Of a DNA stretch of 64,000 bases, positions 1 to 64,000 are shown in pieces. The stretch's first letter is position 1, and each line of letters begins with the position of its first letter. The stretch covers positions 148,091,745 through 148,155,744 of the forward strand of contig JAOWCC010001589.1 in assembly GCA_030867875.1 (NCBI GenBank), read 5' to 3'. Below the pieces are notes generated by a model. It searched no databases. It was not told the DNA's origin and saw only the letters and a list, made by a program, of their open reading frames with translations. A program made the position numbers and the translations under genes. Source of the stretch: Actinernus sp. WN-2022. Taxonomy: Eukaryota > Cnidaria > Anthozoa > Actiniaria > Actinernidae.

Positions 1-890
1 AAAAACTAAAAAACCACTCAAAATGCTTCAAAATGATGGCAAACAATCTCCTGGTAGCTTCAGAACACAAATGAAATAAGTTGGAGAAAGAATAACAAAA
101 ATGCATACTTCACATAAAATTTAGAGTTTCGTGTTTGCACTTACCTCAATTTAGGTCTCCCAACACCTAAACTTGCCCAGAACCAAGCCATTCTGTCCAC
201 AAGCACTTCACATCTTTATCCTGGTAGCATCAGAACACCAATGGATTAAGTTGGAGAAAGAATTGAAGAAAAAAATCAACATCTTCAAAAATGGTCAAAT
301 CTGTATTTTTTTGACCAGACCGGGTAGGCAAAAAATGTCAGATTTCTGACAAAAACTAAAAAACCACTCAATATGCTTCAAAACGATGGCAAACAATCTG
401 CTGATAGTTAACAGACATGATTGGATTAAGTTGGAGAAAGAAATGAAGAAAAAAATCAACATCTTCAAAAATGGTCAAATCTGTATTTTTTTGACCAGAC
501 CGGGTAGGCAAAAAATGTCAGATTTCTGACAAAAACTAAAAAACCACTCAATATGCTTCAAAACGATGGCAAACAATCTGCTGATAGTTAACAGACATGA
601 TTGGATTAAGTTGGAGAAAGAAATGAAGAAAAAAATCAACATCTTCAAAAATGGTCAAATCTGTATTTTTTGGACCAGACCGGGTAGGCAAAAAATATCA
701 GATTTCTGACAAAAACTAAAAAACCACTCAACATGCTTCAAAAGGTTGGCAAACAATCTCCTGGTAGTTTGAGAACAGAAATGGAGAAAGAATTGAAGAA
801 AAAACTCAACATCTTCAAAAATGGTCAAATCTGTATTTTTTGGACCAGACCGGGTAGGCGAAAAATCTCAGATTTCTGACAAAAACTAAA

Positions 891-1238
891 AAACCACTCA
901 AAATGCTTCAAAATGATGGCAAACAATCTCCTGGTAGCTTCAGAACACAAATGAAATAAGTTGGAGAAAGAATAACAAAAATGCATACTTCACATAAAAT
1001 TTAGAGTTTCATGTTTGCACTTACCTCAATTTAGGTCTCCCAACACCTAAACTTGCCCAGAACCAAGCCATTCTGTCCACAAGCACTTCACATCTTTATC
1101 CTGGTAGCATCAGAACACCAATGGATTAAGTTGGAGAAAGAAATGAAGAAAAAAATCAACATCTTCAAAAATGGTCAAATCTGTATTTTTTTCACCAGAC
1201 CGGGTAGGCAAAAAATATCAGATTTCTGAAAAAACTAA
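891..1238. repeat. Example of the ~350-bp compound satellite unit
   Basis: This unit starts like a standard monomer (AAACCACTCAAAATGCTTC), switches after GGAGAAAGAATAAC to a module absent from the 180-bp monomer (ACTTCACATAAAATTTAGAG through GAACCAAGCCATTCTGTCC), then returns to monomer sequence at CCTGGTAGCATCAGAACACC. The second part resembles the monomer at its 3' side, so the compound looks like one monomer plus a diverged partner monomer. It recurs dozens of times. The Polinton inserted inside a unit of this class, at its GCCATT. Confidence 0.85.
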
Positions 1239-4200
1239 AAAACCACTCAATATGCTTCAAAATGATGGCCAACAATCTGTTGATAGTTTCCAGACATGAA
1301 TGGATTACGTTGGAGAAAGAATTGGAGAAAAAAAATCAACATCTTCAAAAATGGTCAAATCTGTATTTTTTTGGACCAGACCGGGTAGGCAAAAAATATC
1401 AGATTTCTGACAAAAACTAAAAAACCACTCAATATGCTTCAAAAGGTTGGCAAACAATCTCCTGGTAGCTTGAGAACAGAAATGGAGAAAGAATTGAAGA
1501 AAAAAATCAACATCTTCAAAAATGGCCAAATCTGTATTTTTTGGACCAGACCGGGTAGGCAAAAAATATCAGATTTCTGACAAAAACTAAAAAACAACTC
1601 AATATGCTTCAAAATGATGGCCAACAATCTGCTGATAGTTTCCAGACATGAATGGATTATGTTGGAGAAAGAATTGGAGAAAAAAATCAACATCTTCAAA
1701 AATGGTCAAATCTGTATTTTTTGGACCAGACCGGGTAGGCAAAAAATATCAGATTTCTGACAAAAACTAAAAAACCACTCAATATGCTTCAAAATGATGG
1801 CAAACAATCTGCTGATAGTTAACAGACATGATTGGATTAAGTTGGAGAAAGAATTGAAGAAAAATCAACATCTTCAAAAATGGTCAAATCTGTATTTTTT
1901 GGACCAGACCGGGTAGGCGAAAAATCTCAGATTTCTGACAAAAACTAAAAAACCACTCAAAATGCTTCAAAATGATGGCAAACAATCTCCTGGTAGCTTC
2001 AGAACACAAATGAAATAAGTTGGAGAAAGAATAACAAAAATGCATACTTCACATAAAATTTAGAGTTTCGTGTTTGCACTTACCTCAATTTAGGTCTCCC
2101 AACACCTAAACTTGCCCAGAACCAAGCCATTCTGTCCACAAGCACTTCACATCTTTATCCTGGTAGCATCAGAACACCAATGGATTAAGTTGGAGAAAGA
2201 ATTGAAGAAAAAAATCAACATCTTCAAAAATGGTCAAATCTGTATTTTTTTGACCAGACCGGGTAGGCAAAAAATGTCAGATTTCTGACAAAAACTAAAA
2301 AACCACTCAATATGCTTCAAAACGATGGCAAACAATCTGCTGATAGTTAACAGACATGATTGGATTAAGTTGGAGAAAGAAATGAAGAAAAAAATCAACA
2401 TCTTCAAAAATGGTCAAATCTGTATTTTTTTGACCAGACCGGGTAGGCAAAAAATGTCAGATTTCTGACAAAAACTGAAAAACCACTCAATATGCTTCAA
2501 AACGATGGCAAACAATCTGCTGATAGTTAACAGACATGATTGGATTAAGTTGGAGAAAGAAATGAAGAAAAAAATCAACATCTTCAAAAATGGTCAAATC
2601 TGTATTTTTTGGACCAGACCGGGTAGGCAAAAAATATCAGATTTCTGACAAAAACTAAAAAACCACTCAACATGCTTCAAAAGGTTGGCAAACAATCTCC
2701 TGGTAGCTTGAGAACAGAAATGGAGAAAGAATTGAAGAAAAAACTCAACATCTTCAAAAATGGTCAAATCTGTATTTTTTGGACCAGACCGGGTAGGCGA
2801 AAAATCTCAGATTTCTGACAAAAACTAAAAAACCACTCAAAATGCTTCAAAATGATGGCAAACAATCTCCTGGTAGCTTCAGAACACAAATGAAATAAGT
2901 TGGAGAAAGAATAACAAAAATGCATACTTCACATAAAATTTAGAGTTTCATGTTTGCACTTACCTCAATTTAGGTCTCCCAACACCTAAACTTGCCCAGA
3001 ACCAAGCCATTCTGTCCACAAGCACTTCACATCTTTATCCTGGTAGCATCAGAACACCAATGGATTAAGTTGGAGAGAGAAATGAAGAAAAAAATCAACA
3101 TCTTCAAAAATGGTCAAATCTGTATTTTTTGGACCAGACCGGGTAGGCAAAAAATATCAGATTTCTGACAAAAACTAAAAAACCACTCACTATGCTTCAA
3201 AATGTTGGCAAACAATCTCCTTGTAGCTTGAGAACACAAATGGAGAAAGAATTGAAGAAAAAAAATCAACATCTTCAAAAATGGTCAAATCTGTATTTTT
3301 TTGACCAGACCGGGTAGGCAAAAAATGTCAGATTTCCCACAAAAACTAAAAAACCACTCAATATGCTTCAAAACGATGGCAAACAATCTGCTAATAGTTA
3401 ACAGACATGATTGGATTAAGTTGGAGAAAGAAATGAAGAAAAAAATCAACATCTTCAAAAATGGTCAAATCTGTATTTTTTTGACCAGACCGGGTAGGCA
3501 AAAAATATCAGATTTCTGACAAAAACTAAAAAACCACTCAATATGCTTCAAAAGGTTGGCAAACAATCTCCTGGTAGCTTGAGAACAGAAATGGAGAAAG
3601 AATTGAAGAAAAAAATCAACATCTTCAAAAATGGTCAAATCTGTATTTTTTCGACCAGACCGGGTAGGCAAAAAATGTCAGATTTCTGACAAAAACTAAA
3701 AAACCACTCAATATGCTTCAAAATGATGGCCAACAATCTGCTGATAGTTTCCAGACATGAATGGATTATGTTGGAGAAAGAATAACAAAAATGCATACTT
3801 CACATAAAATTTAGAGTTTCATGTTTGCACTTACCTCAATTTAGGTCTCCCAACACCTAAACTTGCCCAGAACCAAGCCATTCTGTCCACAAGCACTTCA
3901 CATCTTTATCCTGGTAGCATCAGAACACCAATGGATTAAGTTGGAGAAAGAATTGAAGAAAAAAATCAACATCTTCAAAAATGGTCAAATCTGTATTTTT
4001 TTGACCAGACCGGGTAGGCAAAAAATGTCAGATTTCTGACAAAAACTAAAAAACCACTCAATATGCTTCAAAACGATGGCAAACAATCTGCTGATAGTTA
4101 ACAGACATGATTGGATTAAGTTGGAGAAAGAAATGAAGAAAAAAATCAACATCTTCAAAAATGTTCAAATCTGTATTTTTTTGACCAGACCGGGTAGGCA

Positions 4201-7200
4201 AAAAATGTCAGATTTCTGACAAAAACTAAAAAACCACTCAATATGCTTCAAAACGATGGCAAACAATCTGCTGATAGTTAACAGACATGATTGGATTAAG
4301 TTGGAGAAAGAAATGAAGAAAAAAATCAACATCTTCAAAAATGGTCAAATCTGTATTTTTTGGACCAGACCGGGTAGGCAAAAAATATCAGATTTCTGAC
4401 AAAAACTAAAAAACCACTCAACATGCTTCAAAAGGTTGGCAAACAATCTCCTGGTAGTTTGAGAACAGAAATGGAGAAAGAATTGAAGAAAAAACTCAAC
4501 ATCTTCAAAAATGGTCAAATCTGTATTTTTTGGACCAGACCGGGTAGGCGAAAAATCTCAGATTTCTGACAAAAACTAAAAAACCACTCAAAATGCTTCA
4601 AAATGATGGCAAACAATCTCCTGGTAGCTTCAGAACACAAATGAAATAAGTTGGAGAAAGAATAACAAAAATGCATACTTCACATAAAATTTAGAGTTTC
4701 ATGTTTGCACTTACCTCAATTTAGGTCTCCCAACACCTAAACTTGCCCAGAACCAAGCCATTCTGTCCACAAGCACTTCACATCTTTATCCTGGTAGCAT
4801 CAGAACACCAATGGATTAAGTTGGAGAAAGAAATGAAGAAAAAAATCAACATCTTCAAAAATGGTCAAATCTGTATTTTTTTCACCAGACCGGGTAGGCA
4901 AAAAATATCAGATTTCTGAAAAAACTAAAAAACCACTCAATATGCTTCAAAATGATGGCCAACAATCTGCTGATAGTTTCCAGACATGAATGGATTAGGT
5001 TGGAGAAAGAATTGGAGAAAAAAAATCAACATCTTCAAAAATGGTCAAATCTGTATTTTTTTGGACCAGACCGGGTAGGCAAAAAATATCAGATTTCTGA
5101 CAAAAACTAAAAAACCACTCAATATGCTTCAAAAGGTTGGCAAACAATCTCCTGGTAGCTTGAGAACAGAAATGGAGAAAGAATTGAAGAAAAAAATCAA
5201 CATCTTCAAAAATGGCCAAATCTGTATTTTTTGGACCAGACCGGGTAGGCAAAAAATATCAGATTTCTGACAAAAACTAAAAAACAACTCAATATGCTTC
5301 AAAATGATGGCCAACAATCTGCTGATAGTTTCCAGACATGAATGGATTATGTTGGAGAAAGAATTGGAGAAAAAAATCAACATCTTCAAAAATGGTCAAA
5401 TCTGTATTTTTTGGACCAGACCGGGTAGGCAAAAAATATCAGATTTCTGACAAAAACTAAAAAACCACTCAATATGCTTCAAAATGATGGCAAACAATCT
5501 GCTGATAGTTAACAGACATGATTGGATTAAGTTGGAGAAAGAATTGAAGAAAAAATCAACATCTTCAAAAATGGTCAAATCTGTATTTTTTGGACCAGAC
5601 CGGGTAGGCGAAAAATCTCAGATTTCTGACAAAAACTAAAAAACCACTCAAAATGCTTCAAAATGATGGCAAACAATCTCCTGGTAGCTTCAGAACACAA
5701 ATGAAATAAGTTGGAGAAAGAATAACAAAAATGCATACTTCACATAAAATTTAGAGTTTCGTGTTTGCACTTACCTCAATTTAGGTCTCCCAACACCTAA
5801 ACTTGCCCAGAACCAAGCCATTCTGTCCACAAGCACTTCACATCTTTATCCTGGTAGCATCAGAACACCAATGGATTAAGTTGGAGAAAGAATTGAAGAA
5901 AAAAATCAACATCTTCAAAAATGGTCAAATCTGTATTTTTTTGACCAGACCGGGTAGGCAAAAAATGTCAGATTTCTGACAAAAACTAAAAAACCACTCA
6001 ATATGCTTCAAAACGATGGCAAACAATCTGCTGATAGTTAACAGACATGATTGGATTAAGTTGGAGAAAGAAATGAAGAAAAAAATCAACATCTTCAAAA
6101 ATGGTCAAATCTGTATTTTTTTGACCAGACCGGGTAGGCAAAAAATGTCAGATTTCTGACAAAAACTGAAAAACCACTCAATATGCTTCAAAACGATGGC
6201 AAACAATCTGCTGATAGTTAACAGACATGATTGGATTAAGTTGGAGAAAGAAATGAAGAAAAAAATCAACATCTTCAAAAATGGTCAAATCTGTATTTTT
6301 TGGACCAGACCGGGTAGGCAAAAAATATCAGATTTCTGACAAAAACTAAAAAACCACTCAACATGCTTCAAAAGGTTGGCAAACAATCTCCTGGTAGCTT
6401 GAGAACAGAAATGGAGAAAGAATTGAAGAAAAAACTCAACATCTTCAAAAATGGTCAAATCTGTATTTTTTGGACCAGACCGGGTAGGCGAAAAATCTCA
6501 GATTTCTGACAAAAACTAAAAAACCACTCAAAATGCTTCAAAATGATGGCAAACAATCTCCTGGTAGCTTCAGAACACAAATGAAATAAGTTGGAGAAAG
6601 AATAACAAAAATGCATACTTCACATAAAATTTAGAGTTTCATGTTTGCACTTACCTCAATTTAGGTCTCCCAACACCTAAACTTGCCCAGAACCAAGCCA
6701 TTCTGTCCACAAGCACTTCACATCTTTATCCTGGTAGCATCAGAACACCAATGGATTAAGTTGGAGAAAGAAATGAAAAAAAAAATCAACATCTTCAAAA
6801 ATGGTCAAATCTGTATTTTTTTCACCAGACCGGGTAGGCAAAAAATATCAGATTTCTGACAAAAACTAAAAAACCACTCAATATGCTTCAAAATGATGGC
6901 CAACAATCTGCTGATAGTTTCCAGACATGAATGGATTATGTTGGAGAAAGAATTGGAGAAAAAAATCAACATCTTCAAAAATGGTCAAATCTGTATTTTT
7001 TGGACCAGACCGGGTAGGCAAAAAATATCAGATTTCTGACAAAAACTAAAAAACCACTCAATATGCTTCAAAAGGTTGGCAAACAATCTCCTGGTAGCTT
7101 GAGAACAGAAATGGAGAAAGAATTGAAGAAAAAAATCAACATCTTCAAAAATGGCCAAATCTGTATTTTTTGGACCAGACCGGGTAGGCAAAAAATATCA

Positions 7201-10200
7201 GATTTCTGACAAAAACTAAAAAAACACTCAATATGCTTCAAAATGATGGCAAACAATCTGCTGATAGTTAACAGACATGATTGGATTAAGTTGGAGAAAG
7301 AAATGAAGAAAAAAAATCAACATCTTAAAAAATGGTCAAATCTGTATTTTTTTGACCAGACCGGGTAGGCAAAAAATATCAGATTTCTGACAAAAACTAA
7401 AAAACCACTCAATATGCTTCAAAATGATGGCAAACAATCTGCTGATAGTTAACAGACATGATTGGATTAAGTTGGAGAAAGAATTGAAGAAAAAATCAAC
7501 ATCTTCAAAAATGGTCAAATCTGTATTTTTTGGACCAGACCGGGTAGGCGAAAAATCTCAGATTTCTGACAAAAACTAAAAAACCACTCAAAATGCTTCA
7601 AAATGATGGCAAACAATCTCCTGGTAGCTTCAGAACACAAATGAAATAAGTTGGAGAAAGAATAACAAAAATGCATACTTCACATAAAATTTAGAGTTTC
7701 GTGTTTGCACTTACCTCAATTTAGGTCTCCCAACACCTAAACTTGCCCAGAACCAAGCCATTCTGTCCACAAGCACTTCACATCTTTATCCTGGTAGCAT
7801 CAGAACACCAATGGATTAAGTTGGAGAAAGAATTGAAGAAAAAAATCAACATCTTCAAAAATGGTCAAATCTGTATTTTTTTGACCAGACCGGGTAGGCA
7901 AAAAATGTCAGATTTCTGACAAAAACTAAAAAACCACTCAATATGCTTCAAAACGATGGCAAACAATCTGCTGATAGTTAACAGACATGATTGGATTAAG
8001 TTGGAGAAAGAAATGAAGAAAAAAATCAACATCTTCAAAAATGGTCAAATCTGTATTTTTTTGACCAGACCGGGTAGGCAAAAAATGTCAGATTTCTGAC
8101 AAAAACTGAAAAACCACTCAATATGCTTCAAAACGATGGCAAACAATCTGCTGATAGTTAACAGACATGATTGGATTAAGTTGGAGAAAGAAATGAAGAA
8201 AAAAATCAACATCTTCAAAAATGGTCAAATCTGTATTTTTTGGACCAGACCGGGTAGGCAAAAAATATCAGATTTCTGACAAAAACTAAAAAACCACTCA
8301 ACATGCTTCAAAAGGTTGGCAAACAATCTCCTGGTAGCTTGAGAACAGAAATGGAGAAAGAATTGAAGAAAAAACTCAACATCTTCAAAAATGGTCAAAT
8401 CTGTATTTTTTGGACCAGACCGGGTAGGCGAAAAATCTCAGATTTCTGACAAAAACTAAAAAACCACTCAAAATGCTTCAAAATGATGGCAAACAATCTC
8501 CTGGTAGCTTCAGAACACAAATGAAATAAGTTGGAGAAAGAATAACAAAAATGCATACTTCACATAAAATTTAGAGTTTCATGTTTGCACTTACCTCAAT
8601 TTAGGTCTCCCAACACCTAAACTTGCCCAGAACCAAGCCATTCTGTCCACAAGCACTTCACATCTTTATCCTGGTAGCATCAGAACACCAATGGATTAAG
8701 TTGGAGAAAGAAATGAAAAAAAAAATCAACATCTTCAAAAATGGTCAAATCTGTATTTTTTTCACCAGACCGGGTAGGCAAAAAATATCAGATTTCTGAC
8801 AAAAACTAAAAAACCACTCAATATGCTTCAAAATGATGGCCAACAATCTGCTGATAGTTTCCAGACATGAATGGATTATGTTGGAGAAAGAATTGGAGAA
8901 AAAAATCAACATCTTCAAAAATGGTCAAATCTGTATTTTTTGGACCAGACCGGGTAGGCAAAAAATATCAGATTTCTGACAAAAACTAAAAAACCACTCA
9001 ATATGCTTCAAAAGGTTGGCAAACAATCTCCTGGTAGCTTGAGAACAGAAATGGAGAAAGAATTGAAGAAAAAAATCAACATCTTCAAAAATGGCCAAAT
9101 CTGTATTTTTTGGACCAGACCGGGTAGGCAAAAAATATCAGATTTCTGACAAAAACTAAAAAAACACTCAATATGCTTCAAAATGATGGCAAACAATCTG
9201 CTGATAGTTAACAGACATGATTGGATTAAGTTGGAGAAAGAAATGAAGAAAAAAAATCAACATCTTAAAAAATGGTCAAATCTGTATTTTTTTGACCAGA
9301 CCGGGTAGGCAAAAAATATCAGATTTCTGACAAAAACTAAAAAACCACTCAATATGCTTCAAAATGATGGCCAACAATCTGCTGATAGTTTCCAGACATG
9401 AATGGATTATGTTGGAGAAAGAATTGGAGAAAAAAATCAACATCTTCAAAAATGGTCAAATCTGTATTTTTTGGACCAGACCGGGTAGGCAAAAAATATC
9501 AGATTTCTGACAAAAACTAAAAAACCACTCAATATGCTTCAAAATGATGGCAAACAATCTGCTGATAGTTAACAGACATGATTGGATTAAGTTGGAGAAA
9601 GAATTGAAGAAAAAATCAACATCTTCAAAAATGGTCAAATCTGTATTTTTTGGACCAGACCGGGTAGGCGAAAAATCTCAGATTTCTGACAAAAACTAAA
9701 AAACCACTCAAAATGCTTCAAAATGATGGCAAACAATCTCCTGGTAGCTTCAGAACACAAATGAAATAAGTTGGAGAAAGAATAACAAAAATGCATACTT
9801 CACATAAAATTTAGAGTTTCATGTTTGCACTTACCTCAATTTAGGTCTCCCAACACCTAAACTTGCCCAGAACCACGCCATTCTGTCCACAAGCACTTCA
9901 CATCTTTATCCTGGTAGCATCAGAACACCAATGGATTAAGTTGGAGAAAGAAATGAAGAAAAAAATCAACATCTTCAAAAATGGTCAAATCTGTATTTTT
10001 TTCACCAGACCGGGTAGGCAAAAAATATCAGATTTCTGACAAAAACTAAAAAACCACTCAATATGCTTCAAAAGGTTGGCAAACAATCTCCTGGTAGCTT
10101 GAGAACAGAAATGGAGAAAGAATTGAAGAAAAAAATCAACATCTTCAAAAAAACACACTCAAAATGATGGCAAACAATCTCCTGGTAGCTTCAGAACACA

Positions 10201-10317
10201 AATGAAATAAGTTGGAGAAAGAATAACAAAAATGCATACTTCACATAAAATTTAGAGTTTCATGTTTGCACTTACCTCAATTTAGGTCTCCCAACACCTA
10301 AACTTGCCCAGAACCAA

Positions 10318-10323
10318 GCCATT
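10318..10323. other. Target-site duplication, left copy (GCCATT)
   Basis: GCCATT lies directly before the AG that opens the element and is repeated directly after its closing CT at 26261-26266. In uninterrupted satellite units the sequence reads CCAAGCCATTCTGTCC with one GCCATT. A 6-bp duplication is the hallmark of Polinton/Maverick integration. Confidence 0.97.
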
Positions 10324-10459
10324 AGTAGTATAGAGGGTGGGGGCACCGGACCATTTCAATCTCTTCGAGATCGAAATAATCCGTTGTCGACCTCAAAGAA
10401 GGTCTCGACCTCAAAGAAGGTCTCAACCTCGAAGGTCTCTCCCCACCCTCGATACTACT
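10324..10459. repeat. Foldback inside the left TIR
   Basis: The outermost 19 bases (10324-10342) are an inverted copy of 10441-10459 with one mismatch, enclosing about 98 nt of CTCAAAGAAGGT-type repeats. The right TIR has the same arrangement (26140-26158 against 26242-26260). The terminus could therefore form a hairpin in single-stranded form, or preserve a nested older end. Confidence 0.85.
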
Positions 10460-10488
10460 GTACTACTGTACTACTATCCTTGGAATTA

Positions 10489-10659
10489 TTTAGGGCGTGG
10501 TCAATTTAGGGCGTGGTCGAATTCTTGAAGTTCTTCATAACCGGTTTAACCAGTTCAATCTTTGGATGTCAAATTCTTGGAAATCTCCATAGCCGGTTTC
10601 AATCTTTGGATGTCGAATTCTTGGAAATCTCCATAACTGGTTTCAATCTTTGGATATCG
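10489..10659. repeat. Subterminal tandem repeats in the TIR
   Basis: A 16-bp unit (TTTAGGGCGTGGTC plus two bases) occurs twice at 10489-10504 and 10505-10520. It is followed by a diverged copy and two clear copies of a 44-bp unit (AATTCTTGGAAATCTCCATA... CAATCTTTGGAT) at about 10521-10571, 10572-10615 and 10616-10659. All are mirrored in the right TIR. Such subterminal repeats are candidate binding sites for integrase or terminal protein; the role is inferred. Confidence 0.85.
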
Positions 10660-10880
10660 AATTCTTCTCTTCATTCTTCTCTTACTATAGTATTCAACTT
10701 TTCATAGTTGCATTCTAGGCTATCCATTCTAATGGCTTCATTGCCTTGCCTGCTATCCGCTATTGCCATATATTGGCTTCTGCGAGTTTCTTCTATATTA
10801 TTTTCCTTTCTTTCTATTTCATAGTGCGTTCGAGGTATCCTGCATCTTCTCTATGTAATGGATGCTGGTGTATGGTACTC

Positions 10881-10910
10881 TATATTTAATATCTAATATA
10901 GTAGTATAGG
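10881..10910 (+). promoter_or_regulatory. Probable promoter/start motif of the zinc-ribbon gene
   Basis: The 227 bp between the left TIR and the first gene (10684-10910) holds no gene. Its last 30 bases are A/T only with scattered G (TATATTTAATATC... TAGTATAGG) and end directly at the ATG. TATAGG-ATG matches the TATA-plus-purine motif seen before most other genes of the element. Confidence 0.5.
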
Positions 10911-11507
10911 ATGAACTGCAATTCAGAAATCCATGATGAGATGAAAGACTTTGGAGAGTTGTGTCCTTTCTGCAATGAGCGATTGATAGATTACGTACGC
11001 AAGAAAGAGAGTGAGTCGTGTTGTGGCAATACAGAGATAATTAATGATAATGGTATGTATGTTTGCCAAAGCTGTGGTGTAGTTCATTCATATCGTTTGG
11101 TGAATGGATATATCGATTACTACGAAAATAGGTGCCGAATGAGACGTAAGTCTATCTACCATAGGAAATACCATATTGACAATATATTCATTGCGAAATT
11201 TGATTTACGATATGGTGAGTGCATTGATATTCGTAGGATGTTCAATGAATTCGAAAGTGCTATTGATGTTATATTGAAACGGAAGAGGTATCCAATACTA
11301 GATTTCGTGTTCTATAAGTTGTTCGAAATGAAGTTTCGCGAATCTGGAATCGATAACTATCGCATCCATATGCAAAAGTGTACTAGGTACATATCGAAGA
11401 TTACAGTTAAACGATATGTTAGGATATGGAAGAAGATCTGTGATATGAATGAATGGTTATACATAGAGACTCATAATGGTGTTTTTGCAAGAAGTGAAGA
11501 TAATTGA
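10911..11507 (+). CDS. Zinc-ribbon protein, possibly VLTF3-like transcription factor
   Basis: 198-residue protein. The N-terminal third has paired cysteines C18/C21 (CPFC) and C52/C55 (CQSCG), with an additional CC at 37-38, the pattern of a zinc ribbon such as in TFIIB and viral late transcription factors. It is followed by a basic YHRKYHI segment at 83-89. A zinc ribbon followed by a Tyr-x-Arg-Lys-x-His type motif resembles the poxvirus VLTF3-like family found in many large DNA viruses and Polinton-like viruses; that assignment is inference from pattern only. The C-terminal half is basic and helical in character. It is the first gene after the left TIR and is convergent with the next gene, with 11 bp between their stops. 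A role in late transcription of the virion genes would fit. Start: first ATG, directly preceded by the TATAGG motif. Confidence 0.7.
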   Translation: MNCNSEIHDEMKDFGELCPFCNERLIDYVRKKESESCCGNTEIINDNGMYVCQSCGVVHSYRLVNGYIDYYENRCRMRRKSIYHRKYHIDNIFIAKFDLRYGECIDIRRMFNEFESAIDVILKRKRYPILDFVFYKLFEMKFRESGIDNYRIHMQKCTRYISKITVKRYVRIWKKICDMNEWLYIETHNGVFARSEDN

Positions 11508-11518
11508 TATGGCAATGA

Positions 11519-12016
11519 TCAACTAGTTGCGTACTTCTTGTTGTATCTCTCTCTGAATCTATCAACTAGTGGACATAGGTCACTAACTTGATCGTCCAAC
11601 CAGTTCAACTCTAATGTAAATCTTTCGATGTCGAGTTCTTCTCCACGCAGATATGCCCTTATTTTATTCAAGATCTTCTGATATGATGTGTACGCAAATT
11701 TGCTCATTTCCGTCTTCCTATTGTAGTTTTTCATTTTTAGTAGTCCTTGAAGCAATAGTCCTGATCCCGATATTGTACCGAGAATGATTGGATTTAGTGT
11801 TATAGACCCAATGATTACGCCTGTACTTGTGAGACCAATTGACGATAAGTGTAGAATTGTATTAACCTTCTTGAATCGTTTGTATGCTTGCTTGTGGTAG
11901 AAGCATTTTTTGTGGTAGTGAGAATACAGGTTTTTTAGCATTTCGACATCTGCTTCACTCAAGTCCTTGTCTATATGATTGAAGTTGAATATGTCTACTT
12001 TCAACGTCTTTGCCAT
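11519..12016 (-). CDS. Two-transmembrane-helix protein, function unknown
   Basis: 165-residue protein with a polar, Lys/His/Tyr-rich N-terminal helix (about 20-50), two closely spaced hydrophobic segments (about 52-71 and 75-94, separated by a short SITLNP turn), and a C-terminal helical region with a charged amphipathic end. The N-terminal helix, tight 2TM hairpin and following long helix resemble the SLATT class of 2TM proteins in topology only; no residue-level motif proves this. It is last in a three-gene minus-strand block after the ATPase and the coiled-coil protein, 11 bp downstream of the latter, so is probably co-expressed with them. It may be a virion inner-membrane or membrane-remodelling protein. 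The ATG is preceded by TATAGCTAT. Confidence 0.75.
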   Translation of the reverse strand: MAKTLKVDIFNFNHIDKDLSEADVEMLKNLYSHYHKKCFYHKQAYKRFKKVNTILHLSSIGLTSTGVIIGSITLNPIILGTISGSGLLLQGLLKMKNYNRKTEMSKFAYTSYQKILNKIRAYLRGEELDIERFTLELNWLDDQVSDLCPLVDRFRERYNKKYATS

Positions 12017-12027
12017 ATAGCTATACG

Positions 12028-13188
12028 TTACATAAATTGTTGATACATCTGTTTGTATTCGTCGTCGTCAATCAAGCCATCGTTAGAAAGCTTATTGAGT
12101 ATCTCGACGGCTTCGTTAGAAAGTTCGATACTATTGTTTCCAGCGTTTTTCGATGCTATTATTAACTCTAGTCTTTCACATAGCTCATTCGGGTTGTTGT
12201 AGTACTTTATTCGACTTTTGTTACAACCACCTGATTTTTTCGTTCCTAAGTCGATCTTACCACTTTTAGACGTATATGGAGAGATTCCCGAGAGCTTAAT
12301 CAGCTTGTTGAATATCCTTTGAGCATCATCAGTGTACAGTCTTCTAGGATTGTAGCGTTTCGTTAGCAACTCCATAAATGAATTATCGACCTTATGGTTT
12401 AGTATCTTCTTACCACTACCATTGTAAGCCTCTAATCTCATCTCTAATAATTTAGCTGGATCGATATACAAATTTCCAAACGTATAATCGGACCCTATTT
12501 TTAGACCTGTGCCTGTCGTTTTCTTAGATGACTTTGGCGTTTCTATGACGTCCTCATCTGGTACGAATACGACTTCCTTCTCTGGTGTCTTTAGTTTTCG
12601 CACTTCTTTCAAGTACTTGCTTGCTGCTAATTTTTGATTGCCTAGTATCTTTATTGTCGTGGGTGATTTAGATGATTTGATTTGCTTGTTCAGTATCGTT
12701 ATGGCATTTTGTATTAAGTATTCTGAAGGTATGTCTTTTAAGCTTGGATCGAACCCTAGTTTTTCTAGTCGTTTAGATTCTTGTGCTCCAAAAATTGGTT
12801 TTGTACCATCAACGGCTCCTTTGTCGTTCTCTTCGTCTTCATCTTCGTCTTCCTCGTAATGCGATGGCAGTTTACCAATCCACGATTCTAAGCCTTTAGT
12901 AGATCCTTGTGTTGAGATGGCTTCACTAAGTGTATCGATTGCTCCAGTGATGTTCTCTTGGTTTTCTTGTAGCTGTTCAATCATCTCATCTTGTTTCTTA
13001 TCAGCCAATTTCTGCGCCTTTTCAACTGAAGCTGTTACGGGTTGGTATAGCTTTTCGCCAGCTTCTCGTAATGATTGATCACCTAGCTTTTTATTGAGTA
13101 ATCGTTTCTTTAAGATTCGCCTATTTTTCAAGAATTCGTTAATTAAGCTTGCTCTTTCTTCTACTGTCTTAATAGTTCTGAACGACAT
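12028..13188 (-). CDS. Conserved Polinton protein with coiled coil and C-terminal NPxEL...AGN motif, function unknown
   Basis: 386-residue protein. Residues about 51-92 form a Lys/Glu/Gln-rich coiled-coil-like helix. Residues 112-121 are a Glu/Asp run. Residues about 236-300 (YTFGNLYIDPAKLLEM onward to the RRLYTDDA segment) and the C-terminal segment 332-351 (NPNEL, then RLELIIAS, then AGN) have the look of a protein I recall as common in invertebrate Polintons; no biochemical function is known to me. It sits between the packaging ATPase and a 2TM protein on the minus strand, suggesting a virion or packaging role. The start ATG at 13188 is preceded on its strand by GTATACGT, a variant of the element's start motif. 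An opposite-strand open frame within it is only the complement of the acidic and serine codons. Confidence 0.8.
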   Translation of the reverse strand: MSFRTIKTVEERASLINEFLKNRRILKKRLLNKKLGDQSLREAGEKLYQPVTASVEKAQKLADKKQDEMIEQLQENQENITGAIDTLSEAISTQGSTKGLESWIGKLPSHYEEDEDEDEENDKGAVDGTKPIFGAQESKRLEKLGFDPSLKDIPSEYLIQNAITILNKQIKSSKSPTTIKILGNQKLAASKYLKEVRKLKTPEKEVVFVPDEDVIETPKSSKKTTGTGLKIGSDYTFGNLYIDPAKLLEMRLEAYNGSGKKILNHKVDNSFMELLTKRYNPRRLYTDDAQRIFNKLIKLSGISPYTSKSGKIDLGTKKSGGCNKSRIKYYNNPNELCERLELIIASKNAGNNSIELSNEAVEILNKLSNDGLIDDDEYKQMYQQFM

Positions 13189-13288
13189 ACGTATACATAT
13201 TAGTTACATAATTCGTTACTCTAAGTTAGCGTAACTTTTTGAAATCGTATGTAAATCACACGAAAACCCTCGAATTCTCATTCTCTAA
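13189..13288 (-). promoter_or_regulatory. Spacer with start motif of the coiled-coil gene
   Basis: 100-bp gap between the ATPase stop and the next minus-strand ATG. Read on the minus strand it ends with TATGTAACTAATATGTATACGT before the ATG in two overlapping parts: a TATGTAAC box, which also occurs upstream of 12016 and 19997, and the TATAC motif. Confidence 0.4.
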
Positions 13289-13975
13289 CTACGTATTATG
13301 CATGTATAAACCGTCGAAGTTCTTTCGATACATCTCGGGAATATGCTTAGAAGTCTTATCCAACACCATGAAATCGAATGGTTCTATCGTAGCTTCTCGA
13401 TATATGTCTTCGAATTGTTTCCGACTGATGTTTTTACAGTTATCATCAGCAATGTGTCTGATGTCCTTGTTATCTAATCCGCCAAATAGAACGAAGCACT
13501 TAGTATTGCGTCGAATGTATTTTGGCACATCGTAATAGCTTTGACACAAGTAAATGCAGTTACAGTTCTTATTTCTAGATAGCGAAAAGTATTCCTTAAC
13601 GTTGTTCATATTTTTATTGTCGATCTTAATATCATCGAATACGATAACCTTATTAGCGTCATCATCTAAATCTTCAACTGGTATGATGTCTTCTGGATTG
13701 CATAATTCGACATTACACGCATCGTCGTCGTCATCTAATTCCTCGTTAATGATATCATGGAATTCTTTTATTAGACTGTACTTATCCTGATGAGGATTTA
13801 GAGTATGTATCTTACATGAATCGTAATTCATCCATTTTAAAAGCATATTGGTAAGCAGATTCGTTTTACCTTGACCCGTACTACCAACTAGCATAAAATG
13901 GCAATCAGGAAGCAAGAAGTGATGTTTTGGTTTCTGACTTATTTTTTCAGTATCGTCAAAGTTGATTATATTCAT
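13289..13975 (-). CDS. FtsK/HerA-type genome-packaging ATPase
   Basis: 228-residue P-loop ATPase that would pump element DNA into the preformed capsid. Walker A is GSTGQGKT at 31-38, in the usual context of a hydrophobic strand (HFMLVG). Walker B is VIVFDD at 110-115 with the two adjacent acidic residues. A YLCQSY segment at 142-147 matches the downstream sensor strand of the A32/HerA packaging ATPases, and R155/R156 are candidates for an arginine finger. An acidic stretch (78-86) is inserted between the Walker motifs. The length is in the range expected for Polinton and virophage packaging ATPases. It starts the minus-strand block and is divergent from the first fibre-like gene, sharing a 27-bp intergenic region. 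No damage is visible. Confidence 0.93.
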   Translation of the reverse strand: MNIINFDDTEKISQKPKHHFLLPDCHFMLVGSTGQGKTNLLTNMLLKWMNYDSCKIHTLNPHQDKYSLIKEFHDIINEELDDDDDACNVELCNPEDIIPVEDLDDDANKVIVFDDIKIDNKNMNNVKEYFSLSRNKNCNCIYLCQSYYDVPKYIRRNTKCFVLFGGLDNKDIRHIADDNCKNISRKQFEDIYREATIEPFDFMVLDKTSKHIPEMYRKNFDGLYMHNT

Positions 13976-14002
13976 CTACTATAATGTACGTATACAATAT
14001 AG
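13976..14002. promoter_or_regulatory. Compact bidirectional promoter between ATPase and fibre gene
   Basis: Only 27 bp separate two divergent ATGs. The segment includes TATAATGTACGTATACAATA, whose centre GTACGTATAC is close to palindromic. Each direction shows a TATA-like element a few bases before its ATG. So short a divergent spacer means the core promoter must lie at, or inside, the start of the genes. Confidence 0.6.
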
Positions 14003-14623
14003 ATGAGTCTTATGAAATTTGGAACGATTCGAACTGGAAGCAGCAATGAGTGCATGCATGAGCAAACACCAGTAAGAATAGTTAGTATTAATGCGAAAGA
14101 GATTTCACTCTTATGGCTTCAACGCGATACAGATTGGATGGATATACCCAATTACGAAATACAGCTAACACCAAAAGGTACGAATATGATGAGACTATCA
14201 TGCCGCCTATACATCTCAAACAACACTGGAGGAGGTAATTTTTGGTTCCGATGGGTCCTATTAACGCCAACACCAGTTCCAGGGCACCATTTACAAACGA
14301 TTATTGGTGTAAGTAATTTACCAGATGCAGCAATTGGCTTGAGAACCAGATGTGCATTTGCATCACAACCGCCAAGAGATCCAGAGACAGTCGTTTGTAT
14401 TTCAGACGTCTCTTTTCATGAGAATTTCGGTAACGGCATCCTACACACGTATAAGCTGCAGTGTAAGATCACTGATACAGGAACGATGGTATTGAATAGA
14501 CTGTATAATGGCGCTAATGCGACATGGAATGGATACATGAAATCATTAATAATGGTTGAGGAAATCACAGGAATGACCAAAAAAACTGCTCAAAATGGGA
14601 TCAACGAATACGCATCAAACTAA
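14003..14623 (+). CDS. Putative virion surface/fibre-like protein 1 (unrecognised)
   Basis: 206-residue protein with no family I can name. It is rich in Thr, Asn, Gly and aromatic residues in alternating beta-type runs (for example MRLSCRLYISN and NFWFRWVLL), and ends with a KSLIMVEEI strand, a type of ending common in trimeric TNF/C1q-like knobs of viral fibres. The first 12 residues align with the next gene's N-terminus: M1, S2, F6, G7, T8, an aliphatic residue at 9 and G12 are shared. That suggests a common peptide docking both proteins on one site, perhaps the penton protein encoded just downstream. It opens the plus-strand virion gene run. The function is inferred from position and composition, not homology. 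Confidence 0.6.
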   Translation: MSLMKFGTIRTGSSNECMHEQTPVRIVSINAKEISLLWLQRDTDWMDIPNYEIQLTPKGTNMMRLSCRLYISNNTGGGNFWFRWVLLTPTPVPGHHLQTIIGVSNLPDAAIGLRTRCAFASQPPRDPETVVCISDVSFHENFGNGILHTYKLQCKITDTGTMVLNRLYNGANATWNGYMKSLIMVEEITGMTKKTAQNGINEYASN

Positions 14624-14644
14624 TGTAATCATATAATATAAGAG
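14624..14644 (+). promoter_or_regulatory. Start motif of the collagen-like fibre gene
   Basis: 21-bp spacer containing ATCATATAATATAAGAG before the ATG. The ATCATATAATAT core is repeated almost exactly before the major capsid gene at 17031-17043. Confidence 0.5.
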
Positions 14645-15904
14645 ATGAGTTACTCAATATTTGGAACGCTTTACAATGGTACGATAGAGCAAAAGGAAGG
14701 TAAGCGCGGACCACCTGGAAGGGATTCAACCGTTCCTGGCCCACGTGGAAGGGACTCAACTGTTCCTGGCCCAGCAGGTAAGGACTCAACTGTTCCTGGA
14801 CCATCTGGAAGGGACTCAACCATTCCTGGCCCACGTGGAAGGGACTCAACCGTTCCTGGCCCACGTGGAAGGGACTCAACCGTTCCTGGGCCTGGTGTTA
14901 TGTATGGTAGTCAAACATTCAATTGTGGTAATTTCGTTATGGATTCTAGTAATTGGGCGTCATCAAGCAGTGTAAGTTCATTCATAATCATAAATGATGC
15001 ATACTCTATGATTAACATCGCTCCAGAACATCAAGGTTTTAGAATCCTAGAGACATTTAAACCAAACTCGACGGAGAAGTTGACTATGACTCTACCAAAA
15101 AATGATAATCCAGCCTTAGGGTTAAAAGGCAACAGTGACTACGCAGTTCGGGTCGAAGCTTATGCAAACGTTGGATCCATAACACTAAACTCTATATCAA
15201 TTGAACAGAATTTAAGTTTCATATCGAACACGATGAAAAATGGAAGGATAGGATCTACAAACACTGCTTTCCAAGAGCTAAGCATAACAACATCTACTAA
15301 TGACACAGGTAAATTTTCATTTACATTGAGTCATAATCAGTCATCCAATCAGCTAATAGTAATCTATGTTGCAATCGTTGCTGGAGCATTAAATGCAAAC
15401 ACCTTTGTGAATCCAGCATCATTCGACGACGTCTCACTTATTATACCAACTCAAATTAAGGATATTGTACCAATTAGACCAACCATCTATGGTAATGTCA
15501 TTAACGAAAGGCTAAGATATCAAACAAGAAGTGCGCTTACAGAAATTCCTAAGTTGACGGTCACATTACCTGGTGGGAACGTGTTATATCGAATACAATG
15601 TTGCTTATATATTAGATCGAGTAGAGACGACACAGATATAGTTTTCTCAAACAGAAAGAATGACACATACGTTAACGTATTCAATATGCGTATAAAAAGA
15701 GGGGCATATGCCGATGTTCCATTGAACAACGTATATTATTTGTTTCAAAGAGATGTGGATACAACATATTATATGATGATACAAACTCAATCTGGAGTCG
15801 TCGTTAACGTCAATTGGAATTCACAACAATCTTACATAACAGCTGAAAAATGGGATGGCCTGAATGTCGTACACGATTCATCCGATAATATAATAATTGG
15901 ATAA
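14645..15904 (+). CDS. Collagen-like fibre protein 2
   Basis: 419-residue protein. After a short N-terminal tail (with FGT at 6-8, shared with the preceding gene), residues 22-81 are six copies of a ten-residue repeat of the form GPxGRDSTVP, followed by GPG. This resembles the collagen-like stalks of phage and viral fibres, but the glycine spacing is 3 then 7, not a strict Gly-X-Y series. The remaining ~335 residues are beta-rich with Asn/Ser/Thr, and look like two beta-sandwich domains (about 95-280 and 285-419), suitable for receptor or glycan binding. The stalk repeats are also 30-bp DNA repeats (14708-14887), prone to copy-number change. The ATG follows a TATA-like motif. It is likely a trimeric spike; the receptor is unknown. 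Confidence 0.75.
   Translation: MSYSIFGTLYNGTIEQKEGKRGPPGRDSTVPGPRGRDSTVPGPAGKDSTVPGPSGRDSTIPGPRGRDSTVPGPRGRDSTVPGPGVMYGSQTFNCGNFVMDSSNWASSSSVSSFIIINDAYSMINIAPEHQGFRILETFKPNSTEKLTMTLPKNDNPALGLKGNSDYAVRVEAYANVGSITLNSISIEQNLSFISNTMKNGRIGSTNTAFQELSITTSTNDTGKFSFTLSHNQSSNQLIVIYVAIVAGALNANTFVNPASFDDVSLIIPTQIKDIVPIRPTIYGNVINERLRYQTRSALTEIPKLTVTLPGGNVLYRIQCCLYIRSSRDDTDIVFSNRKNDTYVNVFNMRIKRGAYADVPLNNVYYLFQRDVDTTYYMMIQTQSGVVVNVNWNSQQSYITAEKWDGLNVVHDSSDNIIIG
14708..14887 (+). repeat. Six 30-bp coding repeats (fibre stalk)
   Basis: Six in-frame 30-bp units of the form GGCCCACGTGGAAGGGACTC plus AACCGTTCCT. Units 2, 5 and 6 encode the same decapeptide; units 1, 3 and 4 differ mainly at the third residue. 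The glycine codons and DSTVP are kept. A likely site of slippage or unequal exchange altering stalk length. Confidence 0.9.
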
Positions 15905-15924
15905 TAATCTAACCAAACTGTATA

Positions 15925-16665
15925 ATGCAAACTACGCTATTCTTCGATAGTAAGAAAGGATTCGGTTCATCTGAAAACTTCACGACAAACTTCAATCCTC
16001 CATTGGAGCTAGACAGTACGAAAAACTATCAAATCTCGTTAATCAATGCATCAATGTGGTACTCTTGGTATAACATAACGAGTGTAAATAACAAGTTCAA
16101 ATACTATAATGGTACAGCTTGGAAGACGATAACATTATCGCCAGGAGCATACAACGTAATTGACATAAACGACACTATGAAGCACCATATGAAGCAAAAT
16201 AGCGATTGGGACGTTGCTAACAGTAAGTACTATGTCGATATTAAACCTAATTACAACACACTGAAGTCTGTGATTGAGATACGAAATGGTTATAAAGTGG
16301 ATTTCACTATTGACGAAAGTTTTAGGACGATACTTGGTTTCGAATCTAAGATAGTTCAAGGCAACGGCTTTCACGATAGCGATAAGATTGTGCAAATCAC
16401 AGAGGTCGATACTATTCAAGTACACTGCGATCTAGTAACAGATTCTTACATAAATGGCAGTACAAGTTCGGTCATCTACTCATTCGTTCCATCGGTTCCT
16501 CCAGGTTACTTGATCAACATCCATCCTAACCAACGATTCGATATGAACATATCGAAAAGATCGATTAACAGTATATCGTTCTCGCTTAGAGATCAAAGTG
16601 GTAATTCGATAAGAATGAATAATGAGAGAGTTACGTATTACATCCATCTTAGTGAGATTGTGTAA
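15925..16665 (+). CDS. Minor capsid protein (penton, single jelly roll)
   Basis: 246-residue protein with the recognisable layout of the Polinton minor capsid protein. An N-terminal beta strand (TTLFFDS) is followed by YQISLINASMWYSWYNI at 35-51, then a PGAY segment, an ILGF-type turn near 135-138, HDSD near 150-153, a long beta region ending YSFVP, then PPGYLINIHP, and a final ISFSLRDQSG strand pair. The family forms pentameric vertices of the icosahedral capsid. It lies between the fibre-like genes and the major capsid gene, the usual neighbourhood, and would be the docking partner of the fibres. The ATG at 15925 directly follows CTGTATA. The reading frame is intact. Confidence 0.9.
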   Translation: MQTTLFFDSKKGFGSSENFTTNFNPPLELDSTKNYQISLINASMWYSWYNITSVNNKFKYYNGTAWKTITLSPGAYNVIDINDTMKHHMKQNSDWDVANSKYYVDIKPNYNTLKSVIEIRNGYKVDFTIDESFRTILGFESKIVQGNGFHDSDKIVQITEVDTIQVHCDLVTDSYINGSTSSVIYSFVPSVPPGYLINIHPNQRFDMNISKRSINSISFSLRDQSGNSIRMNNERVTYYIHLSEIV

Positions 16666-16670
16666 CCAAT

Positions 16671-17018
16671 ATGTATATGCTATTAACGAGAGAACGATAT
16701 ACCAAAAGGAAAGTCATTGGTGGAAACCTCATTGGGAACGTATTCGACAAAGCAAAGAGTACGCTTTCAACAGCTAGCAAGATAATAACGAGGCCCATTA
16801 ATGCTTTAAAAAATGGATTGCTAAAACCCGTTATTACTAAGGCTCTTCCATATGTTAAACAGAAAGCCATCAATGTTGGCACTAAAGCGATCCTTCAAAA
16901 AGTAAAGCAGGGCGTTAGAGACGTTTCGTCAAATCCAGAGGTTCGGAAAGTCTTGAATGACCGGTCGAGAGCTATCTTATCGAATCTTATTGCTGGAAGA
17001 GGCATGAAACGATTGTAG
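16671..17018 (+). CDS. Small basic virion protein, unrecognised
   Basis: 115-residue, strongly basic protein (many Lys/Arg, few acidic residues) with no recognised domain. It is helical in character from about 20 to 105 and has glycine motifs at both ends: VIGGN at 15-19 and IAGRG at 107-111. The latter fits the (M/I/L)xGx-G cleavage consensus known for adenovirus protease, so it may be a core or cement protein trimmed by the element's own protease. It starts 5 bp after the minor capsid stop and is followed by the major capsid gene. The first ATG (16671) has no TATA motif before it, but the second (16677) does, so a start two codons later is possible. Confidence 0.7.
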   Translation: MYMLLTRERYTKRKVIGGNLIGNVFDKAKSTLSTASKIITRPINALKNGLLKPVITKALPYVKQKAINVGTKAILQKVKQGVRDVSSNPEVRKVLNDRSRAILSNLIAGRGMKRL

Positions 17019-17043
17019 TGACTTTTGTATAATCATATAATAT
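17019..17043 (+). promoter_or_regulatory. Start motif of the major capsid gene
   Basis: 25-bp spacer ending GTATAATCATATAATAT before the ATG. It shares ATCATATAATAT with the spacer before the collagen-like gene, suggesting co-regulation of structural genes. Confidence 0.5.
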
Positions 17044-18462
17044 ATGACTGAAGTAATTAGCCAATATTTTCAATTCGATGAATCGAACATTATCGATAAC
17101 TCAACTACGAAATTCGAATATATCGAATACCTTCCAAGAGACTCTAATAACATGGATAAAGATGGCCAAAGGATCATCGAGACTCGAGATGAAGACGTAT
17201 ACCTGCTCCCACATAAGGCTATGTTGGAGGTGCGTGGTAAGCTGCAAACAGCTGCTAATGCTGATTATAATGCAACAGATATTGTATCGCTTGTGAATAA
17301 TGCGTGGAGTCTATTTTCAAGTGCTCAATATCAGATTAACAACCAAATAGTAGAAAGTGTGAATGACTACCTACCAGAAGCAAGCACAATTCTAAACACA
17401 GTCATGTTTTCTGATGACTATAGCCGTAGTACTGCTAGTAATATGCTTTGGTTTAGAGATACATCAACGGGTACACCAACTTTAAAGTACATAACTGCAA
17501 TTGCTGCAGTCGATGATGCTGCTAATGCAGCTGCCGTTCGAACAGGAACGCAAGCCTTAGTTGTTGCATACACACAAGACCAAACAGCTAATCTAGGTTT
17601 CACTGCTCGACAGGCTATCACGACAGGAGCTAAACAAGTATCCCTGCTTCTACCACTATCGCAAGTTTTCGGATTCTGTAAGGATGTAGATACTGTGTTT
17701 CGGAGTGTCAAACATACCCTTATCCTAAACAGAGCAACAGCAAACCAGTATATCATGAAAGATAATGCTGTAGGCGTTGGTAAATTTAAGATTACTCACC
17801 TATCACTATGGATGCCTAAAGTCGTTCCTTCACTAGAAATTCAATCATACATTGATGCCAAACTAGTAAGTGGTTACATAAAGGACCTATACTTCGAGCA
17901 GGTACGTGTATACAGAACGATGTTCCAAGCCGTTGAAACGAACCCAACATGGAGAATTACAACACAGCCAGGTAGCGAACTTCCAAGACATGTCTTCATT
18001 GCATTACAGTCTAGTGATCGTCATCCAACAGCTAATGCACAGAATGTCAATAATATGATCTTCGATAATGGGAACCTAACAAGAATCAGTATTCGAATCA
18101 ATAGCGTACAACATCCAGAAAGAGAAGTAGAATGTAACTTCACTCCAGCTAATAGGAACTATAATAGATCGTACATGATGTTCATGGATGCCGTTAACAA
18201 ATACCAAGATACCGATACTGGTAGTCAGCTTAGTGTTGAGGATTGGGCATCATTGTATCCAATACATCATTTTGACGTTAGTAAGCATTCAGAGCAGCTG
18301 AAAACAAGCATGGCTGATATTGAAGTCCGATTTACCCTAGGTGGGAACTTCAGAAACATAGCTAACAATGCTGATATACCTTATTATGTTTATGCCGTAA
18401 TCCTATCCGATAGGCACTTACAACTACAAGGCTTGTCTGGTAGAATGAATGTAATCGTGTAA
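17044..18462 (+). CDS. Major capsid protein (double jelly roll)
   Basis: 472-residue protein with the features of Polinton major capsid proteins, the trimeric hexon-like building block. The N-terminal jelly roll includes strand YLLPHKAMLEVRGKL (about 53-67) and the conserved VNNAWSLFSSAQYQINNQIV segment split over 84-103. The C-terminal part has SLYPIHHFDVS at about 404-414, then a DIEVRFTLGG strand and YAVILSDRHLQL near the end. The YPI-x-x-FDVS and VILSDR segments are the parts by which I recognise the family. It follows the minor capsid and small basic genes and precedes the two glycine-rich virion proteins. An Ala-rich region (about 155-190) may be a surface loop. There are no internal stops. 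A TATAATAT motif lies directly before the ATG. Confidence 0.93.
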   Translation: MTEVISQYFQFDESNIIDNSTTKFEYIEYLPRDSNNMDKDGQRIIETRDEDVYLLPHKAMLEVRGKLQTAANADYNATDIVSLVNNAWSLFSSAQYQINNQIVESVNDYLPEASTILNTVMFSDDYSRSTASNMLWFRDTSTGTPTLKYITAIAAVDDAANAAAVRTGTQALVVAYTQDQTANLGFTARQAITTGAKQVSLLLPLSQVFGFCKDVDTVFRSVKHTLILNRATANQYIMKDNAVGVGKFKITHLSLWMPKVVPSLEIQSYIDAKLVSGYIKDLYFEQVRVYRTMFQAVETNPTWRITTQPGSELPRHVFIALQSSDRHPTANAQNVNNMIFDNGNLTRISIRINSVQHPEREVECNFTPANRNYNRSYMMFMDAVNKYQDTDTGSQLSVEDWASLYPIHHFDVSKHSEQLKTSMADIEVRFTLGGNFRNIANNADIPYYVYAVILSDRHLQLQGLSGRMNVIV

Positions 18463-18491
18463 ATTTTATCTAATTATACTACATATACGAA
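18463..18491 (+). promoter_or_regulatory. Start motif of glycine-rich virion protein A
   Basis: The spacer contains ATTATACTACATATACGAA and then the ATG. TATACGAA-ATG is the same ending as before the PLA2 gene (19988-19996). Confidence 0.5.
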
Positions 18492-18971
18492 ATGAGCTAT
18501 ATTAGAACAGGATTGAGTCTAAGCGAATCTCAAAAAGAATCAATTAAGAATGCTTACATCAATAAGAAAACAGTTAGCTTGAGATTGAACAACAATCAAC
18601 TAACAGGAAGCGACTTTCTAGGACTGACTAAAGCGCAACGTAAGAAGGTGGTTGAAGCTAAAAGAGGAATGTCTGGAGTCCAACTAAAACTTAGTAAGAC
18701 GCAAGTCTCAAAACAAGTCTCAAAACAAGGCGGATTTTTAGGTGGATTGGGTAATTTAGTGAAAATGATTGCTCCTATGTTCTTGAAGAAAATCCTACCA
18801 GCTCTTGGAATGGATGCTGCAACTGGAGCAATATCTGGTTCTGTCTCTAAGGCTGTACAAGGAAAAGGCATTAAGAAAAAGAGAGGTAGACCAAAAAAGA
18901 AGGGCAAAGGACTCATACTTGGACCGAATTCACCTTTTAAGGGCATACCATTACTTGGAGCAATTCTCTAA
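18492..18971 (+). CDS. Glycine-rich virion protein A (Polinton family, AT-hook-like tail)
   Basis: 159-residue protein. The N-terminal half (8-75) carries LSESQKESI, LTKAQRKKV and LKLSKTQ segments, matched in order by the next gene, so the two are paralogues. A hydrophobic, Gly-rich stretch follows (GGFLGGLGNLVKMIAPMFL, 80-98). Then come a basic KKKRGRPKKKGKG segment (128-140) with an AT-hook-like RGRP core, and a C-terminal LILGPNSPFKGIPLLGAIL tail that I recognise as recurrent in Polintons. It is probably a DNA-associated internal virion protein with a membrane-active segment. A 12-bp tandem duplication near 18708-18731 gives VSKQ twice (72-79). LGGLG at 83-87 fits an adenain-type cleavage site. 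The product role is inferred. Confidence 0.75.
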   Translation: MSYIRTGLSLSESQKESIKNAYINKKTVSLRLNNNQLTGSDFLGLTKAQRKKVVEAKRGMSGVQLKLSKTQVSKQVSKQGGFLGGLGNLVKMIAPMFLKKILPALGMDAATGAISGSVSKAVQGKGIKKKRGRPKKKGKGLILGPNSPFKGIPLLGAIL

Positions 18972-19009
18972 TCGTATTCAAATTATTGTCTAACGATATC
19001 ATATATAGA
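18972..19009 (+). promoter_or_regulatory. Start motif deciding the ATG of protein B
   Basis: The spacer ends TAACGATATCATATATAGA and then the ATG at 19010. An in-frame ATG at 18986 lies upstream of and within this motif and is therefore less likely to be used. Confidence 0.55.
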
Positions 19010-19528
19010 ATGCCAACGAATTATGTAGAAACATCATTAAAGCTATCTGAGGCACAGAAACGTAAGATAGCTTCAGCTGTTCAAAACAAGACATCAACTA
19101 CCATTAGACTATCGTCTAGCGACTATCATGGTAATGATAAAATCAAATTGACTAATCAGCAAATCAATAAAATCAAAAAGGCCAAGTCGAAAAACGTTGG
19201 AGTAGATATTAAACTCAGTAAGACACAGTTAAGTAAACAAGGCGGATTCATTGGAGCGCTATTAGGCGGCTTGGCAGCAAGCCTGCTTCCCAATCTCTTA
19301 GGTGGTATTTTTGGTGGCAAGGGAATCGCTCTACCAGGTACTAATCCAAAGTCGAGTGGAAGAGGATTCAATCTTTCAGCTCTGAGGCCACCTCCATATA
19401 TTGGATCTTGGAATTCTGACAATACGATCGGTTATGGAGCAAAAAAAAAGATCTCAAGAAAGAAAACAGCCAAAGGCCTCGTGCTTCCAGGGACAATCCT
19501 AAAGCGTCCATATTACGGAACGCGCTAA
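19010..19528 (+). CDS. Glycine-rich virion protein B with PPxY motif (possible pVI analogue)
   Basis: 172-residue paralogue of the preceding protein: LSEAQKRKI (12-20), LTNQQINKI (47-55) and IKLSKTQLSKQGG (67-79) align. It continues into an amphipathic Gly/Leu/Ala segment (about 79-105) with LLGGL and LLGGI, which fit the (M/I/L)xGG-x protease consensus, then a PPPY motif at 127-130, a basic region, and a KGLVLP tail. A membrane-active helix, a PPxY late-domain motif and adjacency to the protease together recall adenovirus protein VI; this analogy is inference, not sequence homology. The last 109 nt overlap the open -1 frame of the protease, with a slippery A AAA AAG at codons 146-147 (19444-19450). 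The start at 19010 is chosen because the TATAGA motif precedes it; 18986 would add eight residues. Confidence 0.75.
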   Translation: MPTNYVETSLKLSEAQKRKIASAVQNKTSTTIRLSSSDYHGNDKIKLTNQQINKIKKAKSKNVGVDIKLSKTQLSKQGGFIGALLGGLAASLLPNLLGGIFGGKGIALPGTNPKSSGRGFNLSALRPPPYIGSWNSDNTIGYGAKKKISRKKTAKGLVLPGTILKRPYYGTR

Positions 19529-19560
19529 GACCACTGAGCAACATCGATATCGATAGCATT
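19420..19560 (+). other. Open -1 frame upstream of the protease ATG, partly overlapping protein B
   Basis: From 19420 the protease frame has no stop and no ATG until 19561. Its last dozen codons encode the conserved LSNIDID segment of the protease domain, so this stretch is probably translated. The first 109 nt overlap the end of protein B, whose own frame still encodes a plausible basic tail (KGLVLP), so both frames look used. Confidence 0.6.
19444..19450 (+). other. Candidate -1 ribosomal frameshift site into the protease
   Basis: Zero-frame codons read GCA AAA AAA AAG ATC, giving the heptamer A AAA AAG in X XXY YYZ phase. A -1 slip enters the protease frame, which is open from 19420 (after TGA at 19417-19419) through the protease stop. 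The A9 run could also cause transcriptional slippage. A 6-bp stem with one bulge is visible at 19504-19523, farther downstream than usual; no strong closer structure was seen by eye. Confidence 0.6.
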
Positions 19561-19980
19561 ATGAAAAAACTAAAGATCGCCAACTACATAGGTGCTTACA
19601 GTAAAGATATGCTACCTGATAGGATCAATAATGACGGGTGTGTAGTAATCAATATTCAAGACTATTTTAAAGGCGATGGTACTCACTGGGTTGCCGTATA
19701 TAACAATCATGATAATAACTACATCGAACACTTCGATTCATTCGGCCTATTGCCAGCAGAAGAGGTAATAGAGCTTATGGAAACAAGCAACAAACAAATA
19801 GAGTACAATAGCTCGCAGATTCAAGATATGGATAGCATTATGTGTGGTTATTATTGCATATTCTACATTCTAGAACGCTCAAAGGGTAGAAAACCTATCG
19901 ACATCTTGTTAGACTTTCAGTTCAAACCATCTATGTTCAATGAATTGCTTATACAGCACTTCGCTTACGATATTATGTAA
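19561..19980 (+). CDS. Ulp1/adenain-type cysteine protease (maturation protease)
   Basis: 139 residues counted from the first ATG. The catalytic triad is visible: H42 in GTHWVAV, D59 in HFDSFG and C95 in CGYYC, with Q88 as the oxyanion-hole residue, in the order of the Ulp1/adenain C5-C48 families. It would process virion proteins at glycine motifs. The domain appears to begin before this ATG: the same frame reads LRPLSNIDIDSI immediately upstream (19525-19560), a segment I recognise as the usual start of Polinton proteases. The frame is open from 19420 but has no ATG there, and no TATA-type start motif precedes 19561. Expression as a -1 frameshift fusion to protein B is therefore favoured; internal initiation at 19561 giving a shortened protease is the alternative. 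Confidence 0.88.
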   Translation: MKKLKIANYIGAYSKDMLPDRINNDGCVVINIQDYFKGDGTHWVAVYNNHDNNYIEHFDSFGLLPAEEVIELMETSNKQIEYNSSQIQDMDSIMCGYYCIFYILERSKGRKPIDILLDFQFKPSMFNELLIQHFAYDIM

Positions 19981-19996
19981 CGATATTGTATACGAA
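19981..19996 (+). promoter_or_regulatory. Start motif of the PLA2-domain gene
   Basis: CGATATTGTATACGAA immediately precedes the ATG at 19997, matching the motif before 18492. It supports 19997 over an in-frame ATG at 19940 that lies inside the protease gene. Confidence 0.55.
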
Positions 19997-20857
19997 ATGA
20001 CTAAGATATATTGTCTAAGACAAAAGAAACAAACTGAGACGAAAGATGAGCATATCGTAAAGACTCAAAATGGAAGGACTCGTCTGGTAGGCGTCTGCGT
20101 AGAATGCGGAAGTCAAAAGTCGAAATTCGTGAAATCTACACAAGGCGGTAGTATGTTGCCAGGAGCACTAGCTATTTCAGCTGGAATACCACTTCTTGCT
20201 GGAGCCGCCGCATTATCAATGGTTCCAGGTAGTGGAAAGCTATTTTCGACACTTGCTAAGGGTGCTACACAGGCAATAGGTAAAAAGATAAGAAGCAAAG
20301 CTGCCGATTTCATTGAAAGAGAAGGTCAAACATTATTGAATCTAACATCTAAGAAGATTCGTGGTGGGCAGATACAACATCCAATGAGTATGTATACTAA
20401 CGTAACAGATCCAGCATCCGAATTCTATGATGATCATATGAAAACTATTAAGAAAGGAGGTAAGTTAGACATTCATAAAGCAATATTAAAGGTTGCACCA
20501 AAAAAGGGATTCACGCTACCAGGTCATCATTATACAGGACCTGGGAATCCCTTAGAAAATCAATTGACTTATGATAAGACAGGTCGAATATTAGAGATTT
20601 ACGATAAGCCAACTGGCAAAACTGATGCTGTGAGTATGCAACACGATGTCGATTATTCTATCTGTGATGATGACGTCAAATGCAAAAATGAAGCTGATCG
20701 AAAAATGGTCAAATCATTAGACGAAATTCCATGGAAGGATCGCCAATGGGGTCATGCCTTAGCAAGGAATGCTATCGCGACTAAAGCAAAGCTTGGAATG
20801 GGTGCTAAGAAGCCAAAAAACGGAAAAAGCCGTCGAGTGAAGAAAACTGGCAAGTAA
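19997..20857 (+). CDS. Virion protein with parvovirus-type phospholipase A2 domain
   Basis: 286 residues from the ATG at 19997. The N-terminal ~45 residues resemble a small zinc-knuckle module (C6, C34, C37 visible) with its second cysteine missing. Residues about 53-77 are hydrophobic and Gly/Ala-rich (MLPGALAISAGIPLLAG). IRGGQ at 121-125 fits an adenain-type (M/I/L)xGG-x cleavage site just before the C-terminal domain. That domain carries the calcium-loop YTGPGN at 179-184 and the catalytic HDVDY at 216-220, the two signatures of the PLA2 domain of parvovirus VP1, which opens endosomal membranes during entry. The protein is thus probably an internal capsid protein used at entry. Its basic tail overlaps the open -1 frame of the integrase, and A AAA AAC at 20815-20821 is a slippery site in phase. 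Confidence 0.85.
   Translation: MTKIYCLRQKKQTETKDEHIVKTQNGRTRLVGVCVECGSQKSKFVKSTQGGSMLPGALAISAGIPLLAGAAALSMVPGSGKLFSTLAKGATQAIGKKIRSKAADFIEREGQTLLNLTSKKIRGGQIQHPMSMYTNVTDPASEFYDDHMKTIKKGGKLDIHKAILKVAPKKGFTLPGHHYTGPGNPLENQLTYDKTGRILEIYDKPTGKTDAVSMQHDVDYSICDDDVKCKNEADRKMVKSLDEIPWKDRQWGHALARNAIATKAKLGMGAKKPKNGKSRRVKKTGK
20815..20821 (+). other. Candidate -1 ribosomal frameshift site into the integrase
   Basis: Zero-frame codons read CCA AAA AAC GGA, giving A AAA AAC in X XXY YYZ phase, a classic -1 slippery heptamer. A -1 slip places the next codon at 20821 in the integrase frame, which is open only from 20809 (TAA at 20806-20808) and overlaps the PLA2 gene to its stop at 20855-20857. The site therefore falls inside a 49-nt window where it must be. 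A small 4-bp hairpin (ACGG/CCGT, 20820-20833) overlaps it; no strong stimulatory structure was recognised. Confidence 0.65.
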
Positions 20858-21780
20858 AACTAGCAGATGAATTGCATAGACCAATAAGACGTAAATTTAC
20901 TCGGCGGCGCGTTATAGCTAATCACATTGATGAAATATGGTGTTCTGATCTCGTTGAGATGCAACAGTTTAGCAAATGGAATAAGGGCTATCGATACCTT
21001 CTCATGGTTCTAGACGTCTTTAGCAAGTTTGGTTGGATCTTACCATTGAAAGATAAGAAAGGCGAAACAGTTATGAAAGCTTTTCAAACGATATTCAAGG
21101 AAGGTAGAGAGCCAAAATATCTTTGGGTTGATAAGGGTAAGGAGTACTACAATAAGAATGTGAAAGAGCTATTGGACAAACATAGTATACAAATGTATTC
21201 AACTGAGAATGAAGAAAAGTCTTCTGTTTGCGAGAGATGGAATAGAACGATCAAAACTAAAATGTGGAAGCAATTCACTGTCCAAGGCAATACGCAGTAC
21301 TTAGATATGCTGCCTAGAATATTGAAACAGTACAATAGTACAAAACATTCAAGCATCAAAATGACTCCTATCGAAGCAAGCAAAAAGAAGAATGAAGGAA
21401 CCGTTTACTTTAATCTATATGGTGATATGGAGTCATTACAATCGAAACCGAAATTTAAGGTTAGCGATAAGGTCCGTATATCGAAATACAAGCGTAATGT
21501 ATTCGACAAAGGGTATACTCCGAATTGGACTGAAGAAGCGTTTACAATCGATAAAATCCAGTATACGAATCCCATTACATACAAACTGAAGGATCTGAAT
21601 GGTGAAGAAATACAAGGTTCTTTCTACGAACAGGAGATATCAAAAGCAACTCAAGAAATTTTCAGAATCGACAAAGTCATTAGAAGGAACTACAAGAAAA
21701 AACAAGCTCTAGTATCGTGGAAAGGGTATAGCGATGAATTCAATAGTTGGATACCATTTAAGAATCTAGATTCGATATAG
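20821..21780 (+). CDS. Retroviral-type (RVE) integrase with C-terminal chromodomain-like segment, probably -1 frameshift product
   Basis: Polinton integrase. The DDE core has Asp codons at 20947 (CSDLV) and 21130 (WVDKGKEYYN) and Glu at 21232 (CERWNRT), a 33-residue D-E spacing that I recall as usual for Polintons. The C-terminal 45 residues (FRIDKVIRRN, then VSWKGY, then NSWIP) form a chromodomain-like segment likely to guide insertion to chromatin. The enzyme would insert element ends and create the 6-bp duplication. The frame is open from 20809, and the segment 20851-20901 (QVKLADELHRPIRRKF) matches the usual integrase N-terminus. There is no ATG before 20959, which lies after the first catalytic Asp, so an ATG start would kill the enzyme. 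A TTG at 20872 is the only near-start codon. I give the start as the predicted -1 frameshift point. Confidence 0.88.
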   Translation, partial: RKKPSSEENWQVKLADELHRPIRRKFTRRRVIANHIDEIWCSDLVEMQQFSKWNKGYRYLLMVLDVFSKFGWILPLKDKKGETVMKAFQTIFKEGREPKYLWVDKGKEYYNKNVKELLDKHSIQMYSTENEEKSSVCERWNRTIKTKMWKQFTVQGNTQYLDMLPRILKQYNSTKHSSIKMTPIEASKKKNEGTVYFNLYGDMESLQSKPKFKVSDKVRISKYKRNVFDKGYTPNWTEEAFTIDKIQYTNPITYKLKDLNGEEIQGSFYEQEISKATQEIFRIDKVIRRNYKKKQALVSWKGYSDEFNSWIPFKNLDSI

Positions 21781-21862
21781 ATGCATGCTACATTAATCAA
21801 TTAACCACGTTTGAACGCACATATTAAATTGACAATAATTTATATATATAGTTGTTATATAC
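21781..21862 (+). promoter_or_regulatory. Intergenic promoter region before the zinc-finger gene
   Basis: 82-bp gap, the longest between plus-strand genes. It contains a TATATATATA run at 21841-21850 and GTTATATAC directly before the ATG, so a separate transcription start for the zinc-finger/pPolB (replication) genes is plausible. Confidence 0.55.
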
Positions 21863-22087
21863 ATGAACGATAACAATACCATAGAACCAATCAAAAGACT
21901 AAGAGGTCGACCACGAATGTATGACGACATTGAAAGGAAGCATCGAAAAACTAAGTACATGCTAAGTAAATCTTGGTTCTGCTTAACGTGCGAAATCTAT
22001 AAAGACTACACGATGGCTGGTAAATCAAGTCATATTAAGACCAATAAGCACAAACGCAGCCAAACGCACCTAGGTTTAAAAACATAA
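21863..22087 (+). CDS. Small DNA-binding protein: AT-hook plus C2H2 zinc finger
   Basis: 74-residue basic protein. An AT-hook-like RGRPR core lies at 14-18, and one zinc finger is visible as C40-x2-C43-x13-H57-x5-H63, followed by a basic tail. Both parts bind DNA in known families, A/T-rich minor groove for the hook, so this could be a regulator or a replication/packaging accessory. It sits 26 bp before pPolB and after a stronger TATA-type spacer, suggesting early co-expression with the polymerase. Small zinc-finger proteins of this kind are frequent in Polinton-like elements, but I cannot name a characterised orthologue. Confidence 0.75.
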   Translation: MNDNNTIEPIKRLRGRPRMYDDIERKHRKTKYMLSKSWFCLTCEIYKDYTMAGKSSHIKTNKHKRSQTHLGLKT

Positions 22088-22113
22088 TTTGTTATCTATA
22101 GCTAATATATAGG
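22088..22113 (+). promoter_or_regulatory. Start motif of the DNA polymerase gene
   Basis: 26-bp spacer with TTATCTATAGCTAATATATAGG to the ATG in two overlapping TATA-type parts; TATAGG-ATG matches the motif before the zinc-ribbon gene at 10911. Confidence 0.5.
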
Positions 22114-25100
22114 ATGATGAACGAATCGAATCTCAATAAATTGTCTAAATCGAAACTTATCGAATTGATCTTGAAACAAAATACTATAAGACGTCCAAAA
22201 ATTGCTGAAAACATCCTCTTACCACCAGCTCAATTCAGAGACAACCGACCAGTTCCTACTCCACGAAGAAGCGTTAAGGACATGATCGAACGCTACGAGG
22301 AAAACATCATCCTACCACCAACTCGATTCAGAGATGACTACAAACCAATCCCAGCTCAGAGGACTATCAAAAGACCTGTTCCTGCTCCAAGAACTAAGAT
22401 CATACAACTAGATAGAGCTATGAAAGGTTCAATCAGTTCATTTGAAGTCGCCATTAAGAACAATAAAGACCCACTAGTACAACTAACCACTACGAGAAAA
22501 GGCATTCAGACTCAATTCGAAAAGCTATTGATTGAGACCAAAGGTTACAAATTTGTTGAAACAATAAAGGTTACATTCGAAAAACAGCTAGAGGAAGACA
22601 AGACAACAATCAAAACAGCTTATTTCAACAGCACTGCATCTACGATAATAAATGAAAACGATATCATGGGAGGACTACAATTGGCCAAGCAACAAATACT
22701 AAATAAAATAGCGCAATGGATCTCAGAGGGTTCAGGATGGACTATAGAGACAATCGACAAACATTATATCAACATAGTCAAGTATGAGCCTATGAAAGGA
22801 AGCAGCTACATACAACTACCATCAGAGCTTAGAAATTCAGCTAAAGGCTTAATCAACATGAAAAACATCGACAACGAATGCTTCAGATGGTGCCACGTAA
22901 GGCACTTGAATCCACAGGAAAAATATCCTCAGAGAATCAAGAAGAGCGACAGAAAATCTGCGAAGGACCTAGACTATTCTAACATCGAATTTCCAGTAGC
23001 TACCAAACAGTACAATAAAATCGAAAAGCAAAACAACATTAGTATCAGTGTCTTTGGATATGAAGAAAGGAAGCCATATCCCATATTCGTATCAAAAGAA
23101 AAGTACGATGACCATATGGATCTGTTATTGATCACAGAGAATACAAACAAGCACTACGTTCTAATCAAGGACTTCAACAAGTTTATGTACAACCAAACGA
23201 AACACAAGGAGAGAAAGCACTTTTGTAAGTATTGCCTACAATGCTTCAAATCTGAAAGAGTGTTGGTTGCTCACAAAGAGAATTGCATCCAAGTAAATGG
23301 TACGCAAGCAATTAAGATGCCAACTAAGGAAAACAACATATTGAAATTCAAAAACCATAACAAACAGTTAGCAGTACCATTCGCGATCTATGCCGACTTT
23401 GAAGCTATAACTGAGAAGATCGATGGTTGCAAACCTAATAATGACAAGTCGTACACTGAAGCCTACCAAAAGCATACAGACTGTGGTTATGGCTACAAAG
23501 TAGTATGTTGTTACGACGACAAATATAGCAAACCAGTGCAGATCTATAGAGGTGAGAAATCCGTATACAAATTCATGGAAAGAATGCTCGAAGAAGTCAA
23601 ATGGTGCCAAAAGACGATCAAGAAAAACTTCAACAAAGACATGGTAATGACTAAGGCAAATCGAATAGATTTCAAAACCGCTGATGAATGCCATATATGC
23701 AATGAAGAGTACACTAAGACCGACATAAGAGTTAGAGACCACTGCCACATAACAGGAAAATACAGAGGGTCAGCTCATCAAGATTGCAATCTCAACTTCA
23801 AAATAAAAGCTGAAGAAATCAAGATACCAGTTATCTTCCATAACCTACGTGGATACGACAGCCATCTTATCATGCAAGAAATAGGTAAAGTCGTCAAAAA
23901 CAACACATACATCGATAAAAATGGTAATGAGAAACAACACCAAATCAACGTGATTCCAAATAATATGGAAAAATACATGGCATTCATGCTAGGCAACAAT
24001 TTAGTCTTCCTCGATAGCTTCCAATTCATGAGCCAATCACTTAGCAATCTAGCGAACAACCTCCCAGAAGATCGCTTCAAATACACGTCAGAAGAATTTC
24101 ATGATGAAAAACTCGAATTAATGAAACGAAAAGGGGTTTATCCTTACGACTATATGGATAGCTTCGAGAAATTCGATAAGACACAACTACCAACGAAAGA
24201 AGAATTCCATAGCATCTTGAATGACGAACACGTTACGGATGACCAATACCGACATGCCCAAAACGTATGGAATACTTTCGAACTGGAAACGATGGGTGAG
24301 TACCACGATCTATACCTCAAAACCGACATCTCGTTGTTAGCAGACGTATTCGAAAACTTTAGAAGAACGTGTATGCAATACTACAAACTAGACCCATGCC
24401 ACTACTTCACTAGCCCTGGATTGAGTTGGGACGCGATGCTTAAGATGACTAAGGTCGAATTAGAGCTCATGACTGACGTCGACATGTTCCAGTTCATCGA
24501 AAAAGGCATGCGAGGTGGTATCTCATACATAGCTAACAGATATGGAAAAGCAAACAACCAACACATGAAGAACTACGATGAGAACGCGCCCTCTAAGCAC
24601 ATCATGTATCTCGATGCCAATAATCTCTACGGGTGGGCCATGTCTCATTATTTAGCATATGGTGGCTTTCGATGGTTGACAGATAAGAGAATTAACAATA
24701 CCAACTTAGCCAAATACAACGAAAACAGTAAGAAGGGACTAATCTTAGAAGTCGATCTGGAGTACCCAGAAGAACTACATGACAACCACAACGACTATCC
24801 GTTAGCTCCTGAAAAAGTCAAGGTAACTGAAAACATGCTATCGAATTATTGCATAGAGATTCAGAAGAAATACAACATTTCGATTGGACAAGTCCACAAG
24901 TTGATTCCAAATCTGAACGACAAAACCAAGTACGTAATCCATTATAGAAATCTTCAATTATACCTCGATCTCGGCTTGAAAATAAAGAAAGTACATAGAG
25001 TGCTAGAATTTAATCAATCACCCTGGTTGAAGCAATACATCGATTTCAACACTCAGAAGAGAACCAATGCTAAAAATTCATTCGAGAAAGACTTCTTCAA

Positions 25101-25878
25101 GCTCATGAACAATTCTGTATTCGGTAAGACCATGGAGAACCTCAGAAAGCGAGTAGATATTAGACTAGTAACCAATGAAAAGAAACTACTACAAATGGCA
25201 TCTAAACCGACTTACGTGAGTAGTAAGATATTCAACGAAAATTTAGTAGCAGTCCACAAAATCAAAGAAACATTAACCCTAAACCGACCGGCATACATAG
25301 GTATGTGCATCCTCGACATTTCTAAGACACTAATGTATGATTTCCACTACAACTACATTAAAAAGAAGTATAGCCAAGCTAAGTTGTTGTTCACAGACAC
25401 CGACAGCCTATTGTATGAAATCGAAACTGAAAACGCTTATCAAGATTTTTGGTACGACAAAGATAAATTCGACAATAGCGACTATCCAATAGACAATCAA
25501 TTCCACGATACAACGAATAAGAAAGTAATTGGTAAATTCAAGGACGAGGCTGCTGGAATTCCTATCACAGAGTTCGTAGGGCTTCGATCAAAAATGTACA
25601 GCTACATGAAAGACAACAATATAGGTGCTAAGACGGCTAAAGGCATCAAGAAGAACGTCGTCAAGAAGAACGTCAAACATGAAAACTATAAAGACGTGCT
25701 AATGAACAACAAACAGATGTCACACACTATGAAGACCATTAGAAGTCAAAACCACCAATTGGGAAGCTACGAAATTAACAAGATCTCACTATCATGCTTC
25801 GACGACAAACGGTATCTATTGGAAGACGGGATTACGAGCTACGCTTATGGACACCATAAAATACGAAAAGCGAAGTAG
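22114..25878 (+). CDS. polB: Protein-primed family B DNA polymerase (pPolB)
   Basis: 1254-residue polymerase that would replicate the element from its TIRs using a terminal protein as primer. Residues 6-22 look SAP-like. Residues 32-93 hold two ENI(L/I)LPPxxFRD repeats with PVPxPR-type proline motifs. A C2HC finger is at C371/C374/H387/C391. The 3'-5' exonuclease shows D428/E430 (YADFEA), N577/D582 (FHNLRGYD) and Y734/D738 (YLKTD). Polymerase motif A is D834 with LYG at 838-840, motif B is K996-NNS-VFG, and motif C is DTDS at 1095-1098. A Cys/His module between Exo I and II (C526, C529, DHCH 542-545, H555, C558) resembles the endonuclease VII-like fold. All catalytic residues are intact. The gene ends 37 bp before the right TIR. 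Confidence 0.96.
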   Translation: MMNESNLNKLSKSKLIELILKQNTIRRPKIAENILLPPAQFRDNRPVPTPRRSVKDMIERYEENIILPPTRFRDDYKPIPAQRTIKRPVPAPRTKIIQLDRAMKGSISSFEVAIKNNKDPLVQLTTTRKGIQTQFEKLLIETKGYKFVETIKVTFEKQLEEDKTTIKTAYFNSTASTIINENDIMGGLQLAKQQILNKIAQWISEGSGWTIETIDKHYINIVKYEPMKGSSYIQLPSELRNSAKGLINMKNIDNECFRWCHVRHLNPQEKYPQRIKKSDRKSAKDLDYSNIEFPVATKQYNKIEKQNNISISVFGYEERKPYPIFVSKEKYDDHMDLLLITENTNKHYVLIKDFNKFMYNQTKHKERKHFCKYCLQCFKSERVLVAHKENCIQVNGTQAIKMPTKENNILKFKNHNKQLAVPFAIYADFEAITEKIDGCKPNNDKSYTEAYQKHTDCGYGYKVVCCYDDKYSKPVQIYRGEKSVYKFMERMLEEVKWCQKTIKKNFNKDMVMTKANRIDFKTADECHICNEEYTKTDIRVRDHCHITGKYRGSAHQDCNLNFKIKAEEIKIPVIFHNLRGYDSHLIMQEIGKVVKNNTYIDKNGNEKQHQINVIPNNMEKYMAFMLGNNLVFLDSFQFMSQSLSNLANNLPEDRFKYTSEEFHDEKLELMKRKGVYPYDYMDSFEKFDKTQLPTKEEFHSILNDEHVTDDQYRHAQNVWNTFELETMGEYHDLYLKTDISLLADVFENFRRTCMQYYKLDPCHYFTSPGLSWDAMLKMTKVELELMTDVDMFQFIEKGMRGGISYIANRYGKANNQHMKNYDENAPSKHIMYLDANNLYGWAMSHYLAYGGFRWLTDKRINNTNLAKYNENSKKGLILEVDLEYPEELHDNHNDYPLAPEKVKVTENMLSNYCIEIQKKYNISIGQVHKLIPNLNDKTKYVIHYRNLQLYLDLGLKIKKVHRVLEFNQSPWLKQYIDFNTQKRTNAKNSFEKDFFKLMNNSVFGKTMENLRKRVDIRLVTNEKKLLQMASKPTYVSSKIFNENLVAVHKIKETLTLNRPAYIGMCILDISKTLMYDFHYNYIKKKYSQAKLLFTDTDSLLYEIETENAYQDFWYDKDKFDNSDYPIDNQFHDTTNKKVIGKFKDEAAGIPITEFVGLRSKMYSYMKDNNIGAKTAKGIKKNVVKKNVKHENYKDVLMNNKQMSHTMKTIRSQNHQLGSYEINKISLSCFDDKRYLLEDGITSYAYGHHKIRKAK

Positions 25879-25915
25879 TAAGCGGTATAGTAGAGACCAA
25901 CTATAAAATAGAATG

Positions 25916-26260
25916 AAGAGAAGAATGAAGAGAAGAATTCGATATCCAAAGATTGAAACCAGTTATGGAGATTTCCAAGAATTCGACATCCAAAGATTGA
26001 AACCGGCTATGGAGATTTCCAAGAATTTGACATCCAAAGATTGAACTGGTTAAACCGGTTATGAAGAACTTCAAGAATTCGACCACGCCCTAAATTGACC
26101 ACGCCCTAAATAATTCCAAGGATAGTAGTACAGTAGTACAGTAGTATCGAGGGTGGGGAGAGACCTTCTTCGAGGTTGAGACCTTCTTTGAGGTCGACAA
26201 CGGATTATTTCGATCTCGAAGAGATTGAAATGGTCCGGTGCCCCCACCCCCTATACTACT
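25916..26260 (-). repeat. Right terminal inverted repeat (345 bp)
   Basis: Reverse complement matches the left TIR across its length, except for one base near the outer end and a missing ~18-bp repeat unit (plus 3 additional bases). It contains the same 16-bp and 44-bp subterminal repeats and the same 19-bp foldback. It ends CCCCTATACTACT at 26260. A short open frame here (25901-26086) is the mirror of one in the left TIR and is not considered a gene. Confidence 0.97.
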
Positions 26261-26266
26261 GCCATT
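26261..26266. other. Target-site duplication, right copy (GCCATT)
   Basis: Direct repeat of 10318-10323, after which the satellite resumes with CTGTCCACAAGCACTTCAC, precisely where the left flank stopped. Confidence 0.97.
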
Positions 26267-27129
26267 CTGTCCACAAGCACTTCACATCTTTATCCTGGTA
26301 GCATCAGAACACCAATGGATTATGTTGGAGAAAGAAATGAAGAAAAAAATCAACATCTTCAAAAATGGTCAAATCTGTATTTTTTGGACCAGACCGGGTA
26401 GGCAAAAAATATCAGATTTCTGACAAAAACTAAAAAACCACTCAATATGCTTCAAAATGTTGGCAAACAATCTCCTGGTAGCTTGAGAACACAAATGGAG
26501 AAAGAATTGAAGAAAAAACTCAACATCTTCAAAAATGGTCAAATCTGTATTTTTTTGACCAGACCGGGTAGGCAAAAAATGTCAGATTTCTGACAAAAAC
26601 TAAAAAACCACTCAATATGCTTCAAAACGATGGCCAACAATCTGCTGATAGTTAACAGACATGATTGGATTAAGTTGGAGAAAGAAATGAAGAAAAAAAT
26701 CAACATCTTCAAAAATGGTCAAATCTGTATTTTTTGGACCAGACCGGGTAGGCAAAAAATATCAGATTTCTGACAAAAACTAAAAAACCACTCAATATGC
26801 TTCAAAATGTTGGCAAACAATCTCCTGGTAGCTTGAGAACACAAATGTAGAAAGAATTGAAGAAAAAAATCAACATCTTCAAAAATGGTCAAATCTGTAT
26901 TTTTTTGACCAGACCGGGTAGGCAAAAAATATCAGATTTCTGACAAAAACTAAAAAACCACTCAAAATGCTTCAAAACGATGGCAAAAAATCTGCTGATA
27001 GTTAACAGACATGATTGGATTAAGTTGGAGAAAGAAATGAAGAAAAAAATCAACATCTTCAAAAATGGTCAAATCTGTATTTTTTGGACCAGACCGGGTA
27101 GGCAAAAAATATCAGATTTGTGACAAAAA

Positions 27130-30100
27130 CTAAAAAACCACTCAACATGCTTCAAAATGATGGCAAACAATCTCCTGGTAGCTTCAGAACACAAATGAAA
27201 TAAGTTGGAGAAAGAATAACAAAAATGCATACTTCACATAAAATTTAGAGTTTCATGTTTGCACTTACCTCAATTTAGGTCTCCCAACACCTAAACTTGC
27301 CCAGAACCAAGCCATTCTGTCCACAAGCACTTCACATCTTTATCCTGGTAGCATCAGAACACCAATGGATTAAGTTGGAGAAATAAATGAAGAAATAAAT
27401 CAACATCTTCAAAAATGGTCAAATCTGTATTTTTTGGACCAGACCGGGTAGGCAAAAAATATCAGATTTCTGACAAAAACTAAAAAAACACTCAATATGC
27501 TTCAAAAGGTTGGCAAACAATCTCCTTGTAGCTTCAGAACACAAATGAAATAAGTTGGAGAAAGAATAACAAAAATGCATACTTCACATAAAATTTAGAG
27601 TTTCATGTTTGCACTTACCTCAATTTAGGTCTCCCAACACCTAAACTTGCCCAGAACCAAGCCATTCTGTCCACAAGCACTTCACATCTTTATCCTGGTA
27701 GCATCAGAACACCAATGGATTAAGTTGGAGAAAGAAATGAAGAAATAAATCAACATCTTCAAAAATGGTCAAATCTGTATTTTTTGGACCAGACCGGGTA
27801 GGCAAAAAATATCAGATTTCTGACAAAAACTAAAAAAACACTCAATATGCTTCAAAAGGTTGGCAAACAATCTCCTTGTAGCTTCAGAACACAAATGAAA
27901 TAAGTTGGAGAAAGAATAACAAAAATGCATACTTCACATAAAATTTAGAGTTTCATGTTTGCACTTACCTCAATTTAGGTCTCCCAACACCTAAACTTGC
28001 CCAGAACCAAGCCATTCTGTCCACTAGCACTTCACATCTTTATCCTGGTAGCATCAGAACACCAATGGATTAAGTTGGAGAAAGAAATGAAGAAATAAAT
28101 CAACATCTTCAAAAATGGTCAAATCTGTATTTTTTGGACCAGACCGGGTAGGCAAAAAATGTCAGATTTCTGACAAAAACTAAAAAAACACTCAATATGC
28201 TTCAAAACGATGGCAAACAATCTGCTAATAGTTAACAGACATGATTGGATTAAGTTGGAGAAAGAAATGAAGAAAAAAATCAACATCTTCAAAAATGGTC
28301 AAATCTGTATTTTTTTGACCAGACCGGGTAGGCAAAAAATATCAGATTTCTGACAAAAACTAAAAAACCACTCAATATGCTTCAAAAGGTTGGCAAACAA
28401 TCTCCTGGTAGCTTGAGAACAGAAATGGAGAAAGAATTGAAGAAAAAAATCAACATCTTCAAAAATGGTCAAATCTGTATTTTTTTGGACCAGACCGGGT
28501 AGGCAAAAAATATCAGATTTCTGACAAAAACTAAAAAACCACTCAACATGCTTCAAAAGGTTGGCAAACAATCTCCTGGTAGCTTGAGAACAGAAATGGA
28601 GAAAGAATTGAAGAAAAAACTCAACATCTTCAAAAATGGTCAAATCTGTATTTTTTGGACCAGACCGGGTAGGCGAAAAATCTCAGATTTCTGACAAAAA
28701 CTAAAAAACCACTCAAAATGCTTCAAAATGATGGCAAACAATCTCCTGGTAGCTTCAGAACACAAATGAAATAAGTTGGAGAAAGAATAACAAAAATGCA
28801 TACTTCACATAAAATTTAGAGTTTCATGTTTGCACTTACCTCAATTTAGGTCTCCCAACACCTAAACTTGCCCAGAACCAAGCCATTCTGTCCACAAGCA
28901 CTTCACATCTTTATCCTGGTAGCATCAGAACACCAATGGATTAAGTTGGAGAAAGAAATGAAGAAAAAAATCAACATCTTCAAAAATGGTCAAATCTGTA
29001 TTTTTTGGACCAGACCGGGTAGGCGAAAAATCTCAGATTTCTGACAAAAACTAAAAAACCACTCAAAATGCTTCAAAATGATGGCAAACAATCTCCTGGT
29101 AGCTTCAGAACACAAATGAAATAAGTTGGAGAAAGAATAACAAAAATGCATACTTGACATAAAATTTAGAGTTTCATGTTTGCACTTACCTCAATTTAGG
29201 TCTCCCAACACCTAAACTTGCCCAGAACCAAGCCATTCTGTCCACAAGCACTTCACATCTTTATCCTGGTAGCATCAGAACACCAATGGATTAAGTTGGA
29301 GAAAGAAATGAAGAAAAAAATCAACATCTTCAAAAATGGTCAAATCTGTATTTTTTTCACCAGACCGGGTAGGCAAAAAATATCAGATTTCTGACAAAAA
29401 CTAAAAAACCACTCAATATGCTTCAAAATGATGGCCAACAATCTGCTGATAGTTTCCAGACATGAATGGATTATGTTGGAGAAAGAATTGGAGAAAAAAA
29501 ATCAACATCTTCAAAAATGGTCAAATCTGTATTTTTTGGACCAGACCGGGTAGGCAAAAAATATCAGATTTCTGACAAAAACTAAAAAACCACTCAATAT
29601 GCTTCAAAATGTTGGCAAACAATCTCCTGGTAGCTTGAGAACACAAATGTAGAAAGAATTGAAGAAAAAAATCAACATCTTCAAAAATGGTCAAATCTGT
29701 ATTTTTTTGACCAGACCGGGTAGGCAAAAAATTTCAGATTTCTGACAAAAACTAAAAAACCACTCAATATGCTTCAAAACGATGGTAAACAATCTGCTGA
29801 TAGTTAACAGACATGATTGGATTAAGTTGGAGAAAGAAATGAAGAAAAAAATCAACATCTTCAAAAATGGTCAAATCTGTGTTTTTTGGACCAGACCGGG
29901 TAGGCAAAAAATATCAGATTTCTGACAAAAACTAAAAAACCACTCAACATGCTTCAAAAGGTTGGCAAACAATCTCCTGGTAGCTTGAGAACAGAAATGG
30001 ATAAAGAATTGAAGAAAAAACTCAACATCTTCAAAAATGGTCAAATCTGTATTTTTTGGACCAGACCGGGTAGGCGAAAAATCTCAGATTTCTGACAAAA

Positions 30101-33100
30101 ACTAAAAAACCACTCAAAATGCTTCAAAATGATGGCAAACAATCTCCTGGTAGCTTCAGAACACAAATGAAATAAGTTGGAGAAAGAATAACAAAAATGC
30201 ATACTTCACATAAAATTTAGAGTTTCATGTTTGCACTTACCTCAATTTAGGTCTCCCAACACCTAAACTTGCCCAGAACCAAGCCATTCTGTCCACAAGC
30301 ACTTCACATCTTTATCCTGGTAGCATCAGAACACCAATGGATTAAGTTGGAGAAAGAAATGAAGAAATAAATCAACATCTTCAAAAATGGTCAAATCTGT
30401 ATTTTTTGGACCAGACCGGGTAGGCAAAAAATATCAGATTTCTGACAAAAACTAAAAAACCACTCAATATGCTTCAAAATGATGGCCAACAATCTGCTGA
30501 TAGTTTCCAGACATGAATGGATTATGTTGGAGAAAGAATTGGAGAAAAAAATCAACATCTTCAAAAATGGTCAAATCTGTATTTTTTGGACCAGACCGGG
30601 TAGGCAAAAAATGTCAGATTTCTGACAAAAACTAAAAAACCACTCAAAATGCTTCAAAATGATGGCAAACAATCTCCTGGTAGCTTCAGAACACAAATGA
30701 AATAAGTTGGAGAAAGAATAACAAAAATGCATACTTCACATAAAATTTAGAGTTTCATGTTTGCACTTACCTCAATTTAGGTCTCCCAACACCTAAACTT
30801 GCCCAGAACCAAGCCATTCTGTCCACAAGCACTTCACATCTTTATCCTGGTAGCATCAGAACACCAATGGATTAAGTTGGAGAAATAAATGAAGAAATAA
30901 ATCAACATCTTCAAAAATGGTCAAATCTGTATTTTTTGGACCAGACCGGGTAGGCAAAAAATATCAGATTTCTGACAAAAACTAAAAAAACACTCAATAT
31001 GCTTCAAAAGGTTGGCAAACAATCTCCTTGTAGCTTCAGAACACAAATGAAATAAGTTGGAGAAAGAATAACAAAAATGCATACTTCACATAAAATTTAG
31101 AGTTTCATGTTTGCACTTACCTCAATTTAGGTCTCCCAACACCTAAACTTGCCCAGAACCAAGCCATTCTGTCCACAAGCACTTCACATCTTTATCCTGG
31201 TAGCATCAGAACACCAATGGATTAAGTTGGAGAAAGAAATGAAGAAATAAATCAACATCTTCAAAAATGGTCAAATCTGTATTTTTTGGACCAGACCGGG
31301 TAGGCAAAAAATATCAGATTTCTGACAAAAACTAAAAAAACACTCAATATGCTTCAAAAGGTTGGCAAACAATCTCCTTGTAGCTTCAGAACACAAATGA
31401 AATAAGTTGGAGAAAGAATAACAAAAATGCATACTTCACATAAAATTTAGAGTTTCATGTTTGCACTTACCTCAATTTAGGTCTCCCAACACCTAAACTT
31501 GCCCAGAACCAAGCCATTCTGTCCACTAGCACTTCACATCTTTATCCTGGTAGCATCAGAACACCAATGGATTAAGTTGGAGAAAGAAATGAAGAAATAA
31601 ATCAACATCTTCAAAAATGGTCAAATCTGTATTTTTTGGACCAGACCGGGTAGGCAAAAAATGTCAGATTTCTGACAAAAACTAAAAAAACACTCAATAT
31701 GCTTCAAAACGATGGCAAACAATCTGCTAATAGTTAACAGACATGATTGGATTAAGTTGGAGAAAGAAATGAAGAAAAAAATCAACATCTTCAAAAATGG
31801 TCAAATCTGTATTTTTTTGACCAGACCGGGTAGGCAAAAAATATCAGATTTCTGACAAAAACTAAAAAACCACTCAATATGCTTCAAAAGGTTGGCAAAC
31901 AATCTCCTGGTAGCTTGAGAACAGAAATGGAGAAAGAATTGAAGAAAAAAATCAACATCTTCAAAAATGGTCAAATCTGTATTTTTTTGGACCAGACCGG
32001 GTAGGCAAAAAATATCAGATTTCTGACAAAAACTAAAAAACCACTCAACATGCTTCAAAAGGTTGGCAAACAATCTCCTGGTAGCTTGAGAACAGAAATG
32101 GAGAAAGAATTGAAGAAAAAACTCAACATCTTCAAAAATGGTCAAATCTGTATTTTTTGGACCAGACCGGGTAGGCGAAAAATCTCAGATTTCTGACAAA
32201 AACTAAAAAACCACTCAAAATGCTTCAAAATGATGGCAAACAATCTCCTGGTAGCTTCAGAACACAAATGAAATAAGTTGGAGAAAGAATAACAAAAATG
32301 CATACTTCACATAAAATTTAGAGTTTCATGTTTGCACTTACCTCAATTTAGGTCTCCCAACACCTAAACTTGCCCAGAACCAAGCCATTCTGTCCACAAG
32401 CACTTCACATCTTTATCCTGGTAGCATCAGAACACCAATGGATTAAGTTGGAGAAAGAAATGAAGAAAAAAATCAACATCTTCAAAAATGGTCAAATCTG
32501 TATTTTTTGGACCAGACCGGGTAGGCGAAAAATCTCAGATTTCTGACAAAAACTAAAAAACCACTCAAAATGCTTCAAAATGATGGCAAACAATCTCCTG
32601 GTAGCTTCAGAACACAAATGAAATAAGTTGGAGAAAGAATAACAAAAATGCATACTTCACATAAAATTTAGAGTTTCATGTTTGCACTTACCTCAATTTA
32701 GGTCTCCCAACACCTAAACTTGCCCAGAACCAAGCCATTCTGTCCACAAGCACTTCACATCTTTATCCTGGTAGCATCAGAACACCAATGGATTAAGTTG
32801 GAGAAAGAAATGAAGAAAAAAATCAACATCTTCAAAAATGGTCAAATCTGTATTTTTTTCACCAGACCGGGTAGGCAAAAAATATCAGATTTCTGACAAA
32901 AACTAAAAAACCACTCAATATGCTTCAAAATGATGGCCAACAATCTGCTGATAGTTTCCAGACATGAATGGATTATGTTGGAGAAAGAATTGGAGAAAAA
33001 AAATCAACATCTTCAAAAATGGTCAAATCTGTATTTTTTGGACCAGACCGGGTAGGCAAAAAATATCAGATTTCTGACAAAAACTAAAAAACCACTCAAT

Positions 33101-34110
33101 ATGCTTCAAAATGTTGGCAAACAATCTCCTGGTAGCTTGAGAACACAAATGTAGAAAGAATTGAAGAAAAAAATCAACATCTTCAAAAATGGTCAAATCT
33201 GTATTTTTTTGACCAGACCGGGTAGGCAAAAAATGTCAGATTTCTGACAAAAACTAAAAAACCACTCAATATGCTTCAAAACGATGGTAAACAATCTGCT
33301 GATAGTTAACAGACATGATTGGATTAAGTTGGAGAAAGAAATGAAGAAAAAAATCAACATCTTCAAAAATGGTCAAATCTGTGTTTTTTGGACCAGACCG
33401 GGTAGGCAAAAAATATCAGATTTCTGACAAAAACTAAAAAACCACTCAACATGCTTCAAAAGGTTGGCAAACAATCTCCTGGTAGCTTGAGAACAGAAAT
33501 GGATAAAGAATTGAAGAAAAAACTCAACATCTTCAAAAATGGTCAAATCTGTATTTTTTGGACCAGACCGGGTAGGCGAAAAATCTCAGATTTCTGACAA
33601 AAACTAAAAAACCACTCAAAATGCTTCAAAATGATGGCAAACAATCTCCTGGTAGCTTCAGAACACAAATGAAATAAGTTGGAGAAAGAATAACAAAAAT
33701 GCATACTTCACATAAAATTTAGAGTTTCATGTTTGCACTTACCTCAATTTAGGTCTCCCAACACCTAAACTTGCCCAGAACCAAGCCATTCTGTCCACAA
33801 GCACTTCACATCTTTATCCTGGTAGCATCAGAACACCAATGGATTAAGTTGGAGAAAGAAATGAAGAAATAAATCAACATCTTCAAAAATGGTCAAATCT
33901 GTATTTTTTGGACCAGACCGGGTAGGCAAAAAATATCAGATTTCTGACAAAAACTAAAAAACCACTCAATATGCTTCAAAATGATGGCCAACAATCTGCT
34001 GATAGTTTCCAGACATGAATGGATTATGTTGGAGAAAGAATTGGAGAAAAAAATCAACATCTTCAAAAATGGTCAAATCTGTATTTTTTGGACCAGACCG
34101 GGTAGGCAAA
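27130..34110. repeat. Higher-order repeat, 3502-bp period, two tandem copies
   Basis: Landmarks recur exactly 3502 bp apart (28299 and 31801; 29521 and 33023), including rare variants such as GGAGAAATAAATGAAG and CCACTAGCACTTC. A third copy lies at about 37300-40790, offset 6664 bp from the second. Boundaries are approximate. Confidence 0.85.
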
Positions 34111-37100
34111 AAATATCAGATTTCTGACAAAAACTAAAAAAACACTCAATATGCTTCAAAAGGTTGGCAAACAATCTCCTTGTAGCTTCAGAACACAAAT
34201 GAAATAAGTTGGAGAAAGAATAACAAAATTGCATACTTCACATAAAATTTAGAGTTTCATGTTTGCACTTACCTCAATTTAGGTCTCCCAACACCTAAAC
34301 TTGCCCAGAACCAAGCCATTCTGTCCACAAGCACTTCACATCTTTATCCTGGTAGCATCAGAACACCAATGGATTAAGTTGGAGAAAGAAATGAAGAAAT
34401 AAATCAACATCTTCAAAAATGGTCAAATCTGTATTTTTTGGACCAGACCGGGTAGGCAAAAAATATCAGATTTCTGACAAAAACTAAAAAAACACTCAAT
34501 ATGCTTCAAAAGGTTGGCAAACAATCTCCTTGTAGCTTCAGAACACAAATGAAATAAGTTGGAGAAAGAATAACAAAAATGCATACTTCACATAAAATTT
34601 AGAGTTTCATGTTTGCACTTACCTCAATTTAGGTCTCCCAACACCTAAACTTGCCCAGAACCAAGCCATTCTGTCCACAAGCACTTCACATCTTTATCCT
34701 GGTAGCATCAGAACACCAATGGATTAAGTTGGAGAAAGAATTGAAGAAAAAAATCAACATCTTCAAAAATGGTCAAATCTGTATTTTTTTGACCAGACCG
34801 GGTAGGCAAAAAATGTCAGATTTCTGACAAAAACTAAAAAACCACTCAATATGCTTCAAAACGATGGCCAACAATCTGCTGATAGTTAACAGACATGATT
34901 GGATTAAGTTGGAGAAAGAAATGAAGAAAAAAATCAACATCTTCAAAAATGGTCAAATCTGTATTTTTTTGACCAGACCGGGTAGGCAAAAAATGTCAGA
35001 TTTCTGACAAAAACTAAAAAACCACTCAATATGCTTCAAAACGATGGCAAACAATCTGCTGATAGTTAACAGACATGATTGGATTAAGTTGGAGAAAGAA
35101 ATGAAGAAAAAAATCAACATCTTCAAAAATGGTCAAATCTGTATTTTTTGGACCAGACCGGGTAGGCAAAAAATATCAGATTTCTGACAAAAACTAAAAA
35201 ACCACTCAACATGCTTCAAAAGGTTGGCAAACAATCTCCTGGTAGCTTGAGAACAGAAATGGAGAAAGAATTGAAGAAAAAACTCAACATCTTCAAAAAT
35301 GGTCAAATCTGTATTTTTTGGACCAGACCGGGTAGGCGAAAAATCTCAGATTTCTGACAAAAACTAAAAAACCACTCAAAATGCTTCAAAATGATGGCAA
35401 ACAATCTCCTGGTAGCTTCAGAACACAAATGAAATAAGTTGGAGAAAGAATAACAAAAATGCATACTTCACATAAAATTTAGAGTTTCATGTTTGCACTT
35501 ACCTCAATTTAGGTCTCCCAACACCTAAACTTGCCCAGAACCAAGCCATTCTGTCCACAAGCACTTCACATCTTTATCCTGGTAGCATCAGAACACCAAT
35601 GGATTAAGTTGGAGAAAGAAATGAAGAAAAAAATCAACATCTTCAAAAATGGTCAAATCTGTATTTTTTTCACCAGACCGGGTAGGCAAAAAATATCAGA
35701 TTTCTGACAAAAACTAAAAAACCACTCAATATGCTTCAAAATGATGGCCAACAATCTGCTGATAGTTTCCAGACATGAATGGATTATGTTGGAGAAAGAA
35801 TTGGAGAAAAAAAATCAACATCTTCAAAAATGGTCAAATCTGTATTTTTTTCACCAGACCGGGTAGGCAAAAAATATCAGATTTCTGACAAAAACTAAAA
35901 AACCACTCAATATGCTTCAAAATGATGGCCAACAATCTGCTGATAGTTTCCAGACATGAATGGATTATGTTGGAGAAAGAATTGGAGAAAAAAAATCAAC
36001 ATCTTCAAAAATGGTCAAATCTGTATTTTTTGGACCAGACCGGGTAGGCAAAAAATATCAGATTTCTGACAAAAACTAAAAAACCACTCAATATGCTTCA
36101 AAATGTTGGCAAACAATCTCCTGGTAGCTTGAGAACACAAATGTAGAAAGAATTGAAGAAAAAAATCAACATCTTCAAAAATGGTCAAATCTGTATTTTT
36201 TTGACCAGACCGGGTAGGCAAAAAATGTCAGATTTCTGACAAAAACTAAAAAACCACTCAATATGCTTCAAAATGTTGGCAAACAATCTCCTGGTAGCTT
36301 GAGAACACAAATGTAGAAAGAATTGAAGAAAAAAATCAACATCTTCAAAAATGGTCAAATCTGTATTTTTTTGACCAGACCGGGTAGGCAAAAAATGTCA
36401 GATTTCTGACAAAAACTAAAAAACCACTCAATATGCTTCAAAACGATGGTAAACAATCTGCTGATAGTTAACAGACATGATTGGATTAAGTTGGAGAAAG
36501 AAATGAAGAAAAAAATCAACATCTTCAAAAATGGTCAAATCTGTGTTTTTTGGACCAGACCGGGTAGGCAAAAAATATCAGATTTCTGACAAAAACTAAA
36601 AAACCACTCAACATGCTTCAAAAGGTTGGCAAACAATCTCCTGGTAGCTTGAGAACAGAAATGGATAAAGAATTGAAGAAAAAACTCAACATCTTCAAAA
36701 ATGGTCAAATCTGTATTTTTTGGACCAGACCGGGTAGGCGAAAAATCTCAGATTTCTGACAAAAACTAAAAAACCACTCAAAATGCTTCAAAATGATGGC
36801 AAACAATCTCCTGGTAGCTTCAGAACACAAATGAAATAAGTTGGAGAAAGAATAACAAAAATGCATACTTCACATAAAATTTAGAGTTTCATGTTTGCAC
36901 TTACCTCAATTTAGGTCTCCCAACACCTAAACTTGCCCAGAACCAAGCCATTCTGTCCACAAGCACTTCACATCTTTATCCTGGTAGCATCAGAACACCA
37001 ATGGATTAAGTTGGAGAAAGAAATGAAGAAATAAATCAACATCTTCAAAAATGGTCAAATCTGTATTTTTTGGACCAGACCGGGTAGGCAAAAAATATCA

Positions 37101-40100
37101 GATTTCTGACAAAAACTAAAAAACCACTCAATATGCTTCAAAATGATGGCCAACAATCTGCTGATAGTTTCCAGACATGAATGGATTATGTTGGAGAAAG
37201 AATTGGAGAAAAAAATCAACATCTTCAAAAATGGTCAAATCTGTATTTTTTGGACCAGACCGGGTAGGCAAAAAATGTCAGATTTCTGACAAAAACTAAA
37301 AAACCACTCAAAATGCTTCAAAATGATGGCAAACAATCTCCTGGTAGCTTCAGAACACAAATGAAATAAGTTGGAGAAAGAATAACAAAAATGCATACTT
37401 CACATAAAATTTAGAGTTTCATGTTTGCACTTACCTCAATTTAGGTCTCCCAACACCTAAACTTGCCCAGAACCAAGCCATTCTGTCCACAAGCACTTCA
37501 CATCTTTATCCTGGTAGCATCAGAACACCAATGGATTAAGTTGGAGAAATAAATGAAGAAATAAATCAACATCTTCAAAAATGGTCAAATCTGTATTTTT
37601 TGGACCAGACCGGGTAGGCAAAAAATATCAGATTTCTGACAAAAACTAAAAAAACACTCAATATGCTTCAAAAGGTTGGCAAACAATCTCCTTGTAGCTT
37701 CAGAACACAAATGAAATAAGTTGGAGAAAGAATAACAAAAATGCATACTTCACATAAAATTTAGAGTTTCATGTTTGCACTTACCTCAATTTAGGTCTCC
37801 CAACACCTAAACTTGCCCAGAACCAAGCCATTCTGTCCACAAGCACTTCACATCTTTATCCTGGTAGCATCAGAACACCAATGGATTAAGTTGGAGAAAG
37901 AAATGAAGAAATAAATCAACATCTTCAAAAATGGTCAAATCTGTATTTTTTGGACCAGACCGGGTAGGCAAAAAATATCAGATTTCTGACAAAAACTAAA
38001 AAAACACTCAATATGCTTCAAAAGGTTGGCAAACAATCTCCTTGTAGCTTCAGAACACAAATGAAATAAGTTGGAGAAAGAATAACAAAAATGCATACTT
38101 CACATAAAATTTAGAGTTTCATGTTTGCACTTACCTCAATTTAGGTCTCCCAACACCTAAACTTGCCCAGAACCAAGCCATTCTGTCCACTAGCACTTCA
38201 CATCTTTATCCTGGTAGCATCAGAACACCAATGGATTAAGTTGGAGAAAGAAATGAAGAAATAAATCAACATCTTCAAAAATGGTCAAATCTGTATTTTT
38301 TGGACCAGACCGGGTAGGCAAAAAATGTCAGATTTCTGACAAAAACTAAAAAAACACTCAATATGCTTCAAAACGATGGCAAACAATCTGCTAATAGTTA
38401 ACAGACATGATTGGATTAAGTTGGAGAAAGAAATGAAGAAAAAAATCAACATCTTCAAAAATGGTCAAATCTGTATTTTTTTGACCAGACCGGGTAGGCA
38501 AAAAATATCAGATTTCTGACAAAAACTAAAAAACCACTCAATATGCTTCAAAAGGTTGGCAAACAATCTCCTGGTAGCTTGAGAACAGAAATGGAGAAAG
38601 AATTGAAGAAAAAAATCAACATCTTCAAAAATGGTCAAATCTGTATTTTTTTGGACCAGACCGGGTAGGCAAAAAATATCAGATTTCTGACAAAAACTAA
38701 AAAACCACTCAACATGCTTCAAAAGGTTGGCAAACAATCTCCTGGTAGCTTGAGAACAGAAATGGAGAAAGAATTGAAGAAAAAACTCAACATCTTCAAA
38801 AATGGTCAAATCTGTATTTTTTGGACCAGACCGGGTAGGCGAAAAATCTCAGATTTCTGACAAAAACTAAAAAACCACTCAAAATGCTTCAAAATGATGG
38901 CAAACAATCTCCTGGTAGCTTCAGAACACAAATGAAATAAGTTGGAGAAAGAATAACAAAAATGCATACTTCACATAAAATTTAGAGTTTCATGTTTGCA
39001 CTTACCTCAATTTAGGTCTCCCAACACCTAAACTTGCCCAGAACCAAGCCATTCTGTCCACAAGCACTTCACATCTTTATCCTGGTAGCATCAGAACACC
39101 AATGGATTAAGTTGGAGAAAGAAATGAAGAAAAAAATCAACATCTTCAAAAATGGTCAAATCTGTATTTTTTGGACCAGACCGGGTAGGCGAAAAATCTC
39201 AGATTTCTGACAAAAACTAAAAAACCACTCAAAATGCTTCAAAATGATGGCAAACAATCTCCTGGTAGCTTCAGAACACAAATGAAATAAGTTGGAGAAA
39301 GAATAACAAAAATGCATACTTCACATAAAATTTAGAGTTTCATGTTTGCACTTACCTCAATTTAGGTCTCCCAACACCTAAACTTGCCCAGAACCAAGCC
39401 ATTCTGTCCACAAGCACTTCACATCTTTATCCTGGTAGCATCAGAACACCAATGGATTAAGTTGGAGAAAGAAATGAAGAAAAAAATCAACATCTTCAAA
39501 AATGGTCAAATCTGTATTTTTTTCACCAGACCGGGTAGGCAAAAAATATCAGATTTCTGACAAAAACTAAAAAACCACTCAATATGCTTCAAAATGATGG
39601 CCAACAATCTGCTGATAGTTTCCAGACATGAATGGATTATGTTGGAGAAAGAATTGGAGAAAAAAAATCAACATCTTCAAAAATGGTCAAATCTGTATTT
39701 TTTGGACCAGACCGGGTAGGCAAAAAATATCAGATTTCTGACAAAAACTAAAAAACCACTCAATATGCTTCAAAATGTTGGCAAACAATCTCCTGGTAGC
39801 TTGAGAACACAAATGTAGAAAGAATTGAAGAAAAAAATCAACATCTTCAAAAATGGTCAAATCTGTATTTTTTTGACCAGACCGGGTAGGCAAAAAATGT
39901 CAGATTTCTGACAAAAACTAAAAAACCACTCAATATGCTTCAAAACGATGGTAAACAATCTGCTGATAGTTAACAGACATGATTGGATTAAGTTGGAGAA
40001 AGAAATGAAGAAAAAAATCAACATCTTCAAAAATGGTCAAATCTGTGTTTTTTGGACCAGACCGGGTAGGCAAAAAATATCAGATTTCTGACAAAAACTA

Positions 40101-43100
40101 AAAAACCACTCAACATGCTTCAAAAGGTTGGCAAACAATCTCCTGGTAGCTTGAGAACAGAAATGGATAAAGAATTGAAGAAAAAACTCAACATCTTCAA
40201 AAATGGTCAAATCTGTATTTTTTGGACCAGACCGGGTAGGCGAAAAATCTCAGATTTCTGACAAAAACTAAAAAACCACTCAAAATGCTTCAAAATGATG
40301 GCAAACAATCTCCTGGTAGCTTCAGAACACAAATGAAATAAGTTGGAGAAAGAATAACAAAAATGCATACTTCACATAAAATTTAGAGTTTCATGTTTGC
40401 ACTTACCTCAATTTAGGTCTCCCAACACCTAAACTTGCCCAGAACCAAGCCATTCTGTCCACAAGCACTTCACATCTTTATCCTGGTAGCATCAGAACAC
40501 CAATGGATTAAGTTGGAGAAAGAAATGAAGAAATAAATCAACATCTTCAAAAATGGTCAAATCTGTATTTTTTGGACCAGACCGGGTAGGCAAAAAATAT
40601 CAGATTTCTGACAAAAACTAAAAAACCACTCAATATGCTTCAAAATGATGGCCAACAATCTGCTGATAGTTTCCAGACATGAATGGATTATGTTGGAGAA
40701 AGAATTGGAGAAAAAAATCAACATCTTCAAAAATGGTCAAATCTGTATTTTTTGGACCAGACCGGGTAGGCAAAAAATATCAGATTTCTGACAAAAACTA
40801 AAAAAACACTCAATATGCTTCAAAAGGTTGGCAAACAATCTCCTTGTAGCTTCAGAACACAAATGAAATAAGTTGGAGAAAGAATAACAAAATTGCATAC
40901 TTCACATAAAATTTAGAGTTTCATGTTTGCACTTACCTCAATTTAGGTCTCCCAACACCTAAACTTGCCCAGAACCAAGCCATTCTGTCCACAAGCACTT
41001 CACATCTTTATCCTGGTAGCATCAGAACACCAATGGATTAAGTTGGAGAAAGAAATGAAGAAATAAATCAACATCTTCAAAAATGGTCAAATCTGTATTT
41101 TTTGGACCAGACCGGGTAGGCAAAAAATATCAGATTTCTGACAAAAACTAAAAAAACACTCAATATGCTTCAAAAGGTTGGCAAACAATCTCCTTGTAGC
41201 TTCAGAACACAAATGAAATAAGTTGGAGAAAGAATAACAAAAATGCATACTTCACATAAAATTTAGAGTTTCATGTTTGCACTTACCTCAATTTAGGTCT
41301 CCCAACACCTAAACTTGCCCAGAACCAAGCCATTCTGTCCACAAGCACTTCACATCTTTATCCTGGTAGCATCAGAACACCAATGGATTAAGTTGGAGAA
41401 AGAATTGAAGAAAAAAATCAACATCTTCAAAAATGGTCAAATCTGTATTTTTTTGACCAGACCGGGTAGGCAAAAAATGTCAGATTTCTGACAAAAACTA
41501 AAAAACCACTCAATATGCTTCAAAACGATGGCCAACAATCTGCTGATAGTTAACAGACATGATTGGATTAAGTTGGAGAAAGAAATGAAGAAAAAAATCA
41601 ACATCTTCAAAAATGGTCAAATCTGTATTTTTTTGACCAGACCGGGTAGGCAAAAAATGTCAGATTTCTGACAAAAACTAAAAAACCACTCAATATGCTT
41701 CAAAACGATGGCAAACAATCTGCTGATAGTTAACAGACATGATTGGATTAAGTTGGAGAAAGAAATGAAGAAAAAAATCAACATCTTCAAAAATGGTCAA
41801 ATCTGTATTTTTTGGACCAGACCGGGTAGGCAAAAAATATCAGATTTCTGACAAAAACTAAAAAACCACTCAACATGCTTCAAAAGGTTGGCAAACAATC
41901 TCCTGGTAGCTTGAGAACAGAAATGGAGAAAGAATTGAAGAAAAAACTCAACATCTTCAAAAATGGTCAAATCTGTATTTTTTGGACCAGACCGGGTAGG
42001 CGAAAAATCTCAGATTTCTGACAAAAACTAAAAAACCACTCAAAATGCTTCAAAATGATGGCAAACAATCTCCTGGTAGCTTCAGAACACAAATGAAATA
42101 AGTTGGAGAAAGAATAACAAAAATGCATACTTCACATAAAATTTAGAGTTTCATGTTTGCACTTACCTCAATTTAGGTCTCCCAACACCTAAACTTGCCC
42201 AGAACCAAGCCATTCTGTCCACAAGCACTTCACATCTTTATCCTGGTAGCATCAGAACACCAATGGATTAAGTTGGAGAAAGAAATGAAGAAAAAAATCA
42301 ACATCTTCAAAAATGGTCAAATCTGTATTTTTTTCACCAGACCGGGTAGGCAAAAAATATCAGATTTCTGACAAAAACTAAAAAACCACTCAATATGCTT
42401 CAAAATGATGGCCAACAATCTGCTGATAGTTTCCAGACATGAATGGATTATGTTGGAGAAAGAATTGGAGAAAAAAATCAACATCTTCAAAAATGGTCAA
42501 ATCTGTATTTTTTTCACCAGACCGGGTAGGCAAAAAATATCAGATTTCTGACAAAAACTAAAAAACCACTCAATATGCTTCAAAAGGTTGGCAAACAATC
42601 TCCTGGTAGCTTGAGAACAGAAATGGAGAAAGAATTGAAGAAAAAACTCAACATCTTCAAAAATGGTCAAATCTGTATTTTTTGGACCAGACCGGGTAGG
42701 CGAAAAATCTCAGATTTCTGACAAAAACTAAAAAACCACTCAAAATGCTTCAAAATGATGGCAAACAATCTCCTGGTAGCTTCAGAACACAAATGAAATA
42801 AGTTGGAGAAAGAATAACAAAAATGCATACTTCACATAAAATTTAGAGTTTCATGTTTGCACTTACCTCAATTTAGGTCTCCCAACACCTAAACTTGCCC
42901 AGAACCAAGCCATTCTGTCCACAAGCACTTCACATCTTTATCCTGGTAGCATCAGAACACCAATGGATTAAGTTGGAGAAAGAAATGAAGAAAAAAATCA
43001 ACATCTTCAAAAATGGTCAAATCTGTATTTTTTTCACCAGACCGGGTAGGCAAAAAATATCAGATTTCTGACAAAAACTAAAAAACCACTCAATATGCTT

Positions 43101-43196
43101 CAAAATGATGGCCAACAATCTGCTGATAGTTTCCAGACATGAATGGATTATGTTGGAGAAAGAATTGGAGAAAAAAATCAACATCTTCAAAAATGG

Positions 43197-46100
43197 TCAA
43201 ATCTGTATTTTTTTCACCAGACCGGGTAGGCAAAAAATATCAGATTTCTGACAAAAACTAAAAAACCACTCAATATGCTTCAAAAGGTTGGCAAACAATC
43301 TCCTGGTAGCTTGAGAACACAAATGGAGAAAGAATTGAAGAAAAAACTCAACATCTTCAAAAATGGTCAAATCTGTATTTTTTTCACCAGACCGGGTAGG
43401 CAAAAAATATCAGATTTCTGACCAAAACTAAAAAACCACTCAATATGCTTCAAAAGGTTGGCAAACAATCTCCTGGTAGCTTGAGAACAGAAATGGAGAA
43501 AGAATTGAAGAAAAAAATCAACATCTTCAAAAAAAACACTCAAAATGATGGCAAACAATCTCCTGGTAGCTTCAGAACACAAATGAAATAAGTTGGAGAA
43601 AGAATAACAAAAATGCATACTTCACATAAAATTTAGAGTTTCATGTTTGCACTTACCTCAATTTAGGTCTCCCAACACCTAAACTTGCCCAGAACCAAGC
43701 CATTCTGTCCACAAGCACTTCACATCTTTATCCTGGTAGCATCAGAACACCAATGGATTAAGTTGGAGAAAGAAATGAAGAAATAAATCAAAATCTTCAA
43801 AAATGGTCAAATCTGTATTTTTTGGACCAGACCGGGTAGGCAAAAAAATATCAGATTTCTGACAAAAACTAAAAAACCACTCAAAATGCCTCAAAATGAT
43901 GGCAAACAATCTCCTTGTAGCTTCAGAACACAAATGAAATAAGTTGGAGAAAGAATAACAAAAATGCATACTTCACATAAAATTTAGAGTTTCATGTTTG
44001 CACTTACCTCAATTTAGGTCTCCCAACACCTAAACTTGCCCAGAACCAAGCCATTCTGTCCACAAGCACTTCACATCTTTATCCTGGTAGCATCAGAACA
44101 CCAATGGATTATGTTGGAGAAAGAAATTAAGAAAAAAATCAACATCTTCAAAAATGGTCAAATCTGTATTTTTTGGACTAGACCGGGTAGGCAAAAAATA
44201 TCAGATTTCTGACAAAAACTAAAAAAACACTCAATATGCTTCAAAAGGTTGGCAAACAATCTCCTGGTAGCTTGAGAACAGAAATGGAGAAAGAATTGAA
44301 GAAAAAAATCAACATCTTCAAAAAAAACACTCAAAATGATGGCAAACAATCTGCTGGTAGTTAACAGACATGATTGGATTAAGTTGGAGAAAGAAATGAA
44401 GAAAAAAATCAACATCTTCAAAAATGGTCAAATCTGTATTTTTTTGACCAGACCGGGTAGGCAAAAAATATCAGATTTCTGACAAAAACTAAAAAAACAC
44501 TCAATATGCTTCAAAACCATGGCAAACAATCTGCTGATAGTTAACAGACATGATTGGATTAAGTTGGAGAAAGAAATGAAGAAAAAAATCAACATCTTGG
44601 AAAATGGTCAAATCTGTATTTTTTTGACCAGACCGGGTAGGCAAAAAACGTCAGATTTCTGACAAAAACTAAAAAAAAACTCAATATGCTTCAAAATGAT
44701 GGCAAACAATCTCCTAGTAGCTTGAGAACAGAAATGGAGAAAGAATTGAAGAAAAAAATCAACATCTTCAAAAATGGTCAAATCTGTATTTTTTTTACCA
44801 GACCGGGTAGGCAAAAAATATCAGATTTCTGACAAAAACTAAAAAAACACTCAATATGCTTCAAAACCATGGCAAACAATCTGCTGATAGTTAACAGACA
44901 TGATTGGATTAAGTTGGAGAAAGAAATGAAGAAAAAAATCAACATCTTCGAAAATGGTCAAATCTGTATTTTTTGACCAGACCGGGTAGGCAAAAAATGT
45001 CAGATTTCTGACAAAAACTAAAAAAACACTCAATATGCTTCAAAATGATGGCCAACAATCTGCTGATAGTTAACAGACATGAATGGATTAAGTTGGAGAA
45101 AGAAATGAAGAAAAAAATCAACATCTTCAAAAATGGTCAAATCTGTATTTTTTTTACCAGACCGGGTAGGCAAAAAATGTCAGATTTCTGACAAAAACTA
45201 AAAAAACACTCAAGATGCTTCAAAATGATGGCAAACAATCTGCTGGTAGTTAACAGACATGATTGGATTAAGTTGGAGAAAGAAATGAAGAAAAAAATCA
45301 ACATCTTCAAAAATGGTCAAATCTGTATTTTTTTCACCAGACCGGGTAGGCAAAAAATATCAGATTTCTGACAAAAACTAAAAAACCACTCAATATGCTT
45401 CAAAATGATGGCCAACAATCTGCTGATAGTTTCCAGACATGAATGGATTATGTTGGAGAAAGAATTGGAGAAAAAAAATCAACATCTTCAAAAATGGTCA
45501 AATCTGTATTTTTTGGACCAGACCGGGTAGGCAAAAAATATCAGATTTCTGACAAAAACTAAAAAACCACTCAATATGCTTCAAAATGTTGGCAAACAAT
45601 CTCCTGGTAGCTTGAGAACACAAATGTAGAAAGAATTGAAGAAAAAAATCAACATCTTCAAAAATGGTCAAATCTGTATTTTTTTGACCAGACCGGGTAG
45701 GCAAAAAATGTCAGATTTCTGACAAAAACTAAAAAACCACTCAATATGCTTCAAAACGATGGTAAACAATCTGCTGATAGTTAACAGACATGATTGGATT
45801 AAGTTGGAGAAAGAAATGAAGAAAAAAATCAACATCTTCAAAAATGGTCAAATCTGTGTTTTTTGGACCAGACCGGGTAGGCAAAAAATATCAGATTTCT
45901 GACAAAAACTAAAAAACCACTCAACATGCTTCAAAAGGTTGGCAAACAATCTCCTGGTAGCTTGAGAACAGAAATGGATAAAGAATTGAAGAAAAAACTC
46001 AACATCTTCAAAAATGGTCAAATCTGTATTTTTTGGACCAGACCGGGTAGGCGAAAAATCTCAGATTTCTGACAAAAACTAAAAAACCACTCAAAATGCT

Positions 46101-49100
46101 TCAAAATGATGGCAAACAATCTCCTGGTAGCTTCAGAACACAAATGAAATAAGTTGGAGAAAGAATAACAAAAATGCATACTTCACATAAAATTTAGAGT
46201 TTCATGTTTGCACTTACCTCAATTTAGGTCTCCCAACACCTAAACTTGCCCAGAACCAAGCCATTCTGTCCACAAGCACTTCACATCTTTATCCTGGTAG
46301 CATCAGAACACCAATGGATTAAGTTGGAGAAAGAAATGAAGAAATAAATCAACATCTTCAAAAATGGTCAAATCTGTATTTTTTGGACCAGACCGGGTAG
46401 GCAAAAAATATCAGATTTCTGACAAAAACTAAAAAACCACTCAATATGCTTCAAAATGATGGCCAACAATCTGCTGATAGTTTCCAGACATGAATGGATT
46501 ATGTTGGAGAAAGAATTGGAGAAAAAAATCAACATCTTCAAAAATGGTCAAATCTGTATTTTTTGGACCAGACCGGGTAGGCAAAAAATATCAGATTTCT
46601 GACAAAAACTAAAAAAACACTCAATATGCTTCAAAAGGTTGGCAAACAATCTCCTTGTAGCTTCAGAACACAAATGAAATAAGTTGGAGAAAGAATAACA
46701 AAATTGCATACTTCACATAAAATTTAGAGTTTCATGTTTGCACTTACCTCAATTTAGGTCTCCCAACACCTAAACTTGCCCAGAACCAAGCCATTCTGTC
46801 CACAAGCACTTCACATCTTTATCCTGGTAGCATCAGAACACCAATGGATTAAGTTGGAGAAAGAAATGAAGAAATAAATCAACATCTTCAAAAATGGTCA
46901 AATCTGTATTTTTTGGACCAGACCGGGTAGGCAAAAAATATCAGATTTCTGACAAAAACTAAAAAAACACTCAATATGCTTCAAAAGGTTGGCAAACAAT
47001 CTCCTTGTAGCTTCAGAACACAAATGAAATAAGTTGGAGAAAGAATAACAAAAATGCATACTTCACATAAAATTTAGAGTTTCATGTTTGCACTTACCTC
47101 AATTTAGGTCTCCCAACACCTAAACTTGCCCAGAACCAAGCCATTCTGTCCACAAGCACTTCACATCTTTATCCTGGTAGCATCAGAACACCAATGGATT
47201 AAGTTGGAGAAAGAATTGAAGAAAAAAATCAACATCTTCAAAAATGGTCAAATCTGTATTTTTTTGACCAGACCGGGTAGGCAAAAAATGTCAGATTTCT
47301 GACAAAACTAAAAAACCACTCAATATGCTTCAAAACGATGGCAAAGAATCTGCTGATAGTTAACAGACATGATTGGATTAAGTTGGAGAAAGAAATGAAG
47401 AAAAAAATCAACATCTTCAAAAATGGTCAAATCTGTATTTTTTTGACCAGACCGGGTAGGCAAAAAATGTCAGATTTCTGACAAAAACTAAAAAACCACT
47501 CAATATGCTTCAAAACGATGGCAAACAATCTGCTGATAGTTAACAGACATGATTGGATTAAGTTGGAGAAAGAAATGAAGAAAAAAATCAACATCTTCAA
47601 AAATGGTCAAATCTGTATTTTTTGGACCAGACCGGGTAGGCAAAAAATATCAGATTTCTGACAAAAACTAAAAAACCACTCAACATGCTTCAAAAGGTTG
47701 GCAAACAATCTCCTGGTAGCTTGAGAACAGAAATGGAGAAAGAATTGAAGAAAAAACTCAACATCTTCAAAAATGGTCAAATCTGTATTTTTTGGACCAG
47801 ACCGGGTAGGCGAAAAATCTCAGATTTCTGACAAAAACTAAAAAACCACTCAAAATGCTTCAAAATGATGGCAAACAATCTCCTTGTAGCTTCAGAACAC
47901 AAATGAAATAAGTTGGAGAAAGAATAACAAAAATGCATACTTCACATAAAATTTAGAGTTTCATGTTTGCACTTACCTCAATTTAGGTCTCCCAACACCT
48001 AAACTTGCCCAGAACCAAGCCATTCTGTCCACAAGCACTTCACATCTTTATCCTGGTAGCATCAGAACACCAATGGATTAAGTTGGAGAAAGAATTGAAG
48101 AAAAAAATCAACATCTTCAAAAATGGTCAAATCTGTATTTTTTTGACCAGACCGGGTAGGCAAAAAATGTCAGATTTCTGACAAAACTAAAAAACCACTC
48201 AATATGCTTCAAAACGATGGCAAAGAATCTGCTGATAGTTAACAGACATGATTGGATTAAGTTGGAGAAAGAAATGAAGAAAAAAATCAACATCTTCAAA
48301 AATGGTCAAATCTGTATTTTTTTGACCAGACCGGGTAGGCAAAAAATGTCAGATTTCTGACAAAAACTAAAAAACCACTCAATATGCTTCAAAACGATGG
48401 CAAACAATCTGCTGATAGTTAACAGACATGATTGGATTAAGTTGGAGAAAGAAATGAAGAAAAAAATCAACATCTTCAAAAATGGTCAAATCTGTATTTT
48501 TTGGACCAGACCGGGTAGGCAAAAAATATCAGATTTCTGACAAAAACTAAAAAACCACTCAACATGCTTCAAAAGGTTGGCAAACAATCTCCTGGTAGCT
48601 TGAGAACAGAAATGGAGAAAGAATTGAAGAAAAAACTCAACATCTTCAAAAATGGTCAAATCTGTATTTTTTGGACCAGACCGGGTAGGCGAAAAATCTC
48701 AGATTTCTGACAAAAACTAAAAAACCACTCAAAATGCTTCAAAATGATGGCAAACAATCTCCTGGTAGCTTCAGAACACAAATGAAATAAGTTGGAGAAA
48801 GAATAACAAAAATGCATACTTCACATAAAATTTAGAGTTTCATGTTTGCACTTACCTCAATTTAGGTCTCCCAACACCTAAACTTGCCCAGAACCAAGCC
48901 ATTCTGTCCACAAGCACTTCACATCTTTATCCTGGTAGCATCAGAACACCAATGGATTAAGTTGGAGAAAGAAATGAAGAAAAAAATCAACATCTTCAAA
49001 AATGGTCAAATCTGTATTTTTTTCACCAGACCGGGTAGGCAAAAAATATCAGATTTCTGACAAAAACTAAAAAACCACTCAATATGCTTCAAAATGATGG

Positions 49101-50500
49101 CCAACAATCTGCTGATAGTTTCCAGACATGAATGGATTATGTTGGAGAAAGAATTGGAGAAAAAAATCAACATCTTCAAAAATGGTCAAATCTGTATTTT
49201 TTTCACCAGACCGGGTAGGCAAAAAATATCAGATTTCTGACAAAAACTAAAAAACCACTCAATATGCTTCAAAAGGTTGGCAAACAATCTCCTGGTAGCT
49301 TGAGAACACAAATGGAGAAAGAATTGAAGAAAAAACTCAACATCTTCAAAAATGGTCAAATCTGTATTTTTTTCACCAGACCGGGTAGGCAAAAAATATC
49401 AGATTTCTGACCAAAACTAAAAAACCACTCAATATGCTTCAAAAGGTTGGCAAACAATCTCCTGGTAGCTTGAGAACAGAAATGGAGAAAGAATTGAAGA
49501 AAAAAATCAACATCTTCAAAAAAAACACTCAAAATGATGGCAAACAATCTCCTGGTAGCTTCAGAACACAAATGAAATAAGTTGGAGAAAGAATAACAAA
49601 AATGCATACTTCACATAAAATTTAGAGTTTCATGTTTGCACTTACCTCAATTTAGGTCTCCCAACACCTAAACTTGCCCAGAACCAAGCCATTCTGTCCA
49701 CAAGCACTTCACATCTTTATCCTGGTAGCATCAGAACACCAATGGATTATGTTGGAGAAAGAAATTAAGAAAAAAATCAACATCTTCAAAAATGGTCAAA
49801 TCTGTATTTTTTGGACTAGACCGGGTAGGCAAAAAATATCAGATTTCTGACAAAAACTAAAAAAACACTCAATATGCTTCAAAAGGTTGGCAAACAATCT
49901 CCTGGTAGCTTGAGAACAGAAATGGAGAAAGAATTGAAGAAAAAAATCAACATCTTCAAAAAAAACACTCAAAATGATGGCAAACAATCTGCTGGTAGTT
50001 AACAGACATGATTGGATTAAGTTGGAGAAAGAAATGAAGAAAAAAATCAACATCTTCAAAAATGGTCAAATCTGTATTTTTTTGACCAGACCGGGTAGGC
50101 AAAAAACGTCAGATTTCTGACAAAAACTAAAAAAAAACTCAATATGCTTCAAAATGATGGCAAACAATCTCCTAGTAGCTTGAGAACAGAAATGGAGAAA
50201 GAATTGAAGAAAAAAATCAACATCTTCAAAAATGGTCAAATCTGTATTTTTTTGACCAGACCGGGTAGGCAAAAAATATCAGATTTCTGACAAAAACTAA
50301 AAAAACACTCAATATGCTTCAAAACCATGGCAAACAATCTGCTGATAGTTAACAGACATGATTGGATTAAGTTGGAGAAAGAAATGAAGAAAAAAATCAA
50401 CATCTTCGAAAATGGTCAAATCTGTATTTTTTGACCAGACCGGGTAGGCAAAAAATATCAGATTTCTGACAAAAACTAAAAAAACACTCAATATGCTTCA
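43197..50500. repeat. Duplicated higher-order block with unit-sized deletions
   Basis: The block beginning near 43197 recurs near 49186 (offset 5989). The offset falls to 5638 at 44158/49796 and to 5458 at 44608/50066. The steps of 351 and 180 bp equal one compound unit and one monomer, so the second copy has lost exactly one of each. Confidence 0.8.
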
Positions 50501-51659
50501 AAATGATGGCCAACAATCTGCTGATAGTTAACAGACATGAATGGATTATGTTGGAGAAAGAATTGGAGAAAAAAATCAACATCTTCAAAAATGGTCAAAT
50601 CTGTATTTTTTGGACCAGACCGGGTAGGCAAAAAATATCAGATTTCTGACAAAAACTAAAAAAACACTCAATATGCTTCAAAATGATGGCCAACAATCTG
50701 CTGATAGTTAACAGACATGAATGGATTATGTTGGAGAAAGAATTGGAGAAAAAAATCAACATCTTCAAAAATGGTCAAATCTGTATTTTTTGGACCAGAC
50801 CGGGTAGGCAAAAAATATCAGATTTCTGACAAAAACTAAAAAACCACTCAATATGCTTCAAAAGGTTGGCAAACAATCTCCTGGTAGCTTGAGAAGAGAA
50901 ATGGAGAAAGAATTGAAGAAAAAAATCAACATCTTCAAAAATGGTCAAATCTGTATTTTTTTGACCAGACCGGGTAGGCAAAAAATATCAGATTTCTGAC
51001 AAAAACTAAAAAAACACTCAATATGCTTCAAAACCATGGCAAACAATCTGCTGATAGTTAACAGACATGATTGGATTAAGTTGGAGAAAGAAATGAAGAA
51101 AAAAATCAACATCTTCGAAAATGGTCAAATCTGTATTTTTTGACCAGACCGGGTAGGCAAAAAATGTCAGATTTCTGACAAAAACTAAAAAAAACACTCA
51201 ATATGCTTCAAAATGATGGCCAACAATCTGCTGATAGTTAACAGACATGAATGGATTAAGTTGGAGAAAGAAATGAAGAAAAAAATCAACATCTTCAAAA
51301 ATGGTCAAATCTGAATTTTTTTTACCAGACCGGGTAGGCAAAAAATGTCAGATTTCTGACAAAAACTAAAAAAACACTCAAGATGCTTCAAAATGATGGC
51401 AAACAATCTGCTGGTAGTTAACAGACATGATTGGATTAAGTTGGAGAAAGAAATGAAGAAAAAAATCAACATCTTCAAAAATGGTCAAATCTGTATTTTT
51501 TTGACCAGACCGGGTAGGCAAAAAATATCAGATTTCTGACAAAAACTAAAAAAACACTCAATATGCTTCAAAATGATGGCCAACAATCTGCTGATAGTTT
51601 CCAGACATGAATGGATTATGTTGGAGAAAGAATTGGAGAAAAAAATCAACATCTTCAAA

Positions 51660-54600
51660 AATGGTCAAATCTGTATTTTTTGGACCAGACCGGGTAGGCA
51701 AAAAATATCAGATTTCTGAAAAAAACTAAAAAACCACTCAATATGCTTCAAAAGGTTGGCAAACAATCTCCTGGTAGCTTGAGAAGAGAAATGGAGAAAG
51801 AATTGAAGAAAAAAATCAACATCTTCAAAAAAAACACTCAAAATGATGGCAAACAATCTCCTGGTAGCTTCAGAACACAAATGAAATAAGTTGGAGAAAG
51901 AATAACAAAAATGCATTTCGGTCTCCCAACACCTAAACTTACCCAGAACCAAGCCATTCTGTCCACAAGCACTTCACATCTTTATCCTGGTAGCATCAGA
52001 ACACCAATGGATTAAGTTGGAGAAAGAAATGAAGAAAAAAATCAACATCTTCAAAAATGGTCAAATCTGTATTTTTTTGACCAGACCGGGTAGGCAAAAA
52101 ATATCAGATTTCTGACAAAAACTAAAAAAACACTCAATATGCTTCAAAAGGTTGGCAAACAATCTCCTGGTAGCTTGAGAAGAGAAATGGAGAAAGAATT
52201 GAAGAAAAAAATCAACATCTTCAAAAAAAACACTCAAAATGATGGCAAACAATCTCCTGGTAGCTTCAGAACACAAATGAAATAAGTTGGAGAAAGAATA
52301 ACAAAAATGCATTTCGGTCTCCCAACACCTAAACTTACCCAGAACCAAGCCATTCTGTCCACAAGCACTTCACATCTTTATCCTGGTAGCATCAGAACAC
52401 CAATGGATTAAGTTGGAGAAAGAAATGAAGAAAAAAATCAACATCTTCAAAAATGGTCAAATCTGTATTTTTTTGACCAGACCGGGTAGGCAAAAAATAT
52501 CAGATTTCTGACAAAAACTAAAAAAACACTCAATATGCTTCAAAACCATGGCAAACAATCTGCTGATAGTTAACAGACATGATTGGATTAAGTTGGAGAA
52601 AGAAATGAAGAAAAAAATCAACATCTTGGAAAATGGTCAAATCTGTATTTTTTTGACCAGACCGGGTAGGCAAAAAACGTCAGATTTCTGACAAAAACTA
52701 AAAAAAAACTCAATATGCTTCAAAATGATGGCAAACAATCTCCTAGTAGCTTGAGAACAGAAATGGAGAAAGAATTGAAGAAAAAAATCAACATCTTCAA
52801 AAATGGTCAAATCTGTATTTTTTTGACCAGACCGGGTAGGCAAAAAATATCAGATTTCTGACAAAAACTAAAAAAACACTCAATATGCTTCAAAACCATG
52901 GCAAACAATCTGCTGATAGTTAACAGACATGATTGGATTAAGTTGGAGAAAGAAATGAAGAAAAAAATCAACATCTTCGAAAATGGTCAAATCTGTATTT
53001 TTTGACCAGACCGGGTAGGCAAAAAATGTCAGATTTCTGACAAAAACTAAAAAAAACACTCAATATGCTTCAAAATGATGGCCAACAATCTGCTGATAGT
53101 TAACAGACATGATTGGATTAAGTTGGAGAAAGAAATGAAGAAAAAAATCAACATCTTCAAAAATGGTCAAATCTGTATTTTTTTGACCAGACGGGGTAGG
53201 CAAAAAATATCAGATTTCTGACAAAAACTAAAAAACCACTCAATATGCTTCAAAATGATGGCCAACAATCTGCTGATAGTTTCCAGACATGAATGGATTA
53301 TGTTGGAGAAAGAATTGGAGAAAAAAATCAACATCTTCAAAAATGGTCAAATCTGTATTTTTTGGACCAGACCGGGTAGGCAAAAAATATCAGATTTCTG
53401 ACAAAAACTAAAAAACCACTCAACATGCTTCAAAAGGTTGGCAAACAATCTCCTGGTTGCTTGAGAACAGAAATGGATAAAGAATTGAAGAAAAAACTCA
53501 ACATCTTCAAAAATGGTCAAATCTGTATTTTTTGGACCAGACCGGGTAGGCAAAAAATCTCAGATTTCTGACAAAAACTAAAAAAACACTCAATATGCTT
53601 CAAAATGATGGCCAACAATCTGCTGATAGTTAACAGACATGAATGGATTAAGTTGGAGAAAGAATTGGAGAAAAAAATCAACATCTTCAAAAATGGTCAA
53701 ATCTGTATTTTTTGGACCAGACCGGGTAGGCAAAAAATATCAGATTTCTGAAAAAAACTAAAAAACCACTCAATATGCTTCAAAAGGTTGGCAAACAATC
53801 TCCTGGTAGCTTGAGAAGAGAAATGGAGAAAGAATTGAAGAAAAAAATCAACATCTTCAAAAAAAACACTCAAAATGATGGCAAACAATCTCCTGGTAGC
53901 TTCAGAACACAAATGAAATAAGTTGGAGAAAGAATAACAAAAATGCATTTCGGTCTCCCAACACCTAAACTTACCCAGAACCAAGCCATTCTGTCCACAA
54001 GCACTTCACATCTTTATCCTGGTAGCATCAGAACACCAATGGATTAAGTTGGAGAAAGAAATGAAGAAAAAAATCAACATCTTCAAAAATGGTCAAATCT
54101 GTATTTTTTTGACCAGACCGGGTAGGCAAAAAATATCAGATTTCTGACAAAAACTAAAAAAACACTCAATATGCTTCAAAAGGTTGGCAAACAATCTCCT
54201 GGTAGCTTGAGAAGAGAAATGGAGAAAGAATTGAAGAAAAAAATCAACATCTTCAAAAAAAACACTCAAAATGATGGCAAACAATCTCCTGGTAGCTTCA
54301 GAACACAAATGAAATAAGTTGGAGAAAGAATAACAAAAATGCATTTCGGTCTCCCAACACCTAAACTTACCCAGAACCAAGCCATTCTGTCCACAAGCAC
54401 TTCACATCTTTATCCTGGTAGCATCAGAACACCAATGGATTAAGTTGGAGAAAGAAATGAAGAAAAAAATCAACATCTTCAAAAATGGTCAAATCTGTAT
54501 TTTTTTGACCAGACCGGGTAGGCAAAAAATATCAGATTTCTGACAAAAACTAAAAAAACACTCAATATGCTTCAAAACCATGGCAAACAATCTGCTGATA

Positions 54601-55600
54601 GTTAACAGACATGATTGGATTAAGTTGGAGAAAGAAATGAAGAAAAAAATCAACATCTTGGAAAATGGTCAAATCTGTATTTTTTTGACCAGACCGGGTA
54701 GGCAAAAAACGTCAGATTTCTGACAAAAACTAAAAAAAAACTCAATATGCTTCAAAATGATGGCAAACAATCTCCTAGTAGCTTGAGAACAGAAATGGAG
54801 AAAGAATTGAAGAAAAAAATCAACATCTTCAAAAATGGTCAAATCTGTATTTTTTTGACCAGACCGGGTAGGCAAAAAATATCAGATTTCTGACAAAAAC
54901 TAAAAAAACACTCAATATGCTTCAAAACCATGGCAAACAATCTGCTGATAGTTAACAGACATGATTGGATTAAGTTGGAGAAAGAAATGAAGAAAAAAAT
55001 CAACATCTTCGAAAATGGTCAAATCTGTATTTTTTGACCAGACCGGGTAGGCAAAAAATGTCAGATTTCTGACAAAAACTAAAAAAAACACTCAATATGC
55101 TTCAAAATGATGGCCAACAATCTGCTGATAGTTAACAGACATGATTGGATTAAGTTGGAGAAAGAAATGAAGAAAAAAATCAACATCTTCAAAAATGGTC
55201 AAATCTGTATTTTTTTGACCAGACGGGGTAGGCAAAAAATATCAGATTTCTGACAAAAACTAAAAAACCACTCAATATGCTTCAAAATGATGGCCAACAA
55301 TCTGCTGATAGTTTCCAGACATGAATGGATTATGTTGGAGAAAGAATTGGAGAAAAAAATCAACATCTTCAAAAATGGTCAAATCTGTATTTTTTGGACC
55401 AGACCGGGTAGGCAAAAAATATCAGATTTCTGACAAAAACTAAAAAACCACTCAACATGCTTCAAAAGGTTGGCAAACAATCTCCTGGTTGCTTGAGAAC
55501 AGAAATGGATAAAGAATTGAAGAAAAAACTCAACATCTTCAAAAATGGTCAAATCTGTATTTTTTGGACCAGACCGGGTAGGCGAAAAATCTCAGATTTC
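51660..55600. repeat. Higher-order repeat, 2032-bp period, two copies
   Basis: Landmarks at 51665, 52061 and 52637 recur at 53697, 54093 and 54669, all 2032 bp apart. The copies contain a shortened compound unit lacking the CACATAAAATTTAGAG segment (ATGCATTTCGGTCTCCC). Confidence 0.85.
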
Positions 55601-57360
55601 TGACAAAAACTAAAAAACCACTCAAAATGCTTCAAAAGGTTCGCAAACAATCTCCATGTAGCTTCAGAACACAAATGAAATAAGTTGGAGAAAGAATAAC
55701 AAAAATGCATACTTCACATAAAATTTAGAGTTTCATGTTTGCACTTACCTCAATTTAGGTCTCCCAACACCTAAACTTGCCCAGAACCAAGCCATTCTGT
55801 CCACAAGCACTTCACATCTTTATCCTGGTAGCATCAGAACACCAATGGATTAAGTTGGAGAAAGAAATGAAGAAAAAAATCAACATCTTCAAAAATGGTC
55901 AAATCTGTATTTTTTTTACCAGACCGGGTAGGCAAAAAATGTCAGATTTCTGACAAAAACTAAAAAAACACTCAAGATGCTTCAAAATGATGGCAAACAA
56001 TCTGCTGGTAGTTAACAGACATGATTGGATTAAGTTGGAGAAAGAAATGAAGAAAAAAATCAACATCTTCAAAAATGGTCAAATCTGTATTTTTTTGACC
56101 AGACGGGGTAGGCAAAAAATATCAGATTTCTGACAAAAACTAAAAAACCACTCAATATGCTTCAAAATGATGGCCAACAATCTGCTGATAGTTTCCAGAC
56201 ATGAATGGATTATGTTGGAGAAAGAATTGGAGAAAAAAATCAACATCTTCAAAAATGGTCAAATCTGTATTTTTTGGACCAGACCGGGTAGGCAAAAAAT
56301 ATCAGATTTCTGACAAAAACTAAAAAACCACTCAACATGCTTCAAAAGGTTGGCAAACAATCTCCTGGTTGCTTGAGAACAGAAATGGATAAAGAATTGA
56401 AGAAAAAACTCAACATCTTCAAAAATGGTCAAATCTGTATTTTTTGGACCAGACCGGGTAGGCGAAAAATCTCAGATTTCTGACAAAAACTAAAAAACCA
56501 CTCAAAATGCTTCAAAAGGTTCGCAAACAATCTCCATGTAGCTTCAGAACACAAATGAAATAAGTTGGAGAAAGAATAACAAAAATGCATACTTCACATA
56601 AAATTTAGAGTTTCATGTTTGCACTTACCTCAATTTAGGTCTCCCAACACCTAAACTTGCCCAGAACCAAGCCATTCTGTCCACAAGCACTTCACATCTT
56701 TATCCTGGTAGCATCAGAACACCAATGGATTAAGTTGGAGAAAGAAATGAAGAAATAAATCAACATCTTCAAAAATGGTCAAATCTGTATTTTTTGGACC
56801 AGACCGGGTAGGCAAAAAATATCAGATTTCTGACAAAAACTAAAAAAACACTCAATATGCTTCAAAAGGTTGGCAAACAATCTCCTTGTAGCTTCAGAAC
56901 ACAAATGAAATAAGTTGGAGAAAGAATAACAAAAATGCATACTTCACATAAAATTTAGAGTTTCATGTTTGCACTTACCTCAATTTAGGTCTCCCAACAC
57001 CTAAACTTGCCCAGAACCAAGCCATTCTGTCCACAAGCACTTCACATCTTTATCCTGGTAGCATCAGAACAGCAATGGATTAAGTTGGAGAAAGAATTGA
57101 AGAAAAAAATCAACATCTTCAAAAATGGTCAAATCTGTATTTTTTTGACCAGACCGGGTAGGCAAAAAATGTCAGATTTCTGACAAAAACTAAAAAACCA
57201 CTCAATATGCTTCAAAACGATGGCAAACAATCTGCTGATAGTTAACAGACATGATTGGATTAAGTTGGTAAAAGAAATGAAGAAAAAAATCAACATCTTC
57301 AAAAATGGTCAAATCTGTATTTTTTCGACCAGACCGGGTAGGCAAAAAATGTCAGATTTC

Positions 57361-59400
57361 TGACAAAAAGTAAAAACCACTCAATATGCTTCAAAATTAT
57401 CTCAAACAATCTCCTTGGTAGCTTCAGAACATGAATGGACTAAGTTGGAGAAAGAATTGAAGAAAAAAATGAACATCTTCAAAAATGGTCAAATCTGGAT
57501 ATTTTTCGCCAGACCGGGTAGGCAAAAAATCTGAGATTTCTGACAAAAAGTAAAAACCACTCAATATGCTTCAAAATGATCTCAAACAATCTCCTTGGTA
57601 GCTTCAGAACATGAATGGACTAAGTTGGAGAAAGAATTGAAGAAAAAAATGAACATCTTCAAAAATGGTCAAATCTGGATTTTTTTAGCCAGACCGGGTA
57701 GGGAAAAAATCTGAGATTCCTGACAAAAACTAAAAACCACTCAATATGCTTCAAAATTATCTCAAACAATATGCTGATAGTTTCCAGACATGAATGGATT
57801 AAGTTGGAGAAAGAATTGAAGAAAAATATCTACATCTTCAAAAATGGTCAAATCTGGATTTTTTTAGCCAGACCGGGTAGGCAAAAAATCTGAGATTCCT
57901 GACAAAAACTAAAAACCACTCAATATGCTTCAAAATTATCTCAAACAATATGCTGATAGTTTCCAGACATGAATGGATTAAGTTGGAGAAAGAATTGAAG
58001 AAAAATATCTACATCTTCAAAAATGGTCAAATCTGGATATTTTTAGCCAGACCGGGTAGGCAAAAAATCTGAGATTTCTGACAAAAAGTAAAAACCACTC
58101 AATATGCTTCAAAATGATCTCAAACAATCTCCTTGGTAGCTTCAGAACATGAATGGACTAAGTTGGAGAAAGAATTGAAGAAAAAAATGAACATCTTCAA
58201 AAATGGTCAAATCTGGATTTTTTTAGCCAGACCGGGTAGGCAAAAAATCTGAGATTCCTGACAAAAACTAAAAACCACTCAATATGCTTCAAAATTATCT
58301 CAAACAATATGCTGATAGTTTCCAGACATGAATGGATTAAGTTGGAGAAAGAATTGAAGAAAAATATCTACATCTTCAAAAATGGTCAAATCTGGATTTT
58401 TTTAGCCAGACCGGGTAGGCAAAAAATCTGAGATTCCTGACAAAAACTAAAAACCACTCAATATGCTTCAAAATTATCTCAAACAATATGCTGATAGTTT
58501 CCAGACATGAATGGATTAAGTTGGAGAAAGAATTGAAGAAAAATATCTACATCTTCAAAAATGGTCAAATCTGGATATTTTTCGCCAGACCGGGTAGGCA
58601 AAAAATCTGAGATTTCTGACAAAAAGTAAAAACCACTCAATATGCTTCAAAATGATCTCAAACAATCTCCTTGGTAGCTTCAGAACATGAATGGACTAAG
58701 TTGGAGAAAGAATTGAAGAAAAAAATGAACATCTTCAAAAATGGTCAAATCTGGATATTTTTCGCCAGACCGGGTAGGCAAAAAATCTGAGATTTCTGAC
58801 AAAAAGTAAAAACCACTCAATATGCTTCAAAATGATCTCAAACAACCTCCTTGGTAGCTTCAGAACATGAATGGACTAAGTTGGAGAAAGAATTGAAGAA
58901 AAATATCTACATCTTCAAAAATGGTCAAATCTGGATCTTTTGGGCCAGACCGGGTAGGCGAAAAATCTCAGATTTCTGACAAAAACTAAAACCCACTCAA
59001 TATGCTTCAAAATGATCTCAAACAATCTCCTTGGTAGCTTCAGAACATGAATGGACTAAGTTGGAGAAAGAATTGAAGAAAAAAATGAACATCTTCAAAA
59101 ATGGTCAAATCTGGATCTTTTGGGCCAGACCGGGTAGGCAAAAAATCTGAGATTTCTGACAAAAAGTAAAAACCACTCAATATGCTTCAAAATGATCTCA
59201 AACAATCTCCTTGGTAGCTTCAGAACATGAATGGACTAAGTTGGAGAAAGAATTGAAGAAAAAAATCAACATCTTCAAAAATGGTCAAATCTGGATATTT
59301 TTCGCCAGACCGGGTAGGCAAAAAATCTGAGATTTCTGACAAAAAGTAAAAACCACTCAATATGCTTCAAAATGATCTCAAACAATCTCCTTGGTAGCTT
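57361..59400. repeat. Diverged satellite subfamily block
   Basis: About eleven 179-180 bp monomers that share variants absent elsewhere: AAAAAGTAAAAACCACTC, GATCTCAAACAATC, CCTTGGTAGCTTCAGAACATG, GAATGGACTAAG, and TTTCGCCAGACC or TTTAGCCAGACC before the GC core. The block switches back to the common type within one monomer near 59400 (GGTAGCTT followed by GAGAACAGAAATGG). Confidence 0.85.
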
Positions 59401-60060
59401 GAGAACAGAAATGGAGAAAGAATTGAAGAAAAAACTCAACATCTTCAAAAATGGTCAAATCTGTATTTTTTGGACCAGACCGGGTAGGCGAAAAATCTCA
59501 GATTTCTGACAAAAACTAAAAAACCACTCAAAATGCTTCAAAATGATGGCAAACAATCTCCTGGTAGCTTCAGAACACAAATGAAATAAGTTGGAGAAAG
59601 AATAACAAAAATGCATACTTCACATAAAATTTAGAGTTTCATGTTTGCACTTACCTCAATTTAGGTCTCCCAACACCTGAACTTGCCCAGAACCAAGCCA
59701 TTCTGTCCACAAGCACTTCACATCTTTATCCTGGTAGCATCAGAACACCAATGGATTAAGTTGGAGAAAGAAATGAAGAAAAAAATCAACATCTTCAAAA
59801 ATGGTCAAATCTGTATTTTTTTCACCAGACCGGGTAGGCAAAAAATATCAGATTTCTGACAAAAACTAAAAAACCATTCAATATGCTTCAAAATGATGGC
59901 CAACAATCTGCTGATAGTTTCCAGACATGAATGGATTATGTTGGAGAAAGAATTGGAGAAAAAAATCAACATCTTCAAAAATGGTCAAATCTGTATTTTT
60001 TGGACCAGACCGGGTAGGCAAAAAATATCAGATTTCTGACAAAAACTAAAAAACCACTCA

Positions 60061-63000
60061 ACATGCTTCAAAAGGTTGGCAAACAATCTCCTGGTAGCTT
60101 GAGAACAGAAATGGATAAAGAATTGAAGAAAAAACTCAACATCTTCAAAAATGGTCAAATCTGTATTTTTTGGACCAGACCGGGTAGGCGAAAAATCTCA
60201 GATTTCTGACAAAAACTAAAAAACCACTCAAAATGCTTCAAAAGGTTCGCAAACAATCTCCTTGTAGCTTCAGAACACAAATGAAATAAGTTGGAGAAAG
60301 AATAACAAAAATGCATACTTCACATAAAATTTAGAGTTTCATGTTTGCACTTACCTCAATTTAGGTCTCCCAACACCTAAACTTGCCCAGAACCAAGCCA
60401 TTCTGTCCACAAGCACTTCACATCTTTATCCTGGTAGCATCAGAACACCAATGGATTAAGTTGGAGAAAGAAATGAAGAAATAAATCAACATCTTCAAAA
60501 ATGGTCAAATCTGTATTTTTTGGACCAGACCGGGTAGGCAAAAAATATCAGATTTCTGACAAAAACTAAAAAACCACTCAACATGCTTCAAAAGGTTGGC
60601 AAACAATCTCCTGGTAGCTTGAGAACAGAAATGGAGAAAGAATTGAAGAAAAAACTCAACATCTTCAAAAATGGTCAAATCTGTATTTTTTGGACCAGAC
60701 CGGGTAGGCGAAAAATCTCAGATTTCTGACAAAAACTAAAAAACCACTCAAAATGCTTCAAAATGATGGCAAACAATCTCCTGGTAGCTTCAGAACACAA
60801 ATGAAATAAGTTGGAGAAAGAATAACAAAAATGCATACTTCACATAAAATTTAGAGTTTCATGTTTGCACTTACCTCAATTTAGGTCTCCCAACACCTAA
60901 ACTTGCCCAGAACCAAGCCATTCTGTCCACAAGCACTTCACATCTTTATCCTGGTAGCATCAGAACACCAATGGATTAAGTTGGAGAAAGAAATGAAGAA
61001 AAAATCAACATCTTCAAAAATGGTCAAATCTGTATTTTTTGGACCAGACCGGGTAGGCAAAAAATATCAGATTTCTGACAAAAACTAAAAAACCACTCAA
61101 TATGCTTCAAAATGATGGCCAACAATCTGCTGATAGTTTCCAGACATGAATGGATTATGTTGGAGAAAGAATTGGAGAAAAAAATCAACATCTTCAAAAA
61201 TGGTCAAATCTGTATTTTTTGGACCAGACCGGGTAGGCAAAAAATATCAGATTTCTGACAAAAACTAAAAAACCACTCAACATGCTTCAAAAGGTTGGCA
61301 AACAATCTCCTGGTAGCTTGAGAACAGAAATGGATAAAGAATTGAAGAAAAAACTCAACATCTTCAAAAATGGTCAAATCTGTATTTTTTGGACCAGACC
61401 GGGTAGGCGAAAAATCTCAGATTTCTGACAAAAACTAAAAAACCACTCAAAATGCTTCAAAAGGTTCGCAAACAATCTCCTTGTAGCTTCAGAACACAAA
61501 TGAAATAAGTTGGAGAAAGAATAACAAAAATGCATACTTCACATAAAATTTAGAGTTTCATGTTTGCACTTACCTCAATTTAGGTCTCCCAACACCTAAA
61601 CTTGCCCAGAACCAAGCCATTCTGTCCACAAGCACTTCACATCTTTATCCTGGTAGCATCAGAACACCAATGGATTAAGTTGGAGAAAGAAATGAAGAAA
61701 TAAATCAACATCTTCAAAAATGGTCAAATCTGTATTTTTTGGACCAGACCGGGTAGGCAAAAAATATCAGATTTCTGACAAAAACTAAAAAACCACTCAA
61801 CATGCTTCAAAAGGTTGGCAAACAATCTCCTGGTAGCTTGAGAACAGAAATGGAGAAAGAATTGAAGAAAAAACTCAACATCTTCAAAAATGGTCAAATC
61901 TGTATTTTTTGGACCAGACCGGGTAGGCGAAAAATCTCAGATTTCTGACAAAAACTAAAAAACCACTCAAAATGCTTCAAAATGATGGCAAACAATCTCC
62001 TGGTAGCTTCAGAACACAAATGAAATAAGTTGGAGAAAGAATAACAAAAATGCATACTTCACATAAAATTTAGAGTTTCATGTTTGCACTTACCTCAATT
62101 TAGGTCTCCCAACACCTAAACTTGCCCAGAACCAAGCCATTCTGTCCACAAGCACTTCACATCTTTATCCTGGTAGCATCAGAACACCAATGGATTAAGT
62201 TGGAGAAAGAAATGAAGAAAAAATCAACATCTTCAAAAATGGTCAAATCTGTATTTTTTGGACCAGACCGGGTAGGCAAAAAATATCAGATTTCTGACAA
62301 AAACTAAAAAACCACTCAATATGCTTCAAAATGATGGCCAACAATCTGCTGATAGTTTCCAGACATGAATGGATTATGTTGGAGAAAGAATTGGAGAAAA
62401 AAATCAACATCTTCAAAAATGGTCAAATCTGTATTTTTTGGACCAGACCGGGTAGGCAAAAAATATCAGATTTCTGACAAAAACTAAAAAACCACTCAAC
62501 ATGCTTCAAAAGGTTGGCAAACAATCTCCTGGTAGCTTGAGAACAGAAATGGATAAAGAATTGAAGAAAAAACTCAACATCTTCAAAAATGGTCAAATCT
62601 GTATTTTTTGGACCAGACCGGGTAGGCGAAAAATCTCAGATTTCTGACAAAAACTAAAAAACCACTCAAAATGCTTCAAAAGGTTCGCAAACAATCTCCT
62701 TGTAGCTTCAGAACACAAATGAAATAAGTTGGAGAAAGAATAACAAAAATGCATACTTCACATAAAATTTAGAGTTTCATGTTTGCACTTACCTCAATTT
62801 AGGTCTCCCAACACCTAAACTTGCCCAGAACCAAGCCATTCTGTCCACAAGCACTTCACATCTTTATCCTGGTAGCATCAGAACACCAATGGATTAAGTT
62901 GGAGAAAGAAATGAAGAAATAAATCAACATCTTCAAAAATGGTCAAATCTGTATTTTTTGGACCAGACCGGGTAGGCAAAAAATATCAGATTTCTGACAA
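60061..63000. repeat. Higher-order repeat, 1219-bp period
   Basis: The same ACATGCTTCAAAAGGTTGGC monomer, with its GATAAAG variant, starts at 60061, 61280 and 62499, each 1219 bp apart. The intervening order of unit types is the same. The third copy diverges near 63000. Confidence 0.85.
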
Positions 63001-63529
63001 AAACTAAAAAAACACTCAATATGCTTCAAAAGGTTGGCAAACAATCTCCTTGTAGCTTCAGAACACAAATGAAATAAGTTGGAGAAAGAATAACAAAAAT
63101 GCATACTTCACATAAAATTTAGAGTTTCATGTTTGCACTTACCTCAATTTAGGTCTCCCAACACCTAAACTTGCCCAGAACCAAGCCATTCTGTCCACAA
63201 GCACTTCACATCTTTATCCTGGTAGCATCAGAACACCAATGGATTAAGTTGGAGAAAGAATTGAAGAAAAAAATCAACATCTTCAAAAATGGTCAAATCT
63301 GTATTTTTTTGACCAGACCGGGTAGGCAAAAAATGTCAGATTTCTGACAAAAACTAAAAAACCACTCAATATGCTTCAAAACGATGGCAAACAATCTGCT
63401 GATAGTTAACAGACATGATTGGATTAAGTTGGTAAAAGAAATGAAGAAAAAAATCAACATCTTCAAAAATGGTCAAATCTGTATTTTTTTGACCAGACCG
63501 GGTAGGCAAAAAATGTCAGATTTCTGACA

Positions 63530-64000
63530 AAAAGTAAAAACCACTCAATATGCTTCAAAATTATCTCAAACAATCTCCTTGGTAGCTTCAGAACATGAAT
63601 GGACTAAGTTGGAGAAAGAATTGAAGAAAAAAATGAACATCTTCAAAAATGGTCAAATCTGGATATTTTTCGCCAGACCGGGTAGGCAAAAAATCTGAGA
63701 TTTCTGACAAAAAGTAAAAACCACTCAATATGCTTCAAAATGATCTCAAACAATCTCCTTGGTAGCTTCAGAACATGAATGGACTAAGTTGGAGAAAGAA
63801 TTGAAGAAAAAAATGAACATCTTCAAAAATGGTCAAATCTGGATTTTTTTAGCCAGACCGGGTAGGCAAAAAATCTGAGATTCCTGACAAAAACTAAAAA
63901 CCACTCAATATGCTTCAAAATTATCTCAAACAATATGCTGATAGTTTCCAGACATGAATGGATTAAGTTGGAGAAAGAATTGAAGAAAAATATCTACATC
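63530..64000. repeat. Second block of the diverged satellite subfamily (truncated by window end)
   Basis: The same diagnostic variants as at 57361-59400 reappear and run to the window end. The preceding monomers (63060-63530) also match those before the first block (about 56900-57360), including GGTAAAAGAAATG, so the two blocks are copies of one larger higher-order unit with an offset of about 6.17 kb. Confidence 0.8.

Follow-up and report, generated by a model that had tools for sequence, protein, structure and literature searches.

The protease and the integrase of a Polinton found in a 64,000-nt stretch of DNA from Actinernus sp. WN-2022 (hereafter the window) are most likely synthesised largely or exclusively as −1 extensions of the product of the gene directly before each, as judged from sequence comparison. 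The integrase, whose upstream partner is a PLA2-domain protein, very probably arises through programmed −1 ribosomal frameshifting. The junctions have short overlaps, frame offsets and slippery heptamers, and the integrase junction additionally has an RNA stem with compensatory change and no integrase start codon.

The element and its two overlapping gene pairs

The element measures 15.9 kb, within the 15–20 kb given for Polintons/Mavericks (PMC4028283), and is bounded by terminal inverted repeats (TIRs) of about 350 nt. Its gene set is also that of a Polinton/Maverick (rve integrase, adenain-like protease, packaging ATPase, and DJR capsid protein), with Pfam matches to PF00665, DJR-like_dom, and Pox_A32, the last just over the cut-off. 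A 1254-aa ORF (22114–25878) is, by inspection, a putative protein-primed family B DNA polymerase, its only Pfam match being Endonuclease_7, just below the cut-off. The features on which the argument depends are as follows:

10324–10683, no strand: left TIR (inverted repeats of 253 nt at 100% and 101 nt at 97%)
25916–26260, no strand: right TIR, partner of the left by inverted-repeat match
18492–18971, + strand: protein A, a paralogue of protein B (44% identity over 82 aa) without an overlapping enzyme gene
19010–19528, + strand: protein B, small, with a basic tail and a TATA-like motif directly upstream; zero-frame partner of the protease (frame 2)
19420–19980, + strand: adenain-like cysteine protease, open frame 1 (−1 to protein B), first ATG at 19561
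19441–19449, + strand: slippery run A9 with in-phase A AAA AAA (from 19441) and A AAA AAG (from 19444)
19997–20857, + strand: PLA2-domain protein (DUF5679 and Phospholip_A2_4), zero-frame partner of the integrase (frame 2)
20809–21780, + strand: rve integrase with chromodomain, frame 1 (−1 to PLA2), no in-frame ATG before 20959
20815–20821, + strand: slippery heptamer A AAA AAC, in phase with PLA2
20822–20828, + strand: 7-nt spacer
20829–20841, + strand: 5′ arm of a predicted 13-bp stem (folding, duplex energy, covariation)
20896–20908, + strand: 3′ arm of that stem, within the integrase frame (same evidence)

The protease was recognised by family profiles, which match 6lj9 (S273R) and 1avp (adenain); Pfam alone gave a sub-threshold match to Peptidase_C48. 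An AlphaFold model of the protease from its single sequence was set aside (mean pLDDT 33.6). Protein B has no Pfam match; together with PLA2, it would be a virion protein. The gene of protein A has no run of seven or more As, the only such runs on the + strand of 10900–25900 being those at 14579 and 19441.

The sequence-only reading had described two gene pairs of one design, and that description is accurate: both enzymes lie at −1, the overlaps are short (109 nt for B/protease, 49 nt for PLA2/integrase), and each contains an in-phase A-rich heptamer. Stops at 19417–19419 and 20806–20808 close the protease and integrase frames, respectively, upstream. Its further statement that neither enzyme has an ATG or TATA start needs amending for the protease. 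A TATA motif, present in the 30 nt ahead of 13 of the element's 14 ATG-started genes (the exception being that at 16671), is absent within 30 nt before the first protease-frame ATG and before the integrase, and the first integrase-frame ATG (20959) falls behind the presumed catalytic Asp, but the protease frame does contain an ATG, at 19561, behind the PLSNIDI motif. The repetition had also been taken to make chance less likely. An in-phase heptamer is expected by chance with a probability of 0.10 at the protease site and 0.046 at the integrase site (from 14 occurrences in 4776 codon-pair positions), or about 0.005 jointly, which makes the window alone only suggestive; because these figures ignore lysine-rich tails, it is conservation among copies that carries the claim.

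Conservation of frames, heptamer, and stem

We read 69 loci including the window, 51 with the main integrase and 18 belonging to a second superfamily (superfamily X), in which the integrase is strongly diverged. The first 40 loci were chosen for variety from 130 listed, and the DNA comparison covers one genome, except for one locus. The survey of related elements proposed with the sequence-only reading, covering frame offset and heptamer, gave the offsets that this reading anticipated: within this genome, the integrase is at −1 in 40 of the 41 loci read, and the protease is at −1 with an in-phase A-heptamer in all 40 loci that have a partner ORF, some of which encode proteases only about 40% identical. 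The −1 layout also holds in lineages with about 40% identity in the protease and about 37–40% in PLA2. Ahead of the integrase, the X XXY YYZ heptamer A AAA AAC is conserved in phase between lineages (48 of 51 loci), its first A coming from a codon that varies (CCA, GTA, TCA, or AAA). PMC5009743 counts A_AAA_AAC among the −1 sites on which mammalian ribosomes shift most readily; its list lacks A_AAA_AAG, which is described there for Escherichia coli. Runs of A7–A10 precede the protease in most loci read.

The RNA stem behind the integrase heptamer, missed when the sequence alone was read, supports ribosomal −1 frameshifting at this site. Its predicted start is 7 nt past the heptamer in all 28 distinct junctions folded, within the usual spacer of 5–9 nt given in PMC7618472. 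In the set used for pairing and covariation (20 of the 28 junctions, eight near-duplicates having been dropped), 97.7% of 260 cells are paired, compared with 30–46% in slid controls. Three stem pairs have changed on both sides in diverged lineages, one group (L070–L072, L074, and L075) contributing 10 of the 11 cells with both sides changed. Shuffles were not exceeded by one of the five pair-level covariation measures or by one at the level of pair types (113/500 each). Folding z-scores were −3.3 to −5.0 in five of the seven rows tested and weak in L073 (−0.4) and L076 (−1.2); in the window, z was −2.3 over 119 nt and about 0 over 79 nt, a length that leaves out the 3′ arm. The duplex energy was better than that of 200/200 shuffles in each of the three loci tested. 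A search of 18400–22200 against Rfam returned no match up to E = 1.

At the protease site, the conserved in-phase heptamer is the signal found. Stem z-scores there ranged from −1.1 to +1.7 (seven loci, three lengths), and duplexes formed with arms as distant as 400 nt were no better than shuffles, except weakly in L070 (shuffles as good: 7/200 at 150 nt, 23/200 at 400 nt); no RNA structure was thus found 5–9 nt downstream. Besides ribosomal slippage, polymerase slippage or separate initiation may operate at this site.

In the mechanism that we propose, the stem, 7 nt further on, would hold a ribosome that is decoding A AAA AAC, and both tRNAs would slip back one base. A minority of ribosomes would then produce a PLA2–integrase fusion, and the rest would stop at 20855–20857 and release PLA2. 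The protease would be made as a B–protease extension at the A-run, via ribosomal or polymerase slippage. Both junctions have a Gag-Pol-type layout; we infer slippage and its efficiency, the virion role of protein B and PLA2, and packaging, with the fusions probably delivering both enzymes to the particle in a fixed, low proportion.

Superfamily X and possible other routes to the enzymes

Superfamily X shows part of this plan. The protease site has an A7 run directly adjoined by a −1 stop (TAA) in 15 of the 18 loci, and the integrase overlaps PLA2 at −1 at A7–A8 runs in 11 of the 18, whereas most sampled stand-alone integrases of this type have their own ATG. In two loci the two are in frame, and in five the integrase is in the third frame, a share of broken frames that is probably overestimated because odd ORF lengths were one reason for choosing these loci. 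A PLA2 ORF of 232 or 233 aa, as in the −1 copies L051 and L065, occurs in 77 of the 92 best listed matches (a hand count by ORF length). Most superfamily X sites have no canonical X XXY YYZ heptamer, the A7 protease site included, and a stem search over distances of up to 400 nt found nothing beyond chance.

A rival reading is that the polymerase rather than the ribosome slips on the A-runs, so that some mRNAs gain one A and the frames are fused. The A7–A9 runs at most protease sites, the A7–A8 runs at the superfamily X integrase site, run lengths that differ among superfamily X copies, and the lack of a stem at the protease and superfamily X sites all fit polymerase slippage. At the main-family integrase site, however, there are only six As followed by C, and polymerase slippage would not need a canonical heptamer correctly spaced from a covarying stem; as a general explanation, we consider it unlikely.

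Protease and integrase might instead be separate genes, initiated at an internal ATG, at a non-ATG codon, or by termination–reinitiation near the overlap. An in-frame ATG lies near the protease domain in 11 of 40 loci and, in the window, at 19561, and an ATG precedes the Asp motif in 9 of the 18 superfamily X integrases, including 4 of the 11 at −1. Relatives, too, include ATG-started enzymes: Met stands just before PLS/TN in 14 of 35 related proteases from elsewhere, stand-alone integrases of the superfamily X type have an ATG at the domain start in seven of the eight sampled, and the one relative found in IMG/VR scans (L049, a Polinton-like virus) has a protease ORF whose initial ATG lies directly ahead of the domain; a GTDB scan for relatives found none. 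Against this stand the 29 of 40 protease loci without a near-domain ATG, the 48 of 50 main-family integrases whose frame has none from the upstream stop up to the presumed catalytic Asp, the 14 of 16 superfamily X protease frames without one before the catalytic His, and the −1 stops that abut or precede many slip sites. Separate genes would, moreover, leave stem and heptamer unexplained, and we regard them as quite improbable.

Decay by indels, or long-read homopolymer errors, in once-fused genes was rejected as very improbable: the copies are numerous and some have frame-changing indels (L014, L052, L056–L059, L060, L061, and L067), but diverged families share the same offsets, the run at the A6C site is short, and the stem covaries, so that in the main family both stem and heptamer count against decay or error. 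In the second protease family and superfamily X, moreover, protein B ends, in its zero frame, much like protein A, and most loci keep the −1 frame open across that tail. Splicing seems the least credible route, since the database gene models that join PLA2 and integrase do so at differing junctions, which look like modelling artefacts, and the conserved features are a slippery site and a stem; single-chain PLA2–integrase proteins in databases, first read as natural fusions, were set aside for the same difference in junctions.

Relation to known systems

The −1 frameshifting favoured here resembles that of retroviral gag-pro and gag-pol in its zero-frame structural protein, −1 protease or integrase, short overlap, shifty heptamer and, at one site, downstream RNA structure. 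MMTV and HTLV use the same A AAA AAC. Unlike retroviruses, the Polinton is a DNA element in which no reverse transcriptase was seen, its two junctions are separate with one enzyme each, and it has a long-loop stem rather than an MMTV-type pseudoknot.

The sequence-only reading knew of no such description for Polintons, but frameshifting has already been suggested for other gene pairs in adintoviruses, a related group of elements. A 2024 preprint (PMC11071296) guesses at frameshifting for the adintovirus penton and hexon–adenain, likewise with a −1 slippery site and a capsid–protease fusion; it concerns other gene pairs on the basis of KnotInFrame, and the relevant part of its text does not name PLA2–integrase or B–protease. 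Among eukaryotic DNA viruses, herpesviruses also frameshift, in KSHV/EBV LANA1 and EBNA1 and in drug-resistant HSV TK (PMC5009743), although the cases described there lie within one gene or in mutants and involve no structural–enzyme fusion plan. Polintons with stand-alone integrase and protease share the gene set (adenain-like protease, rve integrase, DJR capsid protein), but in them the two enzymes often start at their own ATG.

Polintons are considered virus-like. We tentatively suggest, as a possibility that we hold to be somewhat short of probable, that a lineage of eukaryotic dsDNA virus-like transposons joins its protease and integrase to virion proteins through −1 frameshifting of the retroviral kind at two junctions, that the integrase is thereby placed in the particle, and that the plan outlived a swap to a strongly diverged integrase. 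Frameshifting would account for the truncated integrases and odd PLA2–integrase joins in database models of these elements. The covariation-backed signal offers a specific, testable answer on Polinton enzyme dosage and integrase packaging, and it ties a lineage of DNA elements to the Gag-Pol strategy.

The element and its satellite setting

The window holds one Polinton of ~15.9 kb with TIRs of ~350 nt, surrounded by a satellite array of 180/350-bp units (219-10151 and 26293-64000) in a host genome of 1.39 Gb. An identical integrase protein occurs in 14 search rows; because 13 of these cluster on contig C635 of the same genome (140.2-140.8 and 147.6-148.1 Mb; the other is on contig C813), they suggest that Polinton copies were amplified together with the satellite. 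The relevant genes are as follows:

18492-18971, protein A, a paralogue of protein B
19010-19528, protein B, a paralogue of protein A
frame open from 19420, adenain-like protease (profile of its family)
19997-20857, PLA2-domain protein with DUF5679 (Pfam)
frame open from 20809, rve integrase with chromodomain (Pfam)
Polinton gene, DJR capsid protein (Pfam)
Polinton gene, Pox_A32-type ATPase (Pfam)

Neither protein A nor protein B was matched in a Pfam search. A GG motif is found in protein A (KQGGF), protein B (KQGGF), and PLA2 (TQGGS), and twice in protein B of locus L051 (QTGGF, QQGGF), a member of superfamily X (described below); judging from sequence, these motifs may be maturation sites of the protease.

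Two -1 overlaps and their conservation

The sequence-only reading had described two successive overlaps, protein B/protease and PLA2/integrase, with the enzyme at -1 and an in-phase A-rich heptamer. This layout is correct in the window and is kept across loci of one genome, from which all DNA evidence is drawn. The protease frame is at -1 relative to protein B and the integrase frame at -1 relative to PLA2, and both heptamers (within A9 at 19441-19449; A AAA AAC at 20815-20821) are in phase. TATA lies at most 30 nt upstream of 13 of the 14 ATG-started genes of the Polinton and, as had been claimed, is absent at that distance before the protease ATG and the integrase. The claim that both enzymes lack an ATG start applies to the integrase, whose first ATG (20959) is downstream of the W-x-x-D Asp, presumably the first catalytic residue; it applies less fully to the protease, whose first ATG (19561) is downstream of the PLSN motif where the domain begins in relatives, and which, if initiated there, would keep its catalytic residues.

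Of the 4776 codon-pair positions in the Polinton, 14 hold an in-phase heptamer, and the chance of at least one is 0.10 in the protein B/protease overlap and 0.046 in the PLA2/integrase overlap, figures that rise once lysine-rich tails are allowed for. Taken alone, the window is no more than suggestive.

The proposed survey of offsets and heptamers in relatives was run within this genome and bears out the design. The main family (elements with the window-type integrase) is represented by 51 loci: the window, 40 loci taken from 130 integrase rows, and 10 loci added by searching with PLA2 and with a further integrase query (L066, L069, and L070-L077). Among the first 41, window included, 40 have the integrase at -1, L014 being at +1 owing to an indel; L044 has a stop in the -1 frame downstream of the heptamer. 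All 40 loci with a partner ORF (L027 has none) have the protease at -1 and an in-phase A-heptamer, a set that includes proteases ~40% identical to that of the window; an ATG lies near the domain in the -1 frame in 11 of these loci and in none of the other 29. In-phase A AAA AAC precedes the integrase in 48 of the 51 loci (exceptions: AAAAAAT in L027, AAGAAAC in L074, no heptamer in L014), its first A being supplied by varying codons (CCA, GTA, TCA, AAA). In L070, L071, L072, and L074, PLA2 is just 37-40% identical to that of the window and the integrase 81-87%. One locus, L002 (G000:C635:140361075-140361980), has a 622-aa integrase ORF, PLA2 and integrase perhaps being joined in one frame via a small indel.

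A predicted stem and the proposed slippage

Folding of the window predicts a 13-bp stem 7 nt downstream of the integrase heptamer (20829-20841 pairing with 20896-20908), with the zero-frame stop in its 54-nt loop. A predicted stem starts at the same distance in 28/28 distinct junctions folded, although shorter or mismatched in L033, L034, L048, L069, L073, and L076. In L070-L072, L074, and L075, arm letters are replaced on both sides with 13 or 14 pairs retained, and the encoded amino acids change too; therefore, protein conservation does not account for the pairing. With near-duplicates omitted (L023, L027, L032, L037, L039, L044, L046, and L047), 20 of the 28 junctions give 97.7% of 260 cells paired, versus 30-46% in slid controls, and both-sided change at three stem pairs (11 cells). 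Cells paired, doubly changed cells, and covariation score lie above all 500 shuffles; this is not so for the counts of doubly changed pairs and further pair types (113/500 each). Independent covariation events are few, because 10 of the 11 doubly changed cells come from the L070 group. Over 90 nt, the folding z-score is -3.3 (L009), -4.0 (L011), -3.9 (L070), -5.0 (L077), and -3.8 (L033), weaker in L073 (-0.4) and L076 (-1.2), and -2.3 over 119 nt of the window. In L070 (1811-1930), a loop CCCAU could pair with AUGGG downstream of the stem, a possible pseudoknot absent, by eye, from the window.

The PLA2/integrase overlap thus carries conserved sequence features of a putative -1 frameshift signal, and the conserved heptamer and covarying stem make the frameshift claimed there very probably right. 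A_AAA_AAC is among the most shifty sites on mammalian ribosomes and A_AAA_AAG is described for E. coli (searched text of PMC5009743); the usual spacer is 5-9 nt (searched text of PMC7618472). Protein B/protease has the same plan, with conservation limited to the run; the layout claimed there stands, and the frames may be joined either by ribosomes slipping with no strong structure to help or by slippage of the polymerase.

Among the matches listed in a literature search, PMC11071296 was the sole paper found on Polinton frameshifting: its searched passages suggest, on the basis of KnotInFrame, a possible -1 slippery site in some adintovirus penton ORFs and mention a similar relation for hexon-adenain fusions. 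In the passages searched, frameshifts appear just as decay, error, or search setting in PMC10120064, PMC8097293, and PMC12721341, nothing on the subject was found in PMC4028283 and PMC12567637, and PMC5009743 reports herpesvirus frameshifting without a match to ‘polinton’.

Lineages with and without the -1 design

Superfamily X, reached by searching the genome with the Pfam PLA2 model, is represented by 18 loci with PLA2 ~45% identical to that of the window (tblastn; 57% of aligned columns), protease ~35% identical, and an integrase of the classical Polinton type, which has an N-terminal domain; the window integrase as query gave no match to these elements at E 1e-3. At protein B/protease, A7 with an abutting -1 stop TAA and offset -1 occurs in 15/18 loci (in L060 the two share one frame, and the run is missing from L050 and L059). 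Relative to PLA2, the integrase is offset by -1 in 11/18, in frame in two (L056, L057), and in the third frame in five (L052, L058, L059, L061, L067). Its runs are altered while the offset is kept: T5A8 in L065 and T6A7 in L054, versus T3A7 elsewhere among L050-L068. These integrase sites are non-canonical as heptamers, except in L053, and the X loci tested showed no stem. No ATG precedes the catalytic His in the protease frame in 14 of the 16 loci with an identified motif, or the integrase Asp motif in 9/18 loci (7/11 among those at -1).

Eight classical integrases sampled as controls from other families of the genome stand alone: in 8/8 the open frame starts 6-81 nt before the match, with no overlapping ORF >31 aa in another frame. 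Seven have an ATG at the domain start (L080 has none in frame), and in six of these TATA is, by inspection, just upstream. Among 35 related database proteases, a Met stands a little upstream of PLS/TN in 14, three are of another form, and 18 start deeper in the domain, which may or may not reflect overlaps. Database models of the window-type integrase (P0002-P0121) are often truncated at an internal Met, begin in the -1 frame of PLA2, or fuse PLA2 and integrase at varying junctions (P0042 is from Oculina patagonica).

The stand-alone integrases and Met-started proteases argue that the -1 design is confined to certain lineages. In these, fusion of the protease to the small basic protein B and of the integrase to the PLA2 protein would carry both enzymes into the particle; by inspection, the N-terminal domain found in classical integrases is absent from that of the main family, which fits its existence as a fusion.
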